Shown here in pieces: positions 1 to 53,402 of a stretch of DNA of 53,402 nucleotides; positions within the stretch are counted from its first letter, which is position 1, and every line of letters starts with the position of its first letter. The notes under the pieces are model-generated. The model made no database searches. It was given only the letters and a program-made list of their open reading frames with translations, and was not told the DNA's origin. The position numbers and the translations under genes were made by a program. The DNA comes from Leptolyngbyaceae cyanobacterium C42_A2020_001 (lineage in GTDB: Bacteria; Cyanobacteriota; Cyanobacteriia; Leptolyngbyales; Leptolyngbyaceae), in the NCBI GenBank assembly GCA_015272515.1, contig JACYLN010000032.1, positions 1 through 53,402 of the forward strand, read 5' to 3'.

Positions 1-382
1 CTCAATAGCGTTCACTTGTCTCTCATTTCAACTTTTTTTTAGAAATGCGCTCTAAGTGCCTGTTTCAATAAATACCTTGAAAGCCGAAATGGGTTTGTAA
101 GAGCCTTGAATACCTTAGTAGTCTGTCTAATTTCTATCTAAGTCTTGCTCAAATACCTCCCAGTGTTTACCAAACCTTTATATTTTTTTGTCGGCATGAA
201 TATAAGATTTAAGTTAAGTTAAGTCCGTGTTGCTTTGCTTTAGTTTGCAGCGCAGATTCACGGCTTGCTACCTGGTTATGCAGGTTATTTGAACCTTACT
301 AATCTCAATGAGTTGGGTTTTGTTGGCTGAGATTAGTTGGTACAGCAGTTTCTCCTAAGTACTTAATTAGCAAGTTCTGAGT
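1..382. other. Intergenic region before the 2-oxoacid dehydrogenase operon
   Basis: No convincing gene is visible on either strand. The stretch is AT-rich, with T and A runs near 35-45 and 180-190 and a short TTAAG direct repeat near 210-220. A perfect 10-bp inverted repeat lies near its right end and is listed separately. The promoter of the downstream operon presumably lies here, but I cannot place clear -35 and -10 boxes. Confidence 0.6.
298..337. promoter_or_regulatory. Perfect 10-bp inverted repeat in the operon leader
   Basis: ACTAATCTCA (298-307) is followed after 20 nt by its exact reverse complement TGAGATTAGT (328-337). The pair ends 45 nt before the E1 start codon. It could be a regulator binding site or a leader RNA hairpin. 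There is no T-run after it, so a terminator is unlikely. The function is inferred from position and symmetry only. Confidence 0.4.
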
Positions 383-2383
383 ATGACTTACGAAATGGCA
401 GTTGATAGCTCAGTATCCTTAAGCCTGGTTAAAGATGAGTTGCTTCACTCCGACGCGAGACAACGAATCATTCGTAAAGCTCTGCTCTCACGCAGAGTTG
501 AAGAGAGACTGTTGGATCTGTTTAGCCAAGGCAAACTGTTTGGTACGGTACACACCTGTATTGGGCAGGAGTTTTCGGGGGCGGTATTAACGGAGTTTTT
601 GCAGCCAGGCGATTCTATCTTTTCAAATCATCGCTGTCATGGGCACTTCCTTTCCTTCACCCATGATGTGCATGGGCTAATAGCAGAAATCATGGGGAAG
701 CAGACAGGGGTGTGCGGGGGACGAGGAGGTAGTCAACACCTGTGCAAGGATGGTTTTTACTCTAATGGTATTCAAGGCGGCATTGTTCCTGTTTCGGCAG
801 GCTTGGCTCTTGCTCGTAAGTTTAATAGGGATCAAAAAATCTCAGTTGTCTTTATTGGGGATGGCACTTTAGGGGAAGGTGCCATTTATGAGGCGTTTAA
901 TATTGCATCTAAATGGGAGTTGCCGCTGCTGGTGGTGCTTGAGAACAATGGCTACGCCCAATCTACAAATCAGCAGGAGACCTTAGCTGGAAGCATCTGC
1001 GATCGCGCCGCAGCCTTTGGCATACGGACGGAAAAAGCGGACACCTGGAATTGGGAGCGACTGTACTCCACTGCCAACGAGTTGATTGATTTTGTTAGAA
1101 ACGAATCTAAGCCTGCTTTCCTGCAAATAGACACCTTCAGACTCAAAGCCCACTCAAAGGGAGACGATAACCGTCCTAGAAGCGAAGTAGAGCCATTTGA
1201 GAAGCGCGACCCGCTAAACCAAATGCTTGCAGAAAGTTCCCCTGAGCTAGTAGAGTTACTGTCTGAAATCAATCAGCTTGTAGATGAGGCAGTTGCGCTG
1301 GCAGAAGCAGCCCCCTATGCTGCAACAGAAACTGCTTCAACCACACCTCAGACAATTGAATGGGCAGAGTCTAAGGTTGAAAAAAGACGACTCGTTCAAG
1401 CGCTCAACCAAACCTTCAAGGAACTGATGGGGCAAAACTCCAAGATTACCTTCATCGGGGAAGATGTTAAGTCTCCTTATGGAGGTGCATTCAAGGTTTC
1501 TCAAGGTCTCTCAGATTTGTTTCCTGAACGAGTTTTTAATACGCCTATTTCTGAGTCCGCTATTGTTGGAATTGGCTGTGGTTTAGCGATGGAGGGGTAT
1601 TTCCCCTTCGTAGAAATCATGTTTGGTGACTTCACGACGCTAATTCTTGACCAGTTGCTAAACCACGCAAGCAAGTTTAGATATATGTATAACGACCAAG
1701 TCACTACCAATTTGGTCGTTCGGTCTCCCATGGGTGGGGGTCGAGGGTATGGTCCAACTCATAGCCAAACGTTAGATCGCCATTTCATGGGTATTCCAGG
1801 CTTAAGAATCGTTGCGGTCAATAACTTGATCGAGCCAATCAGGGTTTACCAACCCTTGCTTACTTCTGGTAGCGAGCCGACTCTCTTAATTGAGAACAAG
1901 CTTCTGTATTCCCTAAATTTGCGTGAGAAATTGCCCGAAGGGTTTAAGCGACTGACATCCAACGAAACGTTTCCAACGGTTGTGCTGAAGCCAGAATCGA
2001 ATGCTTTAGATATTACGTTAATTGGTTACGGTGGACTGAGTGACACACTCGTTACCGTTGCCGAAAGATTGTTTGAAGAGTTCGATCTGATTGCACAAAT
2101 TATTTGCCCCACCCAAATCTATCCATTCAGGATTGAACCGTTGCTTGATAAACTGTCTGCCAGTAAATTTCTAATCCTGGTTGAGGAGGGACAGGGATTC
2201 GCTGGTTTTGGGGCAGAAGTGGTGGCTCAAATTGCCGAGCATAATGTGGCGTTGCTGAAGCGAGTGAAACGCATTGTTCCGCAGGCAATTCCAATTCCCG
2301 CCTGCGGTCCGGCAGAAAAAGAGATGCTACCCAATGTGGATAATATCGTTACATCAATTTTAGGATTCATCCATGAAGTATGA
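383..2383 (+). CDS. Fused E1 alpha/beta subunit of a 2-oxoacid dehydrogenase complex
   Basis: Thiamine-diphosphate-dependent E1 that decarboxylates a 2-oxo acid and passes the acyl group to lipoyl-E2. The first ~325 residues are the alpha part: the ThDP/Mg site runs from GDG (159-161) to ENN (187-189), and the RLKAHSKGDD stretch near 253-262 matches the active-site loop of E1 alpha. From ~335 the beta part follows, with FIGEDV, a PISES motif and an MFGDF segment. The 666-aa length fits an alpha-beta fusion, as in some branched-chain or acetoin-type E1 enzymes. The usual cyanobacterial PDH has separate, unlinked pdhA and pdhB, so this is probably a second complex. The substrate cannot be read from the sequence. 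The downstream E2 overlaps it by 11 nt, which implies translational coupling. Confidence 0.9.
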   Translation: MTYEMAVDSSVSLSLVKDELLHSDARQRIIRKALLSRRVEERLLDLFSQGKLFGTVHTCIGQEFSGAVLTEFLQPGDSIFSNHRCHGHFLSFTHDVHGLIAEIMGKQTGVCGGRGGSQHLCKDGFYSNGIQGGIVPVSAGLALARKFNRDQKISVVFIGDGTLGEGAIYEAFNIASKWELPLLVVLENNGYAQSTNQQETLAGSICDRAAAFGIRTEKADTWNWERLYSTANELIDFVRNESKPAFLQIDTFRLKAHSKGDDNRPRSEVEPFEKRDPLNQMLAESSPELVELLSEINQLVDEAVALAEAAPYAATETASTTPQTIEWAESKVEKRRLVQALNQTFKELMGQNSKITFIGEDVKSPYGGAFKVSQGLSDLFPERVFNTPISESAIVGIGCGLAMEGYFPFVEIMFGDFTTLILDQLLNHASKFRYMYNDQVTTNLVVRSPMGGGRGYGPTHSQTLDRHFMGIPGLRIVAVNNLIEPIRVYQPLLTSGSEPTLLIENKLLYSLNLREKLPEGFKRLTSNETFPTVVLKPESNALDITLIGYGGLSDTLVTVAERLFEEFDLIAQIICPTQIYPFRIEPLLDKLSASKFLILVEEGQGFAGFGAEVVAQIAEHNVALLKRVKRIVPQAIPIPACGPAEKEMLPNVDNIVTSILGFIHEV

Positions 2384-3836
2384 ATTGTTGGTACCACGGC
2401 TGAATACTAACGATGATGAAGTAGATATAGTCCACTGGTACTTCAAGGATCGAGAGTACGTCGAAAAAGGGCAAGAAATTGTAGACTTAGAGTCTTCCAA
2501 AGCGGTTGTTAGTATTGAAAGCGAAGCATCTGGCTATATTTCGTGCTGTTTTCAAAAAGGGGATACCGTCAAAGTAGGAGTGCCCCTGGCAGTTTTTTAC
2601 TCCTCGATCGCAGAATTGGAGGCTGATTTACAGGGCAACAGTCAAGCGGCTCAGCCTACTGCGGCTAATTCTTCTACTCAGGCAACGCCAACTGAACTGC
2701 CAGCCCAACTCATCACTTCAGAGCATCGTTCAGCACCCGCCACTCCAGTTCTCACTGCCCAACAACAGGTGGAGTCGCAAACAGCGAGTTTAGAGCCACA
2801 AAAACCGCAACCAACGTTTACGTTCACTCGTTTTTCTAAAGCGGCACAGGAGTACATTGAACGAAACCAGATCAATCCAAGTCTGTTTGAAGGGATGGGG
2901 CTTGTTTCGGTTGAAGTGATTGAAACGGTGCTGGGGATTCGGCAGCCAGTAGTTGCTCCAAGTAATGGGTCGTCGCAGCCTTACCTTAGTCAGGGGCAGG
3001 TTACAATTTCTCAACCGCTCACCAACCCTGGGCTGCGTTCGGAGAAAGTCAGCAAGTCTAAACAGTTAGAAATCAGCCTTTTAACTGCAGGGCAGTCTGG
3101 AGGCATCAACAGCTCGTTAACTGTACAGTTTAACTCAGCGGGAATTCGGCAAACTCTGGAGGAAATGGGTTCTCTAAATGGTCAGGTGTTGCCCTTGATC
3201 TTGTTTGAGTTGGCACGGTTGCTGGAAGAATACCCGGCATTTACGGCTTACTACGAAGCTGGACAAATTTATTACTACGATCGCATTGATCTTGGCTTAG
3301 CGATCGACCTGGGAAAAGGACTGAAAGTGCCTGTCATCCGCAATGCCAACCAACTGTCTCCCGCTGAAATTTTAGAAGTGGTCACTGATTTTGCAAGACG
3401 CTATCTAGAAAATCAACTGACTGTAGACGATCTGACTGGCGGAACCATGACGATTAGCGACCTCTCCAATGAAAAGATTCTCCATTTCCAGCCATTAATT
3501 AATCAGAACCAGGCTGTCATTTTGGGGATTGGGGGAGATAGCAGTATGGAGGGGTACCCAATGACCTTGACCCTGGTGTTTGATCACCGTCTATTGGCAG
3601 GTCGGGAAGTGGCATTATTTCTCAATGCGCTCCGCGATCGCTTACTCAGCTATCAACTCATAAACCTTCCGGTGGCAGAAAAGGCAGTGCAAACGAAAAA
3701 TGTTACCTGTAATCGCTGCTTGATCGATTTGGATACGCTTTACCAGAAGTTTGGCAAAGATGCCTTGATGCACGTCCACATGAACGACAAAGGGCAAACG
3801 GCTTATATCTGCCACGTTTGTTTAGGAGGCTTCTAA
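2373..3836 (+). CDS. Variant E2 acyltransferase with C-terminal zinc-ribbon-like tail
   Basis: Dihydrolipoyl acyltransferase-type protein of 487 aa. Domains in order: lipoyl domain 1-78, with the lipoylation lysine K43 in ESSKAVV; a linker rich in Ala, Pro, Thr and Gln (~88-150); a peripheral-subunit-binding domain (~152-188, RFSKAAQEYIE); and a catalytic domain (~225-430). Two features are odd. The DHRxxDG active-site motif reads DHRLLAG (404-410): the histidine H405 is kept but the aspartate is alanine (A409). After the catalytic domain a ~50-residue tail carries C446xxC449 and C480xxC483, which resembles a zinc ribbon and is not normal in E2 proteins. The gene overlaps E1 by 11 nt and its 3' end carries the strong TTAGGAGG that serves the next gene. 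It may hand acyl groups to the ACP encoded next rather than to CoA (inference). Confidence 0.85.
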   Translation: MKYELLVPRLNTNDDEVDIVHWYFKDREYVEKGQEIVDLESSKAVVSIESEASGYISCCFQKGDTVKVGVPLAVFYSSIAELEADLQGNSQAAQPTAANSSTQATPTELPAQLITSEHRSAPATPVLTAQQQVESQTASLEPQKPQPTFTFTRFSKAAQEYIERNQINPSLFEGMGLVSVEVIETVLGIRQPVVAPSNGSSQPYLSQGQVTISQPLTNPGLRSEKVSKSKQLEISLLTAGQSGGINSSLTVQFNSAGIRQTLEEMGSLNGQVLPLILFELARLLEEYPAFTAYYEAGQIYYYDRIDLGLAIDLGKGLKVPVIRNANQLSPAEILEVVTDFARRYLENQLTVDDLTGGTMTISDLSNEKILHFQPLINQNQAVILGIGGDSSMEGYPMTLTLVFDHRLLAGREVALFLNALRDRLLSYQLINLPVAEKAVQTKNVTCNRCLIDLDTLYQKFGKDALMHVHMNDKGQTAYICHVCLGGF

Positions 3837-3837
3837 C

Positions 3838-4503
3838 GTGGATACCGTTGTAGAAATCATTTCAGTTATTTCCGGTAAGGAACGGGATAGACTTGCACCC
3901 GATGCCAACTTGCGCTCCTTAGGAATCACTTCTTCCATTGAAATTCTCAAAATTCAAAGTGCGCTTGAGCGCAAGTTCAACCAGAAGTTGCCACCGCTGG
4001 GAGATACCTGGACGATTAATAAAATTGCAGCTCAAGTTGGACAATCCTCAAGCCATGATGCCGAACAAACTGCACCTATCAAAATTAACCGTGATCAAAA
4101 CATCACCTCTCTCAGCCCAAGCGATCCTTCTGCAACGTTAAATGTGGGAGGGCTATTTATCGGGGTTGACATTGAGGAAGTTGATCACTTGCCTATCACC
4201 TCAAACTATCGCACTCACGATTTTTACCGCAGTGTATTCAACGATGAGGAAATTTCCTATGCGCTGCTCAAGCCAGAAGCACGACTACATCTATGTGGTA
4301 TTTTCTGTGCCAAAGAAGCCTTGAAAAAATCGGCACCTGAATTAATTCAACTACGAATGGAGGAAATTCAGGTATATCACCGTCAGGGGCGACCTTTGAT
4401 CAAAACGAGTCACCCCTCCATCGATTCCAGGTTCAATTTCCAAGTTAGTATCAGTCACTCTAACCACTATGCTGTGGCAACCGTTCTCGCGATCGCTAAA
4501 TAG
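3838..4503 (+). CDS. Acyl carrier protein fused to AcpS-type phosphopantetheinyl transferase
   Basis: A 221-aa two-domain protein. Residues ~1-68 look like an acyl carrier protein: the LGITSSIEIL segment (28-37) aligns with the LGxDSLxxxxL attachment motif, placing Ser32 at the phosphopantetheine site, with the usual Asp and Leu replaced by Thr and Ser. A polar linker (~69-100) leads to an AcpS-like domain (~105-221) with GVDIEEV (D111), FCAKEALKK (E160) and SISHSNHYAVAT (204-215). The metal-binding Asp and Glu of holo-ACP synthase are therefore present. The start is GTG, 8 nt after TTAGGAGG and one nt after the E2 stop. The most likely role is a self-activating carrier for the acyl group produced by the E1/E2 proteins (inference). 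Confidence 0.8.
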   Translation: MDTVVEIISVISGKERDRLAPDANLRSLGITSSIEILKIQSALERKFNQKLPPLGDTWTINKIAAQVGQSSSHDAEQTAPIKINRDQNITSLSPSDPSATLNVGGLFIGVDIEEVDHLPITSNYRTHDFYRSVFNDEEISYALLKPEARLHLCGIFCAKEALKKSAPELIQLRMEEIQVYHRQGRPLIKTSHPSIDSRFNFQVSISHSNHYAVATVLAIAK

Positions 4504-6298
4504 TGTCACCCTGGGAAAACGAGTGTTTCACGCATTCGACTGGGCATTTGATCAGGGGTTATTTTATAAAGTTCGATTTGACATGGGAAAATTCCGCTAC
4601 ATCAACCCCATCAAATGGCTAAGCATCCCTCGACGCTTAGATCCATCGGTGCAACGAGATGCAGCGATTGTTGTGGTTGGAGTTGGAATTGCAGCTTTTG
4701 CGTTTGTGCGATCGCTACACCGACTGGGCTACACCAACGTTACTATCATTGCTCGCGATGAAGCCTATGGCGGCAAATGCGTGAATTACGGGTGTATGCC
4801 ATCGGAATTCTACACAGCGCATCGGGACGAGCAGCCAACGGTCGCGATCGAGAAAGGCAAAGCATTCGTGGCATCTCTGCGAAAGGCAACAGAGCAAAGC
4901 TTCAAAGAGCTTGGTTACCCCTTGATTCGGGGCGAAGTTACCGCGGTAGAGGGGAATAATGTAACCCTGAGTACGGGCGAAACCTACTCGTTTGATCGCC
5001 TCGTTTTAGCAACAGGGAATCGCCAAACGGATTGGACATTGTTAGAACCAACCTGTTCCCTCAAAGAGTTTTGGGAGATTTCATCAGGAAAACTAGTAAT
5101 TGTCTCGGACGGCAACGTTGCATCCTTAACCTACGCCAGCATCGCCCGAGATCGCGGATTAGACACAACCGTCATCTTTACCACCCCCCCCTTATTAGGA
5201 CACCTGCCCTCCTTTCAATATTTCAGGCGGGAACTGGAAAAGCAGGGGATTGAAATCTTGTCATCTGTCAAAATTCAAGCGCGGGAAGACAACCGTTTGA
5301 CGATTAAGTTTCAAGGAAAGCCGAAATCCATCGAGTTTGATCATCTGATGTATGACGGCGTGCCAGAGTTAAACCTTCCACCCATTGATGGCGTTTCCAA
5401 AACAATCCTAGACATTGACCTCAAGCAGGCACGCTTAATCGGACGCTCAGATATTTATGTATTGGGAGATGCCTCCGGTTTTCTAGCAGCTACCGAAGCT
5501 GAACTCCAAGCAAAGCAACTAGCAAGTGCCTGGTCAAGTGGGGAAGCCACCCAAATTCGAGACTTTGCCCGCCTGCCTGCCAGAATTCACGCTCGGAAGT
5601 CATTTGCGATGGTTGGAGGTCCGTGGACGCTTCTCTACCCAAATTGGCGTTCCGTTGACTTTAAGATGCTTGGCTGGTCGGCAGTTCACAGCCAAGCAGG
5701 AAAACTCTGGTACCTCTACAATCCTCAAGAAAAAAAAGTTGAAGCAATTCACATTTGCCATCGAGACGCATCAGAGCTAATTTCTCTTGCTTCTGTATTA
5801 ATTGATTTGCCAATTACAGACACTCGTTGGCTCACCTCCTCGATTCACCCCACCTCCGCCGAAATCTTCAAGATTATGATTGAGGATATCGAGGCAGGAG
5901 AATTGACAACCCGAAATACTCAAGAGCTTTTAGGCACTACTACTGCCCCCTCCCATTCAGATATTCCCTCTACGTTGCTAAGCCTGCCATCGATCGCGCA
6001 AATTCATCGCAGTGCTTTCTACCAAACGGTATTCACTCCAGAAGAACGGGCGATCGGTATTCTAGATCAAAATCCTAACCTTTACTTCGCCATCTTGCTT
6101 GGTATTAAATCCCTGTTAGGAAACAATCAAGAACAAAGCACAATTGCACTTAGACGCTCTGATGAAGGACACTACCATGCAAAAGGGATTGACTTTAGCT
6201 ACACGATAGAACCTGAATCAACCTGTGTGACATTACAGTTTCAAAACAATATAGCAACGGTATACATGGGTAGTTTAGTGAATGAAACAGGTAACTGA
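4469..6298 (+). CDS. Dihydrolipoamide-dehydrogenase-like flavoprotein with a degenerate AcpS-like C-terminus
   Basis: A 609-aa E3-like protein. The FAD motif is VVVGVGIAA (68-76), with Ala in place of the last Gly. The redox disulfide lies in GGKCVNYGCMPSE (C104, C109); glutamate replaces the usual lysine after PS. A second FAD segment is GDASGF (333-338). The dimer-interface HPTxxE motif of lipoamide dehydrogenases is present (H460 to E465). Beyond it, residues ~508-609 are extra and resemble AcpS: FYQTVFTPEER and YFAILLGIKSLLG align with FYRSVFNDEE and HLCGIFCAKEALKK of the neighbouring transferase. The catalytic Glu is lost (K547-S548) and no GxDI motif is seen. The ORF overlaps its neighbour by 35 nt; an alternative ATG at 4583 would remove the overlap. 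Likely role: reoxidise the lipoyl group, with the tail perhaps docking ACP. Confidence 0.8.
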   Translation: MLWQPFSRSLNSVTLGKRVFHAFDWAFDQGLFYKVRFDMGKFRYINPIKWLSIPRRLDPSVQRDAAIVVVGVGIAAFAFVRSLHRLGYTNVTIIARDEAYGGKCVNYGCMPSEFYTAHRDEQPTVAIEKGKAFVASLRKATEQSFKELGYPLIRGEVTAVEGNNVTLSTGETYSFDRLVLATGNRQTDWTLLEPTCSLKEFWEISSGKLVIVSDGNVASLTYASIARDRGLDTTVIFTTPPLLGHLPSFQYFRRELEKQGIEILSSVKIQAREDNRLTIKFQGKPKSIEFDHLMYDGVPELNLPPIDGVSKTILDIDLKQARLIGRSDIYVLGDASGFLAATEAELQAKQLASAWSSGEATQIRDFARLPARIHARKSFAMVGGPWTLLYPNWRSVDFKMLGWSAVHSQAGKLWYLYNPQEKKVEAIHICHRDASELISLASVLIDLPITDTRWLTSSIHPTSAEIFKIMIEDIEAGELTTRNTQELLGTTTAPSHSDIPSTLLSLPSIAQIHRSAFYQTVFTPEERAIGILDQNPNLYFAILLGIKSLLGNNQEQSTIALRRSDEGHYHAKGIDFSYTIEPESTCVTLQFQNNIATVYMGSLVNETGN

Positions 6299-6380
6299 AT
6301 CACACCCGAATTAGGAATCTTCAAACTCAAAAAATAGCCGTATACAAAAAGTTTCAAATGCTTATGGACATTTCCCTTTT

Positions 6381-6983
6381 ATGAAACCGCAAACGATTCT
6401 AAGAAATATCATCTGGCATTATCAAAAAGCACAATTAGGTGAAATAGGAAAAAACGCAAACGTGAATCTCTTGGCAGATGTTCGAGGTCGCAAAAAGAGC
6501 ATCTTCATAGGAGAAGGCAGCACAATATGCAAATATGCAACCTTAGAAGTTGATACTGTTGATGTGGGTGAATCCAAAATTGTTATTGGTAACAACACTC
6601 TGATCAGTTCCTTTGTAATTATCCGCACGCATGGCGGAACGATTAAGATTGGAAACTCATGCTTTGTCAATTCCTTCACTGTTCTTCATGGGCATGGAGA
6701 TTTGACCATCGGAAACAGTTGTTTGATTGGACCACAGGTAACAATGGTTCCTGCAAACAACGGCTTTAAGGATCGCAATACTCCAATTAAATTACAAACT
6801 CCAACTCGCCAAGGGATCACAATTGAGGATGACGTTTGGATTGGCGCGGGGGTCACTATTTTGGATGGCTGCACGATTGGCAAAGGGTGTGTCATTGGTG
6901 CAGGGGCAGTTGTAACAAGAAGCTTAGACCCCTATTCCATTGTGGCAGGGAGCGCCGCCAAAAAAATTGAGATCAGAGAATAA
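6381..6983 (+). CDS. Left-handed beta-helix (hexapeptide repeat) acyltransferase
   Basis: A 200-aa protein with many hexapeptide-repeat turns, for example IGNNTLIS, IGNSCFVN, IGNSCLIG, IEDDVWIGAGVTI and IGKGCVIGAGAVV, ending in the usual SIVAGSAAKKI segment. This is the fold of maltose/galactoside O-acetyltransferases and of sugar acyltransferases of the WbbJ type. The loop ANNGFKDRNTPI (about 127-138) has Asn-Asn where many relatives carry a catalytic His, so the acceptor or chemistry may differ. It begins 82 nt after the E3-like gene on the same strand and could be part of the same unit. Some enzymes of this fold, such as LpxA, use acyl-ACP directly, so it may use the product of the upstream operon (inference). 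Confidence 0.8.
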   Translation: MKPQTILRNIIWHYQKAQLGEIGKNANVNLLADVRGRKKSIFIGEGSTICKYATLEVDTVDVGESKIVIGNNTLISSFVIIRTHGGTIKIGNSCFVNSFTVLHGHGDLTIGNSCLIGPQVTMVPANNGFKDRNTPIKLQTPTRQGITIEDDVWIGAGVTILDGCTIGKGCVIGAGAVVTRSLDPYSIVAGSAAKKIEIRE

Positions 6984-7106
6984 TTCCATTGAATTCCGTT
7001 TTTGGTTAGAAACTATCCTAAACCCTGTCCAATCATACCCAGCTAACCTGAACTTGGATACCGACTGTTAAACTCAATAGCAGCAAGCTCTTGAGAGATC
7101 ACGTTG

Positions 7107-7544
7107 ATGCTGAAAACTGCTTACTTGCTGGGTTGGGCTTTTTGCTGCTCATTAATGATATGCCTGGGTTGGCTGAACTTGGGGATGCTGCCTGCCTCTG
7201 CCCAGGGATTAACCCTTGATCCCCGCACTGTCTCCTCGCAGCAACTTCCCTTTAAGCGGTTGGGGGTAGATTCTAACGACATTCCATCTGAAAAAGTGAG
7301 TCAGTTTGTTCACGCCTGTTCACAGGTTGTCACGCTAATTGAACACCGTGAGGCAGACCTACAAGCAGCAGAAACAGAGGCTGAGTCTATTCGCATTGAG
7401 CAAGAGATTGAGGCTGAGGCATTGGCAATAATTCAAGACGCAGGCTTAACTCGGCAAGAGTATTTACAGTTGCTGGGTTTAGCCAACACCGATCCCGAGT
7501 TTGGGGAGCGTGTCGCCGTTCAACTGCAAGAAACTTCCAGTTAG
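7107..7544 (+). CDS. Secreted DUF4168-like protein
   Basis: A small protein of 145 aa. The N-terminus has a hydrophobic signal segment (TAYLLGWAFCCSLMICLGW) ending near ASAQG, so it is probably exported. The mature part has the pattern of DUF4168: a helix with VSQFVHACSQV, an acidic Glu/Ala-rich helix (~85-110) and the closing GLTRQEYLQL plus FGERVAVQL. The family is common in cyanobacteria and has no established role. A TTG codon immediately precedes the ATG at 7107; the ATG is preferred, with GAGAGA about 10 nt upstream. No operon partner is evident. Confidence 0.7.
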   Translation: MLKTAYLLGWAFCCSLMICLGWLNLGMLPASAQGLTLDPRTVSSQQLPFKRLGVDSNDIPSEKVSQFVHACSQVVTLIEHREADLQAAETEAESIRIEQEIEAEALAIIQDAGLTRQEYLQLLGLANTDPEFGERVAVQLQETSS

Positions 7545-7952
7545 ACGAGCCAGGGATCAGCAGATTTCCCCATATCCATCGCCGCACGCAATGGGGTAAG
7601 GGTGAATCAGCAAGCGACCAATACTTGGCATTTAGGCGCTATCTATGTTCTAAACTTGCTGACCGAAGCTATATCTTTAAGGCGACCTCTAGAATTTCTC
7701 AGCCTAAAGCTTGCAGAACATGAAATGAATGATTAAATGAGAAGAGCAAACGGGCAGACTTCATGTGTGTCCAATTGTCTTGTTTTTGATGTTCCCTCCT
7801 AAAGTGCACAGACAATTTTGCCTGGTGGCTTTTGTTCTGCAACCGGTAGAGAGAGTCATACAGAAACTGAACAAACCCTAAAGTTCCAATCTGGGGTGAT
7901 CAAACGTCGGTATTTTAGAAGGCTAGTGAGAACAGCTTTTGTAGGTGTCTGA
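7545..7952. other. Intergenic region between the DUF4168 gene and ftsQ
   Basis: No gene larger than about 20 codons is credible here. A 6-bp inverted repeat CCCCAT/ATGGGG (7568-7573 and 7591-7596) lies 24 nt after the upstream stop codon and could form a weak hairpin. Positions 7659-7673 (ctgaccgaagctata) match 14 of 15 bases of the end of the palindromic element at 31087-31101, suggesting a repeat relic. The rest is presumably the ftsQ leader. Confidence 0.5.
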
Positions 7953-8819
7953 ATGACTGGTAACATTTCACCAATCTCACAGGCAGATCTTGCCCAAAGA
8001 CGGCAACGGTTGCGCCGTCAACGGCGAGTCAGGTTTCTTCAAACAGCTTGGCGACTGCTGGCGGTTGGTGGGTTAGCAGGCGGTTTGGTATGGGTTACAA
8101 CCTTACCAGTTTGGCTCATTCGTGAACCTGGGCAGATCAAGGTGGAGGGGAATCGCTTTCTTCCTGAGCAAACCGTCCGGGCTTTGGTGCCGATTACCTA
8201 TCCTCAATCTCTGTTGCGATTGGAACCACAGGCGATCGCGCAACATCTCCAGGCAAAAGCGCCAATTTCTGAAGTCATGGTTAGTCGGCAGTTATTTCCC
8301 CCCGGATTAACTGTTCGCATCCAAGAACGGCTTCCCGTTGCAGTCACCCTGCTTACCTCTGCTGACGCTCAATTGCTCACTCAAAAACCTCTGAAAGATC
8401 GAGCCGGGGCTGCAAGAATTGGCTTACTAGACGAAAGCGGTGTCCCAATTCCTTACGAAAACTACACCCTGCTACAACCCACCGTAAAACTGCCGAGCCT
8501 TAGAGTAATTGGAGGTCAAGAGTATTATCGTCCCTATTGGTCCAAGCTATATCGAGAAATTAGTCGCAGTCCTGTAAAAATTGCTGAGATTGATTTTCAA
8601 AATCCTGCTAACCTTGTGCTGAAAACAGAGTTAGGAACTGTCCATCTAGGATCCTACGGCCCTCGCTTTCCTGAACAAGTGAAAACGCTTGATCGGATGC
8701 GAAAACTTCCTAATCAGATTAATCTGAATCAGATCGCTTACATCGATCTGAGAAACCCTGTCTCTCCAGTTGTTCAGATTAACGCTTCAAAAGAGGTTAC
8801 AAAAGCAAACGTTCCATGA
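7953..8819 (+). CDS. ftsQ: Cell division protein FtsQ/DivIB
   Basis: Bitopic divisome protein that links early and late cell-division proteins. The N-terminal ~33 residues are cytoplasmic and very basic (RRQRLRRQRRVRF). One transmembrane helix (~36-54) follows, then a POTRA domain starting at IKVEGNRFLPEQTV (~62-130, ending in QERLPVAV), and a beta-rich C-terminal domain to residue 288. Length and layout fit cyanobacterial FtsQ. It lies directly upstream of ftsZ on the same strand with a 208-nt gap, the usual cyanobacterial arrangement. The ATG at 7953 has no strong Shine-Dalgarno sequence but suits the basic N-terminus. Confidence 0.9.
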   Translation: MTGNISPISQADLAQRRQRLRRQRRVRFLQTAWRLLAVGGLAGGLVWVTTLPVWLIREPGQIKVEGNRFLPEQTVRALVPITYPQSLLRLEPQAIAQHLQAKAPISEVMVSRQLFPPGLTVRIQERLPVAVTLLTSADAQLLTQKPLKDRAGAARIGLLDESGVPIPYENYTLLQPTVKLPSLRVIGGQEYYRPYWSKLYREISRSPVKIAEIDFQNPANLVLKTELGTVHLGSYGPRFPEQVKTLDRMRKLPNQINLNQIAYIDLRNPVSPVVQINASKEVTKANVP

Positions 8820-9027
8820 TTTTGGAGTTAACGATGATGACAAACTGTTGATAAGCGAATTCGACTAATTCCTTGTCCTATCGGTTCTTCAACCCCTTCT
8901 TCCGATTCTTCTCAAGATTGGTTTTTTAAACGACTTCCCTTATAGTTGATCAAAGTCGTTCAGCCAGGAAGATTGTTGAAGTAAATCCTTTTCAGATGAT
9001 ACTTATAGCTAGTTGCCTATTATTCCA

Positions 9028-10296
9028 ATGACACTTAATAACGGCTTAGGAAATGCTCACGAAAACTCCAACCCAGAAGGACATTCGCACTCTACCCTGG
9101 CAACCGACTCCTCCAATTCGTTCAACAACCATCCCGTTATGAACCAGCCCATCAATGCAATGGAACGAAACGAGGAAGACGTGAGGAGCAATAACATCGT
9201 GCCAGGCAGTGTAGCGAAGATTAAAGTAATTGGCGTTGGCGGCGGCGGCGGGAATGCTGTGAATCGAATGATTGCCAGCGACGTGAGCGGCGTGGAGTTT
9301 TGGTCGATTAATACAGATGCCCAAGCCTTAGAAGGGTCGGATGCACCAAAGCGGTTGCAAGTGGGGCAAAAGCTAACTCGTGGGTTAGGAGCAGGCGGTA
9401 ATCCAGCTATTGGGCAAAAAGCGGCTGAGGAATCACGAGATGAAATTGCAACCGCACTGGAAGGCGCGGATCTCGTTTTTATCACGGCTGGTATGGGTGG
9501 TGGAACTGGAACAGGTGCAGCACCGATCGTGGCAGAAGTTGCAAAGGAGTTAGGTGCTCTCACGATTGGAATTGTGACTCGCCCATTTACCTTTGAGGGG
9601 CGGCGACGTGCCAGTCAGGCAGCAGAAGGGATTGAAGCGCTGCAAAGCCGAGTTGATACGCTGATCATGATTCCCAACGACAAGTTGCTGTCCGTTATCT
9701 CAGAGCAAACCCCTGTTCAGGAAGCGTTTCGCTCAGCCGACGACATTTTGCGTCAGGGCGTACAGGGTATCTCAGATATTATTACGATTCGTGGATTAGT
9801 CAACGTTGACTTTGCCGACGTTCGAGCAGTAATGGCAGATGCGGGTTCTGCCCTGATGGGAATCGGAGTTGGCACTGGTAAATCCAGAGCGCGAGAAGCG
9901 GCAGTAGCATCCATTTCCTCGCCATTGCTGGAATCTTCGATTGATGGAGCAAGAGGGGTTGTCTTCAATATTACGGGCGGATCAGATCTCACCTTGCATG
10001 AAGTGAATGCTGCGGCAGAGATTATCTATGAGGTTGTTGATCCGAATGCCAATATTATTTTTGGTGCCGTGATCGATGAGCGATTACAGGGTGAGATCCG
10101 AATTACGGTCATCGCAACAGGTTTTACTGGAGAAGTACAGCCGCAGCCGCAGCAAATCACGAAGCCTTCAACGTTAAAACGTCCGCCTGTATCGAGTAGT
10201 GGAACAGTAACACCGCCGCCGCAATCTCCAGCGAGACCCAGAGGTGACGTGTTGGATATTCCTGACTTCCTGCGTAACCGTCGTCCTCCGCGCTAG
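9028..10296 (+). CDS. ftsZ: Cell division GTPase FtsZ
   Basis: Tubulin-like GTPase that forms the division ring. The sequence shows [17 protein letters not shown] near the start of the GTPase domain, the tubulin signature [10 protein letters not shown] (near residue 160), the T7 loop region [11 protein letters not shown], and a C-terminal tail ending in [13 protein letters not shown], the conserved peptide that binds division partners. An N-terminal extension of about 60 residues precedes the GTPase domain, as in many cyanobacteria. The ATG at 9028 is preferred over an in-frame TTG at 9013, giving 422 aa. Its stop TAG overlaps the stop of the convergent hydrolase gene within a single CTAG. 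Confidence 0.98.
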
Positions 10297-11054
10297 TTGA
10301 TTTCTACAGCTTCACCAGGGTTGGGAACAATTAGCTTTGTTTCAGCGTGAGATGCTGTCAAGCGATCGCGGAATTCTTCCACGCTGCCAACTGATTTAAT
10401 CAGCATTGGTAAGATTCCGTGGGTGCGAATATCGCCGCGAGTGGTAGGCAAAAACACCTTTGGGTGTAAGGTTTGTACCAATTCGATCGCTTGCTCTGGT
10501 CCCATAATGACTTGCCCCAACAACGGAAAATTTTGCCCAATCACGGGCGCGATCGCCACATCCACTTGTCCAATCCGGTGAGCCTCCTGGACTGGGAAGG
10601 AGTGTGGTTCGTAATAGAGCGTCTTGCCGGTAGCACAATCTGTCAGCAATACGCCATTTTCCACCTGTCCGGGTTGAATTTCGGCTCCCACTACCGCTTG
10701 GATTTTCAGGTGATCGAGCGTAATTTCTTGCCAGTGGGATAACGCTGTTACCTGTTGAAATCCTAGCTGATTCACAATTTTGGCAGCCGTGGGAGACGCA
10801 ATCACCGGAATGGCGCGATCGAGCTGTTTTAACGTTGGCACATGGCAATGGTCATCCACTCCTTGCGACAGCAGAATCAAATCAACTGGGGGGAGCGTCT
10901 CCGGCGTGAAAGCAGGTAGAGCTTTGTGATATGCCGTAAACAACCAGGGTTGACCGTAAAACACCATCGGATCCACCAGCCAGGGATCGACCAAAATCGT
11001 TTTTCCGGCGAGTTGAAAAATCCAACTGTTGAGGTCGATCCACGTAAGTTTCAT
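10293..11054 (-). CDS. Metallo-beta-lactamase-fold hydrolase (UlaG-like), function unknown
   Basis: A 253-aa protein with the MBL-fold layout of UlaG-like proteins: [13 protein letters not shown], then [24 protein letters not shown] in place of the metal motif, and a late [11 protein letters not shown] segment. The canonical HxHxDH is changed to QGVDDHCH, so the first two metal-binding histidines are absent. From memory, cyanobacterial and plant relatives share this variant (SQGxDDHxH), so it is a subfamily trait rather than decay. The substrate is unknown. The gene converges on ftsZ and shares its CTAG stop. Confidence 0.7.
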
Positions 11055-11114
11055 GATTACTGAAATATTTCTTAATGCTTTCCTTTCATGATACAGATTT
11101 TAAAGCAGGCAAGA

Positions 11115-11275
11115 GTCAGAAGGTAAGAGGGTGAGTGAGTGGGCGAGGAGAGCAGTAGATGAGTGAAATTTTATCCACTGCTCTCCCTACCGACCCATCA
11201 CCCATTCCATTACTGCTTTTTTCCCCTCACTTTCTCACTCCCTTACCCTCCTATCCACCCTTCCCTATCCCCTAC
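11115..11275. repeat. Purine-rich/pyrimidine-rich intergenic hairpin region before thiD
   Basis: The left half of the plus strand is rich in GAGTGAG-type sequence and the right half in CTCCCTACC and CTCACTCCC-type sequence, so the region can fold back on itself. A perfect 9-bp inverted repeat, GAGAGCAGT (11148-11156) with ACTGCTCTC (11177-11185), forms the centre. A region of the same style lies at 38598-38775 before serS. The thiD reading frame is open upstream through much of this region, but the proline-rich translation is not thiD-like. Confidence 0.5.
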
Positions 11276-11282
11276 TACCTTC

Positions 11283-12092
11283 ATGTCCAGTTCTCCTTCC
11301 ATTCCTATTGCCATGACGATCGCCGGTTCTGATAGCGGCGGTGGTGCAGGCATTCAAGCAGATTTGCGAACGTTTGCCTTCCACAAAGTGCATGGCACCA
11401 GCACGTTGACGTGTGTAACGGCGCAAAATACGTTAGGTGTGACACGAGTAGATGCGTTGCCAGCGGTGGCAGTGGCAGCACAGATGGAAGCGGTGGTAAC
11501 TGATATTGGCGTACAGGCAACGAAGACGGGAATGCTGCTAAATCCAGAGATTATTGCAATGGTTGCCCAAAAAGTGGGTGAGTTTGGGCTACAGCCATTG
11601 GTGGTGGACCCGGTGATGGTATCGCGAACGGGAGCACAATTAATCGCGGATGAAGCGATCGCGACTCTGCGAACATTGCTCATTCCCCAAGCGACTGTGC
11701 TAACTCCCAATCGTTATGAAGCTCAAATATTGGCAGGCATGGAGATTCAATCTCTCGATGCCATGCAAGCCGCCGCCCAACGCATTTATCAATTAGGGGC
11801 AAAAGCGGTGTTGGTAAAAGGGGGTGGAATGTCGGGATCACTCCACGCTGTGGATGTGTGGTTTGATGGGCAACAGCTAGAAGTGCTGCAAACGCAAGCC
11901 ATAGACACAACTCATACTCACGGCACTGGCTGTACGCTTTCGGCAGCGATCGCCGCGAATTTAGCACTGGGGCTTGATCCCCTCTCTGCTACTCAAGCAG
12001 CCAAAGTGTATGTTACCAACGCCCTAAAACACGCGCTGGCAATAGGAAAAGGACAAGGACCGGTTGGCCATTTCTTCCCCTTGCTGGGTTAA
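11283..12092 (+). CDS. thiD: Hydroxymethylpyrimidine/phosphomethylpyrimidine kinase
   Basis: Thiamine-pathway kinase that phosphorylates HMP and HMP-phosphate. The protein begins MSSSPSIPIAMTIAGSDSGGGAGIQADLRTF with the family's substrate and phosphate loop (AGSDSGGGAG), continues with VVDPVMVSRTGAQL, VLTPNRYEA and VLVKGG, and ends with the ATP/anion-hole motif THGTGCTLSAAIAANL. The start at ATG 11283 gives 269 aa, typical for ThiD; an earlier start at 11163 would add 40 low-complexity residues encoded by the repeat region. I see no TPP riboswitch upstream and no other thi genes nearby. Confidence 0.93.
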   Translation: MSSSPSIPIAMTIAGSDSGGGAGIQADLRTFAFHKVHGTSTLTCVTAQNTLGVTRVDALPAVAVAAQMEAVVTDIGVQATKTGMLLNPEIIAMVAQKVGEFGLQPLVVDPVMVSRTGAQLIADEAIATLRTLLIPQATVLTPNRYEAQILAGMEIQSLDAMQAAAQRIYQLGAKAVLVKGGGMSGSLHAVDVWFDGQQLEVLQTQAIDTTHTHGTGCTLSAAIAANLALGLDPLSATQAAKVYVTNALKHALAIGKGQGPVGHFFPLLG

Positions 12093-12099
12093 GTTGGGT

Positions 12100-12516
12100 T
12101 CACTCCTTCCAGGTCGATTCCCAATCCGAGCATTTTTCTTCCTCGCAACCATAAGGATGCATCCCACAAACCAACATTACGCCGTTGTAAGACTGCCCAT
12201 GATAATGGCGACACCCAACACAGGCAGGATGGTCGTTGATGAGTGGCTCAACCGTGTTTGCAACAGGTTGCATCGAGTCTCCCACAGTAACCTCAAATCC
12301 CAGGTAGGCTTCGATGATGGGGTCAAAGAATTCGTTGATGTGCTGTTCCAGATCAGGAGCGATCGCAGTTTCTACCTGCTCAATCAATTCTTCAGACGCT
12401 TCCACAAAAGCATCCATCATTTCCTCCACGTCCTTAGTGAACTCGGTGATTAACTGCTCAATCCCATCCACAATTGACTGCATCATCTCAGAAAACTCTC
12501 TTGCCCAACTTTCCAT
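12100..12516 (-). CDS. Conserved cyanobacterial protein with Cys-rich C-terminus
   Basis: A 138-aa protein beginning MESWAREFSEMM. The first ~80 residues are highly acidic and helical, probably a coiled coil (many Glu, with Ile, Met and Phe at regular spacing). The C-terminus carries CVGCRHYHGQ, a CGMHPYGC segment and a final KCSDWES, i.e. a cluster of four or five cysteines and two histidines that could bind a metal. I recognise this type as a cyanobacterial conserved hypothetical without known function. The longer reading frame (to 12639) adds a non-conserved-looking leader, and the ATG at 12516 is preferred. That ATG lies inside a 19-bp sequence shared with the rpsO upstream region. Confidence 0.65.
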   Translation of the reverse strand: MESWAREFSEMMQSIVDGIEQLITEFTKDVEEMMDAFVEASEELIEQVETAIAPDLEQHINEFFDPIIEAYLGFEVTVGDSMQPVANTVEPLINDHPACVGCRHYHGQSYNGVMLVCGMHPYGCEEEKCSDWESTWKE

Positions 12517-12658
12517 AGTCGTTTTGGGGAATACCCATGAATATTGATCTTTGCGAAAAACTGAATAGGAATAAATCGTCCCCCATGTTGTCTGTCCAAT
12601 GGGGATCGATTGTGAAGTCATCATAGAGCAAATGGACATCTGCTCAGGTTACAGAGGG

Positions 12659-13033
12659 TTACAACGACTCATTCTTGAGCCGTCGCAACTCTTCTTGGAG
12701 TTCCATCACCCGCCGCCGCATCTCATCCACATCGGGACTGCCTGTGGTTTGCTGAGTTGGCTCATCGTCTTCCAAAATCTCAATCTGACGCGGTTCCGAG
12801 GGTTTTGATGGTTCTGATGCTGGGGTGGTGGGCTGTTGCGCTTTATTCATCATGTCATCCACAAAGCGACGAGCTTCTTCAGTCGTCATCTCGCCCCGTT
12901 CTACCATCTCATCTGCCATTTTCTGAATCTGCCCACGCAACTCACCCAGCTTTTCAGTGGCTATCTCCCCTGCATAGGAGGCAAACCCTACACCCAGGTA
13001 CACAGCTTTTTGCACCAAATCTCCCAACCCCAT
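12659..13033 (-). CDS. Phasin-like helical protein, conserved in cyanobacteria
   Basis: A 124-aa protein beginning MGLGDLVQKAVYLGVGFASYAGE. The N-terminal half is amphipathic helix (to ~65, ending with EARRFVDDMM), in the style of polyhydroxyalkanoate-granule or phasin-related proteins. A Pro/Ser/Thr/Glu-rich linker follows, then a short C-terminal coiled coil (DEMRRRVMELQEELRRL). The ATG at 13033 has TTAGGAG about 8 nt upstream, so it is preferred over the TTG at 13051. The gene lies between an acidic hypothetical gene and the SRP RNA on the same strand. The role is unknown; phasin-like is my reading of the helix pattern only. Confidence 0.6.
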   Translation of the reverse strand: MGLGDLVQKAVYLGVGFASYAGEIATEKLGELRGQIQKMADEMVERGEMTTEEARRFVDDMMNKAQQPTTPASEPSKPSEPRQIEILEDDEPTQQTTGSPDVDEMRRRVMELQEELRRLKNESL

Positions 13034-13161
13034 ACGCTTGCTCCTAAACAATGGAATGATTCCAGCATACGCAGAAAGTCTGGGCTGTGCCTATGGGGGA
13101 TGAGGGCAAAAAACCGTCCGAGCGACCGAACCCCACGCAGCGAAAGGGTTTAAACGCAGGA

Positions 13162-13255
13162 GACCCGGAGTCCACGCCTATCACAAGCATCCCGTATTGC
13201 TGCTACCTTCCGGTCCTGACAAGGTTTGGGCGTTGCGATCGCATAGATCCGAGTC
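13162..13255 (-). ncRNA. ffs: Signal recognition particle RNA (small bacterial type)
   Basis: Read on the minus strand, the segment contains GTCAGGACCGGAAGGTAGCAG, the SRP RNA core with the GGAA tetraloop and the asymmetric loop that binds Ffh. The ends pair perfectly: GACTCGGA (5' end, plus-strand 13248-13255) with TCCGGGTC (3' end, plus-strand 13162-13169), counting one G-U pair. The resulting ~94 nt RNA matches the small SRP RNA of cyanobacteria. It acts with Ffh in co-translational membrane targeting. The reading frames crossing it are not genes. The exact transcript ends are inferred from the pairing. Confidence 0.92.
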
Positions 13256-13274
13256 AATGCCAGCATAACATCTT

Positions 13275-13541
13275 TTACTCCACCACGACTCGCCACTCAT
13301 AGAGTTTGTAGTGAACGCAACCGTTTGCAACTAATGGGTCTTGCGCCACGATCGCAGCGGCTTCGTCCATTGAAGTGGCTTCAAACAACAACATTCCACC
13401 CCCTCTACAGCCCCAATACCCCGTTTTTGCCCGGTGCCCTTTGGCAATTAATCCACGCACAAATTCTTTATGAGCTGGCACATATTGGTCAAAGATGGGT
13501 TTATCCACAATTCCTTCTTCGATTTTCACAAACCAGGGCAT
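13275..13541 (-). CDS. YciI family protein
   Basis: An 88-aa single-domain protein beginning MPWFVKIEEGIVDKP and containing YVPAHKEFVRGLIAKGH, GGGMLLFEATSMDEAAAIVAQDP and a final YKLYEWRVV. This is the YCII/YciI ferredoxin-like fold: the His in PAHKEF and the Asp in AQDP are the conserved pair. The biochemical role in cyanobacteria is unknown. It lies just upstream of the SRP RNA on the same strand. Length is normal for the family. Confidence 0.8.
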   Translation of the reverse strand: MPWFVKIEEGIVDKPIFDQYVPAHKEFVRGLIAKGHRAKTGYWGCRGGGMLLFEATSMDEAAAIVAQDPLVANGCVHYKLYEWRVVVE

Positions 13542-13635
13542 TGAAATGAGTCCTTATTGTACGGTTCCACGATTTCTATTCGTAGCTTATAGCGTTAGGG
13601 TAAGGTGCTTTATTTCTGTTAACTGGACTTAATTC

Positions 13636-14220
13636 ATGCCTTTAGAACCCGCCAAACAACGTTTCTTCATCGCACTTTTGCCGCCTCAACCAATTCAGGA
13701 TTATGCAAACGAAATCAAGCAGCATTTTGCCGATCGCTATAACAGTTGCGCGGCTCAAAAATCGCCTCCACACATCACTTTGCAACCACCGTTTGACTGG
13801 GCGGTTGATGAGCTTCCCGTTTTAGAACAACAGTTAAGTGAATTTGCCGCAGAATGGTCGCCAATTCCCATTACTTTGGAAGGATTTGCCACCTTTGCTC
13901 CGCGGGTTATCTTCATTAATGTGCATCCCACCTCCGAACTGCTGATGGTTCAGCAGCACTTAATGCTTTCTCTAGAAAGAAATTTGGGAATTACCGATGC
14001 TAGGTCAAAAAGCCGACCGTTTACACCTCATATGACGGTGGCATTTCGAGATTTAACCCGACAGAATTTTCAAAAGGCGTGGCAAGAGTTTGAAACGCGA
14101 TCGCTACATTTTGAGTTTCTAGCTTCGTTTCTCACATTATTGATTCATGATGGGCACCGCTGGAATTGTTACCGAGACTTTCCCCTGGCTGAAAGTAGCA
14201 GTCTTTCCCAGCAAGAGTAG
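13636..14220 (+). CDS. 2'-5' RNA ligase/cyclic phosphodiesterase-like protein
   Basis: A 194-aa member of the 2H phosphoesterase superfamily. The two catalytic HxTx motifs are visible as PHITLQPPF (about residues 46-54) and PHMTVAF (about 132-138), and the N-terminus KQRFFIALLPP is typical of LigT-like proteins. The natural substrate is not predictable; known relatives act on RNA 2'-3' cyclic phosphates or 2'-5' bonds. The gene stands alone between the divergent YciI gene and the NADH dehydrogenase gene. Confidence 0.8.
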   Translation: MPLEPAKQRFFIALLPPQPIQDYANEIKQHFADRYNSCAAQKSPPHITLQPPFDWAVDELPVLEQQLSEFAAEWSPIPITLEGFATFAPRVIFINVHPTSELLMVQQHLMLSLERNLGITDARSKSRPFTPHMTVAFRDLTRQNFQKAWQEFETRSLHFEFLASFLTLLIHDGHRWNCYRDFPLAESSSLSQQE

Positions 14221-14337
14221 CCACTGTTACTCAGAAAATCCGCGCCTCAAGCTAGCATGAAAACTTGTTAAAAGACGTTGTCAGCATTTATTAACCGTCT
14301 GTAGCAGTCAGAATTCGCCCAGAAGGAAGTAACACCC

Positions 14338-15696
14338 ATGTCGGACGCAGAAGCATCGCTCCATAAGGTCGTGATTGTTGGCGGTGGCTTTGGTGGGCTT
14401 TATGCCGCGAAAGAGTTAGGAAAGGTATCATCGGTGCAGGTTACATTGGTTGATCGGCGCAATTTTCACTTGTTTCAACCGCTTCTGTATCAAGTTGCAA
14501 CTGGTACACTGTCTCCGGCGGATATTTCTTCACCGTTGCGGGGCATTTTGAGCCGTAGCCGCAATACGACGGTGTTGATGGATGAGGTGGTGGATATTGA
14601 TCCCCAACAGCAAAAAGTGAAGATGCAGGGGCAAGAGTTAACCTATGACACGCTGATTTTGGCAACGGGGGTGAGCCATCACTACTTTGGCAATGATCAG
14701 TGGAAAACAACGGCACCTGGCTTAAAAACTGTGGAAGATGCACTGGAAATGCGACGACGCATTTTTATGGCGTTTGAGGCGGCTGAAAAAGAAACCGATC
14801 CTGCTAAGCGCCAAGCCTGGTTAACGTTTGTAATTGTGGGGGGCGGACCAACGGGGGTGGAACTGGCAGGCGCGATCGCGGAACTTGCCTTCAACACCCT
14901 CAAGCGCGATTTTCGCAACATCGACACCACGGAAGCCAAAATCATTTTGCTAGAAGGGATGGATCGAATTCTGCCTCCCTATGCACCAGAACTTTCAGCC
15001 AAAGCCGCAGAGGCTTTAACCCAGTTAGGAGTAACGGTACAAACTAAAACCCTCGTCACCAACATTCAAGACAATACCGTCACGGCTAAGCAAGGAGATC
15101 AAATTCAACAAATCCCAGCACGCACCATTCTCTGGGCAGCCGGAGTAAAAGCATCTGGCATTGGCAAAGTGCTGGCAGACCGAACTGGAGTTGCGCTAGA
15201 TCGGGTGGGTCGGGTGATGGTGGAACCCGATCTCAGCATCGCCGGGCATCCCAACATTTTTGTGATCGGTGATTTAGCCAACTACACTCACCAGGGCGAC
15301 AAACCACTGCCCGGTGTGGCTCCGGTGGCAATGCAAGAAGGGCAATTCGTTGCCAAACTGATCAAAGCGCGATCGCAAAACCAGCCAGACCCTACGTTTC
15401 ACTACAACGATGCTGGAAGTTTGGCCGTCATTGGGCAGAACAAAGCCGTTGCCGATCTTAATAAGGTGAAATTGTGGGGACCTGTTGCCTGGTTTGTGTG
15501 GGTGTTTGCCCACATTTTCTATTTGATTGAGTACGACAATAAGCTGATTGTGATGCTGCAATGGGGCTGGAACTACTTCACCCGTAACCGGGGAGCTAGA
15601 TTGATTACGGGCGAGGAGTCATTGGTGCAGGTTGAGATGGATGCGAATGGAGACTTTCGTACATCCAGCGATCGCAAGTCAACAGTGGAAGTCTAA
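14338..15696 (+). CDS. Type II NAD(P)H dehydrogenase
   Basis: A 452-aa flavoprotein of the NDH-2 family, which oxidises NAD(P)H and reduces quinone without pumping protons. The FAD motif VIVGGGFGGLYAAKEL starts near residue 12, the second dinucleotide motif VIVGGGPTGVELAGAIAEL near 163, and the FVIGDLANY segment binds FAD again. The C-terminal region (WFVWVFAHIFYLIEYDNK, then WGWNYFTRNRGARLI) is the membrane-associated part typical of the family. Cyanobacteria carry several paralogues (NdbA, NdbB, NdbC); I do not assign one. Its stop overlaps the stop of the convergent epimerase gene. Confidence 0.88.
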   Translation: MSDAEASLHKVVIVGGGFGGLYAAKELGKVSSVQVTLVDRRNFHLFQPLLYQVATGTLSPADISSPLRGILSRSRNTTVLMDEVVDIDPQQQKVKMQGQELTYDTLILATGVSHHYFGNDQWKTTAPGLKTVEDALEMRRRIFMAFEAAEKETDPAKRQAWLTFVIVGGGPTGVELAGAIAELAFNTLKRDFRNIDTTEAKIILLEGMDRILPPYAPELSAKAAEALTQLGVTVQTKTLVTNIQDNTVTAKQGDQIQQIPARTILWAAGVKASGIGKVLADRTGVALDRVGRVMVEPDLSIAGHPNIFVIGDLANYTHQGDKPLPGVAPVAMQEGQFVAKLIKARSQNQPDPTFHYNDAGSLAVIGQNKAVADLNKVKLWGPVAWFVWVFAHIFYLIEYDNKLIVMLQWGWNYFTRNRGARLITGEESLVQVEMDANGDFRTSSDRKSTVEV

Positions 15697-16697
15697 GGTC
15701 GGTAATATTCTTGATACCAATCGATAAAGTGCTGAATACCTTCCTCAATTGGGGTTGAAGGCGTAAACTCGATGTCGCGAGTCAGATCTGCCACATCGGC
15801 GTAGGTTGCTACCACTTCTCCAGGCTGCATCGGTCGCAGATCTAGCCTGGCTTCTTTTCCTAGTGCTTTCTCAATTAGTTGAATAAAGGTCATTAGTTCA
15901 ACCGGATTGTGATTGCCAATGTTGTAGACCCGAAACAGGGCGTTGCTGTTCAGCCTTTCCCCATCGGGGGCTTCTGCCAAAGTTGTTTGAGGCGGTTGAT
16001 GCAAGGTTCGCACTACACCTTCAATAATGTCGTCAATGTAGGTAAAGTCGCGCTGCATTTTGCCATAGTTATAAACTTCGATCGCCTGCCCTGCCAAAAT
16101 CGCTTTGGCAAACTTGAAATACGCCATATCCGGTCGGCCCCAGGGACCGTAGACCGTGAAGAAGCGCAGTCCGGTCATGGGGATCTGGTAAAGGTGGCTG
16201 TAGGTGTGGGCGATCAGTTCGTTGGCTTTTTTGGTGGCAGCGTAGAGGGAAACTGGAAAATCGGTGCGATCGCTGACGGCAAAGGGCACTTTCGTATTGG
16301 CTCCATACACCGAACTGGAGGAGGCAAATACCAGATGCTGAATTGATTGCTGACGACAGCCTTCCAGTAAATTGACAAAACCTGTGACGTTACCATCAAT
16401 GTAAGACCAGGGATTTTGCAAGGAGTACCGTACCCCTGCCTGCGCTGCTAAATTCACCACATAATCAAAGGTTTGCTCCTGGAACAACTGCGCCATCCCA
16501 GTGCGATCGCTCAGATCCAGATATTGAAAGGTAAACCCAGGCTGAGACTGGAGCTGTGCGAGGCGATCCTTCTTGAGCGATACCTCATAGTACTCACTCA
16601 AATTGTCAATACCATAGACCTCAAAGCCGTCTGCCAACAGCCGCTCCGCCAGATGGTAACCAATAAATCCTGCAACCCCCGTCACCAAAACCTTCAT
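15693..16697 (-). CDS. NAD-dependent epimerase, UDP-glucuronate 4-epimerase-like
   Basis: A 334-aa extended short-chain dehydrogenase/reductase. It has the Rossmann motif TGVAGFIGYHLAERLL near residue 8, NLAAQAGVRYS, the serine-rich FASSSSVYG strand, the catalytic YAATKK (YxxxK), and FFTVYGPWGRPDMA. These features, including AQAGVRYS and the RPDMA segment, are those of UDP-glucuronate 4-epimerases that make UDP-galacturonate for polysaccharides. The ATG at 16697 has GGAG upstream and starts right at the Rossmann strand; the frame's earlier ATG adds only 7 residues. It converges on the NDH-2 gene, and no other sugar genes are adjacent. Confidence 0.85.
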   Translation of the reverse strand: MKVLVTGVAGFIGYHLAERLLADGFEVYGIDNLSEYYEVSLKKDRLAQLQSQPGFTFQYLDLSDRTGMAQLFQEQTFDYVVNLAAQAGVRYSLQNPWSYIDGNVTGFVNLLEGCRQQSIQHLVFASSSSVYGANTKVPFAVSDRTDFPVSLYAATKKANELIAHTYSHLYQIPMTGLRFFTVYGPWGRPDMAYFKFAKAILAGQAIEVYNYGKMQRDFTYIDDIIEGVVRTLHQPPQTTLAEAPDGERLNSNALFRVYNIGNHNPVELMTFIQLIEKALGKEARLDLRPMQPGEVVATYADVADLTRDIEFTPSTPIEEGIQHFIDWYQEYYRP

Positions 16698-17024
16698 CGC
16701 TCCACTCCACTTCACCACGTTGACAACGGCACTTCTGCCTATTCGGACTATTTTTCACTAAAACGGACGGAGTTGCTTGAAATCCGTCAAAAACCCGATC
16801 AATTGCTCTGAGGCAAGGTCGGCGACTTTGCCCATCAACTAGACCCGTTTTGGTATACATTACTTTACGAAGTGGTTGATTAAGTGTGGCTTGAAGGGAT
16901 TCCGTTCAGGGTATGGTGTGGATTGGAAGACAATTGTTTGCTGAGATTTCAGCCATCCCTTCATCAGTTGTTGTACCTCTGTTTTACAAGTAGTGTTTTG
17001 TTGAGTGAGTCAAACGTCTGCCCT
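16698..17024. other. Intergenic region between the epimerase gene and psbQ
   Basis: This is the divergent promoter region of the epimerase (minus) and psbQ (plus). I see no credible gene. A long open frame upstream of psbQ (from 16884) encodes sequence unrelated to PsbQ. A TTGACA occurs near 16719-16724, but it has no good partner box at the right spacing. Confidence 0.5.
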
Positions 17025-17501
17025 ATGATGAACTATCGATCTGTCCTTGCTATGATTCTGGCGCTGGTGACAGCGTTTATGTTGAATGTCAATAGTGTTG
17101 AAGCGGCAAAAGCGAAGAAACCTTTGACCTATACCAGCGATCAGTTGGAACAAATTAAAAACTACGCCACCGATTTGCAGCAGATGCGCGATCGCATGGT
17201 GGAACTCGGCTCTTTGATCAATAAGAAAGATTGGATCTTTACTCGCAATTTTATCCACGGTCCATTGGGCGAACTACGCGTGTCTATGTTGAATGTGGCG
17301 CGTACCCTGCTTCCCGATGCTCAACCCGGTGCGAAAAAGCTGGCGAAAGATGTATTTGATGATCTAGTGGCGATCGATTTAGCCGCCCAAAATCAAAACT
17401 TCCAATTGGCAACTCGTAAATACAACGAAACGTTGAAGGATTTTGATGCGTTTTTGGGCTTGATTCCTCCCGCTGCCCGTCCTGAATCGGCTGCTGCTTA
17501 G
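17025..17501 (+). CDS. psbQ: Photosystem II protein PsbQ (CyanoQ)
   Basis: Lumenal extrinsic subunit of photosystem II that stabilises the oxygen-evolving complex and dimer. The protein of ~158 aa has an N-terminal signal segment (MILALVTAFMLNVNSVEA) and then a four-helix domain with QIKNYATDLQQMRDRM, the hallmark FIHGPLGELRVSMLNVARTLLP, and KYNETLKDFDAFLGLIP. Unlike the well-known Synechocystis form, the signal region has no lipobox cysteine; it ends EAAKAK, which suits ordinary signal peptidase I cleavage. Tandem ATGs occur at 17025 and 17028. The downstream oxidoreductase starts 12 nt after the stop and may be cotranscribed. Confidence 0.9.
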   Translation: MMNYRSVLAMILALVTAFMLNVNSVEAAKAKKPLTYTSDQLEQIKNYATDLQQMRDRMVELGSLINKKDWIFTRNFIHGPLGELRVSMLNVARTLLPDAQPGAKKLAKDVFDDLVAIDLAAQNQNFQLATRKYNETLKDFDAFLGLIPPAARPESAAA

Positions 17502-17513
17502 TCGTATTGCGGT

Positions 17514-18602
17514 ATGAGGGTTGCAATTGTTGGTTGTGGGGTTGTGGGTGCGGCGATCGCCTACGAACTCAGTGATGTTCCGGGTCTTTTAGTCACCGTG
17601 GTTGAGCAACATCAGCCCGCCCAACACTCCACAGGTGCCGCCCTCGGCGTTTTAATGGGAGCCATTAGCCAAAAGCTCAAAGGAAATAACCTGAGAATGC
17701 GGCTGTTCGGCATCCAGCGATACAACGAATGGGTTCCTAAACTTGAAATTGATACCGGTCGCAGAATTCTCTTTAATCAACAGGGAATTCTGCGGCTTTG
17801 TTTTGAGGGGGAAAATCTCGACATCTGGAAGAAATTAGCATCTGTTCGACAAGAGCAGGGGTGGCAGTTGAAAATGTGCGATCGCGCCTTTCTTGCCACA
17901 AACTATCCCCACCTCAACCTGGAGCGAGTGATTGGCGCAATCTATTCACCGGGCGATCGCCAGGTTGATCCTACTGCCCTGACCCTGGCACTGGTTGCCG
18001 CTGGCCAGCAAAACGGCGTGACCTTCCAATTCAATACGCCCGTGACTCAGGTGTTGCCCCAGCCAGATTCCACAATTCAACTGCAAACCAGTCAGGGAGC
18101 GATCGCCGCAGATTGGTTAGTGATTGCGGCTGGCATCGGTTCTACAGCGCTCACAACTCAGCTTCAACAAGCCGTGGATATTCGTCCGGTGTTGGGGCAG
18201 GCAGTGCGGGTGAAGATGCCCCAGCCGTTGGGCAATCCTGCTTTACAGCCTGTGATTACAGGCGAAGATGTGCATCTGGTGCCATTGGGCAATGATGAGT
18301 ACTGGATTGGCGCAACCGTTGAATTTTCAGACTTTGGAGACCCTGCGATCGCGCTCCAGCCTAACCCAGCGCTATTAGAAACGGTGATGCAACAAGCGAT
18401 CGCCCTTTGCCCCGCCCTGCAACACGCTACGATTCAGCACCAATGGTACGGACTCCGACCTCGCCCAGAAGGTCGCCCTGCTCCAATTATCGAACCCTTG
18501 CCTGGACACTCCCATATCCTGCTGGCAACAGGGCATTACCGCAACGGCGTGCTACTTGCTCCAGCTACCGCCGCAAAGGTGAGAGAACTTGTTGGTGTTT
18601 GA
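17514..18602 (+). CDS. FAD-dependent oxidoreductase, D-amino-acid/glycine oxidase (DAO) family
   Basis: A 362-aa protein with an N-terminal Rossmann motif VAIVGCGVVGAAIAYEL (3-19), then STGAALGVLMG, and a C-terminal HWYGLRPRPEGRPAPIIE followed by ILLATGHYRNGVLLAPATA, the FAD-binding end of the DAO fold. The closest named relatives by pattern are glycine oxidases (ThiO) and DadA-like dehydrogenases, but the substrate cannot be fixed from sequence. It follows psbQ by 12 nt. Its 3' end overlaps the convergent DUF932 gene by 67 bp, an unusually large tail-to-tail overlap. Confidence 0.8.
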   Translation: MRVAIVGCGVVGAAIAYELSDVPGLLVTVVEQHQPAQHSTGAALGVLMGAISQKLKGNNLRMRLFGIQRYNEWVPKLEIDTGRRILFNQQGILRLCFEGENLDIWKKLASVRQEQGWQLKMCDRAFLATNYPHLNLERVIGAIYSPGDRQVDPTALTLALVAAGQQNGVTFQFNTPVTQVLPQPDSTIQLQTSQGAIAADWLVIAAGIGSTALTTQLQQAVDIRPVLGQAVRVKMPQPLGNPALQPVITGEDVHLVPLGNDEYWIGATVEFSDFGDPAIALQPNPALLETVMQQAIALCPALQHATIQHQWYGLRPRPEGRPAPIIEPLPGHSHILLATGHYRNGVLLAPATAAKVRELVGV

Positions 18603-19531
18603 TGTTTGAGCAGAGCGATCGCGGCGGTGTGCGCTTTAATTCGCAGCGTTGCACCAGCCCCAAACCAATTAGAAATTAGCCGTGCTTCTACACAGGTTTC
18701 TCGCTGATGTTCCAGCCACTCCGTCACTGCATTGTAAGCATCCCACAAGGTTTTTCCCTGATTGCCCCTACCCGATTCAAAGTTTGCCAATAATTGCTCC
18801 CATGCGGGATGCCGGGCTGGATTTCGCACTCCTAAGACACTGCCTAAGTAAGCTGTCAGCAGTTCATCCGTGAGTTCCTGGTTTTCCATGGACAGGTATT
18901 CTTCTACGCTGAACTGGAATTCGCGCTTTGTTAGGTCAACTAGTGTTTGAATCCTTGCTAATTGCTCATGCAGGGTCAGTGTATGCGGAATGCAAATTGC
19001 CTTCTTTTGCCCCAAATCACCGAAACGATTGACCGTTGCTCCTGCCAGCGTATTCATGCACACGACTCGGATTGGAGTGAACTGAATCCATGCCGCAGTA
19101 GAACCATTGTGAGAGTTGTGCAGTAACAGATAAGGACACACCAAATCGTCATAGCGAACCTCAGCTTGCAGATTGCAAATACGCGCCAATATCCAAACTC
19201 GTTGTCCCCGTTGCAAGCTGCCTGCGGCTTCCAGTTTCACGCACCCTTTGTGCAACAGTGGATCAAACCAATGAAAGGCATCTTCGTTTTGTAGCGGCAC
19301 ATAGTTATGGACAACGGTTCCCAATAGCTGTCGATCGCGATCGCGAATCAAATGCTTTCGTAACGTTGGTGTTTCTTCCCCCGTTTCAATAATGGGTTCC
19401 TCTAGCACTCGCCAATCCAACCCCGCTTTGACAATGGCATCTTCCACGGTTGGCGGGTTTTGTAAAACCGTTCCTAATCGGTGCCAGGCAGCTTGCGCGA
19501 CAAAAAATCCAGACTCAAATTCGTGTGCCAT
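18536..19531 (-). CDS. DUF932 (phage/plasmid-like, TIGR03299-type) protein
   Basis: A 331-aa protein beginning MAHEFESGFFVAQAAWHRLGTVL and containing the LHNSHNGSTAAWIQFTPIRVVCMNTLAGA segment that marks the DUF932 family (often labelled phage/plasmid-like protein). The family occurs in phages, plasmids and bacterial chromosomes and has no firm function. No integrase, portal or replication gene lies nearby, so this is a single gene rather than a prophage. AGGAAGG about 8 nt before the ATG supports the start. The last ~20 codons overlap the end of the oppositely oriented oxidoreductase gene; the C-terminal AAVAGASSTPLR may therefore be a recent read-through extension. Confidence 0.8.
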   Translation of the reverse strand: MAHEFESGFFVAQAAWHRLGTVLQNPPTVEDAIVKAGLDWRVLEEPIIETGEETPTLRKHLIRDRDRQLLGTVVHNYVPLQNEDAFHWFDPLLHKGCVKLEAAGSLQRGQRVWILARICNLQAEVRYDDLVCPYLLLHNSHNGSTAAWIQFTPIRVVCMNTLAGATVNRFGDLGQKKAICIPHTLTLHEQLARIQTLVDLTKREFQFSVEEYLSMENQELTDELLTAYLGSVLGVRNPARHPAWEQLLANFESGRGNQGKTLWDAYNAVTEWLEHQRETCVEARLISNWFGAGATLRIKAHTAAIALLKHQTPTSSLTFAAVAGASSTPLR

Positions 19532-19618
19532 GAGCGAACCTTCCTGGGACAGAAAATGACTACTACGGTTCTAGCGTGAAAAAGGCTGCCTGGCTAGAAT
19601 TTGTTGAATTTTGAAGTA

Positions 19619-22081
19619 TCAATTCTGCGATCGCTCGGCAAAGGAAAAGCCGCGTCGGGTGGGGCGGTTGGCGGCGATTTGCACTTCAAACTGAACCTCA
19701 TCAGTTTTGTCGCCGCTTTGGGCTTGTAACGTCCACGTGCCGGGTTGGGGTGTCCAGAAAAAGGAGGTTGCGGTTTGGGAAATCAGCAGTTTGCCATTCA
19801 ACCGCCATTCCACAGGTTGCTTAGCCGTGCTGCTGAGCTTAAACTCCAGTTTTTGAGCACTATTTGCCCCCATACCTTTTGGATTGCCAATCACGAAAAA
19901 GTCACCATTTTGCGGAGACACAATCCGGAGTTCTTTGCTGCTGGTGCTTTGACTGACTGCAACAGTGCGGGGCTGGCGAGATAGCCACTCGTTATATTCG
20001 GCGGGTAAGTTGAGTTGAGCGATCGCCTTACCGCCCTCCCCTGACACAACACGATAAAACGGATCAGGTTGCGTTTCGTAAGCGGCCAAATCTTCCGGGA
20101 AAAAGTATTCTTCCACCACTGCGGGACAGGCAGGCGTAGGACGTGCCCCCGACAGCGCACAAATTGGACGTTTCACCATTCCAACTGGAGCCAAAAACGC
20201 CTTTGGCTCCTGGTTTTCGTGCAGGTGCAGCATGATTCGATTCCACAACGGTGCAGCCCCCGTCACTCCTGACACCTTCTGCATCGGCGCACTATCAAAA
20301 TTGCCCACCCAAACCGCCACTGTGTAATCCGTAGTAAATCCGACTGTCCAGGTATCGCGAAAATCAGACGAGGTGCCCGTTTTCACTGCCGCCGGAAATG
20401 GCAACGCCAGCAACGAATCGACTCCAAAGGCACGAGCACGAGCGTGAGAGTCGGCCAGCATATCGGTGATTAGGACAGAGGACTGAGGATTGAGTGCTGA
20501 GTGCTGAGTGCTGAGGACTGAGGACTGAGTGCTGAGTGCTGAGGACTGAGGACTGAGGACTGAGGACTGAGTGCTGAGTGCAAAATTCTGCTTTCTGACT
20601 CCTGACTCCTGACTTCTGATCTGTATGCCATCTCCCCCTCTCGCCAGGGTCATATACGCCTGCGCCAGTTCCCACAGGTTCACCTCGCCACTGCCCAGGG
20701 CTAGCCCTAAGCCGTAGTGTTCGGGGGATTCTGTGAGATGGGCAAAGCCAAGCTGGTGTAAGCGCTCTAGGAATGACTTAACTCCAATTTTTTCCAACGT
20801 GCGAACGGCAGGAATGTTGAGCGAATTTGCCAGCGCATACCGAACGCGTACCGGACCTTGAAAGGTTTCGCTGTAGTCAGACGGGCTGTAGAGCCGAGCA
20901 CCGGGAATGGCGTAGCGGGTGGGCACGTCTGCCAGGATCGTGTTGGGGCGAATCAGGCGTTTTTCGATCGCGAGTTGGTAAACAAACGGCTTCAGCGTGG
21001 AACCAGGCTGGCGCAGTGCCTGCACCCCATCGTTACGTCCCATTTGAGCTTCGGCAAAGTAATCGGGAGAACCAACATACGCCAGCACCTCGCCTGTTGA
21101 GTTGTCCAGTACAATCGCTGCCGCATGGTGAACATTGTGCTGTGCCAAACCGTGTACCACCTGGTAAACCTGAGTTTCCACGAACTGCTGCAAGGGGCGA
21201 TCGATGGTTGTGCGAATCTGGGCGGGATGATCCGGGGATAGCTGTTGCGCCAGCCAGAACTGGAAGTGAGGGGCGGCGACGATGCCACTTTCACGCGGTT
21301 GCAAGGCAACTTCTTCGGCGGCGGCTCGGTCTGCCTGGGCATGGGTGATGTAGCCATCTTCCACCAGGCGATTGAGCACGTAGGTTTGGCGGCGTTTGAG
21401 CGGAATCAGGTGATCGCGGGGTTGGAGGTTGTTGGGGTCGTTGGGAATTCCGGCGAGGAGGCTGGCTTGCCCAATCGTGAGGTCGCTGGCGGGAATGCCG
21501 AAGTACAGCCGAGATGCCGCTTCTACCCCATAAATGTTGCTGCCCATCGGCAGACGGTTGATGTATGCCTGCAAAATTTCATCTCGACTCATGCCCGCAA
21601 ATAAGCGCCAGGATGTCCAAATTTCTCGCAGTTTGCCAGGAATCCCAAACGGCACCGGATCGATCATGCGCGCAAGTTGCATCGTGATTGTGGAAGCACC
21701 GCTGACAATTTGCCGCGCCTGCACGGCTTCTAACAAAGCACGAGCGATCGCTCGTTCATCCAGTGCCCCATGCTGGTAAAACCGCTTGTCTTCCGCGGCA
21801 ATGACGGCGTGCATGAAATTTGGCGACACCTGGGAGAGGGGCACCGCTACCGTATGTTCTTGATCACGGGTCAGGATCGTGCCGAGAGGTAAGCCATTGC
21901 GATCCACGAACTCAACTGCTTGCTGGTCTTGCACCAGATCAGCCGCCCGGATGGGAGCCAGATAGGGTAGCGATCGCACCAGCAGCACCAGCAACATGCT
22001 CACTGCAAGCACCTTCCAGTACCAGCGCGATCGCTGCCATTGCTTCAGTACCCGTTTGCCAAATTCTCCCAACCGTCTCAT
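19619..22081 (-). CDS. pbpC: Bifunctional penicillin-binding protein 1C
   Basis: Class A peptidoglycan synthase of 820 aa. A membrane anchor (~22-40) is followed by a GT51 glycosyltransferase domain with AAEDKRFYQHG (catalytic E97) and STITMQLARM, a transpeptidase domain with S361TLK364, S420LN and K567TG, and a C-terminal BiPBP_C domain with immunoglobulin-like strands (~710-800). The order and the tail are those of PBP1C. Residues ~489-537, between SxN and KTG, are a foreign, serine/glutamine-rich stretch with a 7-residue period (SSVLSTQ-like) encoded by a heptanucleotide DNA repeat; it stays in frame and contains no stop. All catalytic motifs are intact, so the protein may still work. Confidence 0.92.
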   Translation of the reverse strand: MRRLGEFGKRVLKQWQRSRWYWKVLAVSMLLVLLVRSLPYLAPIRAADLVQDQQAVEFVDRNGLPLGTILTRDQEHTVAVPLSQVSPNFMHAVIAAEDKRFYQHGALDERAIARALLEAVQARQIVSGASTITMQLARMIDPVPFGIPGKLREIWTSWRLFAGMSRDEILQAYINRLPMGSNIYGVEAASRLYFGIPASDLTIGQASLLAGIPNDPNNLQPRDHLIPLKRRQTYVLNRLVEDGYITHAQADRAAAEEVALQPRESGIVAAPHFQFWLAQQLSPDHPAQIRTTIDRPLQQFVETQVYQVVHGLAQHNVHHAAAIVLDNSTGEVLAYVGSPDYFAEAQMGRNDGVQALRQPGSTLKPFVYQLAIEKRLIRPNTILADVPTRYAIPGARLYSPSDYSETFQGPVRVRYALANSLNIPAVRTLEKIGVKSFLERLHQLGFAHLTESPEHYGLGLALGSGEVNLWELAQAYMTLARGGDGIQIRSQESGVRKQNFALSTQSSVLSPQSSALSTQSSVLSTQHSALNPQSSVLITDMLADSHARARAFGVDSLLALPFPAAVKTGTSSDFRDTWTVGFTTDYTVAVWVGNFDSAPMQKVSGVTGAAPLWNRIMLHLHENQEPKAFLAPVGMVKRPICALSGARPTPACPAVVEEYFFPEDLAAYETQPDPFYRVVSGEGGKAIAQLNLPAEYNEWLSRQPRTVAVSQSTSSKELRIVSPQNGDFFVIGNPKGMGANSAQKLEFKLSSTAKQPVEWRLNGKLLISQTATSFFWTPQPGTWTLQAQSGDKTDEVQFEVQIAANRPTRRGFSFAERSQN
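20481..20578. repeat. Short tandem heptamer repeat (STRR-type) inside pbpC
   Basis: Fourteen uninterrupted heptamers, each GACTGAG or TGCTGAG (one GATTGAG), run from 20481 to 20578. A related, looser tract of TGACTCC-type heptamers follows at about 20596-20616. Both heptamer families are typical of the intergenic short tandemly repeated sequences of filamentous cyanobacteria. Here they lie inside a coding region. Three heptamers equal seven codons, which explains the 7-residue protein period. Confidence 0.92.
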
Positions 22082-22191
22082 GGCTTCCCTGTCCGACTCT
22101 TGAGACAGACTACACCCCTGTTGTAAACCAGTCCGGGAGCGATCGCTAAGATTTAGAAGTCGTCAGTAAGTCAATGCTGTGATGAATGCTA

Positions 22192-22674
22192 TCAGGTTGC
22201 TTCACTCATCAATCGCTCCGTGAGTTCCTGATCTGCTTGCTGATAAATCGCCTTTTCCCGCTGAATAAAGATGGCGGCTAAGGCTTCGTAAGCTTCAGCC
22301 CACGCCGCAATTACGTCATCGGTTGCCGCATCTTGCAAAACATCTTTCATCGCCTGCAACAGCTTTTCACCAATCAGGGAATACTGCTCAGGCAAAATGC
22401 GCATTGCCACATGACGATGGGCAATGTGGTCTACGGCAGTTGCCAACTCATCCAGGCGATCGATGTGAGTGGCATAGGCATAAACCGCTGCCGCTAGCTT
22501 GTGGGCTTGCCCACCTCCATCCAGGTGTTGCATCCAGGTAGTTTCAAAACCGCGTTTGTAGTCAGGTCGTTCCTCAAAGGCAATTTGATACATCCGCTGA
22601 GTAATTTCTTCACCTCTTTCTTTCAAAATTGGTGCCGTTGCTTTAACGATTTCAATTGTTTTTTGACTGACCAT
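22192..22674 (-). CDS. Single-domain globin (flavohaemoglobin-type)
   Basis: A 160-aa haem protein beginning MVSQKTIEIVKATAPILKERG, like the N-terminal globin domain of flavohaemoglobins and bacterial haemoglobin. It contains TQRMYQIAF (B-helix Tyr), a Gln in the distal E-helix region (WMQHLDGGGQ), and IAHRHVAMRILPEQYSLIGE, where the second His fits the proximal F8 ligand. No FAD/NAD reductase domain follows, so it is a stand-alone globin, perhaps for oxygen or NO handling. The open frame has an earlier ATG at 22713 that would add 13 residues; the start at 22674 matches family N-termini, but neither has a strong Shine-Dalgarno sequence. Confidence 0.85.
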   Translation of the reverse strand: MVSQKTIEIVKATAPILKERGEEITQRMYQIAFEERPDYKRGFETTWMQHLDGGGQAHKLAAAVYAYATHIDRLDELATAVDHIAHRHVAMRILPEQYSLIGEKLLQAMKDVLQDAATDDVIAAWAEAYEALAAIFIQREKAIYQQADQELTERLMSEAT

Positions 22675-22930
22675 AAACTCACGTAAGACTTGAATTTTCC
22701 TACAATTCGGCATCGTTCTTCAAACCCATACCGTCATCTTACCTGGCTTTCTTTGGCAGCAAAAAATGGTTCAGAATTTGTAACTTGGCTCCGGAGCGCG
22801 GTCGCCTCAACTGTGCGTTCTTCAAACACTCTCCTCGCAGCAGAACAACAGCAGACATCTGAGCAGAGCCAGCCAACATAGACATAACCAGCGATCGATC
22901 ACCGATTACCAATGACCGATCACCAATCTA

Positions 22931-25258
22931 TTACTCTTCGTCGCTCAAACCTTCCTCAGCAGATTCCAACGCCGTCTTGGTTTTCACCTGATCCATCTTG
23001 AACACCAGCACTCCCAAAGGTGGCAAGCAGATATCGAGAGAATAGGGACGATTTTGGTACGCCCAGTCATCCGTCCATTTACCACCCAGATTGCCCATAT
23101 TGCTGCCGCCAAAGTCGCGGGCATCACTGTTGAAGATTTCAGTGTAGAAGCCCTTGAACGGCACACCCACACGATAGTGAGAATGGGGTTGAGGCGTGAA
23201 GTTGCAAACAACAATAGCAAAATCTTCGTGGTTTTTCGCCCAGCGAATGAAGGACACCACGCTATGGCGATTGTCACTGCAATCAATCCACTCAAACCCA
23301 CCTTGTCCACCGCCAAAATCCCAGGTATAGAGCGCAGGTTCACTACGGTACAGTCGATTCAATTGACTGAAGAAATACTTCGTTTGCTGGTGCGGTGTGT
23401 ATTGCAGCAAATGCCATTCCAGATCACCCCACACATTCCACTCGTTCCACTGCCCCAATTCCATGCTCATAAACATGGTTTTCTTTCCAGGATGGCAGAA
23501 CATATAAGTGAACAATGCCCGCACGTTGGCAAACTTCTGCCACTCGTCACCCGGCATCTTGCCAATCATAGCGCTCTTGCCATGCACAATTTCGTCGTGC
23601 GACAGCGCCAGCATGAAGTTCTCACTGTGGTGATACATCATGCTGAAAGTGATGTTGTTTTGATGGAACTGACGGAACCACGGGTCCATGTGGAAGTAGT
23701 CCAACATATCGTGCATCCAGCCCATGTTCCACTTGAGGTTGAAGCCCAAGCCACCAACGTAGGTGGGCCAGGAAACCATTGGCCAATCGGTGGATTCTTC
23801 GGCAATGGAAAGCACACCGGGGAAGTAGCTAAAAATCACATGGTTGGTCTGGCGCAAGAAGTCAGCAGCTTCGATGTGCTCCCGCCCACCGTATTGATTG
23901 GCAATCCATTCACCGTCTTTCCGCAGATAGTCGCGGTAGATCATGGAGGCGACAGCATCAACCCGAATGCCATCAATGTGATATTTGTCAAACCAGAAGA
24001 GGGCATTTGCTACAAGGAAGTTACGGACTTCGTTGCGACCATAGTTAAAGACCAGTGTGCCCCATTCCTTGTGTTCGCCAATCCGGGGGTCAGCGTGTTC
24101 GTAAAGATGAGTGCCATCAAAAAATGCCAGCCCGTGACCATCTTTGGGGAAGTGTCCGGGAACCCAATCTACTAAAACACCAATGCCATTCTGGTGGCAC
24201 TGATCGACAAAGTACATAAAGTCTTGGGGACTGCCAAAACGGGATGTGGGGGCGTAGTAACCTGTTACCTGGTACCCCCAGGAACCATCGAAAGGGTGCT
24301 CGGCGATCGGGAGGAGTTCAATATGGGTATAGCCCAGTTCTTTGACGTAAGGAATCAGCTTTTCGGCTAGCTCTCGGTAGGTGAGGAAGCGGGCACCGGG
24401 TTTCAGTTCAGAGACGATGACGACGGGTTCTTCAGTGCCATCGGGACGTTTTGCGGGTTCGGAGGAGGAGGCATGGAGCCAGGAACCGAGGTGGCATTCG
24501 TACACCGAGATGGGCTGGGTAAGGGGGTCCGTGTGGCGGCGGATTTCCATCCAATCGTCATCGCTCCAGGTGTATGCACTCAGGTCGGCGACAATGGAAG
24601 CGGTTTTGGGACGTGGTTCTTGATAAAAGCCGTAGGGGTCAGATTTTTCATAAATATGACCTTCCCAGTTTTTGACTTCGTATTTGTAGTGTTCGCCTGC
24701 GCCAATACCTGGAATGAACAGTTCCCAAACACCGTTGACGCGTTTACTCATTTGGTGTTTGCGTCCATCCCAATAGTTGAAGTCACCGAGGATGGAAACG
24801 TTGCGGGCGTTGGGTGCCCAAACAGCGAAATAAACGCCTTTGACCCCGTTGAGTTCGGTGGGGTGTGCTCCTAATTTTTCGTAGATGCGGTGGTGGTTAC
24901 CTTCGGCGAATAAGTGAATGTCGAAGTCGGTAAGCCAGGGGGAGCGAAAGGCGTAGGGGTCGTAGATGACGCGATCGTGCTCCCCTTCTTTGATGCGGAG
25001 TTGGTAGTTTGCTAATTCTGGAATATCAACCGTGCATTCAAAGAAGTGGGGATGATGGGTTGCCTGCATGGGATATTCCTGCCGTTGCTCTGGGAGTACA
25101 ACCCAAACTGCTTCGGCATTTGGCTGGTAGGCTCTCACAACCCAGACTTTTTTGCCCTCCTCAGTTTCTAATAGATGGGGGCCTAACACCTCAAATGGAT
25201 CGTGATGCTGGTTCCAAACAATTCGTTCAATCTGATCAGGGCTAATTGTTGCTGTCAT
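22931..25258 (-). CDS. glgB: 1,4-alpha-glucan branching enzyme
   Basis: GH13 glycogen branching enzyme of 775 aa that transfers alpha-1,4 chains to make alpha-1,6 branches. The N-terminus contains a carbohydrate-binding/CBM48 region ([11 protein letters not shown], then [25 protein letters not shown]). The catalytic barrel shows [24 protein letters not shown] (nucleophile Asp), SIAEEST (acid/base Glu) and [11 protein letters not shown]. The C-terminal beta domain ends with [10 protein letters not shown]. Length and order match full-length cyanobacterial GlgB. The start ATG at 25258 is the only good choice. It appears monocistronic, with a long leader upstream. Confidence 0.97.
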
Positions 25259-25673
25259 GAAACTACCTACCTGGACTTCTGTAAAACCGTAGAACGGTGA
25301 ATATCGTTATGGCCAGAAAGCTGGGATCAGAGAAAACAGATGGAATCTTAGTCTGGGTTTAGCTTTCTGACTCGTCTTTGCACACTTCGTGTGTTAGAGA
25401 CATATGTAAAGGAATATCAACTAGATGTAATAAACCGTATCAAATCATTGTCAAAGTCTCAATTATAAATTTGGCGATCGCGTCTCATCACGCACCAGAA
25501 CCATAAAACGAAATCCGCCCCAACTGTACCATTTTGGTAAGCCAGAGCGGTTCACTTAAATGCAATTGATCCCAAGATTATTTTCCCAGTTCATCTTGCC
25601 GTAGAGATAAAGGCATCTTCCACAGAACGTGACGAAACCTGTAGAGCATACACTGTGGAAGCCTTTGTGGAGA
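25259..25673. other. Intergenic region between glgB and the PSRP-3 gene
   Basis: No gene is apparent. The glgB leader lies in the first part. Near the other end, CTTCCACAG (25617-25625) and its complement CTGTGGAAG (25653-25661) form a 9-bp inverted repeat with a 27-nt loop, just after the PSRP-3 stop in that gene's direction. It could be a 3' hairpin of the PSRP-3 transcript, but there is no clear T-run. Confidence 0.45.
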
Positions 25674-25973
25674 TCACGAACTTCCCATGAAAACGACTTC
25701 TGGAAATTTCGTCTGAGCCTCTGCCATTGGGCGATCTTTGCCTTCTTCCTGCCAGTAGTTAATCACTTCAGTCGCTTTGTTGAGCAACTCTACCCGATCA
25801 ACTTCCGTAATCCAATGTTTTGCCTCAAGTTCGTTCTTGAGTTGTTCCCAGGCATCATTTCGAGGCCAAAAAAAGTAAGATGTCAAAGGGCTGGTTCCCT
25901 TCCCTACAACTTGATCAACTGCTAGTGCAACGTCTTTTTCCAACCAAAGAACTTTCAGAATAAATTTTGGCAA
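25674..25973 (-). CDS. 30S ribosomal protein PSRP-3 (Ycf65)
   Basis: A 99-aa protein beginning [24 protein letters not shown] and containing [21 protein letters not shown] and [16 protein letters not shown]. This is the highly conserved plastid-specific ribosomal protein 3, also found in cyanobacteria, which binds the small ribosomal subunit. It is one of the strongest lineage markers in the window. The full family length is present. No neighbouring ribosomal genes are seen; the gene is divergent from the HAD gene. Confidence 0.92.
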
Positions 25974-26075
25974 CCCAACCTCCCGCGCAATCCCAAACTA
26001 TCAGTAAACTACAGCCCACCATCTTACCGTACTGTCATCGATCCTGCATCTTTTCTTTGAGTTAAGTGATTGTTT

Positions 26076-26924
26076 ATGATTCAGTCCGCTATTGTTGTGT
26101 TTGATATTGATGGAGTGGTTCGGGATGTAGGAAACTCTTATCGGCGGGCGTTGGCAGACACGGTTGAGTATCTCACAGCAGGAGCTTTTCGCCCTTCGCA
26201 ACAAGACATTGATGGCTTGAAGTCAGAAGGTATTTGGAATAACGACTGGGAAGCCTCGCAAGAGTTTGTGTACCGCTATTTTGAAGCACAAGAGTTAGCA
26301 GATCGAGCCGCGATCGCCGACTCTACCCAAGCGATTGTAACTCCAGATCCAGCAGGGCGTGGAGGTGTAACCGTTGACTACGATCGCCTGGTTGCCTTCT
26401 TCCAATCTCGCTATCGGGGCACGGACCCTATGCACTGGAATGGTTACATCTGCGAAGAACCGTTGCTGCTGGAACCAGATTACTTGAAGCTATTAACGAA
26501 AGCAGGAATTCAGTGGGGCTTTTTTAGCGGAGCCACTCGCGGCTCGGCAACCTACGTGCTGGAAAAACGGTTAGGCTTACAGGCTCCAGTGCTGATTGCG
26601 ATGGAAGATGCTCCTGGCAAACCCGATCCTACCGGATTGTTTAAAACGGTGCAGCAGTTAGACACCGCGAACGCAAATCCTCCCGTGTTGTATGTGGGCG
26701 ATACCGTGGCAGATATGTACACGGTTCAACGTGCACGAAACCAGGAAGCGGGGCGATCGTGGATTGCTGTCGGTGTGTTGCCGCCCCACGTACAAATCAC
26801 CGAGGAGCGTAGTCAGGACTATTTAGCAACGCTGGAAAAAGCAGGCGCAGATGTGGTGTTCTGGAATGTGCAGGAACTCACGCCTGACAAAATTTGGAAG
26901 CTACTGGAGATTCAGCGTCAGTAA
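26076..26924 (+). CDS. HAD-IA hydrolase, TIGR01548-type
   Basis: A 282-aa haloacid-dehalogenase-superfamily protein. Motif I is VVFDIDGVVRDVG (nucleophile Asp near residue 10), motif II lies in WGFFSGATRGSA, and motif IV is YVGDTVADM. The insert between motifs I and II is long and helical (GIWNNDWEASQEFVYRYFE), which matches the subfamily found in cyanobacteria and plants. The substrate is unknown. The ATG at 26076 is preferred over a TTG at 26070. The stop is followed within 30 nt by a palindromic repeat element. Confidence 0.8.
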   Translation: MIQSAIVVFDIDGVVRDVGNSYRRALADTVEYLTAGAFRPSQQDIDGLKSEGIWNNDWEASQEFVYRYFEAQELADRAAIADSTQAIVTPDPAGRGGVTVDYDRLVAFFQSRYRGTDPMHWNGYICEEPLLLEPDYLKLLTKAGIQWGFFSGATRGSATYVLEKRLGLQAPVLIAMEDAPGKPDPTGLFKTVQQLDTANANPPVLYVGDTVADMYTVQRARNQEAGRSWIAVGVLPPHVQITEERSQDYLATLEKAGADVVFWNVQELTPDKIWKLLEIQRQ

Positions 26925-26953
26925 AAGAATTCTAGATAACGCGATGTGCAACT

Positions 26954-27063
26954 ATTTGCCCTCACCTCCCCAACCCTCCTCTCCCAAATCTGAGCGAGGA
27001 GGGAGCTTGAACCCTTTCTGGCTGCCTTCTCCCAACGTTGGGAGAAGGGGGATGAGGGCAAAT
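26954..27063. repeat. 110-bp palindromic element with terminal inverted repeats
   Basis: The ends are a perfect 11-bp inverted repeat: ATTTGCCCTCA (26954-26964) and TGAGGGCAAAT (27053-27063). Inside are two further palindromes: CCCTCCTC (26974-26981) with GAGGAGGG (26996-27003), and a perfect 24-nt palindrome at 27025-27048 with half-site CCTTCTCCCAAC. A relative in inverted orientation lies at about 31132-31198. This structure resembles MITE-like or REP-like elements that are dispersed in cyanobacterial genomes. It could also serve as a terminator for the HAD gene. Confidence 0.75.
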
Positions 27064-27187
27064 GCAGTATTGAAGACAATTTATAGAAAGTCGCACATTC
27101 GCACATTATGTTAAATAGGTATCATCCAACCAGAGAAGAGGTTAAGACGTGGAAAGTCCGTCCACCGGGGGCGATCGCACAGAGTAC

Positions 27188-27502
27188 ATGACAATCCAGA
27201 TCACCAGGTCCGCTAGAAATAGATTGCTTGCCAGAGCGCTGGTAACGCTGGCTTTGGGAGTTTTGTTCAGCTTCTACTATGCAGCGGCATTTACGGCACA
27301 GCGCGAAAAAGCGGAGAACTTGACGTTAGAGGCTTACACTGAGAACTTTGAGAACTACAAAGCTAAGCTGTTGGCGGGCACGGATATGCCCCAAGCTTTG
27401 ATTCCAGTCGCTTCGATCTTCGTGGTTGCCTTTCTGGTTGGTTCTTACGAACTGCTGGTTTTTCTGATTGCCTGGTTGCTCGGCAAGGTCTTACGTTCCT
27501 GA
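27188..27502 (+). CDS. Small two-helix membrane protein, unknown
   Basis: A protein of 104 aa from ATG 27188 (MTIQITRSARNRLLARALVT). It has two hydrophobic segments (about 17-38, LGVLFSFYYAAAF, and about 74-97, VASIFVVAFLVGSYELLVFLIAWLL) separated by a charged stretch (QREKAENLTLEAYTENFENYKAKL). I do not recognise the family. A GTG at 27149 would add 13 residues that look unrelated. It lies between the palindromic element and another small ORF on the same strand, with no evident operon. Confidence 0.6.
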   Translation: MTIQITRSARNRLLARALVTLALGVLFSFYYAAAFTAQREKAENLTLEAYTENFENYKAKLLAGTDMPQALIPVASIFVVAFLVGSYELLVFLIAWLLGKVLRS

Positions 27503-27661
27503 GTCAATCTTTGGTGAAAGCTGCGATCTCGCTCACACGTTATTTAGAATCTCTTGGACGTTCTCTTAGGGATCTTTAAGAATTCCCCCGCATAATTTCT
27601 TCTCATCAGCCGTATAGATCTACAGACCCACAGGACGGCATGGGATTGGGAGGCAAGAGAG

Positions 27662-27835
27662 ATGAACGCTAAACTCAGACAACGAATCATCAAACTCACA
27701 CTCTTGGTGGTGGCTGATCTGACCCTGAATTTGGTGGGACTGGATACCGTGGCAAACTACAGCGAGTTTGTGTTTGGTCAAGAGTTTGCAATGGCTCCTG
27801 CAACCTCCTCGACGATCGCACTACAAATTTCGTAA
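27662..27835 (+). CDS. Small ORF of 57 codons, unknown
   Basis: An ATG at 27662 is preceded by GGGAGGCAAGAGAG, a good Shine-Dalgarno sequence, and opens a frame of 57 codons to TAA at 27833-27835. The product starts MNAKLRQRIIKLTLLVVADL and is hydrophobic in the first half (LTLLVVADLTLNLVGL), so a short membrane or signal segment is possible. It ends just before the convergent metallophosphoesterase gene. I do not recognise it. The strong ribosome-binding site is the main evidence. Confidence 0.45.
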   Translation: MNAKLRQRIIKLTLLVVADLTLNLVGLDTVANYSEFVFGQEFAMAPATSSTIALQIS

Positions 27836-27845
27836 CCCCAAGCTG

Positions 27846-28778
27846 CTACCCAATCACGCCCTGGTCAAACACTTGATGATCCGTGCCAATGCCCTTCACC
27901 TCGATGCGATCGCTGTAAACCTCCAATGCCGAAAAGCCGTGACGCGATACTGCATACTCTGTCCATTCGTTTTTACCTACTGAACGCAGGTGTGCGCCGC
28001 CATGCCCGGTAATCAAGTAAGTGGTGCCGTCAATGGCACGAGTGCGTTCGTAGTGGTGTTCGTGCCCGTTGATATAAAGCTGCACGCCGTATTTCTTAAA
28101 GAGGGGAGAAAAAGTTTCGATAAAGACAGGATTGCTGCCATACACGCCAGAAGCATAGATGGGATGGTGCCCAAACACAATTTTCCAACGGGCTTTACTT
28201 TGCTTCAGTTCCCGCTCTAGCCAGGCAAGTTGTTCGTTCCAGGCGGCGTTACCGTTAGTATCTAAGGCAAAGAACTGAACAGACTTTTCGCGAAAGGTGT
28301 AGAACCGTCCTGCCATATTGAAACCAGGGTAAGCGACTTGGGGATTGCCGTTTGCTGTGCGAATGTCATGGTTACCGAGACAGGCGCGAAATTTTACGCC
28401 TTGTTGCAAGATCGCGCTGTAGGGCTGTTCAAACACGTCGCCAATTTTCCAGATTTCGCCGTCGTTGTAAATGTTGTCGCCTGCTAGCACTGCCAGATTG
28501 TAAGGGGACTTTTGGTGGTACTGCGCCATTGCTTCACCCACAGCATATTGGTTGCGATCGCCCGACCCTGTATCCGCTGTTGCCACAAACCGCAACACCA
28601 GATTGGAGGGAGTTGCTGCTTGTAGGACTGGTGAACTCACTGGACTAACGCCAGAAGCGGAAATCTGGGACGGTTGATACAGCGCATTTGCCCGATGACC
28701 GAGCCATTTGCCCAAGCCAAATGCCCCTAATCCGGCGATCCCGCTGACGAATAAAAAATGACGACGCTTAATGCCCAT
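27846..28778 (-). CDS. Exported metallophosphoesterase (purple acid phosphatase-like), Tat-type signal
   Basis: A 310-aa calcineurin-like phosphoesterase. The N-terminus MGIKRRHFLFVSGIAGLGAFGLG has twin arginines and a hydrophobic stretch, consistent with Tat export. The metal motifs occur in order: VATADTGSG, LAGDNIYNDG, CLGNHDIR, VFGHHPIYASG and INGHEHHYERTRA. The spacing and the GHEHHYER motif resemble purple acid phosphatases and related periplasmic phosphatases. The substrate is unknown, but phosphate scavenging from organic phosphate is plausible. Length is normal for a single catalytic domain. Confidence 0.85.
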   Translation of the reverse strand: MGIKRRHFLFVSGIAGLGAFGLGKWLGHRANALYQPSQISASGVSPVSSPVLQAATPSNLVLRFVATADTGSGDRNQYAVGEAMAQYHQKSPYNLAVLAGDNIYNDGEIWKIGDVFEQPYSAILQQGVKFRACLGNHDIRTANGNPQVAYPGFNMAGRFYTFREKSVQFFALDTNGNAAWNEQLAWLERELKQSKARWKIVFGHHPIYASGVYGSNPVFIETFSPLFKKYGVQLYINGHEHHYERTRAIDGTTYLITGHGGAHLRSVGKNEWTEYAVSRHGFSALEVYSDRIEVKGIGTDHQVFDQGVIG

Positions 28779-28917
28779 GGGTCGAAAAAAGTATCAGCAA
28801 CAATCCACGCACGTTTATAGCACAATCATGAATTTGCGCGAGGATATCTGAGTATGCCAATTCCTAACCCAAACACCCGCAGGAACACATTTCTACGAAT
28901 GCATCTGAGCCAACTGC

Positions 28918-29979
28918 TTACACAGCCGCCATTGCAGGTTCAACTATCCAACGTCCCATCGCATTGCCGATGACTGCAAGTTCTTGCATCAATAGATCAA
29001 ACCGCTCTGGCGTAAGGGATTGAGGACCATCGGAAAGCGCCTTCTTAGGATTGGGGTGCACTTCAATCATCAGAGAGTCAGTACCAGCGGCGATCGCTGC
29101 CGCCGCCATAGAGGGCACGTATTCCCATTTACCCGTACCGTGACTGGGGTCAATCATGATGGGAAGGTGAGTGAGCGATCGCAATACTGGAATCGCCGCC
29201 AGATCCAGCGTATTGCGGGCGTACTTATTATCAAACGTGCGAATGCCCCGTTCACACAAAATTACGTTGGGGTTTCCCGCTGCGAGGATGTACTCAGCCG
29301 CCATCAACCACTCTTCAATCGTTGCAGACATCCCACGCTTCAGCAAAATCGGCTTATCCTGAGCACCCACCTTCTTCAGGAGGGAGAAGTTTTGCATATT
29401 GCGGGCACCAATCTGAATCACATCTGCCACTTCTGCCAGAGTCTCTAAATCCGCAGCATCCATCAATTCCGTAATAATTCCCAGTCCGCTTACTTCTCTT
29501 GCTCGTGCCAGTAATCCCAGCGCACTTTCGCCATGCCCCTGAAAGGCGTAGGGTGAAGTTCGAGGTTTGAATGCGCCACCCCGTAAAAATTTTGCTCCAG
29601 CAGCTTTGACTCGCAGCGCCGTTTCAACAATCATCTCTTCATTTTCAACCGAGCAAGGTCCGGCAACAACGACGAGAGGATGGTGCTCACCAAAGGTCAC
29701 TGAACCATTCGGAGTCGAAACAATGACCTCACTGGGTTCGCCTTGTCGGTACTCTCGGCTAGCGCGCTTATAGGGCTTCTCAACTCGTAAAACTTCTTCA
29801 ATCCAGGGGCTAGCCTCCTGAATCTGGAGCGGATCCATCTCGACAGTTTCACCCACCAGCCCGATGACGACTTTATGCTTGCCAATAATTTTTTCCGGTG
29901 AGAGTCCCCAGGATAGGAATTCCTGAGTCAGACGCTCTACTTCGGCTTCTGGAGAACCAACTTTCAGAACCACAATCAT
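28918..29979 (-). CDS. aroF: 3-deoxy-7-phosphoheptulonate synthase (DAHP synthase, type I-beta)
   Basis: First enzyme of the shikimate pathway, joining PEP and erythrose 4-phosphate. The 353-aa protein has an N-terminal ferredoxin-like regulatory domain (MIVVLKVGSPEAEVERLTQEF to ~70) and the KDSA/DAHP-synthase barrel: VVAGPCSVENEEMI, FLRGGAFKPRTSPYAFQG, QIGARNMQNFSLL, PILLKRGMS and IMIDPSHGTGKW. This is the I-beta type of Bacillus, Thermotoga and cyanobacteria. The start at ATG 29979 matches the family N-terminus; the longer frame to 30099 overlaps the PAM68 gene and adds non-homologous sequence. Confidence 0.95.
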   Translation of the reverse strand: MIVVLKVGSPEAEVERLTQEFLSWGLSPEKIIGKHKVVIGLVGETVEMDPLQIQEASPWIEEVLRVEKPYKRASREYRQGEPSEVIVSTPNGSVTFGEHHPLVVVAGPCSVENEEMIVETALRVKAAGAKFLRGGAFKPRTSPYAFQGHGESALGLLARAREVSGLGIITELMDAADLETLAEVADVIQIGARNMQNFSLLKKVGAQDKPILLKRGMSATIEEWLMAAEYILAAGNPNVILCERGIRTFDNKYARNTLDLAAIPVLRSLTHLPIMIDPSHGTGKWEYVPSMAAAAIAAGTDSLMIEVHPNPKKALSDGPQSLTPERFDLLMQELAVIGNAMGRWIVEPAMAAV

Positions 29980-30059
29980 GGCGTATGTCCCTTGAGATTT
30001 TTTGAGTGTTCGATGAGGATCGCTGATGCGCTTACTATCTAAAACGGCAATGAAGCTTT

Positions 30060-30569
30060 TTAGCGGGCATCTTTCCAAGACTCGATCGCACGCCCCCAAT
30101 TCGTTCTGAATTCACCCCAACCAAACCAGGAACCCACCCGACCTTCATCCCAAGAAGCAGAGAGTGCGCCATAGCTCAGTCCCAAAACACCCAACCCAAA
30201 GAAGCCCAGACTTGTGAGTAGGACAAACACCGTTGGCAACTTGAAGATGTGCTGGCTCACGATGAAATAACTCACAATAAACGTTAACATTCCCAAACTG
30301 GTGGGAATACCGCAGAAAAATGCCATTCGACGAGCCATCCGTTTACTAACAACTTCAGGTACTCCTGTAAAGGCGCGTTGACGAATGGCGTTGGCTTTCT
30401 CAGCTTTAGCAGATTTTTTTTCGCTAGTTTGAGCTGGCTTTTTGGGTGTTTTCTTCTTGTTTTGGGTCGGTTCAAACGGTAGGCGAGACTTGTCTGCTCC
30501 GACTTCTTTCGAGAAACCCTTGCCATCATCCTGCTCTGCGTTTTTGGGTGGCTGGGACTTTGATGACAT
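30060..30569 (-). CDS. PAM68 family photosystem II assembly protein
   Basis: A 169-aa protein of the PAM68/DUF3464 family (plant PAM68, Synechocystis Sll0933), which assists early photosystem II assembly at the thylakoid membrane. The first ~90 residues are polar and lysine-rich (KKKTPKKPAQTSEKK). Then come VPEVVSKRMARRMAFFCGIPTSLGM and two transmembrane helices (about 93-117 and 122-143), ending with the conserved SASWDEGRVGSWFGWGEF. The start at ATG 30569 has AGGG upstream. It follows rpsO by 13 nt, the same neighbour relationship I recall from other cyanobacteria, so the two are likely cotranscribed. Confidence 0.88.
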   Translation of the reverse strand: MSSKSQPPKNAEQDDGKGFSKEVGADKSRLPFEPTQNKKKTPKKPAQTSEKKSAKAEKANAIRQRAFTGVPEVVSKRMARRMAFFCGIPTSLGMLTFIVSYFIVSQHIFKLPTVFVLLTSLGFFGLGVLGLSYGALSASWDEGRVGSWFGWGEFRTNWGRAIESWKDAR

Positions 30570-30582
30570 ACCGTTTTCCCTA

Positions 30583-30852
30583 TTAACCGCGAATCCCAAG
30601 CTTAGTGATTAGTGCTCTGTAGCGATCGTTGTCTTGCTTCTGAATGTAAGCTAACAAACGCTTGCGATGACCAATCATCTTCAATAAGCCCATTCGGGAG
30701 GAATGGTCTTTCTTATTGGATTTCAGGTGGTCACTCAGGCGATTGATGCGTGCTGTCAGCATCGCTACCTGAACATCTGCGGATCCGGTGTCGGTTTCGT
30801 GAATCTGGTAGTCAGAAATAATTTCTTGTTTGCGCTCTTGCAGCAGTGCCAT
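30583..30852 (-). CDS. rpsO: 30S ribosomal protein S15
   Basis: An 89-aa primary 16S rRNA-binding protein. The sequence shows the full S15 pattern: [34 protein letters not shown], then [25 protein letters not shown] and a final [12 protein letters not shown]. Length is exactly that of the family. It is the first gene of an rpsO-PAM68 pair on the minus strand. A 19-bp sequence shared with the start of the gene at 12516 lies about 50 nt upstream (30902-30920). Confidence 0.97.
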
Positions 30853-30901
30853 GAGTGGTGTGGTTTTCCTAATTACATCAAGTCAGCAATTTCTAATCAT
30901 A

Positions 30902-30920
30902 CCATAGTCGTTTTGGGGAA
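30902..30920. repeat. 19-bp sequence shared with 12512-12530
   Basis: The plus-strand sequence ccatagtcgttttggggaa at 30902-30920 occurs identically near 12512-12530. Both copies lie at or just upstream of the start of a minus-strand gene (rpsO and the Cys-rich hypothetical). Two identical 19-mers are not expected by chance in 53 kb. This may be a dispersed repeat fragment or a shared regulatory sequence. Confidence 0.5.
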
Positions 30921-30996
30921 GAGAGTTAGGAATGAGAACGAATTCAAAATGAAAAGTTCAAAGTTCAAAGTGGCTGCCAATAAGGCTTTGCTACTT

Positions 30997-31101
30997 TTAT
31001 AGCCGTAGCCATCTGTAACGTGGCTATGGCGAGTCAGAACGCCTACCCAGCATTGGCTTTGCCACTTTTTCCTGTCCTAAGCGTTCTGACCAAAGCTATA
31101 A
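30997..31101. repeat. 105-bp palindromic element with TTATAGC/GCTATAA ends
   Basis: The element begins TTATAGC (30997-31003) and ends GCTATAA (31095-31101). Inside, GTCAGAACGC (31033-31042) pairs exactly with GCGTTCTGAC (31081-31090), and a small hairpin TAGCCA/TGGCTA sits near 31006-31026. The end sequence recurs with one mismatch at 7659-7673. It fits a non-autonomous MITE-like repeat. It lies in the gap between rpsO and the adenylate cyclase gene, where the 30853-31210 stretch holds only repeats and no gene. Confidence 0.6.
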
Positions 31102-31131
31102 TTTTACATTTTGAATGATTCATGGCTCAAA

Positions 31132-31198
31132 CTGCCTCCTCGCTCAGATTTGGGAGAGGAGGGTTGAGAAAGTGAGGGCAAGATAGTTGCATAGCGCA
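31132..31198. repeat. Partial inverted relative of the 26954-27063 palindromic element
   Basis: Read as reverse complement, this stretch aligns with about 26941-27007: both contain gcaactat, then ttgccctcac, then the 20-mer core ctcctctcccaaatctgagc followed by gaggagg. By eye about 60 of 70 bases agree, and the similarity extends ~13 bp beyond the inverted repeat end. The right half, with the 24-nt palindrome, is absent here. It sits just after the adenylate cyclase stop. Confidence 0.65.
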
Positions 31199-31210
31199 TG
31201 AACTGAAGAA

Positions 31211-34200
31211 TTAGCGCTTGCCAGCCAACCAAAATGTTCGCATCGTCCCTTTACCTTTGATTTCAACTGTGCCACGCTGCTGGAGTTGATACTTATCTTT
31301 GAGCCGTTCGTAGGTGGCTTCTGTAACCTGAATTTTGCCTGCAACGCCTTGAGATTCCATACGGCTTGCGGTGTTGACGACATCACCCCAGAGGTCGTAG
31401 GTAAATTTTTTCTTGCCAATTACACCTGCAATGACTGGTCCGGTGTTGATTCCTACTCTCACTTCTATGGGTTGCCCTTCGTAGGTGAGGAATTGGGAAA
31501 TCTCTTGTTGCATATCCAGTGCCATGTCAGCGATCGCTTCGGCGTGGTCGGGGCGGGGATCGGGCAAACCACCGACTACCATGTAGGCATCACCGATGGT
31601 TTTGATTTTTTCCAGTCCGTGTTTTTCACACAGGTCATCAAATACCAGAAAGATGCGGTTGAGCAAACCCACAAGGTCGGGGGCGGAGACGTTAGACGAC
31701 AGGGTTGTGAAGTTGACAATATCGGCAAACATCACGGTCACTTCATCATAGTTTTCGGCAATCAGAGCATGGCTGTGTCGGTCTTGCAAAATCCCTAAGC
31801 TCTGCTTCAACTGATCGGCGATCGCGTTGGGCAGCACGTTTAACAGCAATAATTCTGTTTTTTTCTGCTCTGCCTGCAATGCTTCTTCGGCTTGTTTACG
31901 ATGTGTAATGTCATCAATCACGCCCAGAATGCCGATGACGTTTTGATTGGCATCGTGAATGGGGATTTTGCTGATATCCAGCCAAATGGTTTTGCCATCG
32001 GATGAGCGAACTTTGGGCGCAATCAGGTGCAGTTGAGGGGTATCCAACTCAATAATTTGCCGATCCTGCCAGCGAAATTGTTCTGCTACTTCGCGACCGG
32101 GCAGCACATCGTAATCGGTTTTGCCAATGATCTCTTCGGGATCACCGAGTCCGGCGGCTTCTGCCCAATTGCGGTTACAGCCCAGAAAGGTGAGATTGGT
32201 GTCTTTCCAAAACACTTGCTGGGGAATGTTGTTGAGAATCAGACGAAGGTACTGTTCTTTCTCCTGGAGTGCGGCTTCTGCCCGCTTGCGATCGCTGATA
32301 TCAAACCCAATCGATAAAATTTCAGTGACCTCGCCCTGATCGTTCAAAATCGCCTTTGTAGACCACTTAACCCAAACAGTTTCTCCTGTACTACGGAGGT
32401 TTTCGGCTTCAATGTCTTGATGGTGTTCAGGAGTCCGAGAAATGTACTCAATCCAGGCTTTTAGCTCCGCTTCGGACGTTTCAGTAATAGGAACCAGGGT
32501 GCCAAACGCATTGCGTCCAATGATTTCATCAGGCGTAAACCCGAAGAACTGCTGCCCATAAGTATTTAAGAATGTGATGATGCCACTGGGTTCCATCCGT
32601 ACAATGATGCTGTTGGCAGATTCAACCAGGTCGCGGTATTTTTTCTGGCTTTCTTGAATGGCGGCTTCTGTCTGCTTGCGATCCGTAATATCTTTAGTCA
32701 CTGCCAGCATACATGGCTCTCCGTCTAACTCGATGATCTCAGCAGACAGCAGGGCGATGATAATTTCCCCGTTTTTTTTGCGGAGGCAAACCTCCAGATC
32801 ATGAACGTAGCCCTGTTCTTCCAGCAGGCGCATCAAGTTGGCTCGGTCTTGCCGATTTGCCCAGGCATCTAGCTCAACCACGTTTTTGCCCAACACTTCT
32901 TCTCGGCTAAAGCCAGAGGCACGTAGAAAGCTTTCATTCACATCCAGAAACTGCCCGCTTCGCAGACTGTTAATGGTGATGAAGTCGGGGGAGGCGCTAA
33001 AGGCTTTAGCAAATCGCTCTTGAGAACTGCGGAGGGCTTCTTCGGCACGTTTTCGCTCTTGAGCCACAATGCCTAACGCCACTAAGTCTGCCATCGATCG
33101 CGTAAAGCTTTGCTCCTCCACCGTCCAGCGACGAATGTTACTCGATTGCTCCAAACAAACTACACCAACAGTTTTGCCGCCAGAACGAATGGGAGTATCT
33201 AGCAGAGAAGCGAGGTTGGTAGGGTCGAGATAGGACTGAATTAGGTCGCGAGTGCGGGGATCGGTACGGGCATCTTCGGCGTTGATTGTGCCTTCTTCTT
33301 CCAGTGCATAGAAATAACGGGGAAATGCATCAACCGAGAGGGCATCGCCGTCGGAGTGGCGATCGCTGGCTTGTTCGTACAGGTCAATGCACTGAAGTTG
33401 GGTGTGAGTTTCGTTGAATAACCAGACACTGGCACGATCAACATCCAGGGTGCGAACGGCAGCTTCCGTAATTTCTTGTGTGGCGGCTTTCAAGTCTCCC
33501 TGATTCAACACAGTGCTTTTTGCCAATTCCAGCAACACTCGATTTTGCTTACGGAGCTGTTGTTCGTTCTTTGCCAGTTTTTCAGCCGTGCGCTTGTGGG
33601 CATCTTCGCTTAACTTGCGATCGCTAACATCGCGCGCCACGAAAAGCACCGTGTCGTCTTCTAGGGGTGAGACATTGGCAGAGAACCAAATTTCCTGTGA
33701 CTCCACGGTGACGTTGTATTCTACCGTCACAAGTTGTTGAGTATTGAGTGCTCGCTGGATGCTTTGCAAAATGGCATCAGCCTGCGGTTTGGGTAAAATC
33801 TCGGCAATTGGTTTGCCAATTTGGCTAGCCATTGGGGTCACCAAAAGCTTGGAGGAGTTGGAAACGATCTTTCGCAAATACCCCTGGCGATCGTACACAA
33901 TCACTAAATCATCCATTGCCAGAAACAGCGCTCGCAATTCGGCTTCTGCGGCTGCCAGGGATGCGGTTCGTTCCTCTACCTTTTGTTCCAGGCGTTCGTT
34001 GGTGCGCTCCAGCGCGGTGAACGATTCTCGCAACTGCTCTGCCATGCGGTTAAACGATTCTGCAAGGGTTACCAGTTCCGTAATACCCCTTGCCTTTACG
34101 GTTTGGTTGAGTTGCCCACTCGCTAGCGCTTCTGATGCCTGGCTGAGGCGGAGAATTTGGCGGGCAATCCAACGGGAAATGGGGATGCCAAGTAGGGTTG

Positions 34201-35311
34201 CTAATGCCAGGGCGATCGCGCAGGAAATGATGGTGTTACGAGTGTTGTCATGGATTTGAGCCATAAAATCTGACTCTGGCACCACGACTACAATCAGCCA
34301 GTCCAGCCCGTGTTTGTCTTGCCAGGGCATGACCAGCAAAAACTGCCGTTGCCCGTTGTCTAGAAAGTCTAATTGTTGAACGGCTTGAATTTGCTTGAGG
34401 TTACCAAAACGTGCTGTCAAATATTGAGCACTATTACGAATCAAGGAATCCTTACTTGCCAATGCTTGAAGACGAGAAGCTTTTCCTTGAATCACCTGAA
34501 ACGGTCTTTCTGAAGTTAAAGAGGTAGCAACCAGATTACCAGAGCGCTCAAGAATATAAGTTCTGCCTGTTTGGCTAACGCGAATATCACTCAAAAAATC
34601 ACTGATTTGGGTGAGGATCTGATCAACACTCAGCACTCCAACCAGTTGTTTGTTGGAGTCGTAGAGCGGATAGCTGGCGGAGATGGAGAGGACGTTGGGT
34701 TTGTCATCCCACTGATAAATGGAACTCCACGTGGGTTCTCGCTGCTCAACTGCGTCGGCGTACCAGGCTTCGATCAGGGGGTTGTAGTTGGGGGTGACTT
34801 TGATCTGCTTGGTGCGATCACCGCGATCAGTAGTGGCAAAGGTGTGTAGCTGACTACGGGTTGCAGGGGATTTCTCATTAATCAGCAGTTTGCCATTATC
34901 CAGTCGCTCCACCCCGATAAAATTCCCTTGAGGCGTGCCATAGCTAATATAGCCAACGTTGAACGTCCGCATTTGTCGCCAAAAAAACTTGCCTGTTGTC
35001 TGGAAGTCTTGCAGATTCAACAAGCCCAACTCAACCGCATTCGCATTTGTTTCATTCAGTTGGAAAGGGATGGATAAATACGCATCCAAATGTTGCTGAA
35101 TTCGGCTGCTACTCTCGCTCCGAAGCTGCGTTGCGACCTCTCGTACTGCTTGCTGCCCATTGCGGTAGGACAACACCCCAACCGTTGCGACAACTCCTAC
35201 CACCTGAATCACCAGGGGCACAACCATTACTAGATAAAGAGGAACTTTACCAAACACTCGCGGAGCCTGTGTGGGCGGATTGAATACCGCTGGCAACTTG
35301 TCTAACACCAT
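31211..35311 (-). CDS. Multi-PAS/GAF sensory adenylate cyclase
   Basis: A 1366-aa membrane signalling protein that makes cyclic AMP. A transmembrane segment (~24-48) is followed by an extracytoplasmic Cache-like sensor, a second transmembrane helix (near 356-376), a HAMP segment, a coiled coil, a PAS domain, a GAF domain (~620-770), three more PAS domains each ending in SDRK or THRK-type junctions, and a class III cyclase domain (~1185-1366). In the cyclase, metal-binding D1197 (FADIVNF) and D1241 (IGDAYM), adenine-specifying K1237 and D1306 (YDLWG), and N1313/R1317 (VNTASRM) are all present, so it should be an active adenylate rather than guanylate cyclase. It is flanked by a repeat region downstream. 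Confidence 0.93.
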   Translation of the reverse strand: MVLDKLPAVFNPPTQAPRVFGKVPLYLVMVVPLVIQVVGVVATVGVLSYRNGQQAVREVATQLRSESSSRIQQHLDAYLSIPFQLNETNANAVELGLLNLQDFQTTGKFFWRQMRTFNVGYISYGTPQGNFIGVERLDNGKLLINEKSPATRSQLHTFATTDRGDRTKQIKVTPNYNPLIEAWYADAVEQREPTWSSIYQWDDKPNVLSISASYPLYDSNKQLVGVLSVDQILTQISDFLSDIRVSQTGRTYILERSGNLVATSLTSERPFQVIQGKASRLQALASKDSLIRNSAQYLTARFGNLKQIQAVQQLDFLDNGQRQFLLVMPWQDKHGLDWLIVVVVPESDFMAQIHDNTRNTIISCAIALALATLLGIPISRWIARQILRLSQASEALASGQLNQTVKARGITELVTLAESFNRMAEQLRESFTALERTNERLEQKVEERTASLAAAEAELRALFLAMDDLVIVYDRQGYLRKIVSNSSKLLVTPMASQIGKPIAEILPKPQADAILQSIQRALNTQQLVTVEYNVTVESQEIWFSANVSPLEDDTVLFVARDVSDRKLSEDAHKRTAEKLAKNEQQLRKQNRVLLELAKSTVLNQGDLKAATQEITEAAVRTLDVDRASVWLFNETHTQLQCIDLYEQASDRHSDGDALSVDAFPRYFYALEEEGTINAEDARTDPRTRDLIQSYLDPTNLASLLDTPIRSGGKTVGVVCLEQSSNIRRWTVEEQSFTRSMADLVALGIVAQERKRAEEALRSSQERFAKAFSASPDFITINSLRSGQFLDVNESFLRASGFSREEVLGKNVVELDAWANRQDRANLMRLLEEQGYVHDLEVCLRKKNGEIIIALLSAEIIELDGEPCMLAVTKDITDRKQTEAAIQESQKKYRDLVESANSIIVRMEPSGIITFLNTYGQQFFGFTPDEIIGRNAFGTLVPITETSEAELKAWIEYISRTPEHHQDIEAENLRSTGETVWVKWSTKAILNDQGEVTEILSIGFDISDRKRAEAALQEKEQYLRLILNNIPQQVFWKDTNLTFLGCNRNWAEAAGLGDPEEIIGKTDYDVLPGREVAEQFRWQDRQIIELDTPQLHLIAPKVRSSDGKTIWLDISKIPIHDANQNVIGILGVIDDITHRKQAEEALQAEQKKTELLLLNVLPNAIADQLKQSLGILQDRHSHALIAENYDEVTVMFADIVNFTTLSSNVSAPDLVGLLNRIFLVFDDLCEKHGLEKIKTIGDAYMVVGGLPDPRPDHAEAIADMALDMQQEISQFLTYEGQPIEVRVGINTGPVIAGVIGKKKFTYDLWGDVVNTASRMESQGVAGKIQVTEATYERLKDKYQLQQRGTVEIKGKGTMRTFWLAGKR

Positions 35312-35502
35312 TGCGAGAAACCTTACCCGTCAGCGCAGCGGCTACCAATCGATCAAACACACGACGACACTTTGTAAACCATGAAACTGATAAACGCAGC
35401 CCGTTGTCTACTCTTACCTGGTCACAATATTCTAGTTGGTGATCATGCCTGGTTGGTTGGGTTACGTCAACTTTAACACTCCGAACAAACGATAAACTTA
35501 GC

Positions 35503-36126
35503 TCAATGGCTCAACCAGGCGATCGCTGCTCGAATCCATTCTTCCGCATTGTCTCGTTTTGAAAGGGTGGTGCTCTGCCCCACAGCTTGCAGCGCCCGCG
35601 AAATTTCACTGGTGGAATATCCCAACGCTAGCAACGTCATTTCCACATCTTCTTGAATACTCAGCACAGGTCCAGCAGAGGGAATGGTGATCACTCCAGC
35701 TTCTTGCCGCCACTCTGCCAACTTACTCCGAAGTTCCAGCGCAATCCGTTCTGCCGTTTTACTGCCAACTCCCGGAGTTCTAGAAAGGGTGCGGGTGTTA
35801 CCAGCAACGATCGCCTGCACCAACTCCTGCAAGCCCAGGGTATCTAGCAACGCCACAGCCAGTTGTGGTCCAATTCCACTCACGCTCACCAACTGCCGAA
35901 ACAGATCGCGTTCTGCGGCAGACCCAAACCCAAACAAGGTCACCTGGTCTTCGCGGATTTGCAGATGAGTAAAGATCTGAATCGGTTCGCCGATCGCGGG
36001 TAACTCTTGCAATACACGCGGTACGATCTGCACATCGTATCCAACCTGGTTCACGTCTAACGTCAAGATGACGCGATTTCCAGTTTTTTGAATGCTGGCA
36101 ACCATGCCTTTAAGGTAACCAATCAT
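35503..36126 (-). CDS. ruvA: Holliday junction DNA helicase subunit RuvA
   Basis: Junction-binding subunit that loads the RuvB motor on Holliday junctions. The 207-aa protein begins MIGYLKGMVASIQKTGNRVIL (OB-fold domain). It has two helix-hairpin-helix motifs (LVSVSGIGPQLAVALLDTLG and TPGVGSKTAERIALELR) and a C-terminal RuvB-binding domain with DVEMTLLALGYSTSEISRAL. The ATG at 36126 gives the normal family N-terminus; the frame to 36189 adds 21 unrelated residues. It stands alone, with ruvB and ruvC not in the window. Confidence 0.95.
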   Translation of the reverse strand: MIGYLKGMVASIQKTGNRVILTLDVNQVGYDVQIVPRVLQELPAIGEPIQIFTHLQIREDQVTLFGFGSAAERDLFRQLVSVSGIGPQLAVALLDTLGLQELVQAIVAGNTRTLSRTPGVGSKTAERIALELRSKLAEWRQEAGVITIPSAGPVLSIQEDVEMTLLALGYSTSEISRALQAVGQSTTLSKRDNAEEWIRAAIAWLSH

Positions 36127-36263
36127 GAGGATTAAGAATGACGAATTGAAAGATTGACTGAAAAGTTGAAGGTTGCGATCGGGTTTCAAAAAAATTTGCT
36201 GAAACGAGCCGACTATATTAGAAATGAACCGCTCAGTCGGACTCCAATATCTGATACAGAAGT

Positions 36264-36821
36264 ATGGTTGAGACGTTAAAACTGCACATCGGCGGCAAGG
36301 AAGTACACCCGGATTGGAAGATTTTGGATATTGAAGAACGCCCAGAAGTTGACTTTGTGGGCGATGCTGCTGACCTCAGCCAGTTTGCCGATAATTCTGT
36401 AGATCAAATCTATGCCAGTCACGTTTTAGAACACTTTTTTTATAATCTAGACGGTGAATTAATTCGGGTTTTAGCCGAGTGGAAGCGAGTCTTAAAACCG
36501 GGTGGACATTTGTTGCTTAGTGTGCCTGATTTAAAGACACTCTGTTGGCTCTACCTCAACCCCAATTTTGAGCCAATCGAGCGGTATCAAATCATGCGAA
36601 TGATATTTGGCGGGCAGGTGAATCAGTACGATGTTCACAAAGTTGGGTTTGATTTTGACACTTTAGGATTGTACCTACAGGAAGTGGGATTTGAGAGTTA
36701 CTGGCAGGTCACGGAGTTTGGGCTGTTTCAAGACTGTAGCAGTCTACGCGTTTTAGATACATTGATTAGCCTCAACGTGGTGGCTGAAAAGACAGCAGAA
36801 AGCAAGGAAAGCAGCGATTAG
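36264..36821 (+). CDS. SAM-dependent methyltransferase (class I), substrate unknown
   Basis: A 185-aa protein with the class I methyltransferase fold. The order is KLHIGGKEVHPDWKILDIEERPEVD, FVGDAADLSQFADNSVDQIYASHVLEHF (substrate/SAM-binding and motif equivalent), and EWKRVLKPGGHLLLSVPDL. The GxGxG glycine loop is reduced to IGGK, as in small predicted methyltransferases linked to sugar or lipid modification. The C-terminus beyond ~165 is charged and probably disordered. It is divergent from ruvA with a 137-nt gap. Confidence 0.75.
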   Translation: MVETLKLHIGGKEVHPDWKILDIEERPEVDFVGDAADLSQFADNSVDQIYASHVLEHFFYNLDGELIRVLAEWKRVLKPGGHLLLSVPDLKTLCWLYLNPNFEPIERYQIMRMIFGGQVNQYDVHKVGFDFDTLGLYLQEVGFESYWQVTEFGLFQDCSSLRVLDTLISLNVVAEKTAESKESSD

Positions 36822-36954
36822 GCAGAGAGGCAAGTGATACAATGCCATCACTCTGTATCTAAAAATGCATTTTCCCCTAGCCTCCAGCCTACGACATCAG
36901 CGAGGTTGAGCTTGCTCTAGAGGTCGCGATCGCGCCATTTATGACTATCCCTCA

Positions 36955-37536
36955 ATGACTATTTGGACTGAACTGCTGTGGGCACTCATTGGCTTGCTTC
37001 TAACGATTGGTGGAACGTTTTTAGAAGCGTCGATCGCAGTACCCAGCCGAGACTGGGGGCATCAGGCAATCCAAACTCACTCCCTGGGAATCACCTATCA
37101 ATTTGGAGCAGGCTTATTGGTTGGTTGCGTTGGCGGCAAAAACGCTGCCCTTCTTTCTCAAGTCGCCTACATCATGCTGGGGCTAACTCCGTGGTTTCCC
37201 ATTTTCTCAAAAGGTGGCGGACTCAGTTATTTAAGAGAACCCAGTTTCGGTTACCTCCTGGGATTTATTCCAGCCGCGTTTGTATGTGGCTACCTTGCCT
37301 TCAAGCTACTGCCCCGCCTGGAATCTCTCGCAATTAGCTGCGCCTCTGGGCTAGCTAGTATACATATCACCGGAATTTTGTACTTAGGAGTGCTGTGGCT
37401 CCTGCGAATTTTGCCCCAAGCTGAGGTGTTTAAAGCGTTGCTCAAATTTTCGGTTGAGCCATTGCCAGGACAGTTGGCAGTGGTGTGTGCAGTGACGCTA
37501 TTAGCCTATGCCCTACGCCAAATGCTGTTTTACTAA
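36955..37536 (+). CDS. bioY: BioY-like biotin transporter substrate-binding membrane subunit
   Basis: A 193-aa integral membrane protein with five to six hydrophobic helices. Helix 1 (LLWALIGLLLTIGGTFLE) is followed by a GAGLLVGCVGGKNAALLSQVAYIMLGL segment, which is the conserved core of BioY (the S component of ECF-type biotin transporters), and FGYLLGFIPAAFVCGYLA matches its later helix. No ECF ATPase genes lie nearby, so it would act alone or with a shared module. It is followed by lspA (12 nt) and purE in one operon. Confidence in the family is good, in biotin as substrate moderate. Confidence 0.72.
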   Translation: MTIWTELLWALIGLLLTIGGTFLEASIAVPSRDWGHQAIQTHSLGITYQFGAGLLVGCVGGKNAALLSQVAYIMLGLTPWFPIFSKGGGLSYLREPSFGYLLGFIPAAFVCGYLAFKLLPRLESLAISCASGLASIHITGILYLGVLWLLRILPQAEVFKALLKFSVEPLPGQLAVVCAVTLLAYALRQMLFY

Positions 37537-37548
37537 TGAGTTCTTAGA

Positions 37549-38079
37549 ATGTTCTCAAACAACCGCCTCTTCTGGATTGCTGCCCTGGTTGGCTTAGTGG
37601 TCGATCGCTTGTCAAAATTCCTGATTCTGTTCCTGTTCACCCTGCCACTACCACCGCCCGAAACCCCTAAGGAGGAGCTAGAAAAATTCACACAAGAATT
37701 GGTGCCACTTATCCCTGGTGTGTTTCATCTCACCTATGCCCTAAACAAGGGAGCCGCCTTCAGTTTATTTTCCAACGGGGTCGGTTGGCTGCGATGGCTC
37801 TCCTTTGCTGTGAGCATTGCGCTGCTGTTAGTGGCATGGTTTGGTCCGCGATTGAGCCGCTGGGAGCAGGTTGGTTATGGGCTGATTCTTTCAGGAGCGT
37901 TAGGAAACGGCATCGATCGCTTCCTTTGGGGCTACGTGGTTGATTTCCTCAACTTCAACCTGATTCGGTTTCCCATCTTCAACCTGGCAGATACGTTTAT
38001 CAATATTGGTTTAGCCTGTTTGCTGATTGCTGCCTTTCAACATCCGCCCCGCTCCACTGATGGTAAGGAGTCGTCATGA
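37549..38079 (+). CDS. lspA: Lipoprotein signal peptidase (signal peptidase II)
   Basis: Aspartic membrane protease that removes signal peptides from lipoproteins after diacylglyceryl attachment. The 176-aa protein has [11 protein letters not shown] near the N-terminus, then [35 protein letters not shown] and [11 protein letters not shown]; the catalytic aspartates are in VVDFLNF and NLADTF. Four membrane helices are visible. A ~25-residue proline/glutamate-rich insert follows helix 1 ([16 protein letters not shown]). It sits 12 nt after bioY and overlaps purE by 4 nt (ATGA). Confidence 0.95.
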
Positions 38080-38597
38080 CACATCTCCTGGTTGGCATCA
38101 TTATGGGTAGCGATTCTGACCTTCCCACAATGCAAGGTGCGATCGCCGTCTGCGAAGAATTCAGCATTCCCTGCGAAGTCGGTATTGTCTCCGCCCATCG
38201 CACTCCCGAACGCATGGTGGATTACGCCAAAACCGCCCACACGCGCGGTATCAAAGTCATTATTGCGGGTGCGGGAGGTGCTGCCCACCTGCCCGGCATG
38301 GTCGCGTCCCTCACCCCTCTACCCGTAATCGGCGTTCCAGTACAAACTCGCCACCTACAAGGTGTAGACTCACTTTACTCAATTGTGCAAATGCCCGCCG
38401 GAATTCCCGTTGCCACCGTCGCCATTGGCAATGCCCGCAACGCCGGACTCCTCGCCATCCAGATTCTCGCCACCAGCGATCGCGCCCTGCTAGAAAAAGT
38501 GCAACACTACCGCGAAAGCCTGAAGCAAATGGTGCTGGAAAAACAGGCAAAACTGGATGAAGTGGGCTATCGAGAGTATCTGGCGGGGAATGGGTAA
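38076..38597 (+). CDS. purE: N5-carboxyaminoimidazole ribonucleotide mutase
   Basis: Purine-biosynthesis mutase that converts N5-CAIR to CAIR. The 173-aa sequence has [87 protein letters not shown] and a helical C-terminus. All parts of the PurE fold and its substrate loops are intact. Translation is probably coupled to lspA through the ATGA overlap. Confidence 0.97.
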
Positions 38598-38775
38598 TTG
38601 GGAATGGAGGATAGGGGATAGGGAAGGTGGGGAAGATGGGGAAGGTGGGGAAGGTGAGGAAAGGGTCGGTGGGTCGGTGGGTCGGTGAGTGGATGGTTGG
38701 AATTTCACTTACTCGCTCACTCATCCACTCCTTAACTCCCCAACTCCCTCACCCACTCCCTTACCTCCTCAATAC
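38598..38775. repeat. G-rich/C-rich simple repeat and hairpin region before serS
   Basis: The plus strand starts with GGGGAAGGTG-type direct repeats (38615-38660) and a perfect triple tandem of GGGTCGGT (38663-38686). A pyrimidine-rich half follows (CTCACTCATCCACTCC to about 38775). GAGTGGATG (38687-38695) and CATCCACTC (38722-38730) form a perfect 9-bp inverted repeat. It resembles the region before thiD (11115-11275) in composition and layout. No gene is encoded. Confidence 0.55.
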
Positions 38776-38858
38776 CTCTTACCTATCTCTCCCAAATCCT
38801 GCCGTTCCTCGGTGTATCCTGTTTTAGAAGAAGAACCGTCATTCATTGAGAGTCATCT

Positions 38859-40139
38859 GTGCTTGACCTGAAGCTGATTCGAGAACATCCTTCGCTGGTC
38901 CAAGAAAAACTCAACCAGCGTGGTGGAGGTTATGATATTGCCCCGATCGCAGAACTCGATCGGCAACAAAAAGAATTGGAAAGAACGCGATCGCAACTGC
39001 AAACTCGCAGCAATGAGATCGGTAAATTAGTTGGGCAAAAAATGAAATCTGGCAGCAAACCAGATGACCCAGAAATTCTCGCCCTCAAAACTGAGGGCAA
39101 TGATCTTAAGGCAAAGCTGAGCGAACTGGAGCCGCAAGAGAAAGCCATTAAAGCCCAGATTGAAACGCTGTTACTAACCCTGCCAAATTTACCTAGCGAT
39201 ACCACCCCATTTGGTAAAGACGAAACCCAAAACGTGGAAGTGCGCCGCTGGGGCGAAGAATACAAGCCCACAGGCGTAAACCTGCTGCCCCATTGGGAGA
39301 TTGGCGAAAAAATGGGGATTCTCAACCCGGAGAAAGGCACCAAAGTTGCCCAAAGCCGTTTTGTGCTGCTAGTGGGTGCGGGTGCCGCTCTAGAACGCGC
39401 CCTGATTCAGTTCATGCTGGATACCCAAATTGCTGCGGGCTACCTGGAAGTCTTGCCACCCTTTTTGATCAACAGCACTTCGCTGACGGCAACCGGGCAA
39501 CTTCCCAAGTTTGCGGAGGAAAGCTTCAAATGTGCGGAGGACGATCTCTGGCTAGCACCCACAGCGGAAGTTCCAGTAACCAACCTCTATCGAGATGAAA
39601 TACTCTCAGCAGATGAGTTGCCAATTCATCACTGTGCCTACACACCTTGCTTCCGGCGCGAGGCTGGCAGCTATGGCAAAGATACTCGCGGATTGATTCG
39701 CCTGCACCAGTTCAATAAGGTTGAGTTGGTAAAGCTGGTACGTCCCGAAACATCGGAGCAGGAGCACGAAGCCCTAGTACAAAATGCTGAGGCAATTCTG
39801 CAAGCGTTGAAACTGCCTTACCGTGTATTAGAACTGTGCACAGGAGATTTGGGGTTTGGTGCAGCGAAGTGCTATGACCTGGAGGTGTGGTTGCCTTCTG
39901 CCGATCGCTACCGGGAAATCTCCAGTTGCTCGAACTTTAAAGACTTTCAGGCACGGCGTGGCAACATTCGCTTTAAAGAACCGGGACAAAAAGGCACTCA
40001 ATTCGTCCATACCCTAAACGGATCTGGCTTGGCAGTGGGGCGCACAATGGCAGCAGTGCTGGAAAATTATCAGCAGCCTGATGGGTCTGTCCGCGTTCCT
40101 GATGTTCTCCAGCCATATCTGAAACGAGAAACCTTGTGA
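38859..40139 (+). CDS. serS: Seryl-tRNA synthetase
   Basis: Class II aminoacyl-tRNA synthetase of 426 aa. The N-terminus [22 protein letters not shown] and a long antiparallel coiled coil (~30-105) bind tRNA-Ser. The catalytic domain shows motif 2 ([21 protein letters not shown]), [35 protein letters not shown] and motif 3 ([18 protein letters not shown]). The start is GTG at 38859, placed by the strict family N-terminus. The upstream repeat region contains no gene. Confidence 0.97.
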
Positions 40140-40157
40140 GTTTGAGACTTTGAAGGA

Positions 40158-40796
40158 TTGATCAAAGACACATTCAGCCCCAACTTTAAACGGTTCTCAG
40201 CCGTTGCGCGATGGTGTCGAGCGACGAGCGTGATCGTCGTTCTCGGCACCCTATCTCCCTGGATATCATCGGCTGATGCAACGCACTCTGCCCAAACCAC
40301 ACCAGCTAAAACCCCAGATTCTCGTACTGTTGCACCCATCCGTCCCCGAACAACTTGCCCAACTGAACTAGAGCCTCTAACCAACGCTCTCTTACGAGAT
40401 CTTCCCAGCTATATCAATCGCATTAGCCACCAACGGGGGGGAAGCCTAACCTACCGTTACGCGATCGCCTCTAGTCGGGCAAATTTTGAGCCACTGCCCG
40501 TTGTGACCAGCACGTTAGATCCCAAGCAAGGTGGCTTATATCAGATCTTTTTTACCCTGCTAGAGCGGCAATACGATACCAAACGAAAAAGCGACTATCA
40601 AACTTACCATTGGCTGTTTCTAGCCCAGACTGAAAACGATGGGTGGCAGTTGGCAATGGTTTATTCCCGTTCTGGTTCCTATCCAGATAGCCTTCAGGCT
40701 GTGTCGCCGCTTAGAGAAACTACTCAAGAAATCACTGGTTTAGCTATTCGCCAGTGGTTGCGCGACTGCCAAGCTGGTGCGGTTTCCGTTCCCTGA
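40158..40796 (+). CDS. Secreted hypothetical protein
   Basis: A 212-aa protein starting at TTG 40158 with AAGGA immediately upstream, closer than usual, so the start is uncertain. A basic region (RFSAVARWCR) and hydrophobic stretch (ATSVIVVLGTLSPWISSADA) form a signal peptide. The mature part has RTTCPTELEPLTNALLRDLPSYINRISHQR and YQTYHWLFLAQTENDGWQLAMVYSR. It looks like a conserved cyanobacterial exported protein, but I do not recognise a characterised family. Two Cys (one in TTCPT, one in RDCQAG) could form a disulfide. It follows serS by 18 nt. Confidence 0.65.
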   Translation: MIKDTFSPNFKRFSAVARWCRATSVIVVLGTLSPWISSADATHSAQTTPAKTPDSRTVAPIRPRTTCPTELEPLTNALLRDLPSYINRISHQRGGSLTYRYAIASSRANFEPLPVVTSTLDPKQGGLYQIFFTLLERQYDTKRKSDYQTYHWLFLAQTENDGWQLAMVYSRSGSYPDSLQAVSPLRETTQEITGLAIRQWLRDCQAGAVSVP

Positions 40797-40892
40797 CTCT
40801 TCACAAAATGTCATGCTCAAGGAATAATTTGGGCAAGCTAACACGATGAAAGTGTTTGCCATTGAGAGCATTGTTCTGGGAGGACGAGCAGT

Positions 40893-43823
40893 ATGCCGGA
40901 GTTTCTCCAACCGTGGTTTTTACTGAGTTTGCTTATCTTCCCCAAGTTGGGGCTGCTCTGGCAATCAGAGGCGGGTAGATGGGTCGTTGTACAAATAGCA
41001 GCGGTGGTTGCGATCGCCCTCCTTTCTGCCAGCCGTCGCTTTGCTAAGCAACCTTCAAATGCCTCACTCCACCGAATTCTAGAAAACTTGCCCATCATGC
41101 TCAATGCATTTGATGCAAAGGGCACCATTATTGTCTGGAACCAGGAATGTGAGCGAGTCACAGGCTACAGCGCGAAGGAAGTGGTTGGCAACCCAGATGC
41201 AATGCGCTTGTTCTATCCCGATGATGCTTACCGGGAGGCAATGATGGCTCAATGGGAGGAAGAGGGCAGCGGGCAATGCAACTGGGAATGGGACCTTACC
41301 TGTAAAAATGGTTCGGTGAAAACGATCGCCTGGTCAAATATTTCAGACGAATATCCAGTTCCTGGCTGGGTACGGTGGGGCGTTGGGATTGATGTCAGCG
41401 ATCGCAAACGCGCTGAAAACGAACAACGAAAAGCACTGACCCTATTTCAACGGTTAATTGAAGAAACTCCCCTCGTCGCCATTCAAGGATTTGATCAGAA
41501 CGGCATCGTGCATTACTGGAACCAAGCCAGTACCACCCTCTACGGTATCTCCAAAACCGATGCCCTGGGCAAACCATTAGAGCAATTATTTCCGACCAAC
41601 AACTGGAGCGCTTTTCACACGCTACTTTCCCAAACCTGCGAACTTGGGAAGGCTACCGAACCTATGGGGTGGACGCTAACAACGCCAACGGGGCAAGATG
41701 TTAACATTTACTCCGTCATGGTGCCAATTACTCAAGACGATCGCCACACCGAAGTGTTTTGCATGGATGTAGACATCACCCAACGCATTTGGGCAGAGCA
41801 AGCCTTACGAGACAGCGAAGAACGCCTGAGATTAACCCTCAATTTCACTCATGTTGGCAGTTGGGACTGGAACATTCAAACAGGCGAAATGACCTGGAAT
41901 GACAATCATTTTCTGTTAATGGGGCTGCTCCCCACTGAATCGTCTGTGGTGCAACGGGAAATCTGGCGCGATCGCATTCATCCCGACGACCAACCAATAG
42001 TAGAACAAGCCTTTGCTCAAGCCCTCAACACCCAGACCGATTACGAAGTGGAGTATCGCATCCTACACCCAAACGGCACCCTTCACTGGGTGTTAGACCG
42101 GGGGCATCCCCTATACAACGAACAAGGCGAACCAGTGCGAATGTTGGGCATTTTGCTGGACATTAGCGATCGCAAACACGCTGAACTCCAAATTCGTCAA
42201 CTAAACGAAGCCCTAGAACAGCAAAACCAAACTCTGGAAGCATTAGTTGAACAACGCACCAGCGAACTCTCAACCCTGATTAACAACCTGCCAGAATACA
42301 TTTTTGTGGTTGAGCGAGACACAATGCGGATCCCCTTCTGCAACGACTTACTAGCAAAATCAGCAGGCTTCAGCAGTCGCACCGACGTTCAAGGAAAAAC
42401 CATTTTTGAATGCTTCTCACCAGCAGATGCTGCATACTTCGCCGAACAAAATCGTCAAGTGTTTGACTCCGGAGAAATTTTCCACACTCAAGAAAAACTT
42501 GAACTCCCCAGCGGCACCCTATATCTCGACACTTACAAAATTCCTCTCAAACGGCACAATGGCGAAACCTACGCCCTCATTGGAACCTCTCGCGATTTCA
42601 CGGAACTTGCCCTCGCTCGCCAAGAGTTAATGCAGCAATCAGAAGAATTGCGGCAAACAAACCAGCAACTTCAAACCGAAGTCTGGGAACGGCAGCGGGC
42701 AGAAACGGCTCTCAGACAAAGCGAAGAACTCCTGCGCCAAATCTTTGACAACGCACCCCTCGGAATTGCCCTAGCCAAAATTTCCACTTATCAATTTGTG
42801 ATGGTCAACAATGCCTTCTGCGAGATGCTAGGCTACACCCCAACCGAGTTGATGGAAAACAGTTGCCCCACCATTAGCCACCCAGATGATGCCGAGCTTG
42901 AAAAACCTTCTGCCGAAAAAATGCTCCAGGGAGAGATTCCTGGCTATCAACTAGTGAAGCGATACATTCGTAAAGACAACCACATTATCTGGGGCAACCT
43001 GACTACACGAACCATCCGCAGCGAAACTGGTGAGGTACTTTACGCGCTTGGCATGGTGGACGACATCACCCAGCGGAAACACGCGCAAGACGCATTGGCA
43101 AAAAGAACCACAGAGTTAGAAGCCATCAACCGTGAACTGGAATCGTTTTCTTACTCGGTTTCTCACGACTTGCGTGCGCCCCTGCGCCACATTGGGGGCT
43201 TCGTCGCCGCTCTTTCCAATTATCTTCAGCAAACAGGTGCAACCAGCGACCCGAAAGTTGCTCATTACTTGCAGGTGATTGGCGACAGCAGCAAACGCAT
43301 GGGCTTGCTGATTGATGGCTTGTTGACCCTATCGCGCGTGGGACGACGACAAATAGAACACCATCCGGTGAATTTGCTCCCTCTGATTAAACAAGCGATT
43401 TGGCTTGTTAAAAGTGCTCAAACCTCAGATGAAGCCACTCAGTTTGTGATTGGTAATTTGCCTGTTGTTCGGGGAGACGCAACGCTATTGCAACAGGTCT
43501 TTAGCAATCTGATCGACAATGCCGTGAAATTTAGCCGACTGCGTAGACCGGCTCGGGTTGAAGTGGGAACTCTGCCAGACGGCACGATTTATGTACGAGA
43601 CAATGGTGTTGGATTCGATATGGAGTATGCCGATCAACTGTTTGGCGCGTTCCAACGGTTGCATTCGAATGCTGAGTATGAGGGAACGGGGATTGGTTTA
43701 GCGATCGTCCAGCGCATCATCCATCGCCACGGAGGCAGAATTTGGGCGGAAAGTAAACTTGAACAAGGCTCCTGTTTTTATTTGAGGCTTGAAATCGATG
43801 GGCAGGAGGAATGCTTTGAATAG
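40893..43823 (+). CDS. Multi-PAS sensor histidine kinase
   Basis: A 976-aa kinase. Two N-terminal hydrophobic segments (about 7-23 and 30-48) anchor it. Five PAS/PAC units follow (roughly 55-175, 185-300, 305-430, 455-575 and 605-735), each with DITQR or DISDRK-like junctions, the third a PAS_3 type with WNDNHFLLMGLLPTESS. The HisKA box is SYSVSHDLRAPLRHIGGF, with phospho-acceptor His near residue 757, and the HATPase domain shows the N box (QVFSNLIDNAVKFS), GVGFDMEYADQLF and GTGIGLAIVQRI. The SHDLRAPL form is the phytochrome-like kinase type that often pairs with Rcp1-like regulators, as the next gene does. It overlaps that gene by 8 nt. Confidence 0.93.
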   Translation: MPEFLQPWFLLSLLIFPKLGLLWQSEAGRWVVVQIAAVVAIALLSASRRFAKQPSNASLHRILENLPIMLNAFDAKGTIIVWNQECERVTGYSAKEVVGNPDAMRLFYPDDAYREAMMAQWEEEGSGQCNWEWDLTCKNGSVKTIAWSNISDEYPVPGWVRWGVGIDVSDRKRAENEQRKALTLFQRLIEETPLVAIQGFDQNGIVHYWNQASTTLYGISKTDALGKPLEQLFPTNNWSAFHTLLSQTCELGKATEPMGWTLTTPTGQDVNIYSVMVPITQDDRHTEVFCMDVDITQRIWAEQALRDSEERLRLTLNFTHVGSWDWNIQTGEMTWNDNHFLLMGLLPTESSVVQREIWRDRIHPDDQPIVEQAFAQALNTQTDYEVEYRILHPNGTLHWVLDRGHPLYNEQGEPVRMLGILLDISDRKHAELQIRQLNEALEQQNQTLEALVEQRTSELSTLINNLPEYIFVVERDTMRIPFCNDLLAKSAGFSSRTDVQGKTIFECFSPADAAYFAEQNRQVFDSGEIFHTQEKLELPSGTLYLDTYKIPLKRHNGETYALIGTSRDFTELALARQELMQQSEELRQTNQQLQTEVWERQRAETALRQSEELLRQIFDNAPLGIALAKISTYQFVMVNNAFCEMLGYTPTELMENSCPTISHPDDAELEKPSAEKMLQGEIPGYQLVKRYIRKDNHIIWGNLTTRTIRSETGEVLYALGMVDDITQRKHAQDALAKRTTELEAINRELESFSYSVSHDLRAPLRHIGGFVAALSNYLQQTGATSDPKVAHYLQVIGDSSKRMGLLIDGLLTLSRVGRRQIEHHPVNLLPLIKQAIWLVKSAQTSDEATQFVIGNLPVVRGDATLLQQVFSNLIDNAVKFSRLRRPARVEVGTLPDGTIYVRDNGVGFDMEYADQLFGAFQRLHSNAEYEGTGIGLAIVQRIIHRHGGRIWAESKLEQGSCFYLRLEIDGQEECFE

Positions 43824-44259
43824 TGTAATAGGACGACTCCTGCTAGTTGAGGATGATCCCCATGATGTAGAGCTTGTTCGTATGGCACTAGAACCTTCTA
43901 ACCTGAACTACTCAATGGATGTGGTGTTCGATGGAGAGCAGGCACTGCAATATTTGTTTGGAACAGGAGACTTTCGGGTAGAGCAACCGCTCCCTCAATT
44001 AGTGCTGCTTGATTTGAAGTTGCCCAAAGTTAACGGAATTCAGGTTTTGCAGGCAATACGAACCAATCCACGAACCCGTAGGCTGGTGGTGGTGGTGATG
44101 ACATCCTCGCAGGAGGACTCTGACTTAAACACCTGTTACGATCTGGGAATTAATAGCTACATCGTCAAGCCGTTAGATTTTCAACAGTTTCTTGAGGTTT
44201 CGCAAACAGTCGGGTCTTATTGGATGACGCTGAACAAACCGCCCCTAGCGGTTTCCTAA
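43816..44259 (+). CDS. Rcp1-like single-domain response regulator
   Basis: A 147-aa receiver-only protein. It has LLLVEDDPHDVELVRMAL, the phospho-acceptor in LVLLDLKLPKVNGIQVL, VVVMTSSQEDSD and the lysine in YIVKPLDF. The longer loop before the phospho-acceptor strand (GTGDFRVEQPLPQ) is typical of the Rcp1 class, partners of phytochrome-type kinases. A TTG at 43816 has AGGAGG 5 nt upstream and begins MNSVIGRLLLVED, so it is preferred over upstream ATG 43798 or TTG 43789. It overlaps the kinase end by 8 nt, so the two are translationally coupled. Confidence 0.92.
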   Translation: MNSVIGRLLLVEDDPHDVELVRMALEPSNLNYSMDVVFDGEQALQYLFGTGDFRVEQPLPQLVLLDLKLPKVNGIQVLQAIRTNPRTRRLVVVVMTSSQEDSDLNTCYDLGINSYIVKPLDFQQFLEVSQTVGSYWMTLNKPPLAVS

Positions 44260-44264
44260 CCATC

Positions 44265-45995
44265 ATGTCAAGTTATTTACGGATAGAACCTGTGCCGGAG
44301 TTTGATGCTTCGTTGCCTCTTCGTCTTTTGATTGTGGAGGATGCACCAGAAGATGCTGAGTTAATTGTTCTGGCGCTGGAAGCGGCGGATGTTCGTTTTA
44401 CGTACCAGATTGTTGAGAATTTGACACGTTTACGGACTTTGTTTAGTGAGCAAGTATGGGATGCTGTGCTGTCTGATTTTCGGCTGACGGGCGCTTCTGC
44501 GTACCAGGTTTTAGAAGCCTTACAGCAAACTAATTTAGAAATCCCGCTAATTTTAGTGACTGGAACTTTGGGGGAGGAAGCGGCGGTTGAATGCATTAAA
44601 GCAGGGATTACAGATTATGTGCTGAAGGATCGGTTGTTTCGGCTGCCGATGGTGTTGCAGCGATCGCTCCAGGAGTTTAAGCTACGTCGCCAACAACGAG
44701 CCGCAATGCTGCAAATTCAACAGCAGGCGCAGCGAGAGCATTTACTCAATCAGATTGGGCGGGCGCTGAATAGCAGTCTTGACCCGGACTATATTTTGCA
44801 GGAAATCGTAAAAATTACTGGGGAGTGCTTTGGGGTTGAGCGGGTGTTTATCTTTGCGGTGCAAGAGGAGCAGGTTCGGATCAGCCATGAATGGCGCGCG
44901 AATGCGGAAGTTGTTTCAATGCTGAATTATCAAGGTCATGTCTCCGATTGGTTGGGATTGGGAAATCCTGGAACAGGAAAGTATTTCATGGAACCTGTTC
45001 ATTTGCCCAGTCAGCAATCAACTGAGCTGAACGAGGCTCAACAGGAATGTATGAGGAAAACGCGGCGACAATCGCTTTTAAGCGTCCCCATTTTTATCCG
45101 AGATCAGTTTTTTGGCGGCATTGAACTTCATACAACTTTTGTTCGGCGAGAGTTTGCGGACGATGAAATTAATTTGTTGCGTCGCATTGCTGACCAAAGC
45201 GCGATCGCGCTCTATAACGCTCAAAGCTATGAACGGCTAGAAGAATTAGTGCAAGAACGGACGCAGGAACTCGAAGCCGAGAAATTGAGATCGGACGCTG
45301 CTAGCCGAGCCAAGACTGATTTCTTAGCCAACATGAGCCACGAGCTACGCACTCCGCTTACCAGTATTTTGGGCTTCTCTAGCGTTTTGTTAAAACAGGT
45401 CTTTGGTTCGCTAACTCAGAAACAGGAGCAATATCTAACAGGCATTCATACCAGCGGTGAGCATCTGCTTGAGTTGATCAACGATTTACTCGACCTTTCT
45501 AAAATCGAAGCCGGGCGGGAAGATTTGCTACTGGAGCCTAATAATGTTCAGGAAATTTGCCAAGCGTGTTTAGAGTACGTTCGAGAACAGGCAACCGCTA
45601 AAGAGTTGAGTCTTAACTGTGCGATCGCCCCAGACGTGCAAACCTGCATTGCCGATCGACGACGTTTGAAGCAAATCCTAGTAAACCTTCTATCAAACGC
45701 CGTCAAATTTACTGACGCTGGCTCCGTCTCATTAAACGTTCATCGAGTCCAAAACCAGCTTCAATTCGCCGTTGAAGACACTGGAATTGGCATTGCGCCT
45801 GTTGATATGGAACAGCTATTTCAACCGTTCCACCAAGTCCACAGCGGCTTAGACCGAAAATATCAAGGCACAGGACTCGGTCTTGCCCTTGCTCGCAAAC
45901 TTGCCCAACTCCACGGCGGCACCATTACCGTCGCGTCAGAACTGGGGCGTGGCAGTTGCTTTACTCTTAACCTGCCAGCCCAGCAAGAAAGCTAG
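44265..45995 (+). CDS. Receiver-GAF-histidine kinase hybrid
   Basis: A 576-aa soluble signalling protein with an N-terminal receiver domain (LRLLIVEDAPEDAELI; phospho-Asp in VLSDFRLTG; LVTGTLGEEAAVECIKAG), a GAF domain (~150-330, INQIG through ADQSAIALYNAQ) and a HisKA/HATPase kinase (FLANMSHELRTPLTSILGF; QILVNLLSNAVKFT; GTGLGLALARKL). The kinase is of the NMSHELRTPL type, unlike the upstream kinase. No conserved bilin-binding Cys is obvious in the GAF domain. It starts 5 nt after the Rcp1-like gene; the TTG at 44220 would overlap that gene and is less likely. Output is probably phosphotransfer within this three-gene pathway (inference). Confidence 0.92.
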   Translation: MSSYLRIEPVPEFDASLPLRLLIVEDAPEDAELIVLALEAADVRFTYQIVENLTRLRTLFSEQVWDAVLSDFRLTGASAYQVLEALQQTNLEIPLILVTGTLGEEAAVECIKAGITDYVLKDRLFRLPMVLQRSLQEFKLRRQQRAAMLQIQQQAQREHLLNQIGRALNSSLDPDYILQEIVKITGECFGVERVFIFAVQEEQVRISHEWRANAEVVSMLNYQGHVSDWLGLGNPGTGKYFMEPVHLPSQQSTELNEAQQECMRKTRRQSLLSVPIFIRDQFFGGIELHTTFVRREFADDEINLLRRIADQSAIALYNAQSYERLEELVQERTQELEAEKLRSDAASRAKTDFLANMSHELRTPLTSILGFSSVLLKQVFGSLTQKQEQYLTGIHTSGEHLLELINDLLDLSKIEAGREDLLLEPNNVQEICQACLEYVREQATAKELSLNCAIAPDVQTCIADRRRLKQILVNLLSNAVKFTDAGSVSLNVHRVQNQLQFAVEDTGIGIAPVDMEQLFQPFHQVHSGLDRKYQGTGLGLALARKLAQLHGGTITVASELGRGSCFTLNLPAQQES

Positions 45996-46027
45996 TGGGG
46001 CAAATTATCCCTTACAGCCAGAAGTGG

Positions 46028-46747
46028 TTACTCAACATCAGGCTTAGCACCATTGGGTGCTTCAAACTTATAACCCACGCCTCGAACGGTTTGGATCAGG
46101 GCTGGTTGACTCGTGTCTATCTCAATTTTTTTGCGGATTTGACCAATGTGGACATCAACAACCCGTTGGTCACCCACATATTCGTAGTCCCATACTTCCT
46201 GGATTAACTCAGCACGTCGCCAAACTCGCCCTGGATTTTTTGCCAAGAAATACAGCAAATCAAACTCTAAGGCAGTTAGCGGCACCAAATCACCATCGAG
46301 CTTTACCTCACGGCGCACGGGATCAATCACCAATTTCTCAAAGGTGAGGCATTGCTGTTCGCCAGTAGTTACGGTCCGTTGGCGCTTCAAAATTGCTCCA
46401 ACTCTCACCCCTAATTCGCCTAGACTGAAGGGTTTTGTAATGTAGTCATCAGCTCCTTGAGTAAAGCCGCGAATCTTGTCTGCTTCATCGGTGCGGCTTG
46501 TGAGCATGAGGACAAAGACTCCCGTGCGGCTTTGCATCTGTTGACAAAGATTGTAGCCGTTGGCATCGGGCAGGTTTACGTCCAGAATTACGAGATCTGG
46601 ATTAAATGACTCAAAAACCGCCATTGCGCTTTTTCCATCTTCGGCAGCTTCCATTTGGTAGCTCTGGCGAGCGAGAAAGCGAGAAATCAAATTTCTAATT
46701 GCGGGATCGTCATCTACTACGAGAATCTTGGCAGGAGCCATATCCAT
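46028..46747 (-). CDS. OmpR-family response regulator
   Basis: A 240-aa two-domain regulator: a receiver (KILVVDDDPAIRNLI, phospho-Asp in VILDVNLPDANGY, LTSRTDEADKIRGFTQGADDYITKPFSLGEL) and a winged-helix DNA-binding domain (LTALEFDLLYFLAKNPGRVWRRAELIQEVWDYEYVGDQRVVDVHIGQIRKKIE ... TVRGVGYKFE). It resembles the cyanobacterial RpaA/RpaB/NblR group, but I cannot choose among them. The start MDMAPAK at 46747 has AAGG 6 nt upstream; the next ATG (46741) is also possible. It converges on the REC-GAF kinase gene and may be a target of the neighbouring kinases, although no partner is proven. Confidence 0.9.
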   Translation of the reverse strand: MDMAPAKILVVDDDPAIRNLISRFLARQSYQMEAAEDGKSAMAVFESFNPDLVILDVNLPDANGYNLCQQMQSRTGVFVLMLTSRTDEADKIRGFTQGADDYITKPFSLGELGVRVGAILKRQRTVTTGEQQCLTFEKLVIDPVRREVKLDGDLVPLTALEFDLLYFLAKNPGRVWRRAELIQEVWDYEYVGDQRVVDVHIGQIRKKIEIDTSQPALIQTVRGVGYKFEAPNGAKPDVE

Positions 46748-47125
46748 AACCTTGCATTGATGAGGGCGAATAGAGTTCAGGGTTTGGGAGAATTCGGTAG
46801 GCAACCCACCCACCTCCAAAAATGAATTTACAATTGCGTAACCAATATTCTAGTCAATCCAAAATTGCCGTTTGGATTATGAAGATGGCTCAAACTCCGT
46901 TGATACCAGAGTTACAGCCGTTAGAAGTTGCATCCTAGTCACCCTGATTTTTGAAAAGATGATGATATATCAGCATTAGTATGCCCCACCTGTAGATAAG
47001 GTGCTCTAAGAAATCCTACTTTTCCGGGAAAAAACAAAATTATTAGACAAAGATAAATGCAAATTTGTAACTACCAGTTTTTTCAGATAGGCTCTAAGTA
47101 GCTTGGAGAGATGCTGGAGAAGAGT
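46748..47125. other. AT-rich intergenic region between divergent genes
   Basis: This stretch separates the OmpR-type regulator (minus) and the CPP1-like gene (plus). No gene is credible. The part from 46950 to 47090 is very AT-rich (aaaacaaaattattag near 47033-47048) and probably holds the promoter of the plus-strand gene. I see no clear inverted repeat or terminator. Confidence 0.5.
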
Positions 47126-47740
47126 ATGAGCGAGGAAAACCCGTACGATCAACTTGGGGTTACGGAAGGATCTAGTTTTGATGAGATTCAGTCTGCTCGA
47201 AACCGGTTGTGTGCTGAGTTTAAGGGGGATGCCGAGCAACTGAAGAAAATTGAAGCGGCATATGATGCGGTATTGATGGATCGCCTCAAGATGCGGCAGG
47301 AAGGGCGAATTAAGGTGCCAGACGGAATTCGGTTTGCAGAGCGGCAGGCAGAAGTTCCCTCCAACCCTCCTAAGGCGATGGTGAAACCACGTCCTGCATG
47401 GTTAGATGGGTTGATTGATACACCCTCGTCAGCCGATATTTGGATGTCGGCTGGTGTGATGACGGCACTGGGAGCGATCGCAGTTTTGGCACCTTCAGCC
47501 GTTCAACTAACGCTGATTCTGGGGGTCGGCTCTGCGTTTTATTTCCTTTACCGAAAAGAGCAGAAACTAGGGCGCACGGTGTTGCTCAGCTTCACAGGGT
47601 TGCTACTGGGTCTATTAGCGGGCGGGGTATTATACGGATTAATCAGTTCTCAGTTTCCATCGTTAGCCATTAGAACCGATGTCTTTGCAAGTGCCTTCGC
47701 CTTTTTTATCTTGTGGCTAATTAGTAGTTTTTTGCGTTGA
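47126..47740 (+). CDS. CPP1-like (DUF3353) membrane protein with J-like domain
   Basis: A 204-aa protein with an N-terminal J-domain-like segment (MSEENPYDQLGVTEGSSFDEIQSARNRL ... YDAVLMDRLKMRQEGRIKVPDGIRFAE, to ~75) and C-terminal transmembrane helices (MSAGVMTALGAIAVLAP, LTLILGVGSAFYFLYRK, LLSFTGLLLGLLAGGVLYG, VFASAFAFFILWLIS). This layout is that of plant CPP1 (chaperone-like protein of protochlorophyllide oxidoreductase) and its cyanobacterial relatives. The HPD motif of true J domains is absent. The ATG at 47126 with GGAG at about -10 is preferred over 47111. Confidence 0.8.
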   Translation: MSEENPYDQLGVTEGSSFDEIQSARNRLCAEFKGDAEQLKKIEAAYDAVLMDRLKMRQEGRIKVPDGIRFAERQAEVPSNPPKAMVKPRPAWLDGLIDTPSSADIWMSAGVMTALGAIAVLAPSAVQLTLILGVGSAFYFLYRKEQKLGRTVLLSFTGLLLGLLAGGVLYGLISSQFPSLAIRTDVFASAFAFFILWLISSFLR

Positions 47741-47902
47741 TTCCAGTTGGTTCCAAGAGATTTCTGCTTTACATTCCTTCACTTTATTTCCTATCATACT
47801 GACGACGTTGGAAACGAACGTTGATCTGGCTAATATTGCTAGGGTCAGGGGTTTGCAGTTGAGCGCAGTCCGTACCAGGGTAAAAGGAGAGCAGGGTAAG
47901 TG

Positions 47903-48736
47903 ATGAAGGGGTTGGACGCAATTCAAGTTGAGCAACTAAGGCAGATTGCAGACTATCTTCGCCGCGTTCGCGAACAGCAGTCTGTTGCATTAGATCGGGT
48001 AGCGCAGGAAACGTTCATTCCACTTAGGCTTCTGCAAGCGTTGGAATCTTCTGAAATTGAGCGCCTACCTGAGCCTGTATATGTAAAAGGGTTTATCCGT
48101 CGCTACGGAGATGCTTTGGGGCTAGATGGTTCTGAACTTGCTGATGCTTTTGAAATTAACCCTGCTCCAACTCCTCAACCTGCGGTGATCGCAGAACCCC
48201 CAAATGATGCTCCTCTTCCACGAGAATCTCAACGGCAGCAGGTTCAAGCGCGTGATGACTTTGGTGAACGCTCTAAACGCCCCTTCGTTACCTATGTTGT
48301 ATCAGGTGTGCTGGCGGCTGGAGTGCTCGGCGCGATCGCGCTGGGTCTCACCAATATGCTGAAACCTGCTACAAATACGGCTACCAATTCCTCATCCAGC
48401 ACCACACCTGCCACCCAATCTACCGCACCCCCCACCCCAGAAGCGATCGCCCCTCAGCCCACCGTTTCATCCTCACCCCTTCCAGACCCCAGTCCCCCCA
48501 TCCAGGTTGACATCAACCTTACTGACCGCTCCTGGATGCAAGTGGTGGCAGACGGAAAGGTGCAGTTTGAGGGCATCTTAACCAAAGGAGAACAGCGCAC
48601 TTGGAAGGCCAAAAACAACTTGTCCATCCGAGCAGGCAACGCGGGTGCAGTAGTAGTCTCCCACAACCAGGGTGAAGCCAAACCCCTGGGTAAACTGGGA
48701 GACGTTGTAGATGCGAACTTTTCTAACAAGCAGTAA
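47903..48736 (+). CDS. RodZ-like protein (HTH domain, membrane helix, DUF4115)
   Basis: A 277-aa bitopic protein. The N-terminal helix-turn-helix (LRRVREQQSVALDRVAQETFIPLRLLQALESSEIERLPEPVYVKGFIRRYG, ~15-70) is that of RodZ, followed by a linker, a transmembrane helix (TYVVSGVLAAGVLGAIALGL), a Thr/Pro-rich extracytoplasmic linker and a DUF4115 domain (VDINLTDRSWMQVVADGKVQFEGILTKGEQRTWKAK, LSIRAGNAGAV). RodZ links MreB to the cell-wall elongation complex in other bacteria. The start ATG 47903 follows GGAGAGCAGGG. It is on the same strand as ftsX downstream (94-nt gap). Confidence 0.85.
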   Translation: MKGLDAIQVEQLRQIADYLRRVREQQSVALDRVAQETFIPLRLLQALESSEIERLPEPVYVKGFIRRYGDALGLDGSELADAFEINPAPTPQPAVIAEPPNDAPLPRESQRQQVQARDDFGERSKRPFVTYVVSGVLAAGVLGAIALGLTNMLKPATNTATNSSSSTTPATQSTAPPTPEAIAPQPTVSSSPLPDPSPPIQVDINLTDRSWMQVVADGKVQFEGILTKGEQRTWKAKNNLSIRAGNAGAVVVSHNQGEAKPLGKLGDVVDANFSNKQ

Positions 48737-48830
48737 ATTTCCCAGGGTTGGAGCTTCTTCTCAAAGATCTTGACGATCGCCGCTTCTCCGTCTAAGGTGA
48801 ACCACGTCTATTTGGATAGAGGAGCAAGGC

Positions 48831-49736
48831 GTGCTACTGAGTTTGACCAAAACCAACTACCTACTACGGGAAACACTGCTGGGACTGCGCCGAGGTGGCT
48901 GGATGAATTGGGCTGCCATCAGTACCGTTGCCGTATTACTGTTCTTATTTGGGATTAGCCTGCAATCTTCCTGGCAGCTTGAGGGCTTGCTCAACCGTTT
49001 TGGTAGCCAGCTTGAGGTCTCTGTGTATCTCGATACTGGCATACAGGCACGTGAGCTAAAACCCCTTGTAGAACGCTTTCCAGATGTGTCTGAGGTGAGT
49101 GTTGTCTCTAAAGAGGAAGCCTGGGCAAATTTGGTGAGTGATCTGGGTTTGTCCGAAATTAGCGGAGCCACGCACCAGCTAGAGGGTAATCCTCTGGTAG
49201 ATGAGTTAAAAGTGAAAGCCAAATCATCTCAGGTGGTACCTGGTTTAGCCGAGAAATTGGCAAAACTTTCCGGTGTGGATGAGGTGCAGTATGTGGATGA
49301 AGCTGTTCAGCGGGTGGCAGAGCTAAATCGTGGCATTCGTTGGGTAAGTTTTGTGATTGTGATGGTATTGACGCTGACGGCGATCGCAGTGATTACCACC
49401 ACCATTCGCCTGATTGTGTTGGCACGACGGCGAGAGATCGAAGTTATGCAGTTAGTTGGCGCTACCACAAGTTGGATTTATCTACCGTTTTTGCTACAAG
49501 GGGTCGTGTTTGGCTTGGCAGGGGCAGCGATCGCCTGGATACTCCTCCTCAGTCTGCAACAATTTTTCCGCCACCTTTTAGCTCAGCAACCTGAATTTGT
49601 TCAGCTCCTTACAAGTGGACTGCAACTCAGCCTCTTGAGGACAATTCTGCTCGCAGGCATTTTGTTAGGGTTTGGTAGCCTCGTTGGAGTGATGGGAAGT
49701 TTATTTGCTGTTCGTAAAATTACCCTTAAATCATGA
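48831..49736 (+). CDS. ftsX: Cell division protein FtsX (ABC-type permease)
   Basis: Membrane partner of the FtsE ATPase, with a role in division and control of wall hydrolases. The 301-aa protein has an N-terminal cytoplasmic part (SLTKTNYLLRETLLGLRRGGWMNWAAIST), a first helix, a large extracytoplasmic domain (~55-165, SQLEVSVYLDTGIQARELKPLVERFPDVSEVSVVSKEEAW) and three C-terminal helices including VSFVIVMVLTLTAIAVITTTIRL and ARRREIEVMQLVGATTSWI, the FtsX hallmark. The start is GTG with GGAG 7 nt upstream. No ftsE is in the window. The next gene overlaps by 4 nt. Confidence 0.93.
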   Translation: MLLSLTKTNYLLRETLLGLRRGGWMNWAAISTVAVLLFLFGISLQSSWQLEGLLNRFGSQLEVSVYLDTGIQARELKPLVERFPDVSEVSVVSKEEAWANLVSDLGLSEISGATHQLEGNPLVDELKVKAKSSQVVPGLAEKLAKLSGVDEVQYVDEAVQRVAELNRGIRWVSFVIVMVLTLTAIAVITTTIRLIVLARRREIEVMQLVGATTSWIYLPFLLQGVVFGLAGAAIAWILLLSLQQFFRHLLAQQPEFVQLLTSGLQLSLLRTILLAGILLGFGSLVGVMGSLFAVRKITLKS

Positions 49737-50572
49737 AATCTCAATGGGATTGCCTCCTACAAAATCTTGGAGAGTGGCACGGCTCGTTCACTCGGCTCTC
49801 ACCTCAAGGAGCGCTAATTGAGGACATACCCACGATTGTTTCCCTAGAAGGGTTAAACAATAACCAAACGATTCGGCAAACCATCCAACGGCTCACTCCT
49901 TCACCAGATAAAAAAGTGCTGGAGTATAGCAGTTTAGGGCGAGGAGTTTTCTTTTTAGACACGGGTGCTTTTTCTCAAGGGTCGATTCAGTTTGGTCCGT
50001 TTTCGGAGTTTGGTGCTGAACTCGGTTTGATTGCCACCAGGGAGGGTAACATTCCTGGCAATCGCCGTCTGCGCCTGGTGCAACTCTACAATCGGGAGAG
50101 CCAGCTTTATCAAATCACCCTAATTCGAGAATATCGCGCCCATACCGCTGCTCCAGAACGTCCACCTTTGACAGTGAAGGATTTACTGGGCACCTGGCAA
50201 GGAGAAGCCGTTACAGGCTATCCCGACTGGCGAGAACCCACAACCTACACGACTCGGCTTCAAATTGAACAAGAGAGTAGCGATCGCCTGACGCAGCAGC
50301 TCACAATCGGCACATCAGAGCAAACAATTACCTCATCTGCGAGTATTGCTGGCTCAGTGTTAACCTTCACCCAGGGGACTCAACCTGTCCAGGTGCTACT
50401 GCTACCCGACGGTGGTTCTTCCACTTGCCCCACCCAGATCAAAACCGGACAGTCTTTTTTTCTGGAAATGGGTTGGCTGCTACAACCCGATTTGCGGCAA
50501 CGGTTAATTCGTCGCTACAGTGACAAAGGCGAATGGACGAGCCTAACACTGGTAACAGAACGCAAAATTTAA
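49733..50572 (+). CDS. DUF3598-like lipocalin-type protein
   Basis: A 279-aa protein that begins MKSQWDCLLQNLGEWHGSFTRLSPQG and has two similar halves, the second starting at LTVKDLLGTWQGEAVTGYPDW. The repeated W-x-G start and beta-strand pattern match the DUF3598/calycin-like family seen in cyanobacteria. Some relatives of this fold handle bilins or other hydrophobic ligands, but no function can be assigned here. ATGA overlap with ftsX indicates cotranscription and coupling. Confidence 0.7.
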   Translation: MKSQWDCLLQNLGEWHGSFTRLSPQGALIEDIPTIVSLEGLNNNQTIRQTIQRLTPSPDKKVLEYSSLGRGVFFLDTGAFSQGSIQFGPFSEFGAELGLIATREGNIPGNRRLRLVQLYNRESQLYQITLIREYRAHTAAPERPPLTVKDLLGTWQGEAVTGYPDWREPTTYTTRLQIEQESSDRLTQQLTIGTSEQTITSSASIAGSVLTFTQGTQPVQVLLLPDGGSSTCPTQIKTGQSFFLEMGWLLQPDLRQRLIRRYSDKGEWTSLTLVTERKI

Positions 50573-50822
50573 AGGCATTCAGGCGCTGCGATCGAGGGTC
50601 GCTTTAACCGCAGCACGGTGCAGAGGCAATCCCCGCACTCAACCAGGCTCACAGTTTCCTCCTTCCAAAGACACGCCTATCGTATTCCAGCAAGAGCGTG
50701 AAGCAGCAAGAATTCATGGAACCTGGAGCAACCAAACGGCTTCATAACACAAAACAACTTTGCATTTTTTGACATCAACCTGGGTGCAATAGACCTGATA
50801 CCGCGTTTTTGATAGCAATGCA

Positions 50823-51596
50823 ATGATGGCAAAACAATTTCAACTCCCCATTCTGGCGGCTGCGATCGGGGTACTGACTATTTCAGCAAACGTCTGGCTC
50901 AATGCCTCAGCCGTTCCCAGCCAAAGTCAGACTCGTCCCAACCAGGTGGCTCAAGTACCCTTTAAGCTAGATGGCACCCCCGTTTACGTACAGCGTGATG
51001 GCTCCTGGCAAGAAGCCCAACTTCGAGGATATCGCAGTAGCAACACCACAGGAACGATTTACACTGTGCAATACACTCGCGACAACAGCACTGAACAAGG
51101 AGTCCCCAGTTCGCGCATTCTATCGTTGCAAGAGGCACAGCGTCGGGGAATTGCCAAAGCAGTGTATGACCTCTCCAACCAGGCGGGGGTTCAGCAGATG
51201 CTAGATGCCCACAATAGTTGGCGCAAACGCTATAACGTGCCAGCGTTGACCTGGTCACCCCAATTAGCAACCTACGCCCAAGAATGGGCAGCCAAACTTC
51301 TGCGAGAAAATCGCTTTGAGCATCGCAAGAACTTATCCTATGGCGAAAACCTGGCATGGGCAGGCGGTCAGCAGATGAGTCCAGAACGGGTGGTAGCGAT
51401 GTGGGGCGACGAAGTGAAGGATTACAACTACGCTTCCAACACGTGTAAAGCTGGAAAAATGTGTGGTCACTATACCCAAATTGTGTGGCGGAACACAAAG
51501 CAGGTGGGCTGTGGCATGGCACGGGGCAACGGCAAAGAGGTTTGGGTGTGTAATTACAATCCGCCCGGAAACTATGTGGGACAAAAACCGTATTGA
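50823..51596 (+). CDS. Secreted CAP-domain protein (PR-1/SCP-like)
   Basis: A 257-aa exported protein. The signal peptide is LPILAAAIGVLTISANVWLNASA. A linker domain (~40-115) with VPFKLDGTPVYVQRDGSWQEAQL precedes a CAP domain (~120-257): MLDAHNSWRKRYNVPALTWSPQLATYAQEWAAKL, the metal-site residues in FEHRKNLSYGENLAWA and GHYTQIVWRNTKQVGCG, and CNYNPPGNYVG. The closeness to plant PR-1 motifs, including several cysteines (C in NTCKAGKMCG, CGMA, VCNYNP), is striking. The role in bacteria is unknown. ATG codons occur at 50823 and 50826. Confidence 0.85.
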   Translation: MMAKQFQLPILAAAIGVLTISANVWLNASAVPSQSQTRPNQVAQVPFKLDGTPVYVQRDGSWQEAQLRGYRSSNTTGTIYTVQYTRDNSTEQGVPSSRILSLQEAQRRGIAKAVYDLSNQAGVQQMLDAHNSWRKRYNVPALTWSPQLATYAQEWAAKLLRENRFEHRKNLSYGENLAWAGGQQMSPERVVAMWGDEVKDYNYASNTCKAGKMCGHYTQIVWRNTKQVGCGMARGNGKEVWVCNYNPPGNYVGQKPY

Positions 51597-51610
51597 TTTA
51601 ATTTAGTGAA

Positions 51611-52198
51611 CTAGATTAACGAACATTTGATCTGTAAGGCTTCTCGCAGCAAGTCCCGGTAATCGTCGTTGCGAATGATATATGCTCCAAACCGCTCTAG
51701 ATGGGGGTTCATCATCTGGGCATCAAACAACACAAAGTGGCGATCGCGCAACCGCTCAACTAGTTTCACCATCGCCACTTTGGAGCCGTCGGGGATACGA
51801 AAAAACATCGATTCCCCGATGAAAGCTCCCCCAATCACAATGCCCAGAATTCCACCTGCGAGCTGATCCTCTTGCCACGTCTCGAAGCTGTGTGCCCAGC
51901 CTGCTTGATGTAGTGCCCAGTAAATTTCTTTCAGTTCATCGGAAATCCAGGTAGTTTCCCGATTGGAGCAGCCTTCCACCACTGCTTGAAAATCTCGATT
52001 GACCGCAACACTAAACCGGTTTTGGTTCAGCACGCGCCGCAGGGATTTAGGGTAACGGAATCGAGCATCAAGGGGAATTAGCGTTCGTTGGCGGCTGGAG
52101 TACCAACCCAGGTCTTTACCTGTTTCATCGGACATGAGAAAGTAGCCCTGAGAATATCCCTGCACTATGGAATGGATATCAAACCGATTGCTTACCAA
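51611..52198 (-). CDS. aat: Leucyl/phenylalanyl-tRNA-protein transferase
   Basis: N-end-rule aminoacyltransferase that adds Leu or Phe to proteins with basic N-termini. The 195-aa protein contains GYSQGYFLMSDETGKDLGWYSSRQRTLIPLD, FRYPKSLRRVLN, FQAVVEGCSNRETTWISDELKEIYWALHQAGWAHSFETWQEDQLAGGILGIVIGGAFIGESMFF, KVAMVKLVERLRDRHFVLFDAQMMNPHLERFGA, all typical of Aat. The start is a TTG (52198) because an in-frame stop lies just upstream and no ATG gives the full N-terminus, so it is uncertain. It converges on the CAP gene. Confidence 0.92.
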   Translation of the reverse strand: MVSNRFDIHSIVQGYSQGYFLMSDETGKDLGWYSSRQRTLIPLDARFRYPKSLRRVLNQNRFSVAVNRDFQAVVEGCSNRETTWISDELKEIYWALHQAGWAHSFETWQEDQLAGGILGIVIGGAFIGESMFFRIPDGSKVAMVKLVERLRDRHFVLFDAQMMNPHLERFGAYIIRNDDYRDLLREALQIKCSLI

Positions 52199-52309
52199 TG
52201 CGATCGCCCCTTCAAACCCCTAAAACTGTTACCCATGTTAACGAAGTCGGGGTTTCTGCTCAAAATTTCCTGGCGCATGGCAGACTAGCTAAAGAAGGCA
52301 GAAGAGGTG

Positions 52310-52645
52310 ATGCCAATGATTGAGCCAATTCCAAACATTGTTTTACCTCCAGCCCAAAATCCTGAACAGGAAGGGGTTTGGCTGCGGGATGCGTTGCTGG
52401 ATTGGTTGAATCAGGAATTTTTGCCGGAACAGGTGAATGAACAAATCGCGAGTCGCGCTGCACAAATCTTTGTGCGACAACGAATGGAAGGAGAAAGTGA
52501 TTTGATTTCGCTGGTAATGGCGATCGTTACCGAAATGGAAGCATTTGATTTTTCCAACAGCTTTTATGGGCAGTTTGCAGTTGCCAATGCTGTTAGCGAG
52601 TTGCTACTCAGCAGCCTGGGCATTGATCGTTGCTGTGGACAATAG
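52310..52645 (+). CDS. Small conserved-looking hypothetical protein
   Basis: A protein of 111 aa beginning MPMIEPIPNIVLPPAQNPEQEGVWLRDALLDWLNQEFLPEQVN. It is largely helical, with an amphipathic C-terminal half (LISLVMAIVTEMEAFDFSNSFYGQFAVANAVSELLLSSLG). GAAGAGG lies just upstream of the ATG at 52310; a second ATG is at 52316. I do not recognise it beyond a general resemblance to cyanobacterial conserved hypotheticals. It runs toward the minus-strand gene at 52655. Confidence 0.6.
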   Translation: MPMIEPIPNIVLPPAQNPEQEGVWLRDALLDWLNQEFLPEQVNEQIASRAAQIFVRQRMEGESDLISLVMAIVTEMEAFDFSNSFYGQFAVANAVSELLLSSLGIDRCCGQ

Positions 52646-52654
52646 GCTGAAAAA

Positions 52655-52903
52655 TTAGAAATATCGCCGCCAAACTGCACCTACTGCGGCTCCAGTTCCA
52701 GCAAAAATGCCCATGACTCCACCTTCGAGGGCACCAATCATGGGTGACTTTTTCCAGCACTCCTGGGTTGGGTTCTCCAATTGCGAACAAGCATTACTCT
52801 GCGCCCAGCCCGCACTGCCGTTTAAAACAGCACCTGATACAGCACAGAACGCAATAATAAATAAGATGCGGCGATCCTTTGAAGGTTGAGAGCTTTTTTG
52901 CAT
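52655..52903 (-). CDS. Small secreted/membrane hypothetical protein
   Basis: An 82-aa protein with a signal-type segment (RRILFIIAFCAVSGAVLNGSAGWAQS), a short middle with NACSQLENPTQECWKK (two Cys), and a glycine-rich hydrophobic C-terminus (MIGALEGGVMGIFAGTGAAVGAVW) that could span a membrane. No ribosome-binding site is clear. I do not recognise a family. Confidence 0.55.
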   Translation of the reverse strand: MQKSSQPSKDRRILFIIAFCAVSGAVLNGSAGWAQSNACSQLENPTQECWKKSPMIGALEGGVMGIFAGTGAAVGAVWRRYF

Positions 52904-53038
52904 GAAAGAAATTGTTGAATCTGTCTTGAGTAGAATACCCCTCTAACTGCATTCGTGCTATAGGGAGCTTGCATTTTCTCAGAGAGATTTCAACAAAATC
53001 TTGCTGGAGTTTATATGCTGCTAAAGTTTTTTGAATGC

Positions 53039-53335
53039 TCAGGAAATCTGTTCAGAATGAGCAGTAAGAAGGTGTAATCTCATTCTCCGAACATTGGCTA
53101 GTTGCCACCATGGAGCAGATGGATGTTCGTGATGCTCCTCATGGTAGCCAAAGTGATAGCAGGTTAAAAATGACCACAAAGGAGCGAAGCAAGTGCTGCG
53201 AGCACGATGAGAATTTGGGTAACCTTCTGGTAATTCACGATGGGGCAAATAGGTGCCGAAGTAGAATAATTGAAACGAACTTAGGATTGTGGGAATGATC
53301 CAAAAGAGGAGTAAGCTACTTTCTGGAATTTGCAA
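53039..53335 (-). pseudogene. 3' remnant of a crtW-like beta-carotene ketolase
   Basis: Residues after the start show LLLFWIIPTILSSFQLFYFGTYLPHRELPEGYPNSHRAR, LWSFLTCYHFGYHEEHHEHPSAPWWQLANVRRMR, which is the C-terminal third of CrtW-type beta-carotene ketolases (beta-carotene oxygenase, ~250 aa), including the HHEHP-type histidine cluster. The upstream two thirds are missing: reading back from the TTG start there is an in-frame TAG near 53356-53358, and the sequence turns into hairpins resembling a transposon end. The fragment is therefore probably non-functional. The window ends at 53402, so the rest of the gene beyond an insertion cannot be excluded. Confidence 0.75.
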
Positions 53336-53381
53336 GATGAATCTTGCATAAATGAACTACCCCGCCGCAAGCGGACGGGGT
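53331..53381. mobile_element. Two hairpins, possible IS200/IS605-type end
   Basis: A perfect palindrome TGCAAGATGAATCTTGCA (53331-53348, 8-bp arms) is followed by a second hairpin at 53359-53381, with ACCCCG and CGGGGT arms around CCGCAAGCGG and one extra base. The second hairpin resembles the sub-terminal imperfect palindromes of IS200/IS605-type elements in cyanobacteria. It lies exactly where the crtW-like reading frame is lost. No transposase is in the window, so the assignment is tentative; a plain terminator hairpin is the alternative. Confidence 0.4.
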
Positions 53382-53402
53382 ATCAGAATCAAAAAAGAGC
53401 AA

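Follow-up and report, generated by a model that had tools for sequence, protein, structure and literature searches.

Cooperation of an E1, a lipoyl-E2 and an acyl carrier protein (ACP) is already known from nonribosomal peptide synthetase (NRPS) clusters. In the parts of the literature consulted, QncN/QncL/QncM, NapB/NapD/NapC, SclQ1-4 and DinS/T/U are described as such sets, with a ketose phosphate as the source of a C2 unit (PMC6335953, PMC7570522, PMC9268379). The Qnc and Nap enzymes are reported to move this two-carbon unit to the ACP, and QncN/L/M to form a glycolicacyl unit and attach it (PMC6335953, PMC7570522, same excerpts). The pepteridine E1 and E2-T-C of Photorhabdus, as far as the description seen goes, are PDH-like proteins proposed to prime a carrier instead of CoA. 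The renieramycin cluster (MK748464.1), which is NRPS-type, encodes a fused E1 (RenH, presumed to yield glycolyl) and a lipoyl-E2 (RenI) in overlapping genes. Transfer from a dedicated ACP (wfpD) to a sugar amine by a PglD-like acyltransferase (wfpG) is proposed for the Flavobacterium psychrophilum O-antigen; in that account, seen in part, the acyl chain comes from ketoacyl synthases and a reductase, and no E1 or E2 is mentioned.

We analyzed a 53,402-nt stretch of Leptolyngbyaceae cyanobacterium C42_A2020_001 (the window). A sequence-only reading of this DNA knew of no described system with its gene set, which the NRPS-cluster sets correct. The window set is presumably their kin, through RenH and gene content and by comparison with descriptions, not sequences. 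RenH and RenI resemble it in gene order and overlap. The Qnc, Nap, Scl and Din sets, in the descriptions available, differ in their free 76-residue ACP (SclQ1, DinT), split E1 and NRPS product, QncL in its fusion of E1-beta to E2, and the pepteridine system in having its carrier and a condensation domain on the E2 chain. New here are a cassette scattered across bacteria, a cysteine ribbon on its E2, linkage to hexapeptide acyltransferases, and a second cassette type in which another protein replaces E2.

Domain architecture of the four-gene set

Four tightly packed genes on the plus strand (383-6298) encode a fused E1, a lipoyl-E2, an ACP-AcpS fusion and an E3-like protein. ORF calls and Pfam agreed with the sequence-only reading on their layout (11-nt E1/E2 overlap, 1-nt gap between E2 and ACP-AcpS, 35-nt ACP-AcpS/E3 overlap), and the residues it named in the E2, AcpS and E3 proteins were all present in alignments or motifs.

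The E1 (383-2383, 666 aa, alpha and beta fused) is a ThDP enzyme with E1_dh, Transket_pyr and Transketolase_C domains above Pfam curated cut-offs and the motifs NHRCHGH (aa 82), GDGTLGEG (aa 159) and HSKGDD (aa 257). Its best match in the plasmid collection was RenH (57% identical). In the E1 tree (without L075, L076 and L107, dropped by length), the window, a second genome of the genus (G012), RenH and one Ruminiclostridium E1 formed one starred set, and the window E1 was closer to E1s of NRPS/polyketide synthase (PKS) loci than to most polysaccharide-type E1s. The protein after E1 at the Ruminiclostridium locus is a lipoyl-E2 fused to a PKS with three PP-binding domains, which places an E2 on one chain with a presumed carrier. 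HSKGDD occurred in 79/82 E1 rows, plus L116, and was absent from three ordinary E1s (L117, L118 and the host's own PDH E1-alpha, which reads HSLADP at this position). It is common to E1 sets with ACP genes in NRPS/PKS clusters, where L114 and L116 comprise ACP-E1a-E1b-E2. All listed NCBIfam PDH/OGDH/LPD equivalog models stayed below cut-off for E1, E2 and E3 (best PDH model for E1, 224.8 vs 393.85).

The E2-like acyltransferase (2373-3836, 487 aa) consists of a lipoyl domain (2373-2606), a catalytic domain and a C-terminal four-cysteine ribbon (3708-3821; C446, C449, C480, C483). Biotin_lipoyl and 2-oxoacid_dh scored above curated cut-offs, lipoyl K43 was invariant in 22 E2s, and the catalytic DH lies at residues 404-405. 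RenI, its best match in the plasmid collection (41% identical), ends ~11 residues past the catalytic domain, and over the 4 kb that follow E1 in its locus there is no ACP-AcpS. The ribbon was found on E2 in 38/38 loci with ACP-AcpS vs 3/13 without; neither RenI nor the E2s of L029 (a PKS locus by Pfam), L038, L092 and L095 carry it, and their loci are without ACP-AcpS.

The ACP-AcpS fusion (3838-4503, 221 aa) matched PP-binding (26.4 bits, cut-off 20.8) and ACPS (42.9 bits, cut-off 25) in Pfam. Its ACP domain (3838-4062) carries the carrier serine at S33, which is invariant in 39/39 fusions and starts helix 33-47 of the structure model (mean pLDDT 89.4); Ser32, as read earlier, is a variable position. 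A partner ACP is thereby encoded with E1 and E2, as in the ketose-to-glycolicacyl-ACP synthases. The AcpS domain (4147-4500) has the catalytic Asp and Glu (D111 in 39/39 fusions; E160 in 38/39, the remaining one truncated) and the fold (PDB matches 1f7t and 1f80) of AcpS-type phosphopantetheinyl transferases (PPTases). In compact bacterial form, the fusion parallels fungal type I fatty acid synthase (FAS), which likewise combines ACP and PPTase in a single chain (2was/2wat among the fold matches); there the synthase is giant and the PPT sits near the end of FAS alpha, an integrated-PPT subfamily being described in PMC5605751 (consulted in part).

The E3-like flavin-disulphide reductase (4469-6298, 609 aa) scored above the curated cut-off for Pyr_redox_2 and has dihydrolipoamide dehydrogenase motifs (CxxxxC at 104-109, i.e. 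C104/C109, and C-terminal HPxxxE, HPTSAE at 460). Its dimerisation domain fell under the Pfam cut-off (13.4 vs 25.3 bits), as did the protein against the dihydrolipoamide dehydrogenase equivalog model (72.2 vs 408.8). An AcpS-like region in the tail (aa 505-548; 5981-6112) is a real similarity, weak and partial, matching the HMMER profile at 16.5 bits vs 3.8 for the best of 300 shuffled tails. The catalytic Glu is missing in 3/3 cyanobacterial copies, with K-S or K-T in place of K-E on an ungapped reading, and HMMER alignments for the window and G012 copies end ahead of its position. The AcpS-like ending seen earlier thus stands as a partial, degenerate similarity, and the earlier plural, transferases, loses its second active member; two active PPTases in the operon were rejected. 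The E3-like gene was recovered from 3/85 searched sources, L043 giving a further match of 16 bits; with that rarity and the sub-threshold dimerisation domain, any role for it is a guess for cyanobacteria.

Recurrence and genomic neighbourhood

The order is not confined to one strain, the chance outcome that the sequence-only reading had allowed for. It recurs in G012 (locus L003) and in Symploca (L075, E1 frame interrupted), which argues against a chance arrangement. Window base 1 is a contig end, so the locus is seen only from the cassette downstream; the cassette adjoins ftsQ and ftsZ, with no evident polysaccharide cluster around it, and its G012 neighbours, GT87 and two Acyl_transf_3 genes, fit a polysaccharide reading loosely. 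Downstream of the four genes lies a hexapeptide acyltransferase gene (6381-6983, plus strand, 200 aa; Pfam, NCBIfam), overlooked earlier and found at the same place in G012.

As is usual for cyanobacterial PDH genes, those of the host are scattered: contig C67 carries a further E1-alpha, C130 a further E2, and other contigs five proteins with the Pyr_redox_dim domain; another PPTase lies on C125. A misplaced ordinary PDH operon was rejected because the host has these other E1-alpha and E2 genes and the cassette recurs. Phage or mobile origin was also rejected: E1 had one IMG/VR relative (L109, 35%) and 23 matches in phage records, all <60% identity, and blastn against E. coli genomes gave none. 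The ACP-AcpS protein had no IMG/VR relative, and its profile hit 8 loci in the AcpS region only.

The co-occurrence proposed earlier was found for ACP-AcpS with E1 and E2 (type A, 38/84 loci examined), a scattered cassette, and seldom extended to the E3-like gene. Pollutibacter soli (L084) and Niastella populi (L098) are among the bacteria with such loci. In type B, a lipoyl-hexapeptide protein takes the place of E2. Where a lipoyl gene followed E1 (72 loci), 38 loci had catalytic E2 with ACP-AcpS, 13 catalytic E2 alone, 17 the lipoyl-hexapeptide fusion alone, 4 a lipoyl domain only, and none the fusion with ACP-AcpS. This alternation is suggestive only, reflecting few independent events (2-3 contrasts in an independent-pairs test, which has no statistical power). 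Pfam was positive in the 5/17 type B loci checked, the other 12 being assigned by custom HMMs; the motif [FY]GTVHTCI was one of two locus-search patterns and is not independent evidence. Literature searches found no description of a type B protein taking acyl groups from lipoate.

A hexapeptide gene lay within 4.5 kb in 30/38 type A loci, <120 nt from E1 in 18, and none within that distance at L075 and seven others. Neighbours of type A cassettes were often polysaccharide genes: the 115 scanned, of 118, included Hexapep 18, Glyco_trans_1_4 14 and GDP_Man_Dehyd 9 (raw counts, uncorrected for background). Lists comprised genes on the same strand and 100-900 aa long, at most two per side for type A and three for type B, without L003 and L109; scans left out the L075 E1 fragment and the L075 and window E3 genes for type A, and for type B (67/69 scanned) one L046 gene and the L107 E1 fragment.

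Linkage was also assessed independently of E1, using an ACP-AcpS profile. It matched 101/386 cyanobacterial genomes, with both domains free of stops only in the host and G382; the G299 match (8-217) contains three stops, its open frame being 117 aa long. Both intact fusions adjoin a ribbon protein, which in G382 is an AMP-ligase without an E2 domain by Pfam; the alignment of its tail to E2 covers chiefly the ribbon (hhalign 95.8%). Matches at 1e-35 came from 2/296 genomes in the phylum of L084 (those of L084 and L096, the latter G694), and in that of L037 1/294 genomes matched, the L037 genome itself. G382 is thus the sole independent case added by these surveys.

Candidate route and competing explanations

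We lean, by a modest degree and on sequence grounds, towards a dedicated synthase that makes acyl-ACP oxidatively and supplies a sugar acyltransferase. Starting from a short acyl precursor, of which a ketose phosphate's two-carbon unit is the likeliest, E1 would reductively acylate the E2 lipoyl arm; the catalytic domain of E2, assisted by the ribbon, would hand the acyl group to the ACP phosphopantetheine arm, installed by the fused AcpS domain, and the E3-like protein would re-oxidise the lipoyl arm. The hexapeptide enzyme would then use this acyl-ACP to acylate a surface-polysaccharide sugar. That the acyl group reaches ACP is probable, given the ribbon with ACP-AcpS in 38/38 type A loci and presumed kin that load ACP. 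The acyltransferase next door suggests its destination, and a sugar acceptor is reasonably likely; glycolyl from ketose phosphate, the leading candidate for the acyl group, is a tentative choice that falls just short of even. Of the earlier proposal, acyl-S-ACP made directly from a 2-oxo acid, the ACP target is thus retained. The 2-oxo acid is not favoured, because E1 groups with RenH and shares HSKGDD with NRPS/PKS-cluster sets that have ACP genes.

Decarboxylation of a 2-oxo acid (pyruvate or branched) by E1, yielding the matching acyl-ACP, is unlikely, even though PDH E1 alpha/beta and 2-oxoacid_dh are the families to which Pfam and NCBIfam assign the parts and the pepteridine proteins are proposed, in the excerpt seen, to use alpha-keto acids; the nearest kin, RenH, belongs to a tetrahydroisoquinoline cluster, the PDH equivalogs stay below cut-off, and HSKGDD stands where the host PDH has HSLADP. 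Grouping of E1 with RenH and the Ruminiclostridium E2-PKS locus, and a contig that ends at base 1, would suit supply of an extender or starter to a renieramycin-like pathway, located elsewhere in the genome, for a nonribosomal peptide or polyketide. This is improbable: an NRPS setting of the Qnc/Nap/Scl type was not found locally, assembly-line domains being absent from the window's five largest ORFs past 12 kb and from the two largest of the G012 20 kb (rest of L003 by eye), and RenI and the E2s of L029, L038, L092 and L095 are ribbonless in loci without ACP-AcpS. An ordinary CoA-making complex, its ACP-AcpS serving another task such as octanoyl-ACP for E2 lipoylation, is more improbable still. 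E2 retains K43 and the catalytic DH, and octanoyl-ACP is the usual lipoyl precursor, yet 17/17 type B loci possess a lipoyl domain but lack ACP-AcpS, the host has another PDH E1-alpha and E2, and the ribbon tracks ACP-AcpS.

Implications for surface polysaccharides

The acyl-ACP synthase reading points to a possibly overlooked way of decorating polysaccharides, as relatives in many bacteria adjoin genes for the assembly and acylation of surface sugars. It is conceivable, with odds somewhat against, that a widespread, unrecognised, CoA-independent acylation of polysaccharide sugars passes acyl groups from an E1-loaded lipoyl arm to a hexapeptide enzyme, through ribbon-E2 and a self-activating ACP-AcpS in type A or directly from a fused lipoyl domain in type B, linking central-carbon sugars to surface decoration. 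If so, the type B protein would act as an acyltransferase with lipoate as its acyl donor, and polysaccharides of some Planctomycetota, Bacteroidota, Acidobacteriota, Nitrospirota and cyanobacteria would be predicted to carry unusual ester or amide substituents, perhaps glycolyl ones. Chemistry of antibiotic assembly lines would then also serve the sugars of the cell surface.

The cassette and its cyanobacterial relatives

The sequence-only reading had described four genes at 383-6298 on the forward strand, encoding a fused E1, an E2, an ACP-AcpS fusion and an E3-like protein. Their ORFs, overlaps and motifs were present as it stated, except that the carrier serine of the ACP is S33, not S32, and that the AcpS-like region ending the E3-like protein exists only in degenerate and partial form. 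A fifth gene, encoding a hexapeptide acyltransferase (6381-6983), follows the E3-like gene after 82 bases; ftsQ- and ftsZ-type genes lie downstream of the cassette in the window, which is the entire contig (C25).

The ACP-AcpS model (mean pLDDT 89.4) comprised helices at residues 2-12, 33-47 and 60-72, a low-confidence linker within residues ~73-103, and then the AcpS fold. A PDB search at E ≤ 0.001 gave 86 matches, and the 50 of them that were listed were AcpS or fungal FAS chains with no separate ACP match among them; the ACP domain is therefore identified by Pfam, the carrier serine and the arrangement of its helices. The E2 model (mean pLDDT 77.3; listed matches mostly E2 enzymes) showed a lipoyl domain, a short helical stretch (156-186) that we take, by position, to be the usual subunit-binding domain, a catalytic core and a C-terminal four-cysteine ribbon.

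Within the host's order, the ACP-AcpS protein occurred in 2/42 genomes, the host and a second genome of the same genus (G012), where the same five genes, in unchanged order, stand between a pair of Acyl_transf_3 genes and a GT87 gene. A Symploca locus (L075) contained E2, ACP-AcpS, E3 and an E1 with an interrupted frame; the assembly places the break in this E1 (7257-9245) between 7778 and 7791. Profile searches of 386 cyanobacterial genomes yielded an unbroken match across both ACP-AcpS domains in two, the host and G382 (1.7 Mb); in the other 99 matching genomes the match covered the AcpS part, or was broken or incomplete. No E1 match was found in the 20 kb examined around the G382 fusion. 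Directly before the fusion lies an AMP-ligase with a C-terminal four-cysteine ribbon as in E2 (locus L026, 9633-12065, reverse strand), and the pair adjoins genes for a hexapeptide acyltransferase, NeuB, UDP-GlcNAc 2-epimerase and a cytidylyltransferase. The pair is perhaps a ligase-driven form of the cassette's loading device.

Presumed kinship with glycolicacyl-ACP systems

Gene sets of this kind, of which the earlier reading knew no described example, are already known from NRPS clusters. Among 72,556 plasmid records (tblastn), the top matches for E2 and E1 were RenI (41%) and RenH (56-57%) of the renieramycin cluster, whose genes overlap like those of E1 and E2 in the window. According to PMC6335953, QncN/L/M have been shown to direct both how a C2 glycolicacyl unit is made and how it is attached, and two further papers name xylulose 5-phosphate as the C2-unit source (PMC7570522, PMC9268379). 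We presume that the Ren, Qnc and Nap sets belong together.

Scanning a species-genome collection with the E1 alignment gave at least 567 relatives among at least 595 pattern matches, of which the loci of the best 80 were retained. In an E1 tree of 85 rows (short search, SH-aLRT support only), the window and G012 proteins grouped with RenH and the E1 of Ruminiclostridium sufflavum (L029) in one starred set. The protein following the latter E1 (11947-19116) is a lipoyl-E2 fused to a ketoacyl synthase, a dehydratase, a ketoreductase and three PP-binding domains, in a polyketide, not NRPS, locus. The motif HSKGDD was present in 79/82 E1 rows, and also in a Paenibacillus polymyxa plasmid cluster (L116); other residues replace it in two ordinary E1s (L117, L118), as they do in the PDH E1-alpha of the host.

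The Paenibacillus cluster (2450-7876) holds a ketoacyl-synthase gene, a split E1, an E2 and two acyl carrier proteins. A planctomycete E1 clade (596-718 aa; L048, L056, L058, L061, L087, L102) had no adjoining lipoyl gene that we could find. The L050 record is titled as a Klebsiella pneumoniae MAG, probably wrongly; the E1 it encodes falls among proteins from planctomycetes, nitrospirotes and armatimonadotes.

Cassette types and neighbouring genes

Using HMMs built from the family itself, we classified 84 loci (the best 80 of at least 567, plus the window, L003 of G012, L028 and L109) into type A (E1, lipoyl-E2 and ACP-AcpS; 38), type B (E1 and a lipoyl-hexapeptide fusion; 17), type C (E1 and lipoyl-E2 without ACP-AcpS; 13), lipoyl only (4), one locus (L032) with ACP-AcpS and its E2 inside an over-long ORF, and 11 in which no lipoyl gene was found. 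Across this set, the catalytic E2 was paired with ACP-AcpS in 38/51 loci and the lipoyl-hexapeptide fusion in 0/17, with too few independent contrasts for a tree-aware test of such associations. The ribbon (CxxC...CxxC) occurred in 38/38 type A and 3/13 type C E2s, one of the ten ribbon-negative type C proteins (L083) being truncated by a contig end. Aligned ACP-AcpS proteins retained S33 (39/39), D111 (39/39) and E160 (38/39).

In type B loci (L036, L042, L044, L046, L052, L054, L055, L057, L065, L069, L074, L077, L100, L104, L106, L107, L109) the fusion directly follows the fused E1; lipoyl and hexapeptide domains exceeded Pfam cut-offs in all five proteins tested of the 17. L109, an IMG/VR contig, carries at 7947-10960 both its lipoyl-hexapeptide gene and a fused E1 (35%); it is either a virus or a misassigned contig.

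A hexapeptide gene lay within 4.5 kb of E1 in 30/38 type A loci of the same best-80-plus-four set, and within 120 nt in 18. Pfam domains included Hexapep (18), Glyco_trans_1_4 (14), GDP_Man_Dehyd (9) and Glycos_transf_2 (9) among 115 type A neighbours, and Glycos_transf_1 (8), Polysacc_deac_1 (6) and DUF3473 (4) among 67 type B neighbours; these counts describe the neighbourhoods and do not measure enrichment.

Proposed acyl transfer to ACP and sugar

From the cassette's parts and their observed linkage, we infer every reaction of the following mechanism. On ThDP, E1 would generate an intermediate, either acyl or hydroxyacyl, which the oxidised lipoyl group on K43 of E2 would take over as a thioester. 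The E2 core (H405) would hand it to the phosphopantetheine on S33 of the ACP, maintained as the holo form by the fused AcpS domain, while E3 would re-oxidise lipoate and the hexapeptide enzyme would use the acyl-ACP on a sugar. The central idea of the sequence-only reading, acyl transfer to ACP instead of CoA, is probably right and now has more support than its author had; the 2-oxo acid it proposed as substrate is probably wrong. Because of the presumed kinship with the Ren, Qnc and Nap sets, a ketose substrate yielding a glycolyl group is our tentative candidate, falling a little short of an even chance.

The literature searched, with most subscription journals outside its coverage, contained no description of a polysaccharide-linked cassette, a bacterial ACP-AcpS fusion or a lipoyl-hexapeptide fusion. 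A proposal for Flavobacterium psychrophilum (PMC6519341) has an ACP supplying a PglD-like sugar acyltransferase. The acyl group's likely destination, the hexapeptide acyltransferase and a sugar, had been overlooked in the earlier reading. The type B loci suggest that whatever the hexapeptide enzyme binds serves as the acceptor, with the ACP step being dispensable.
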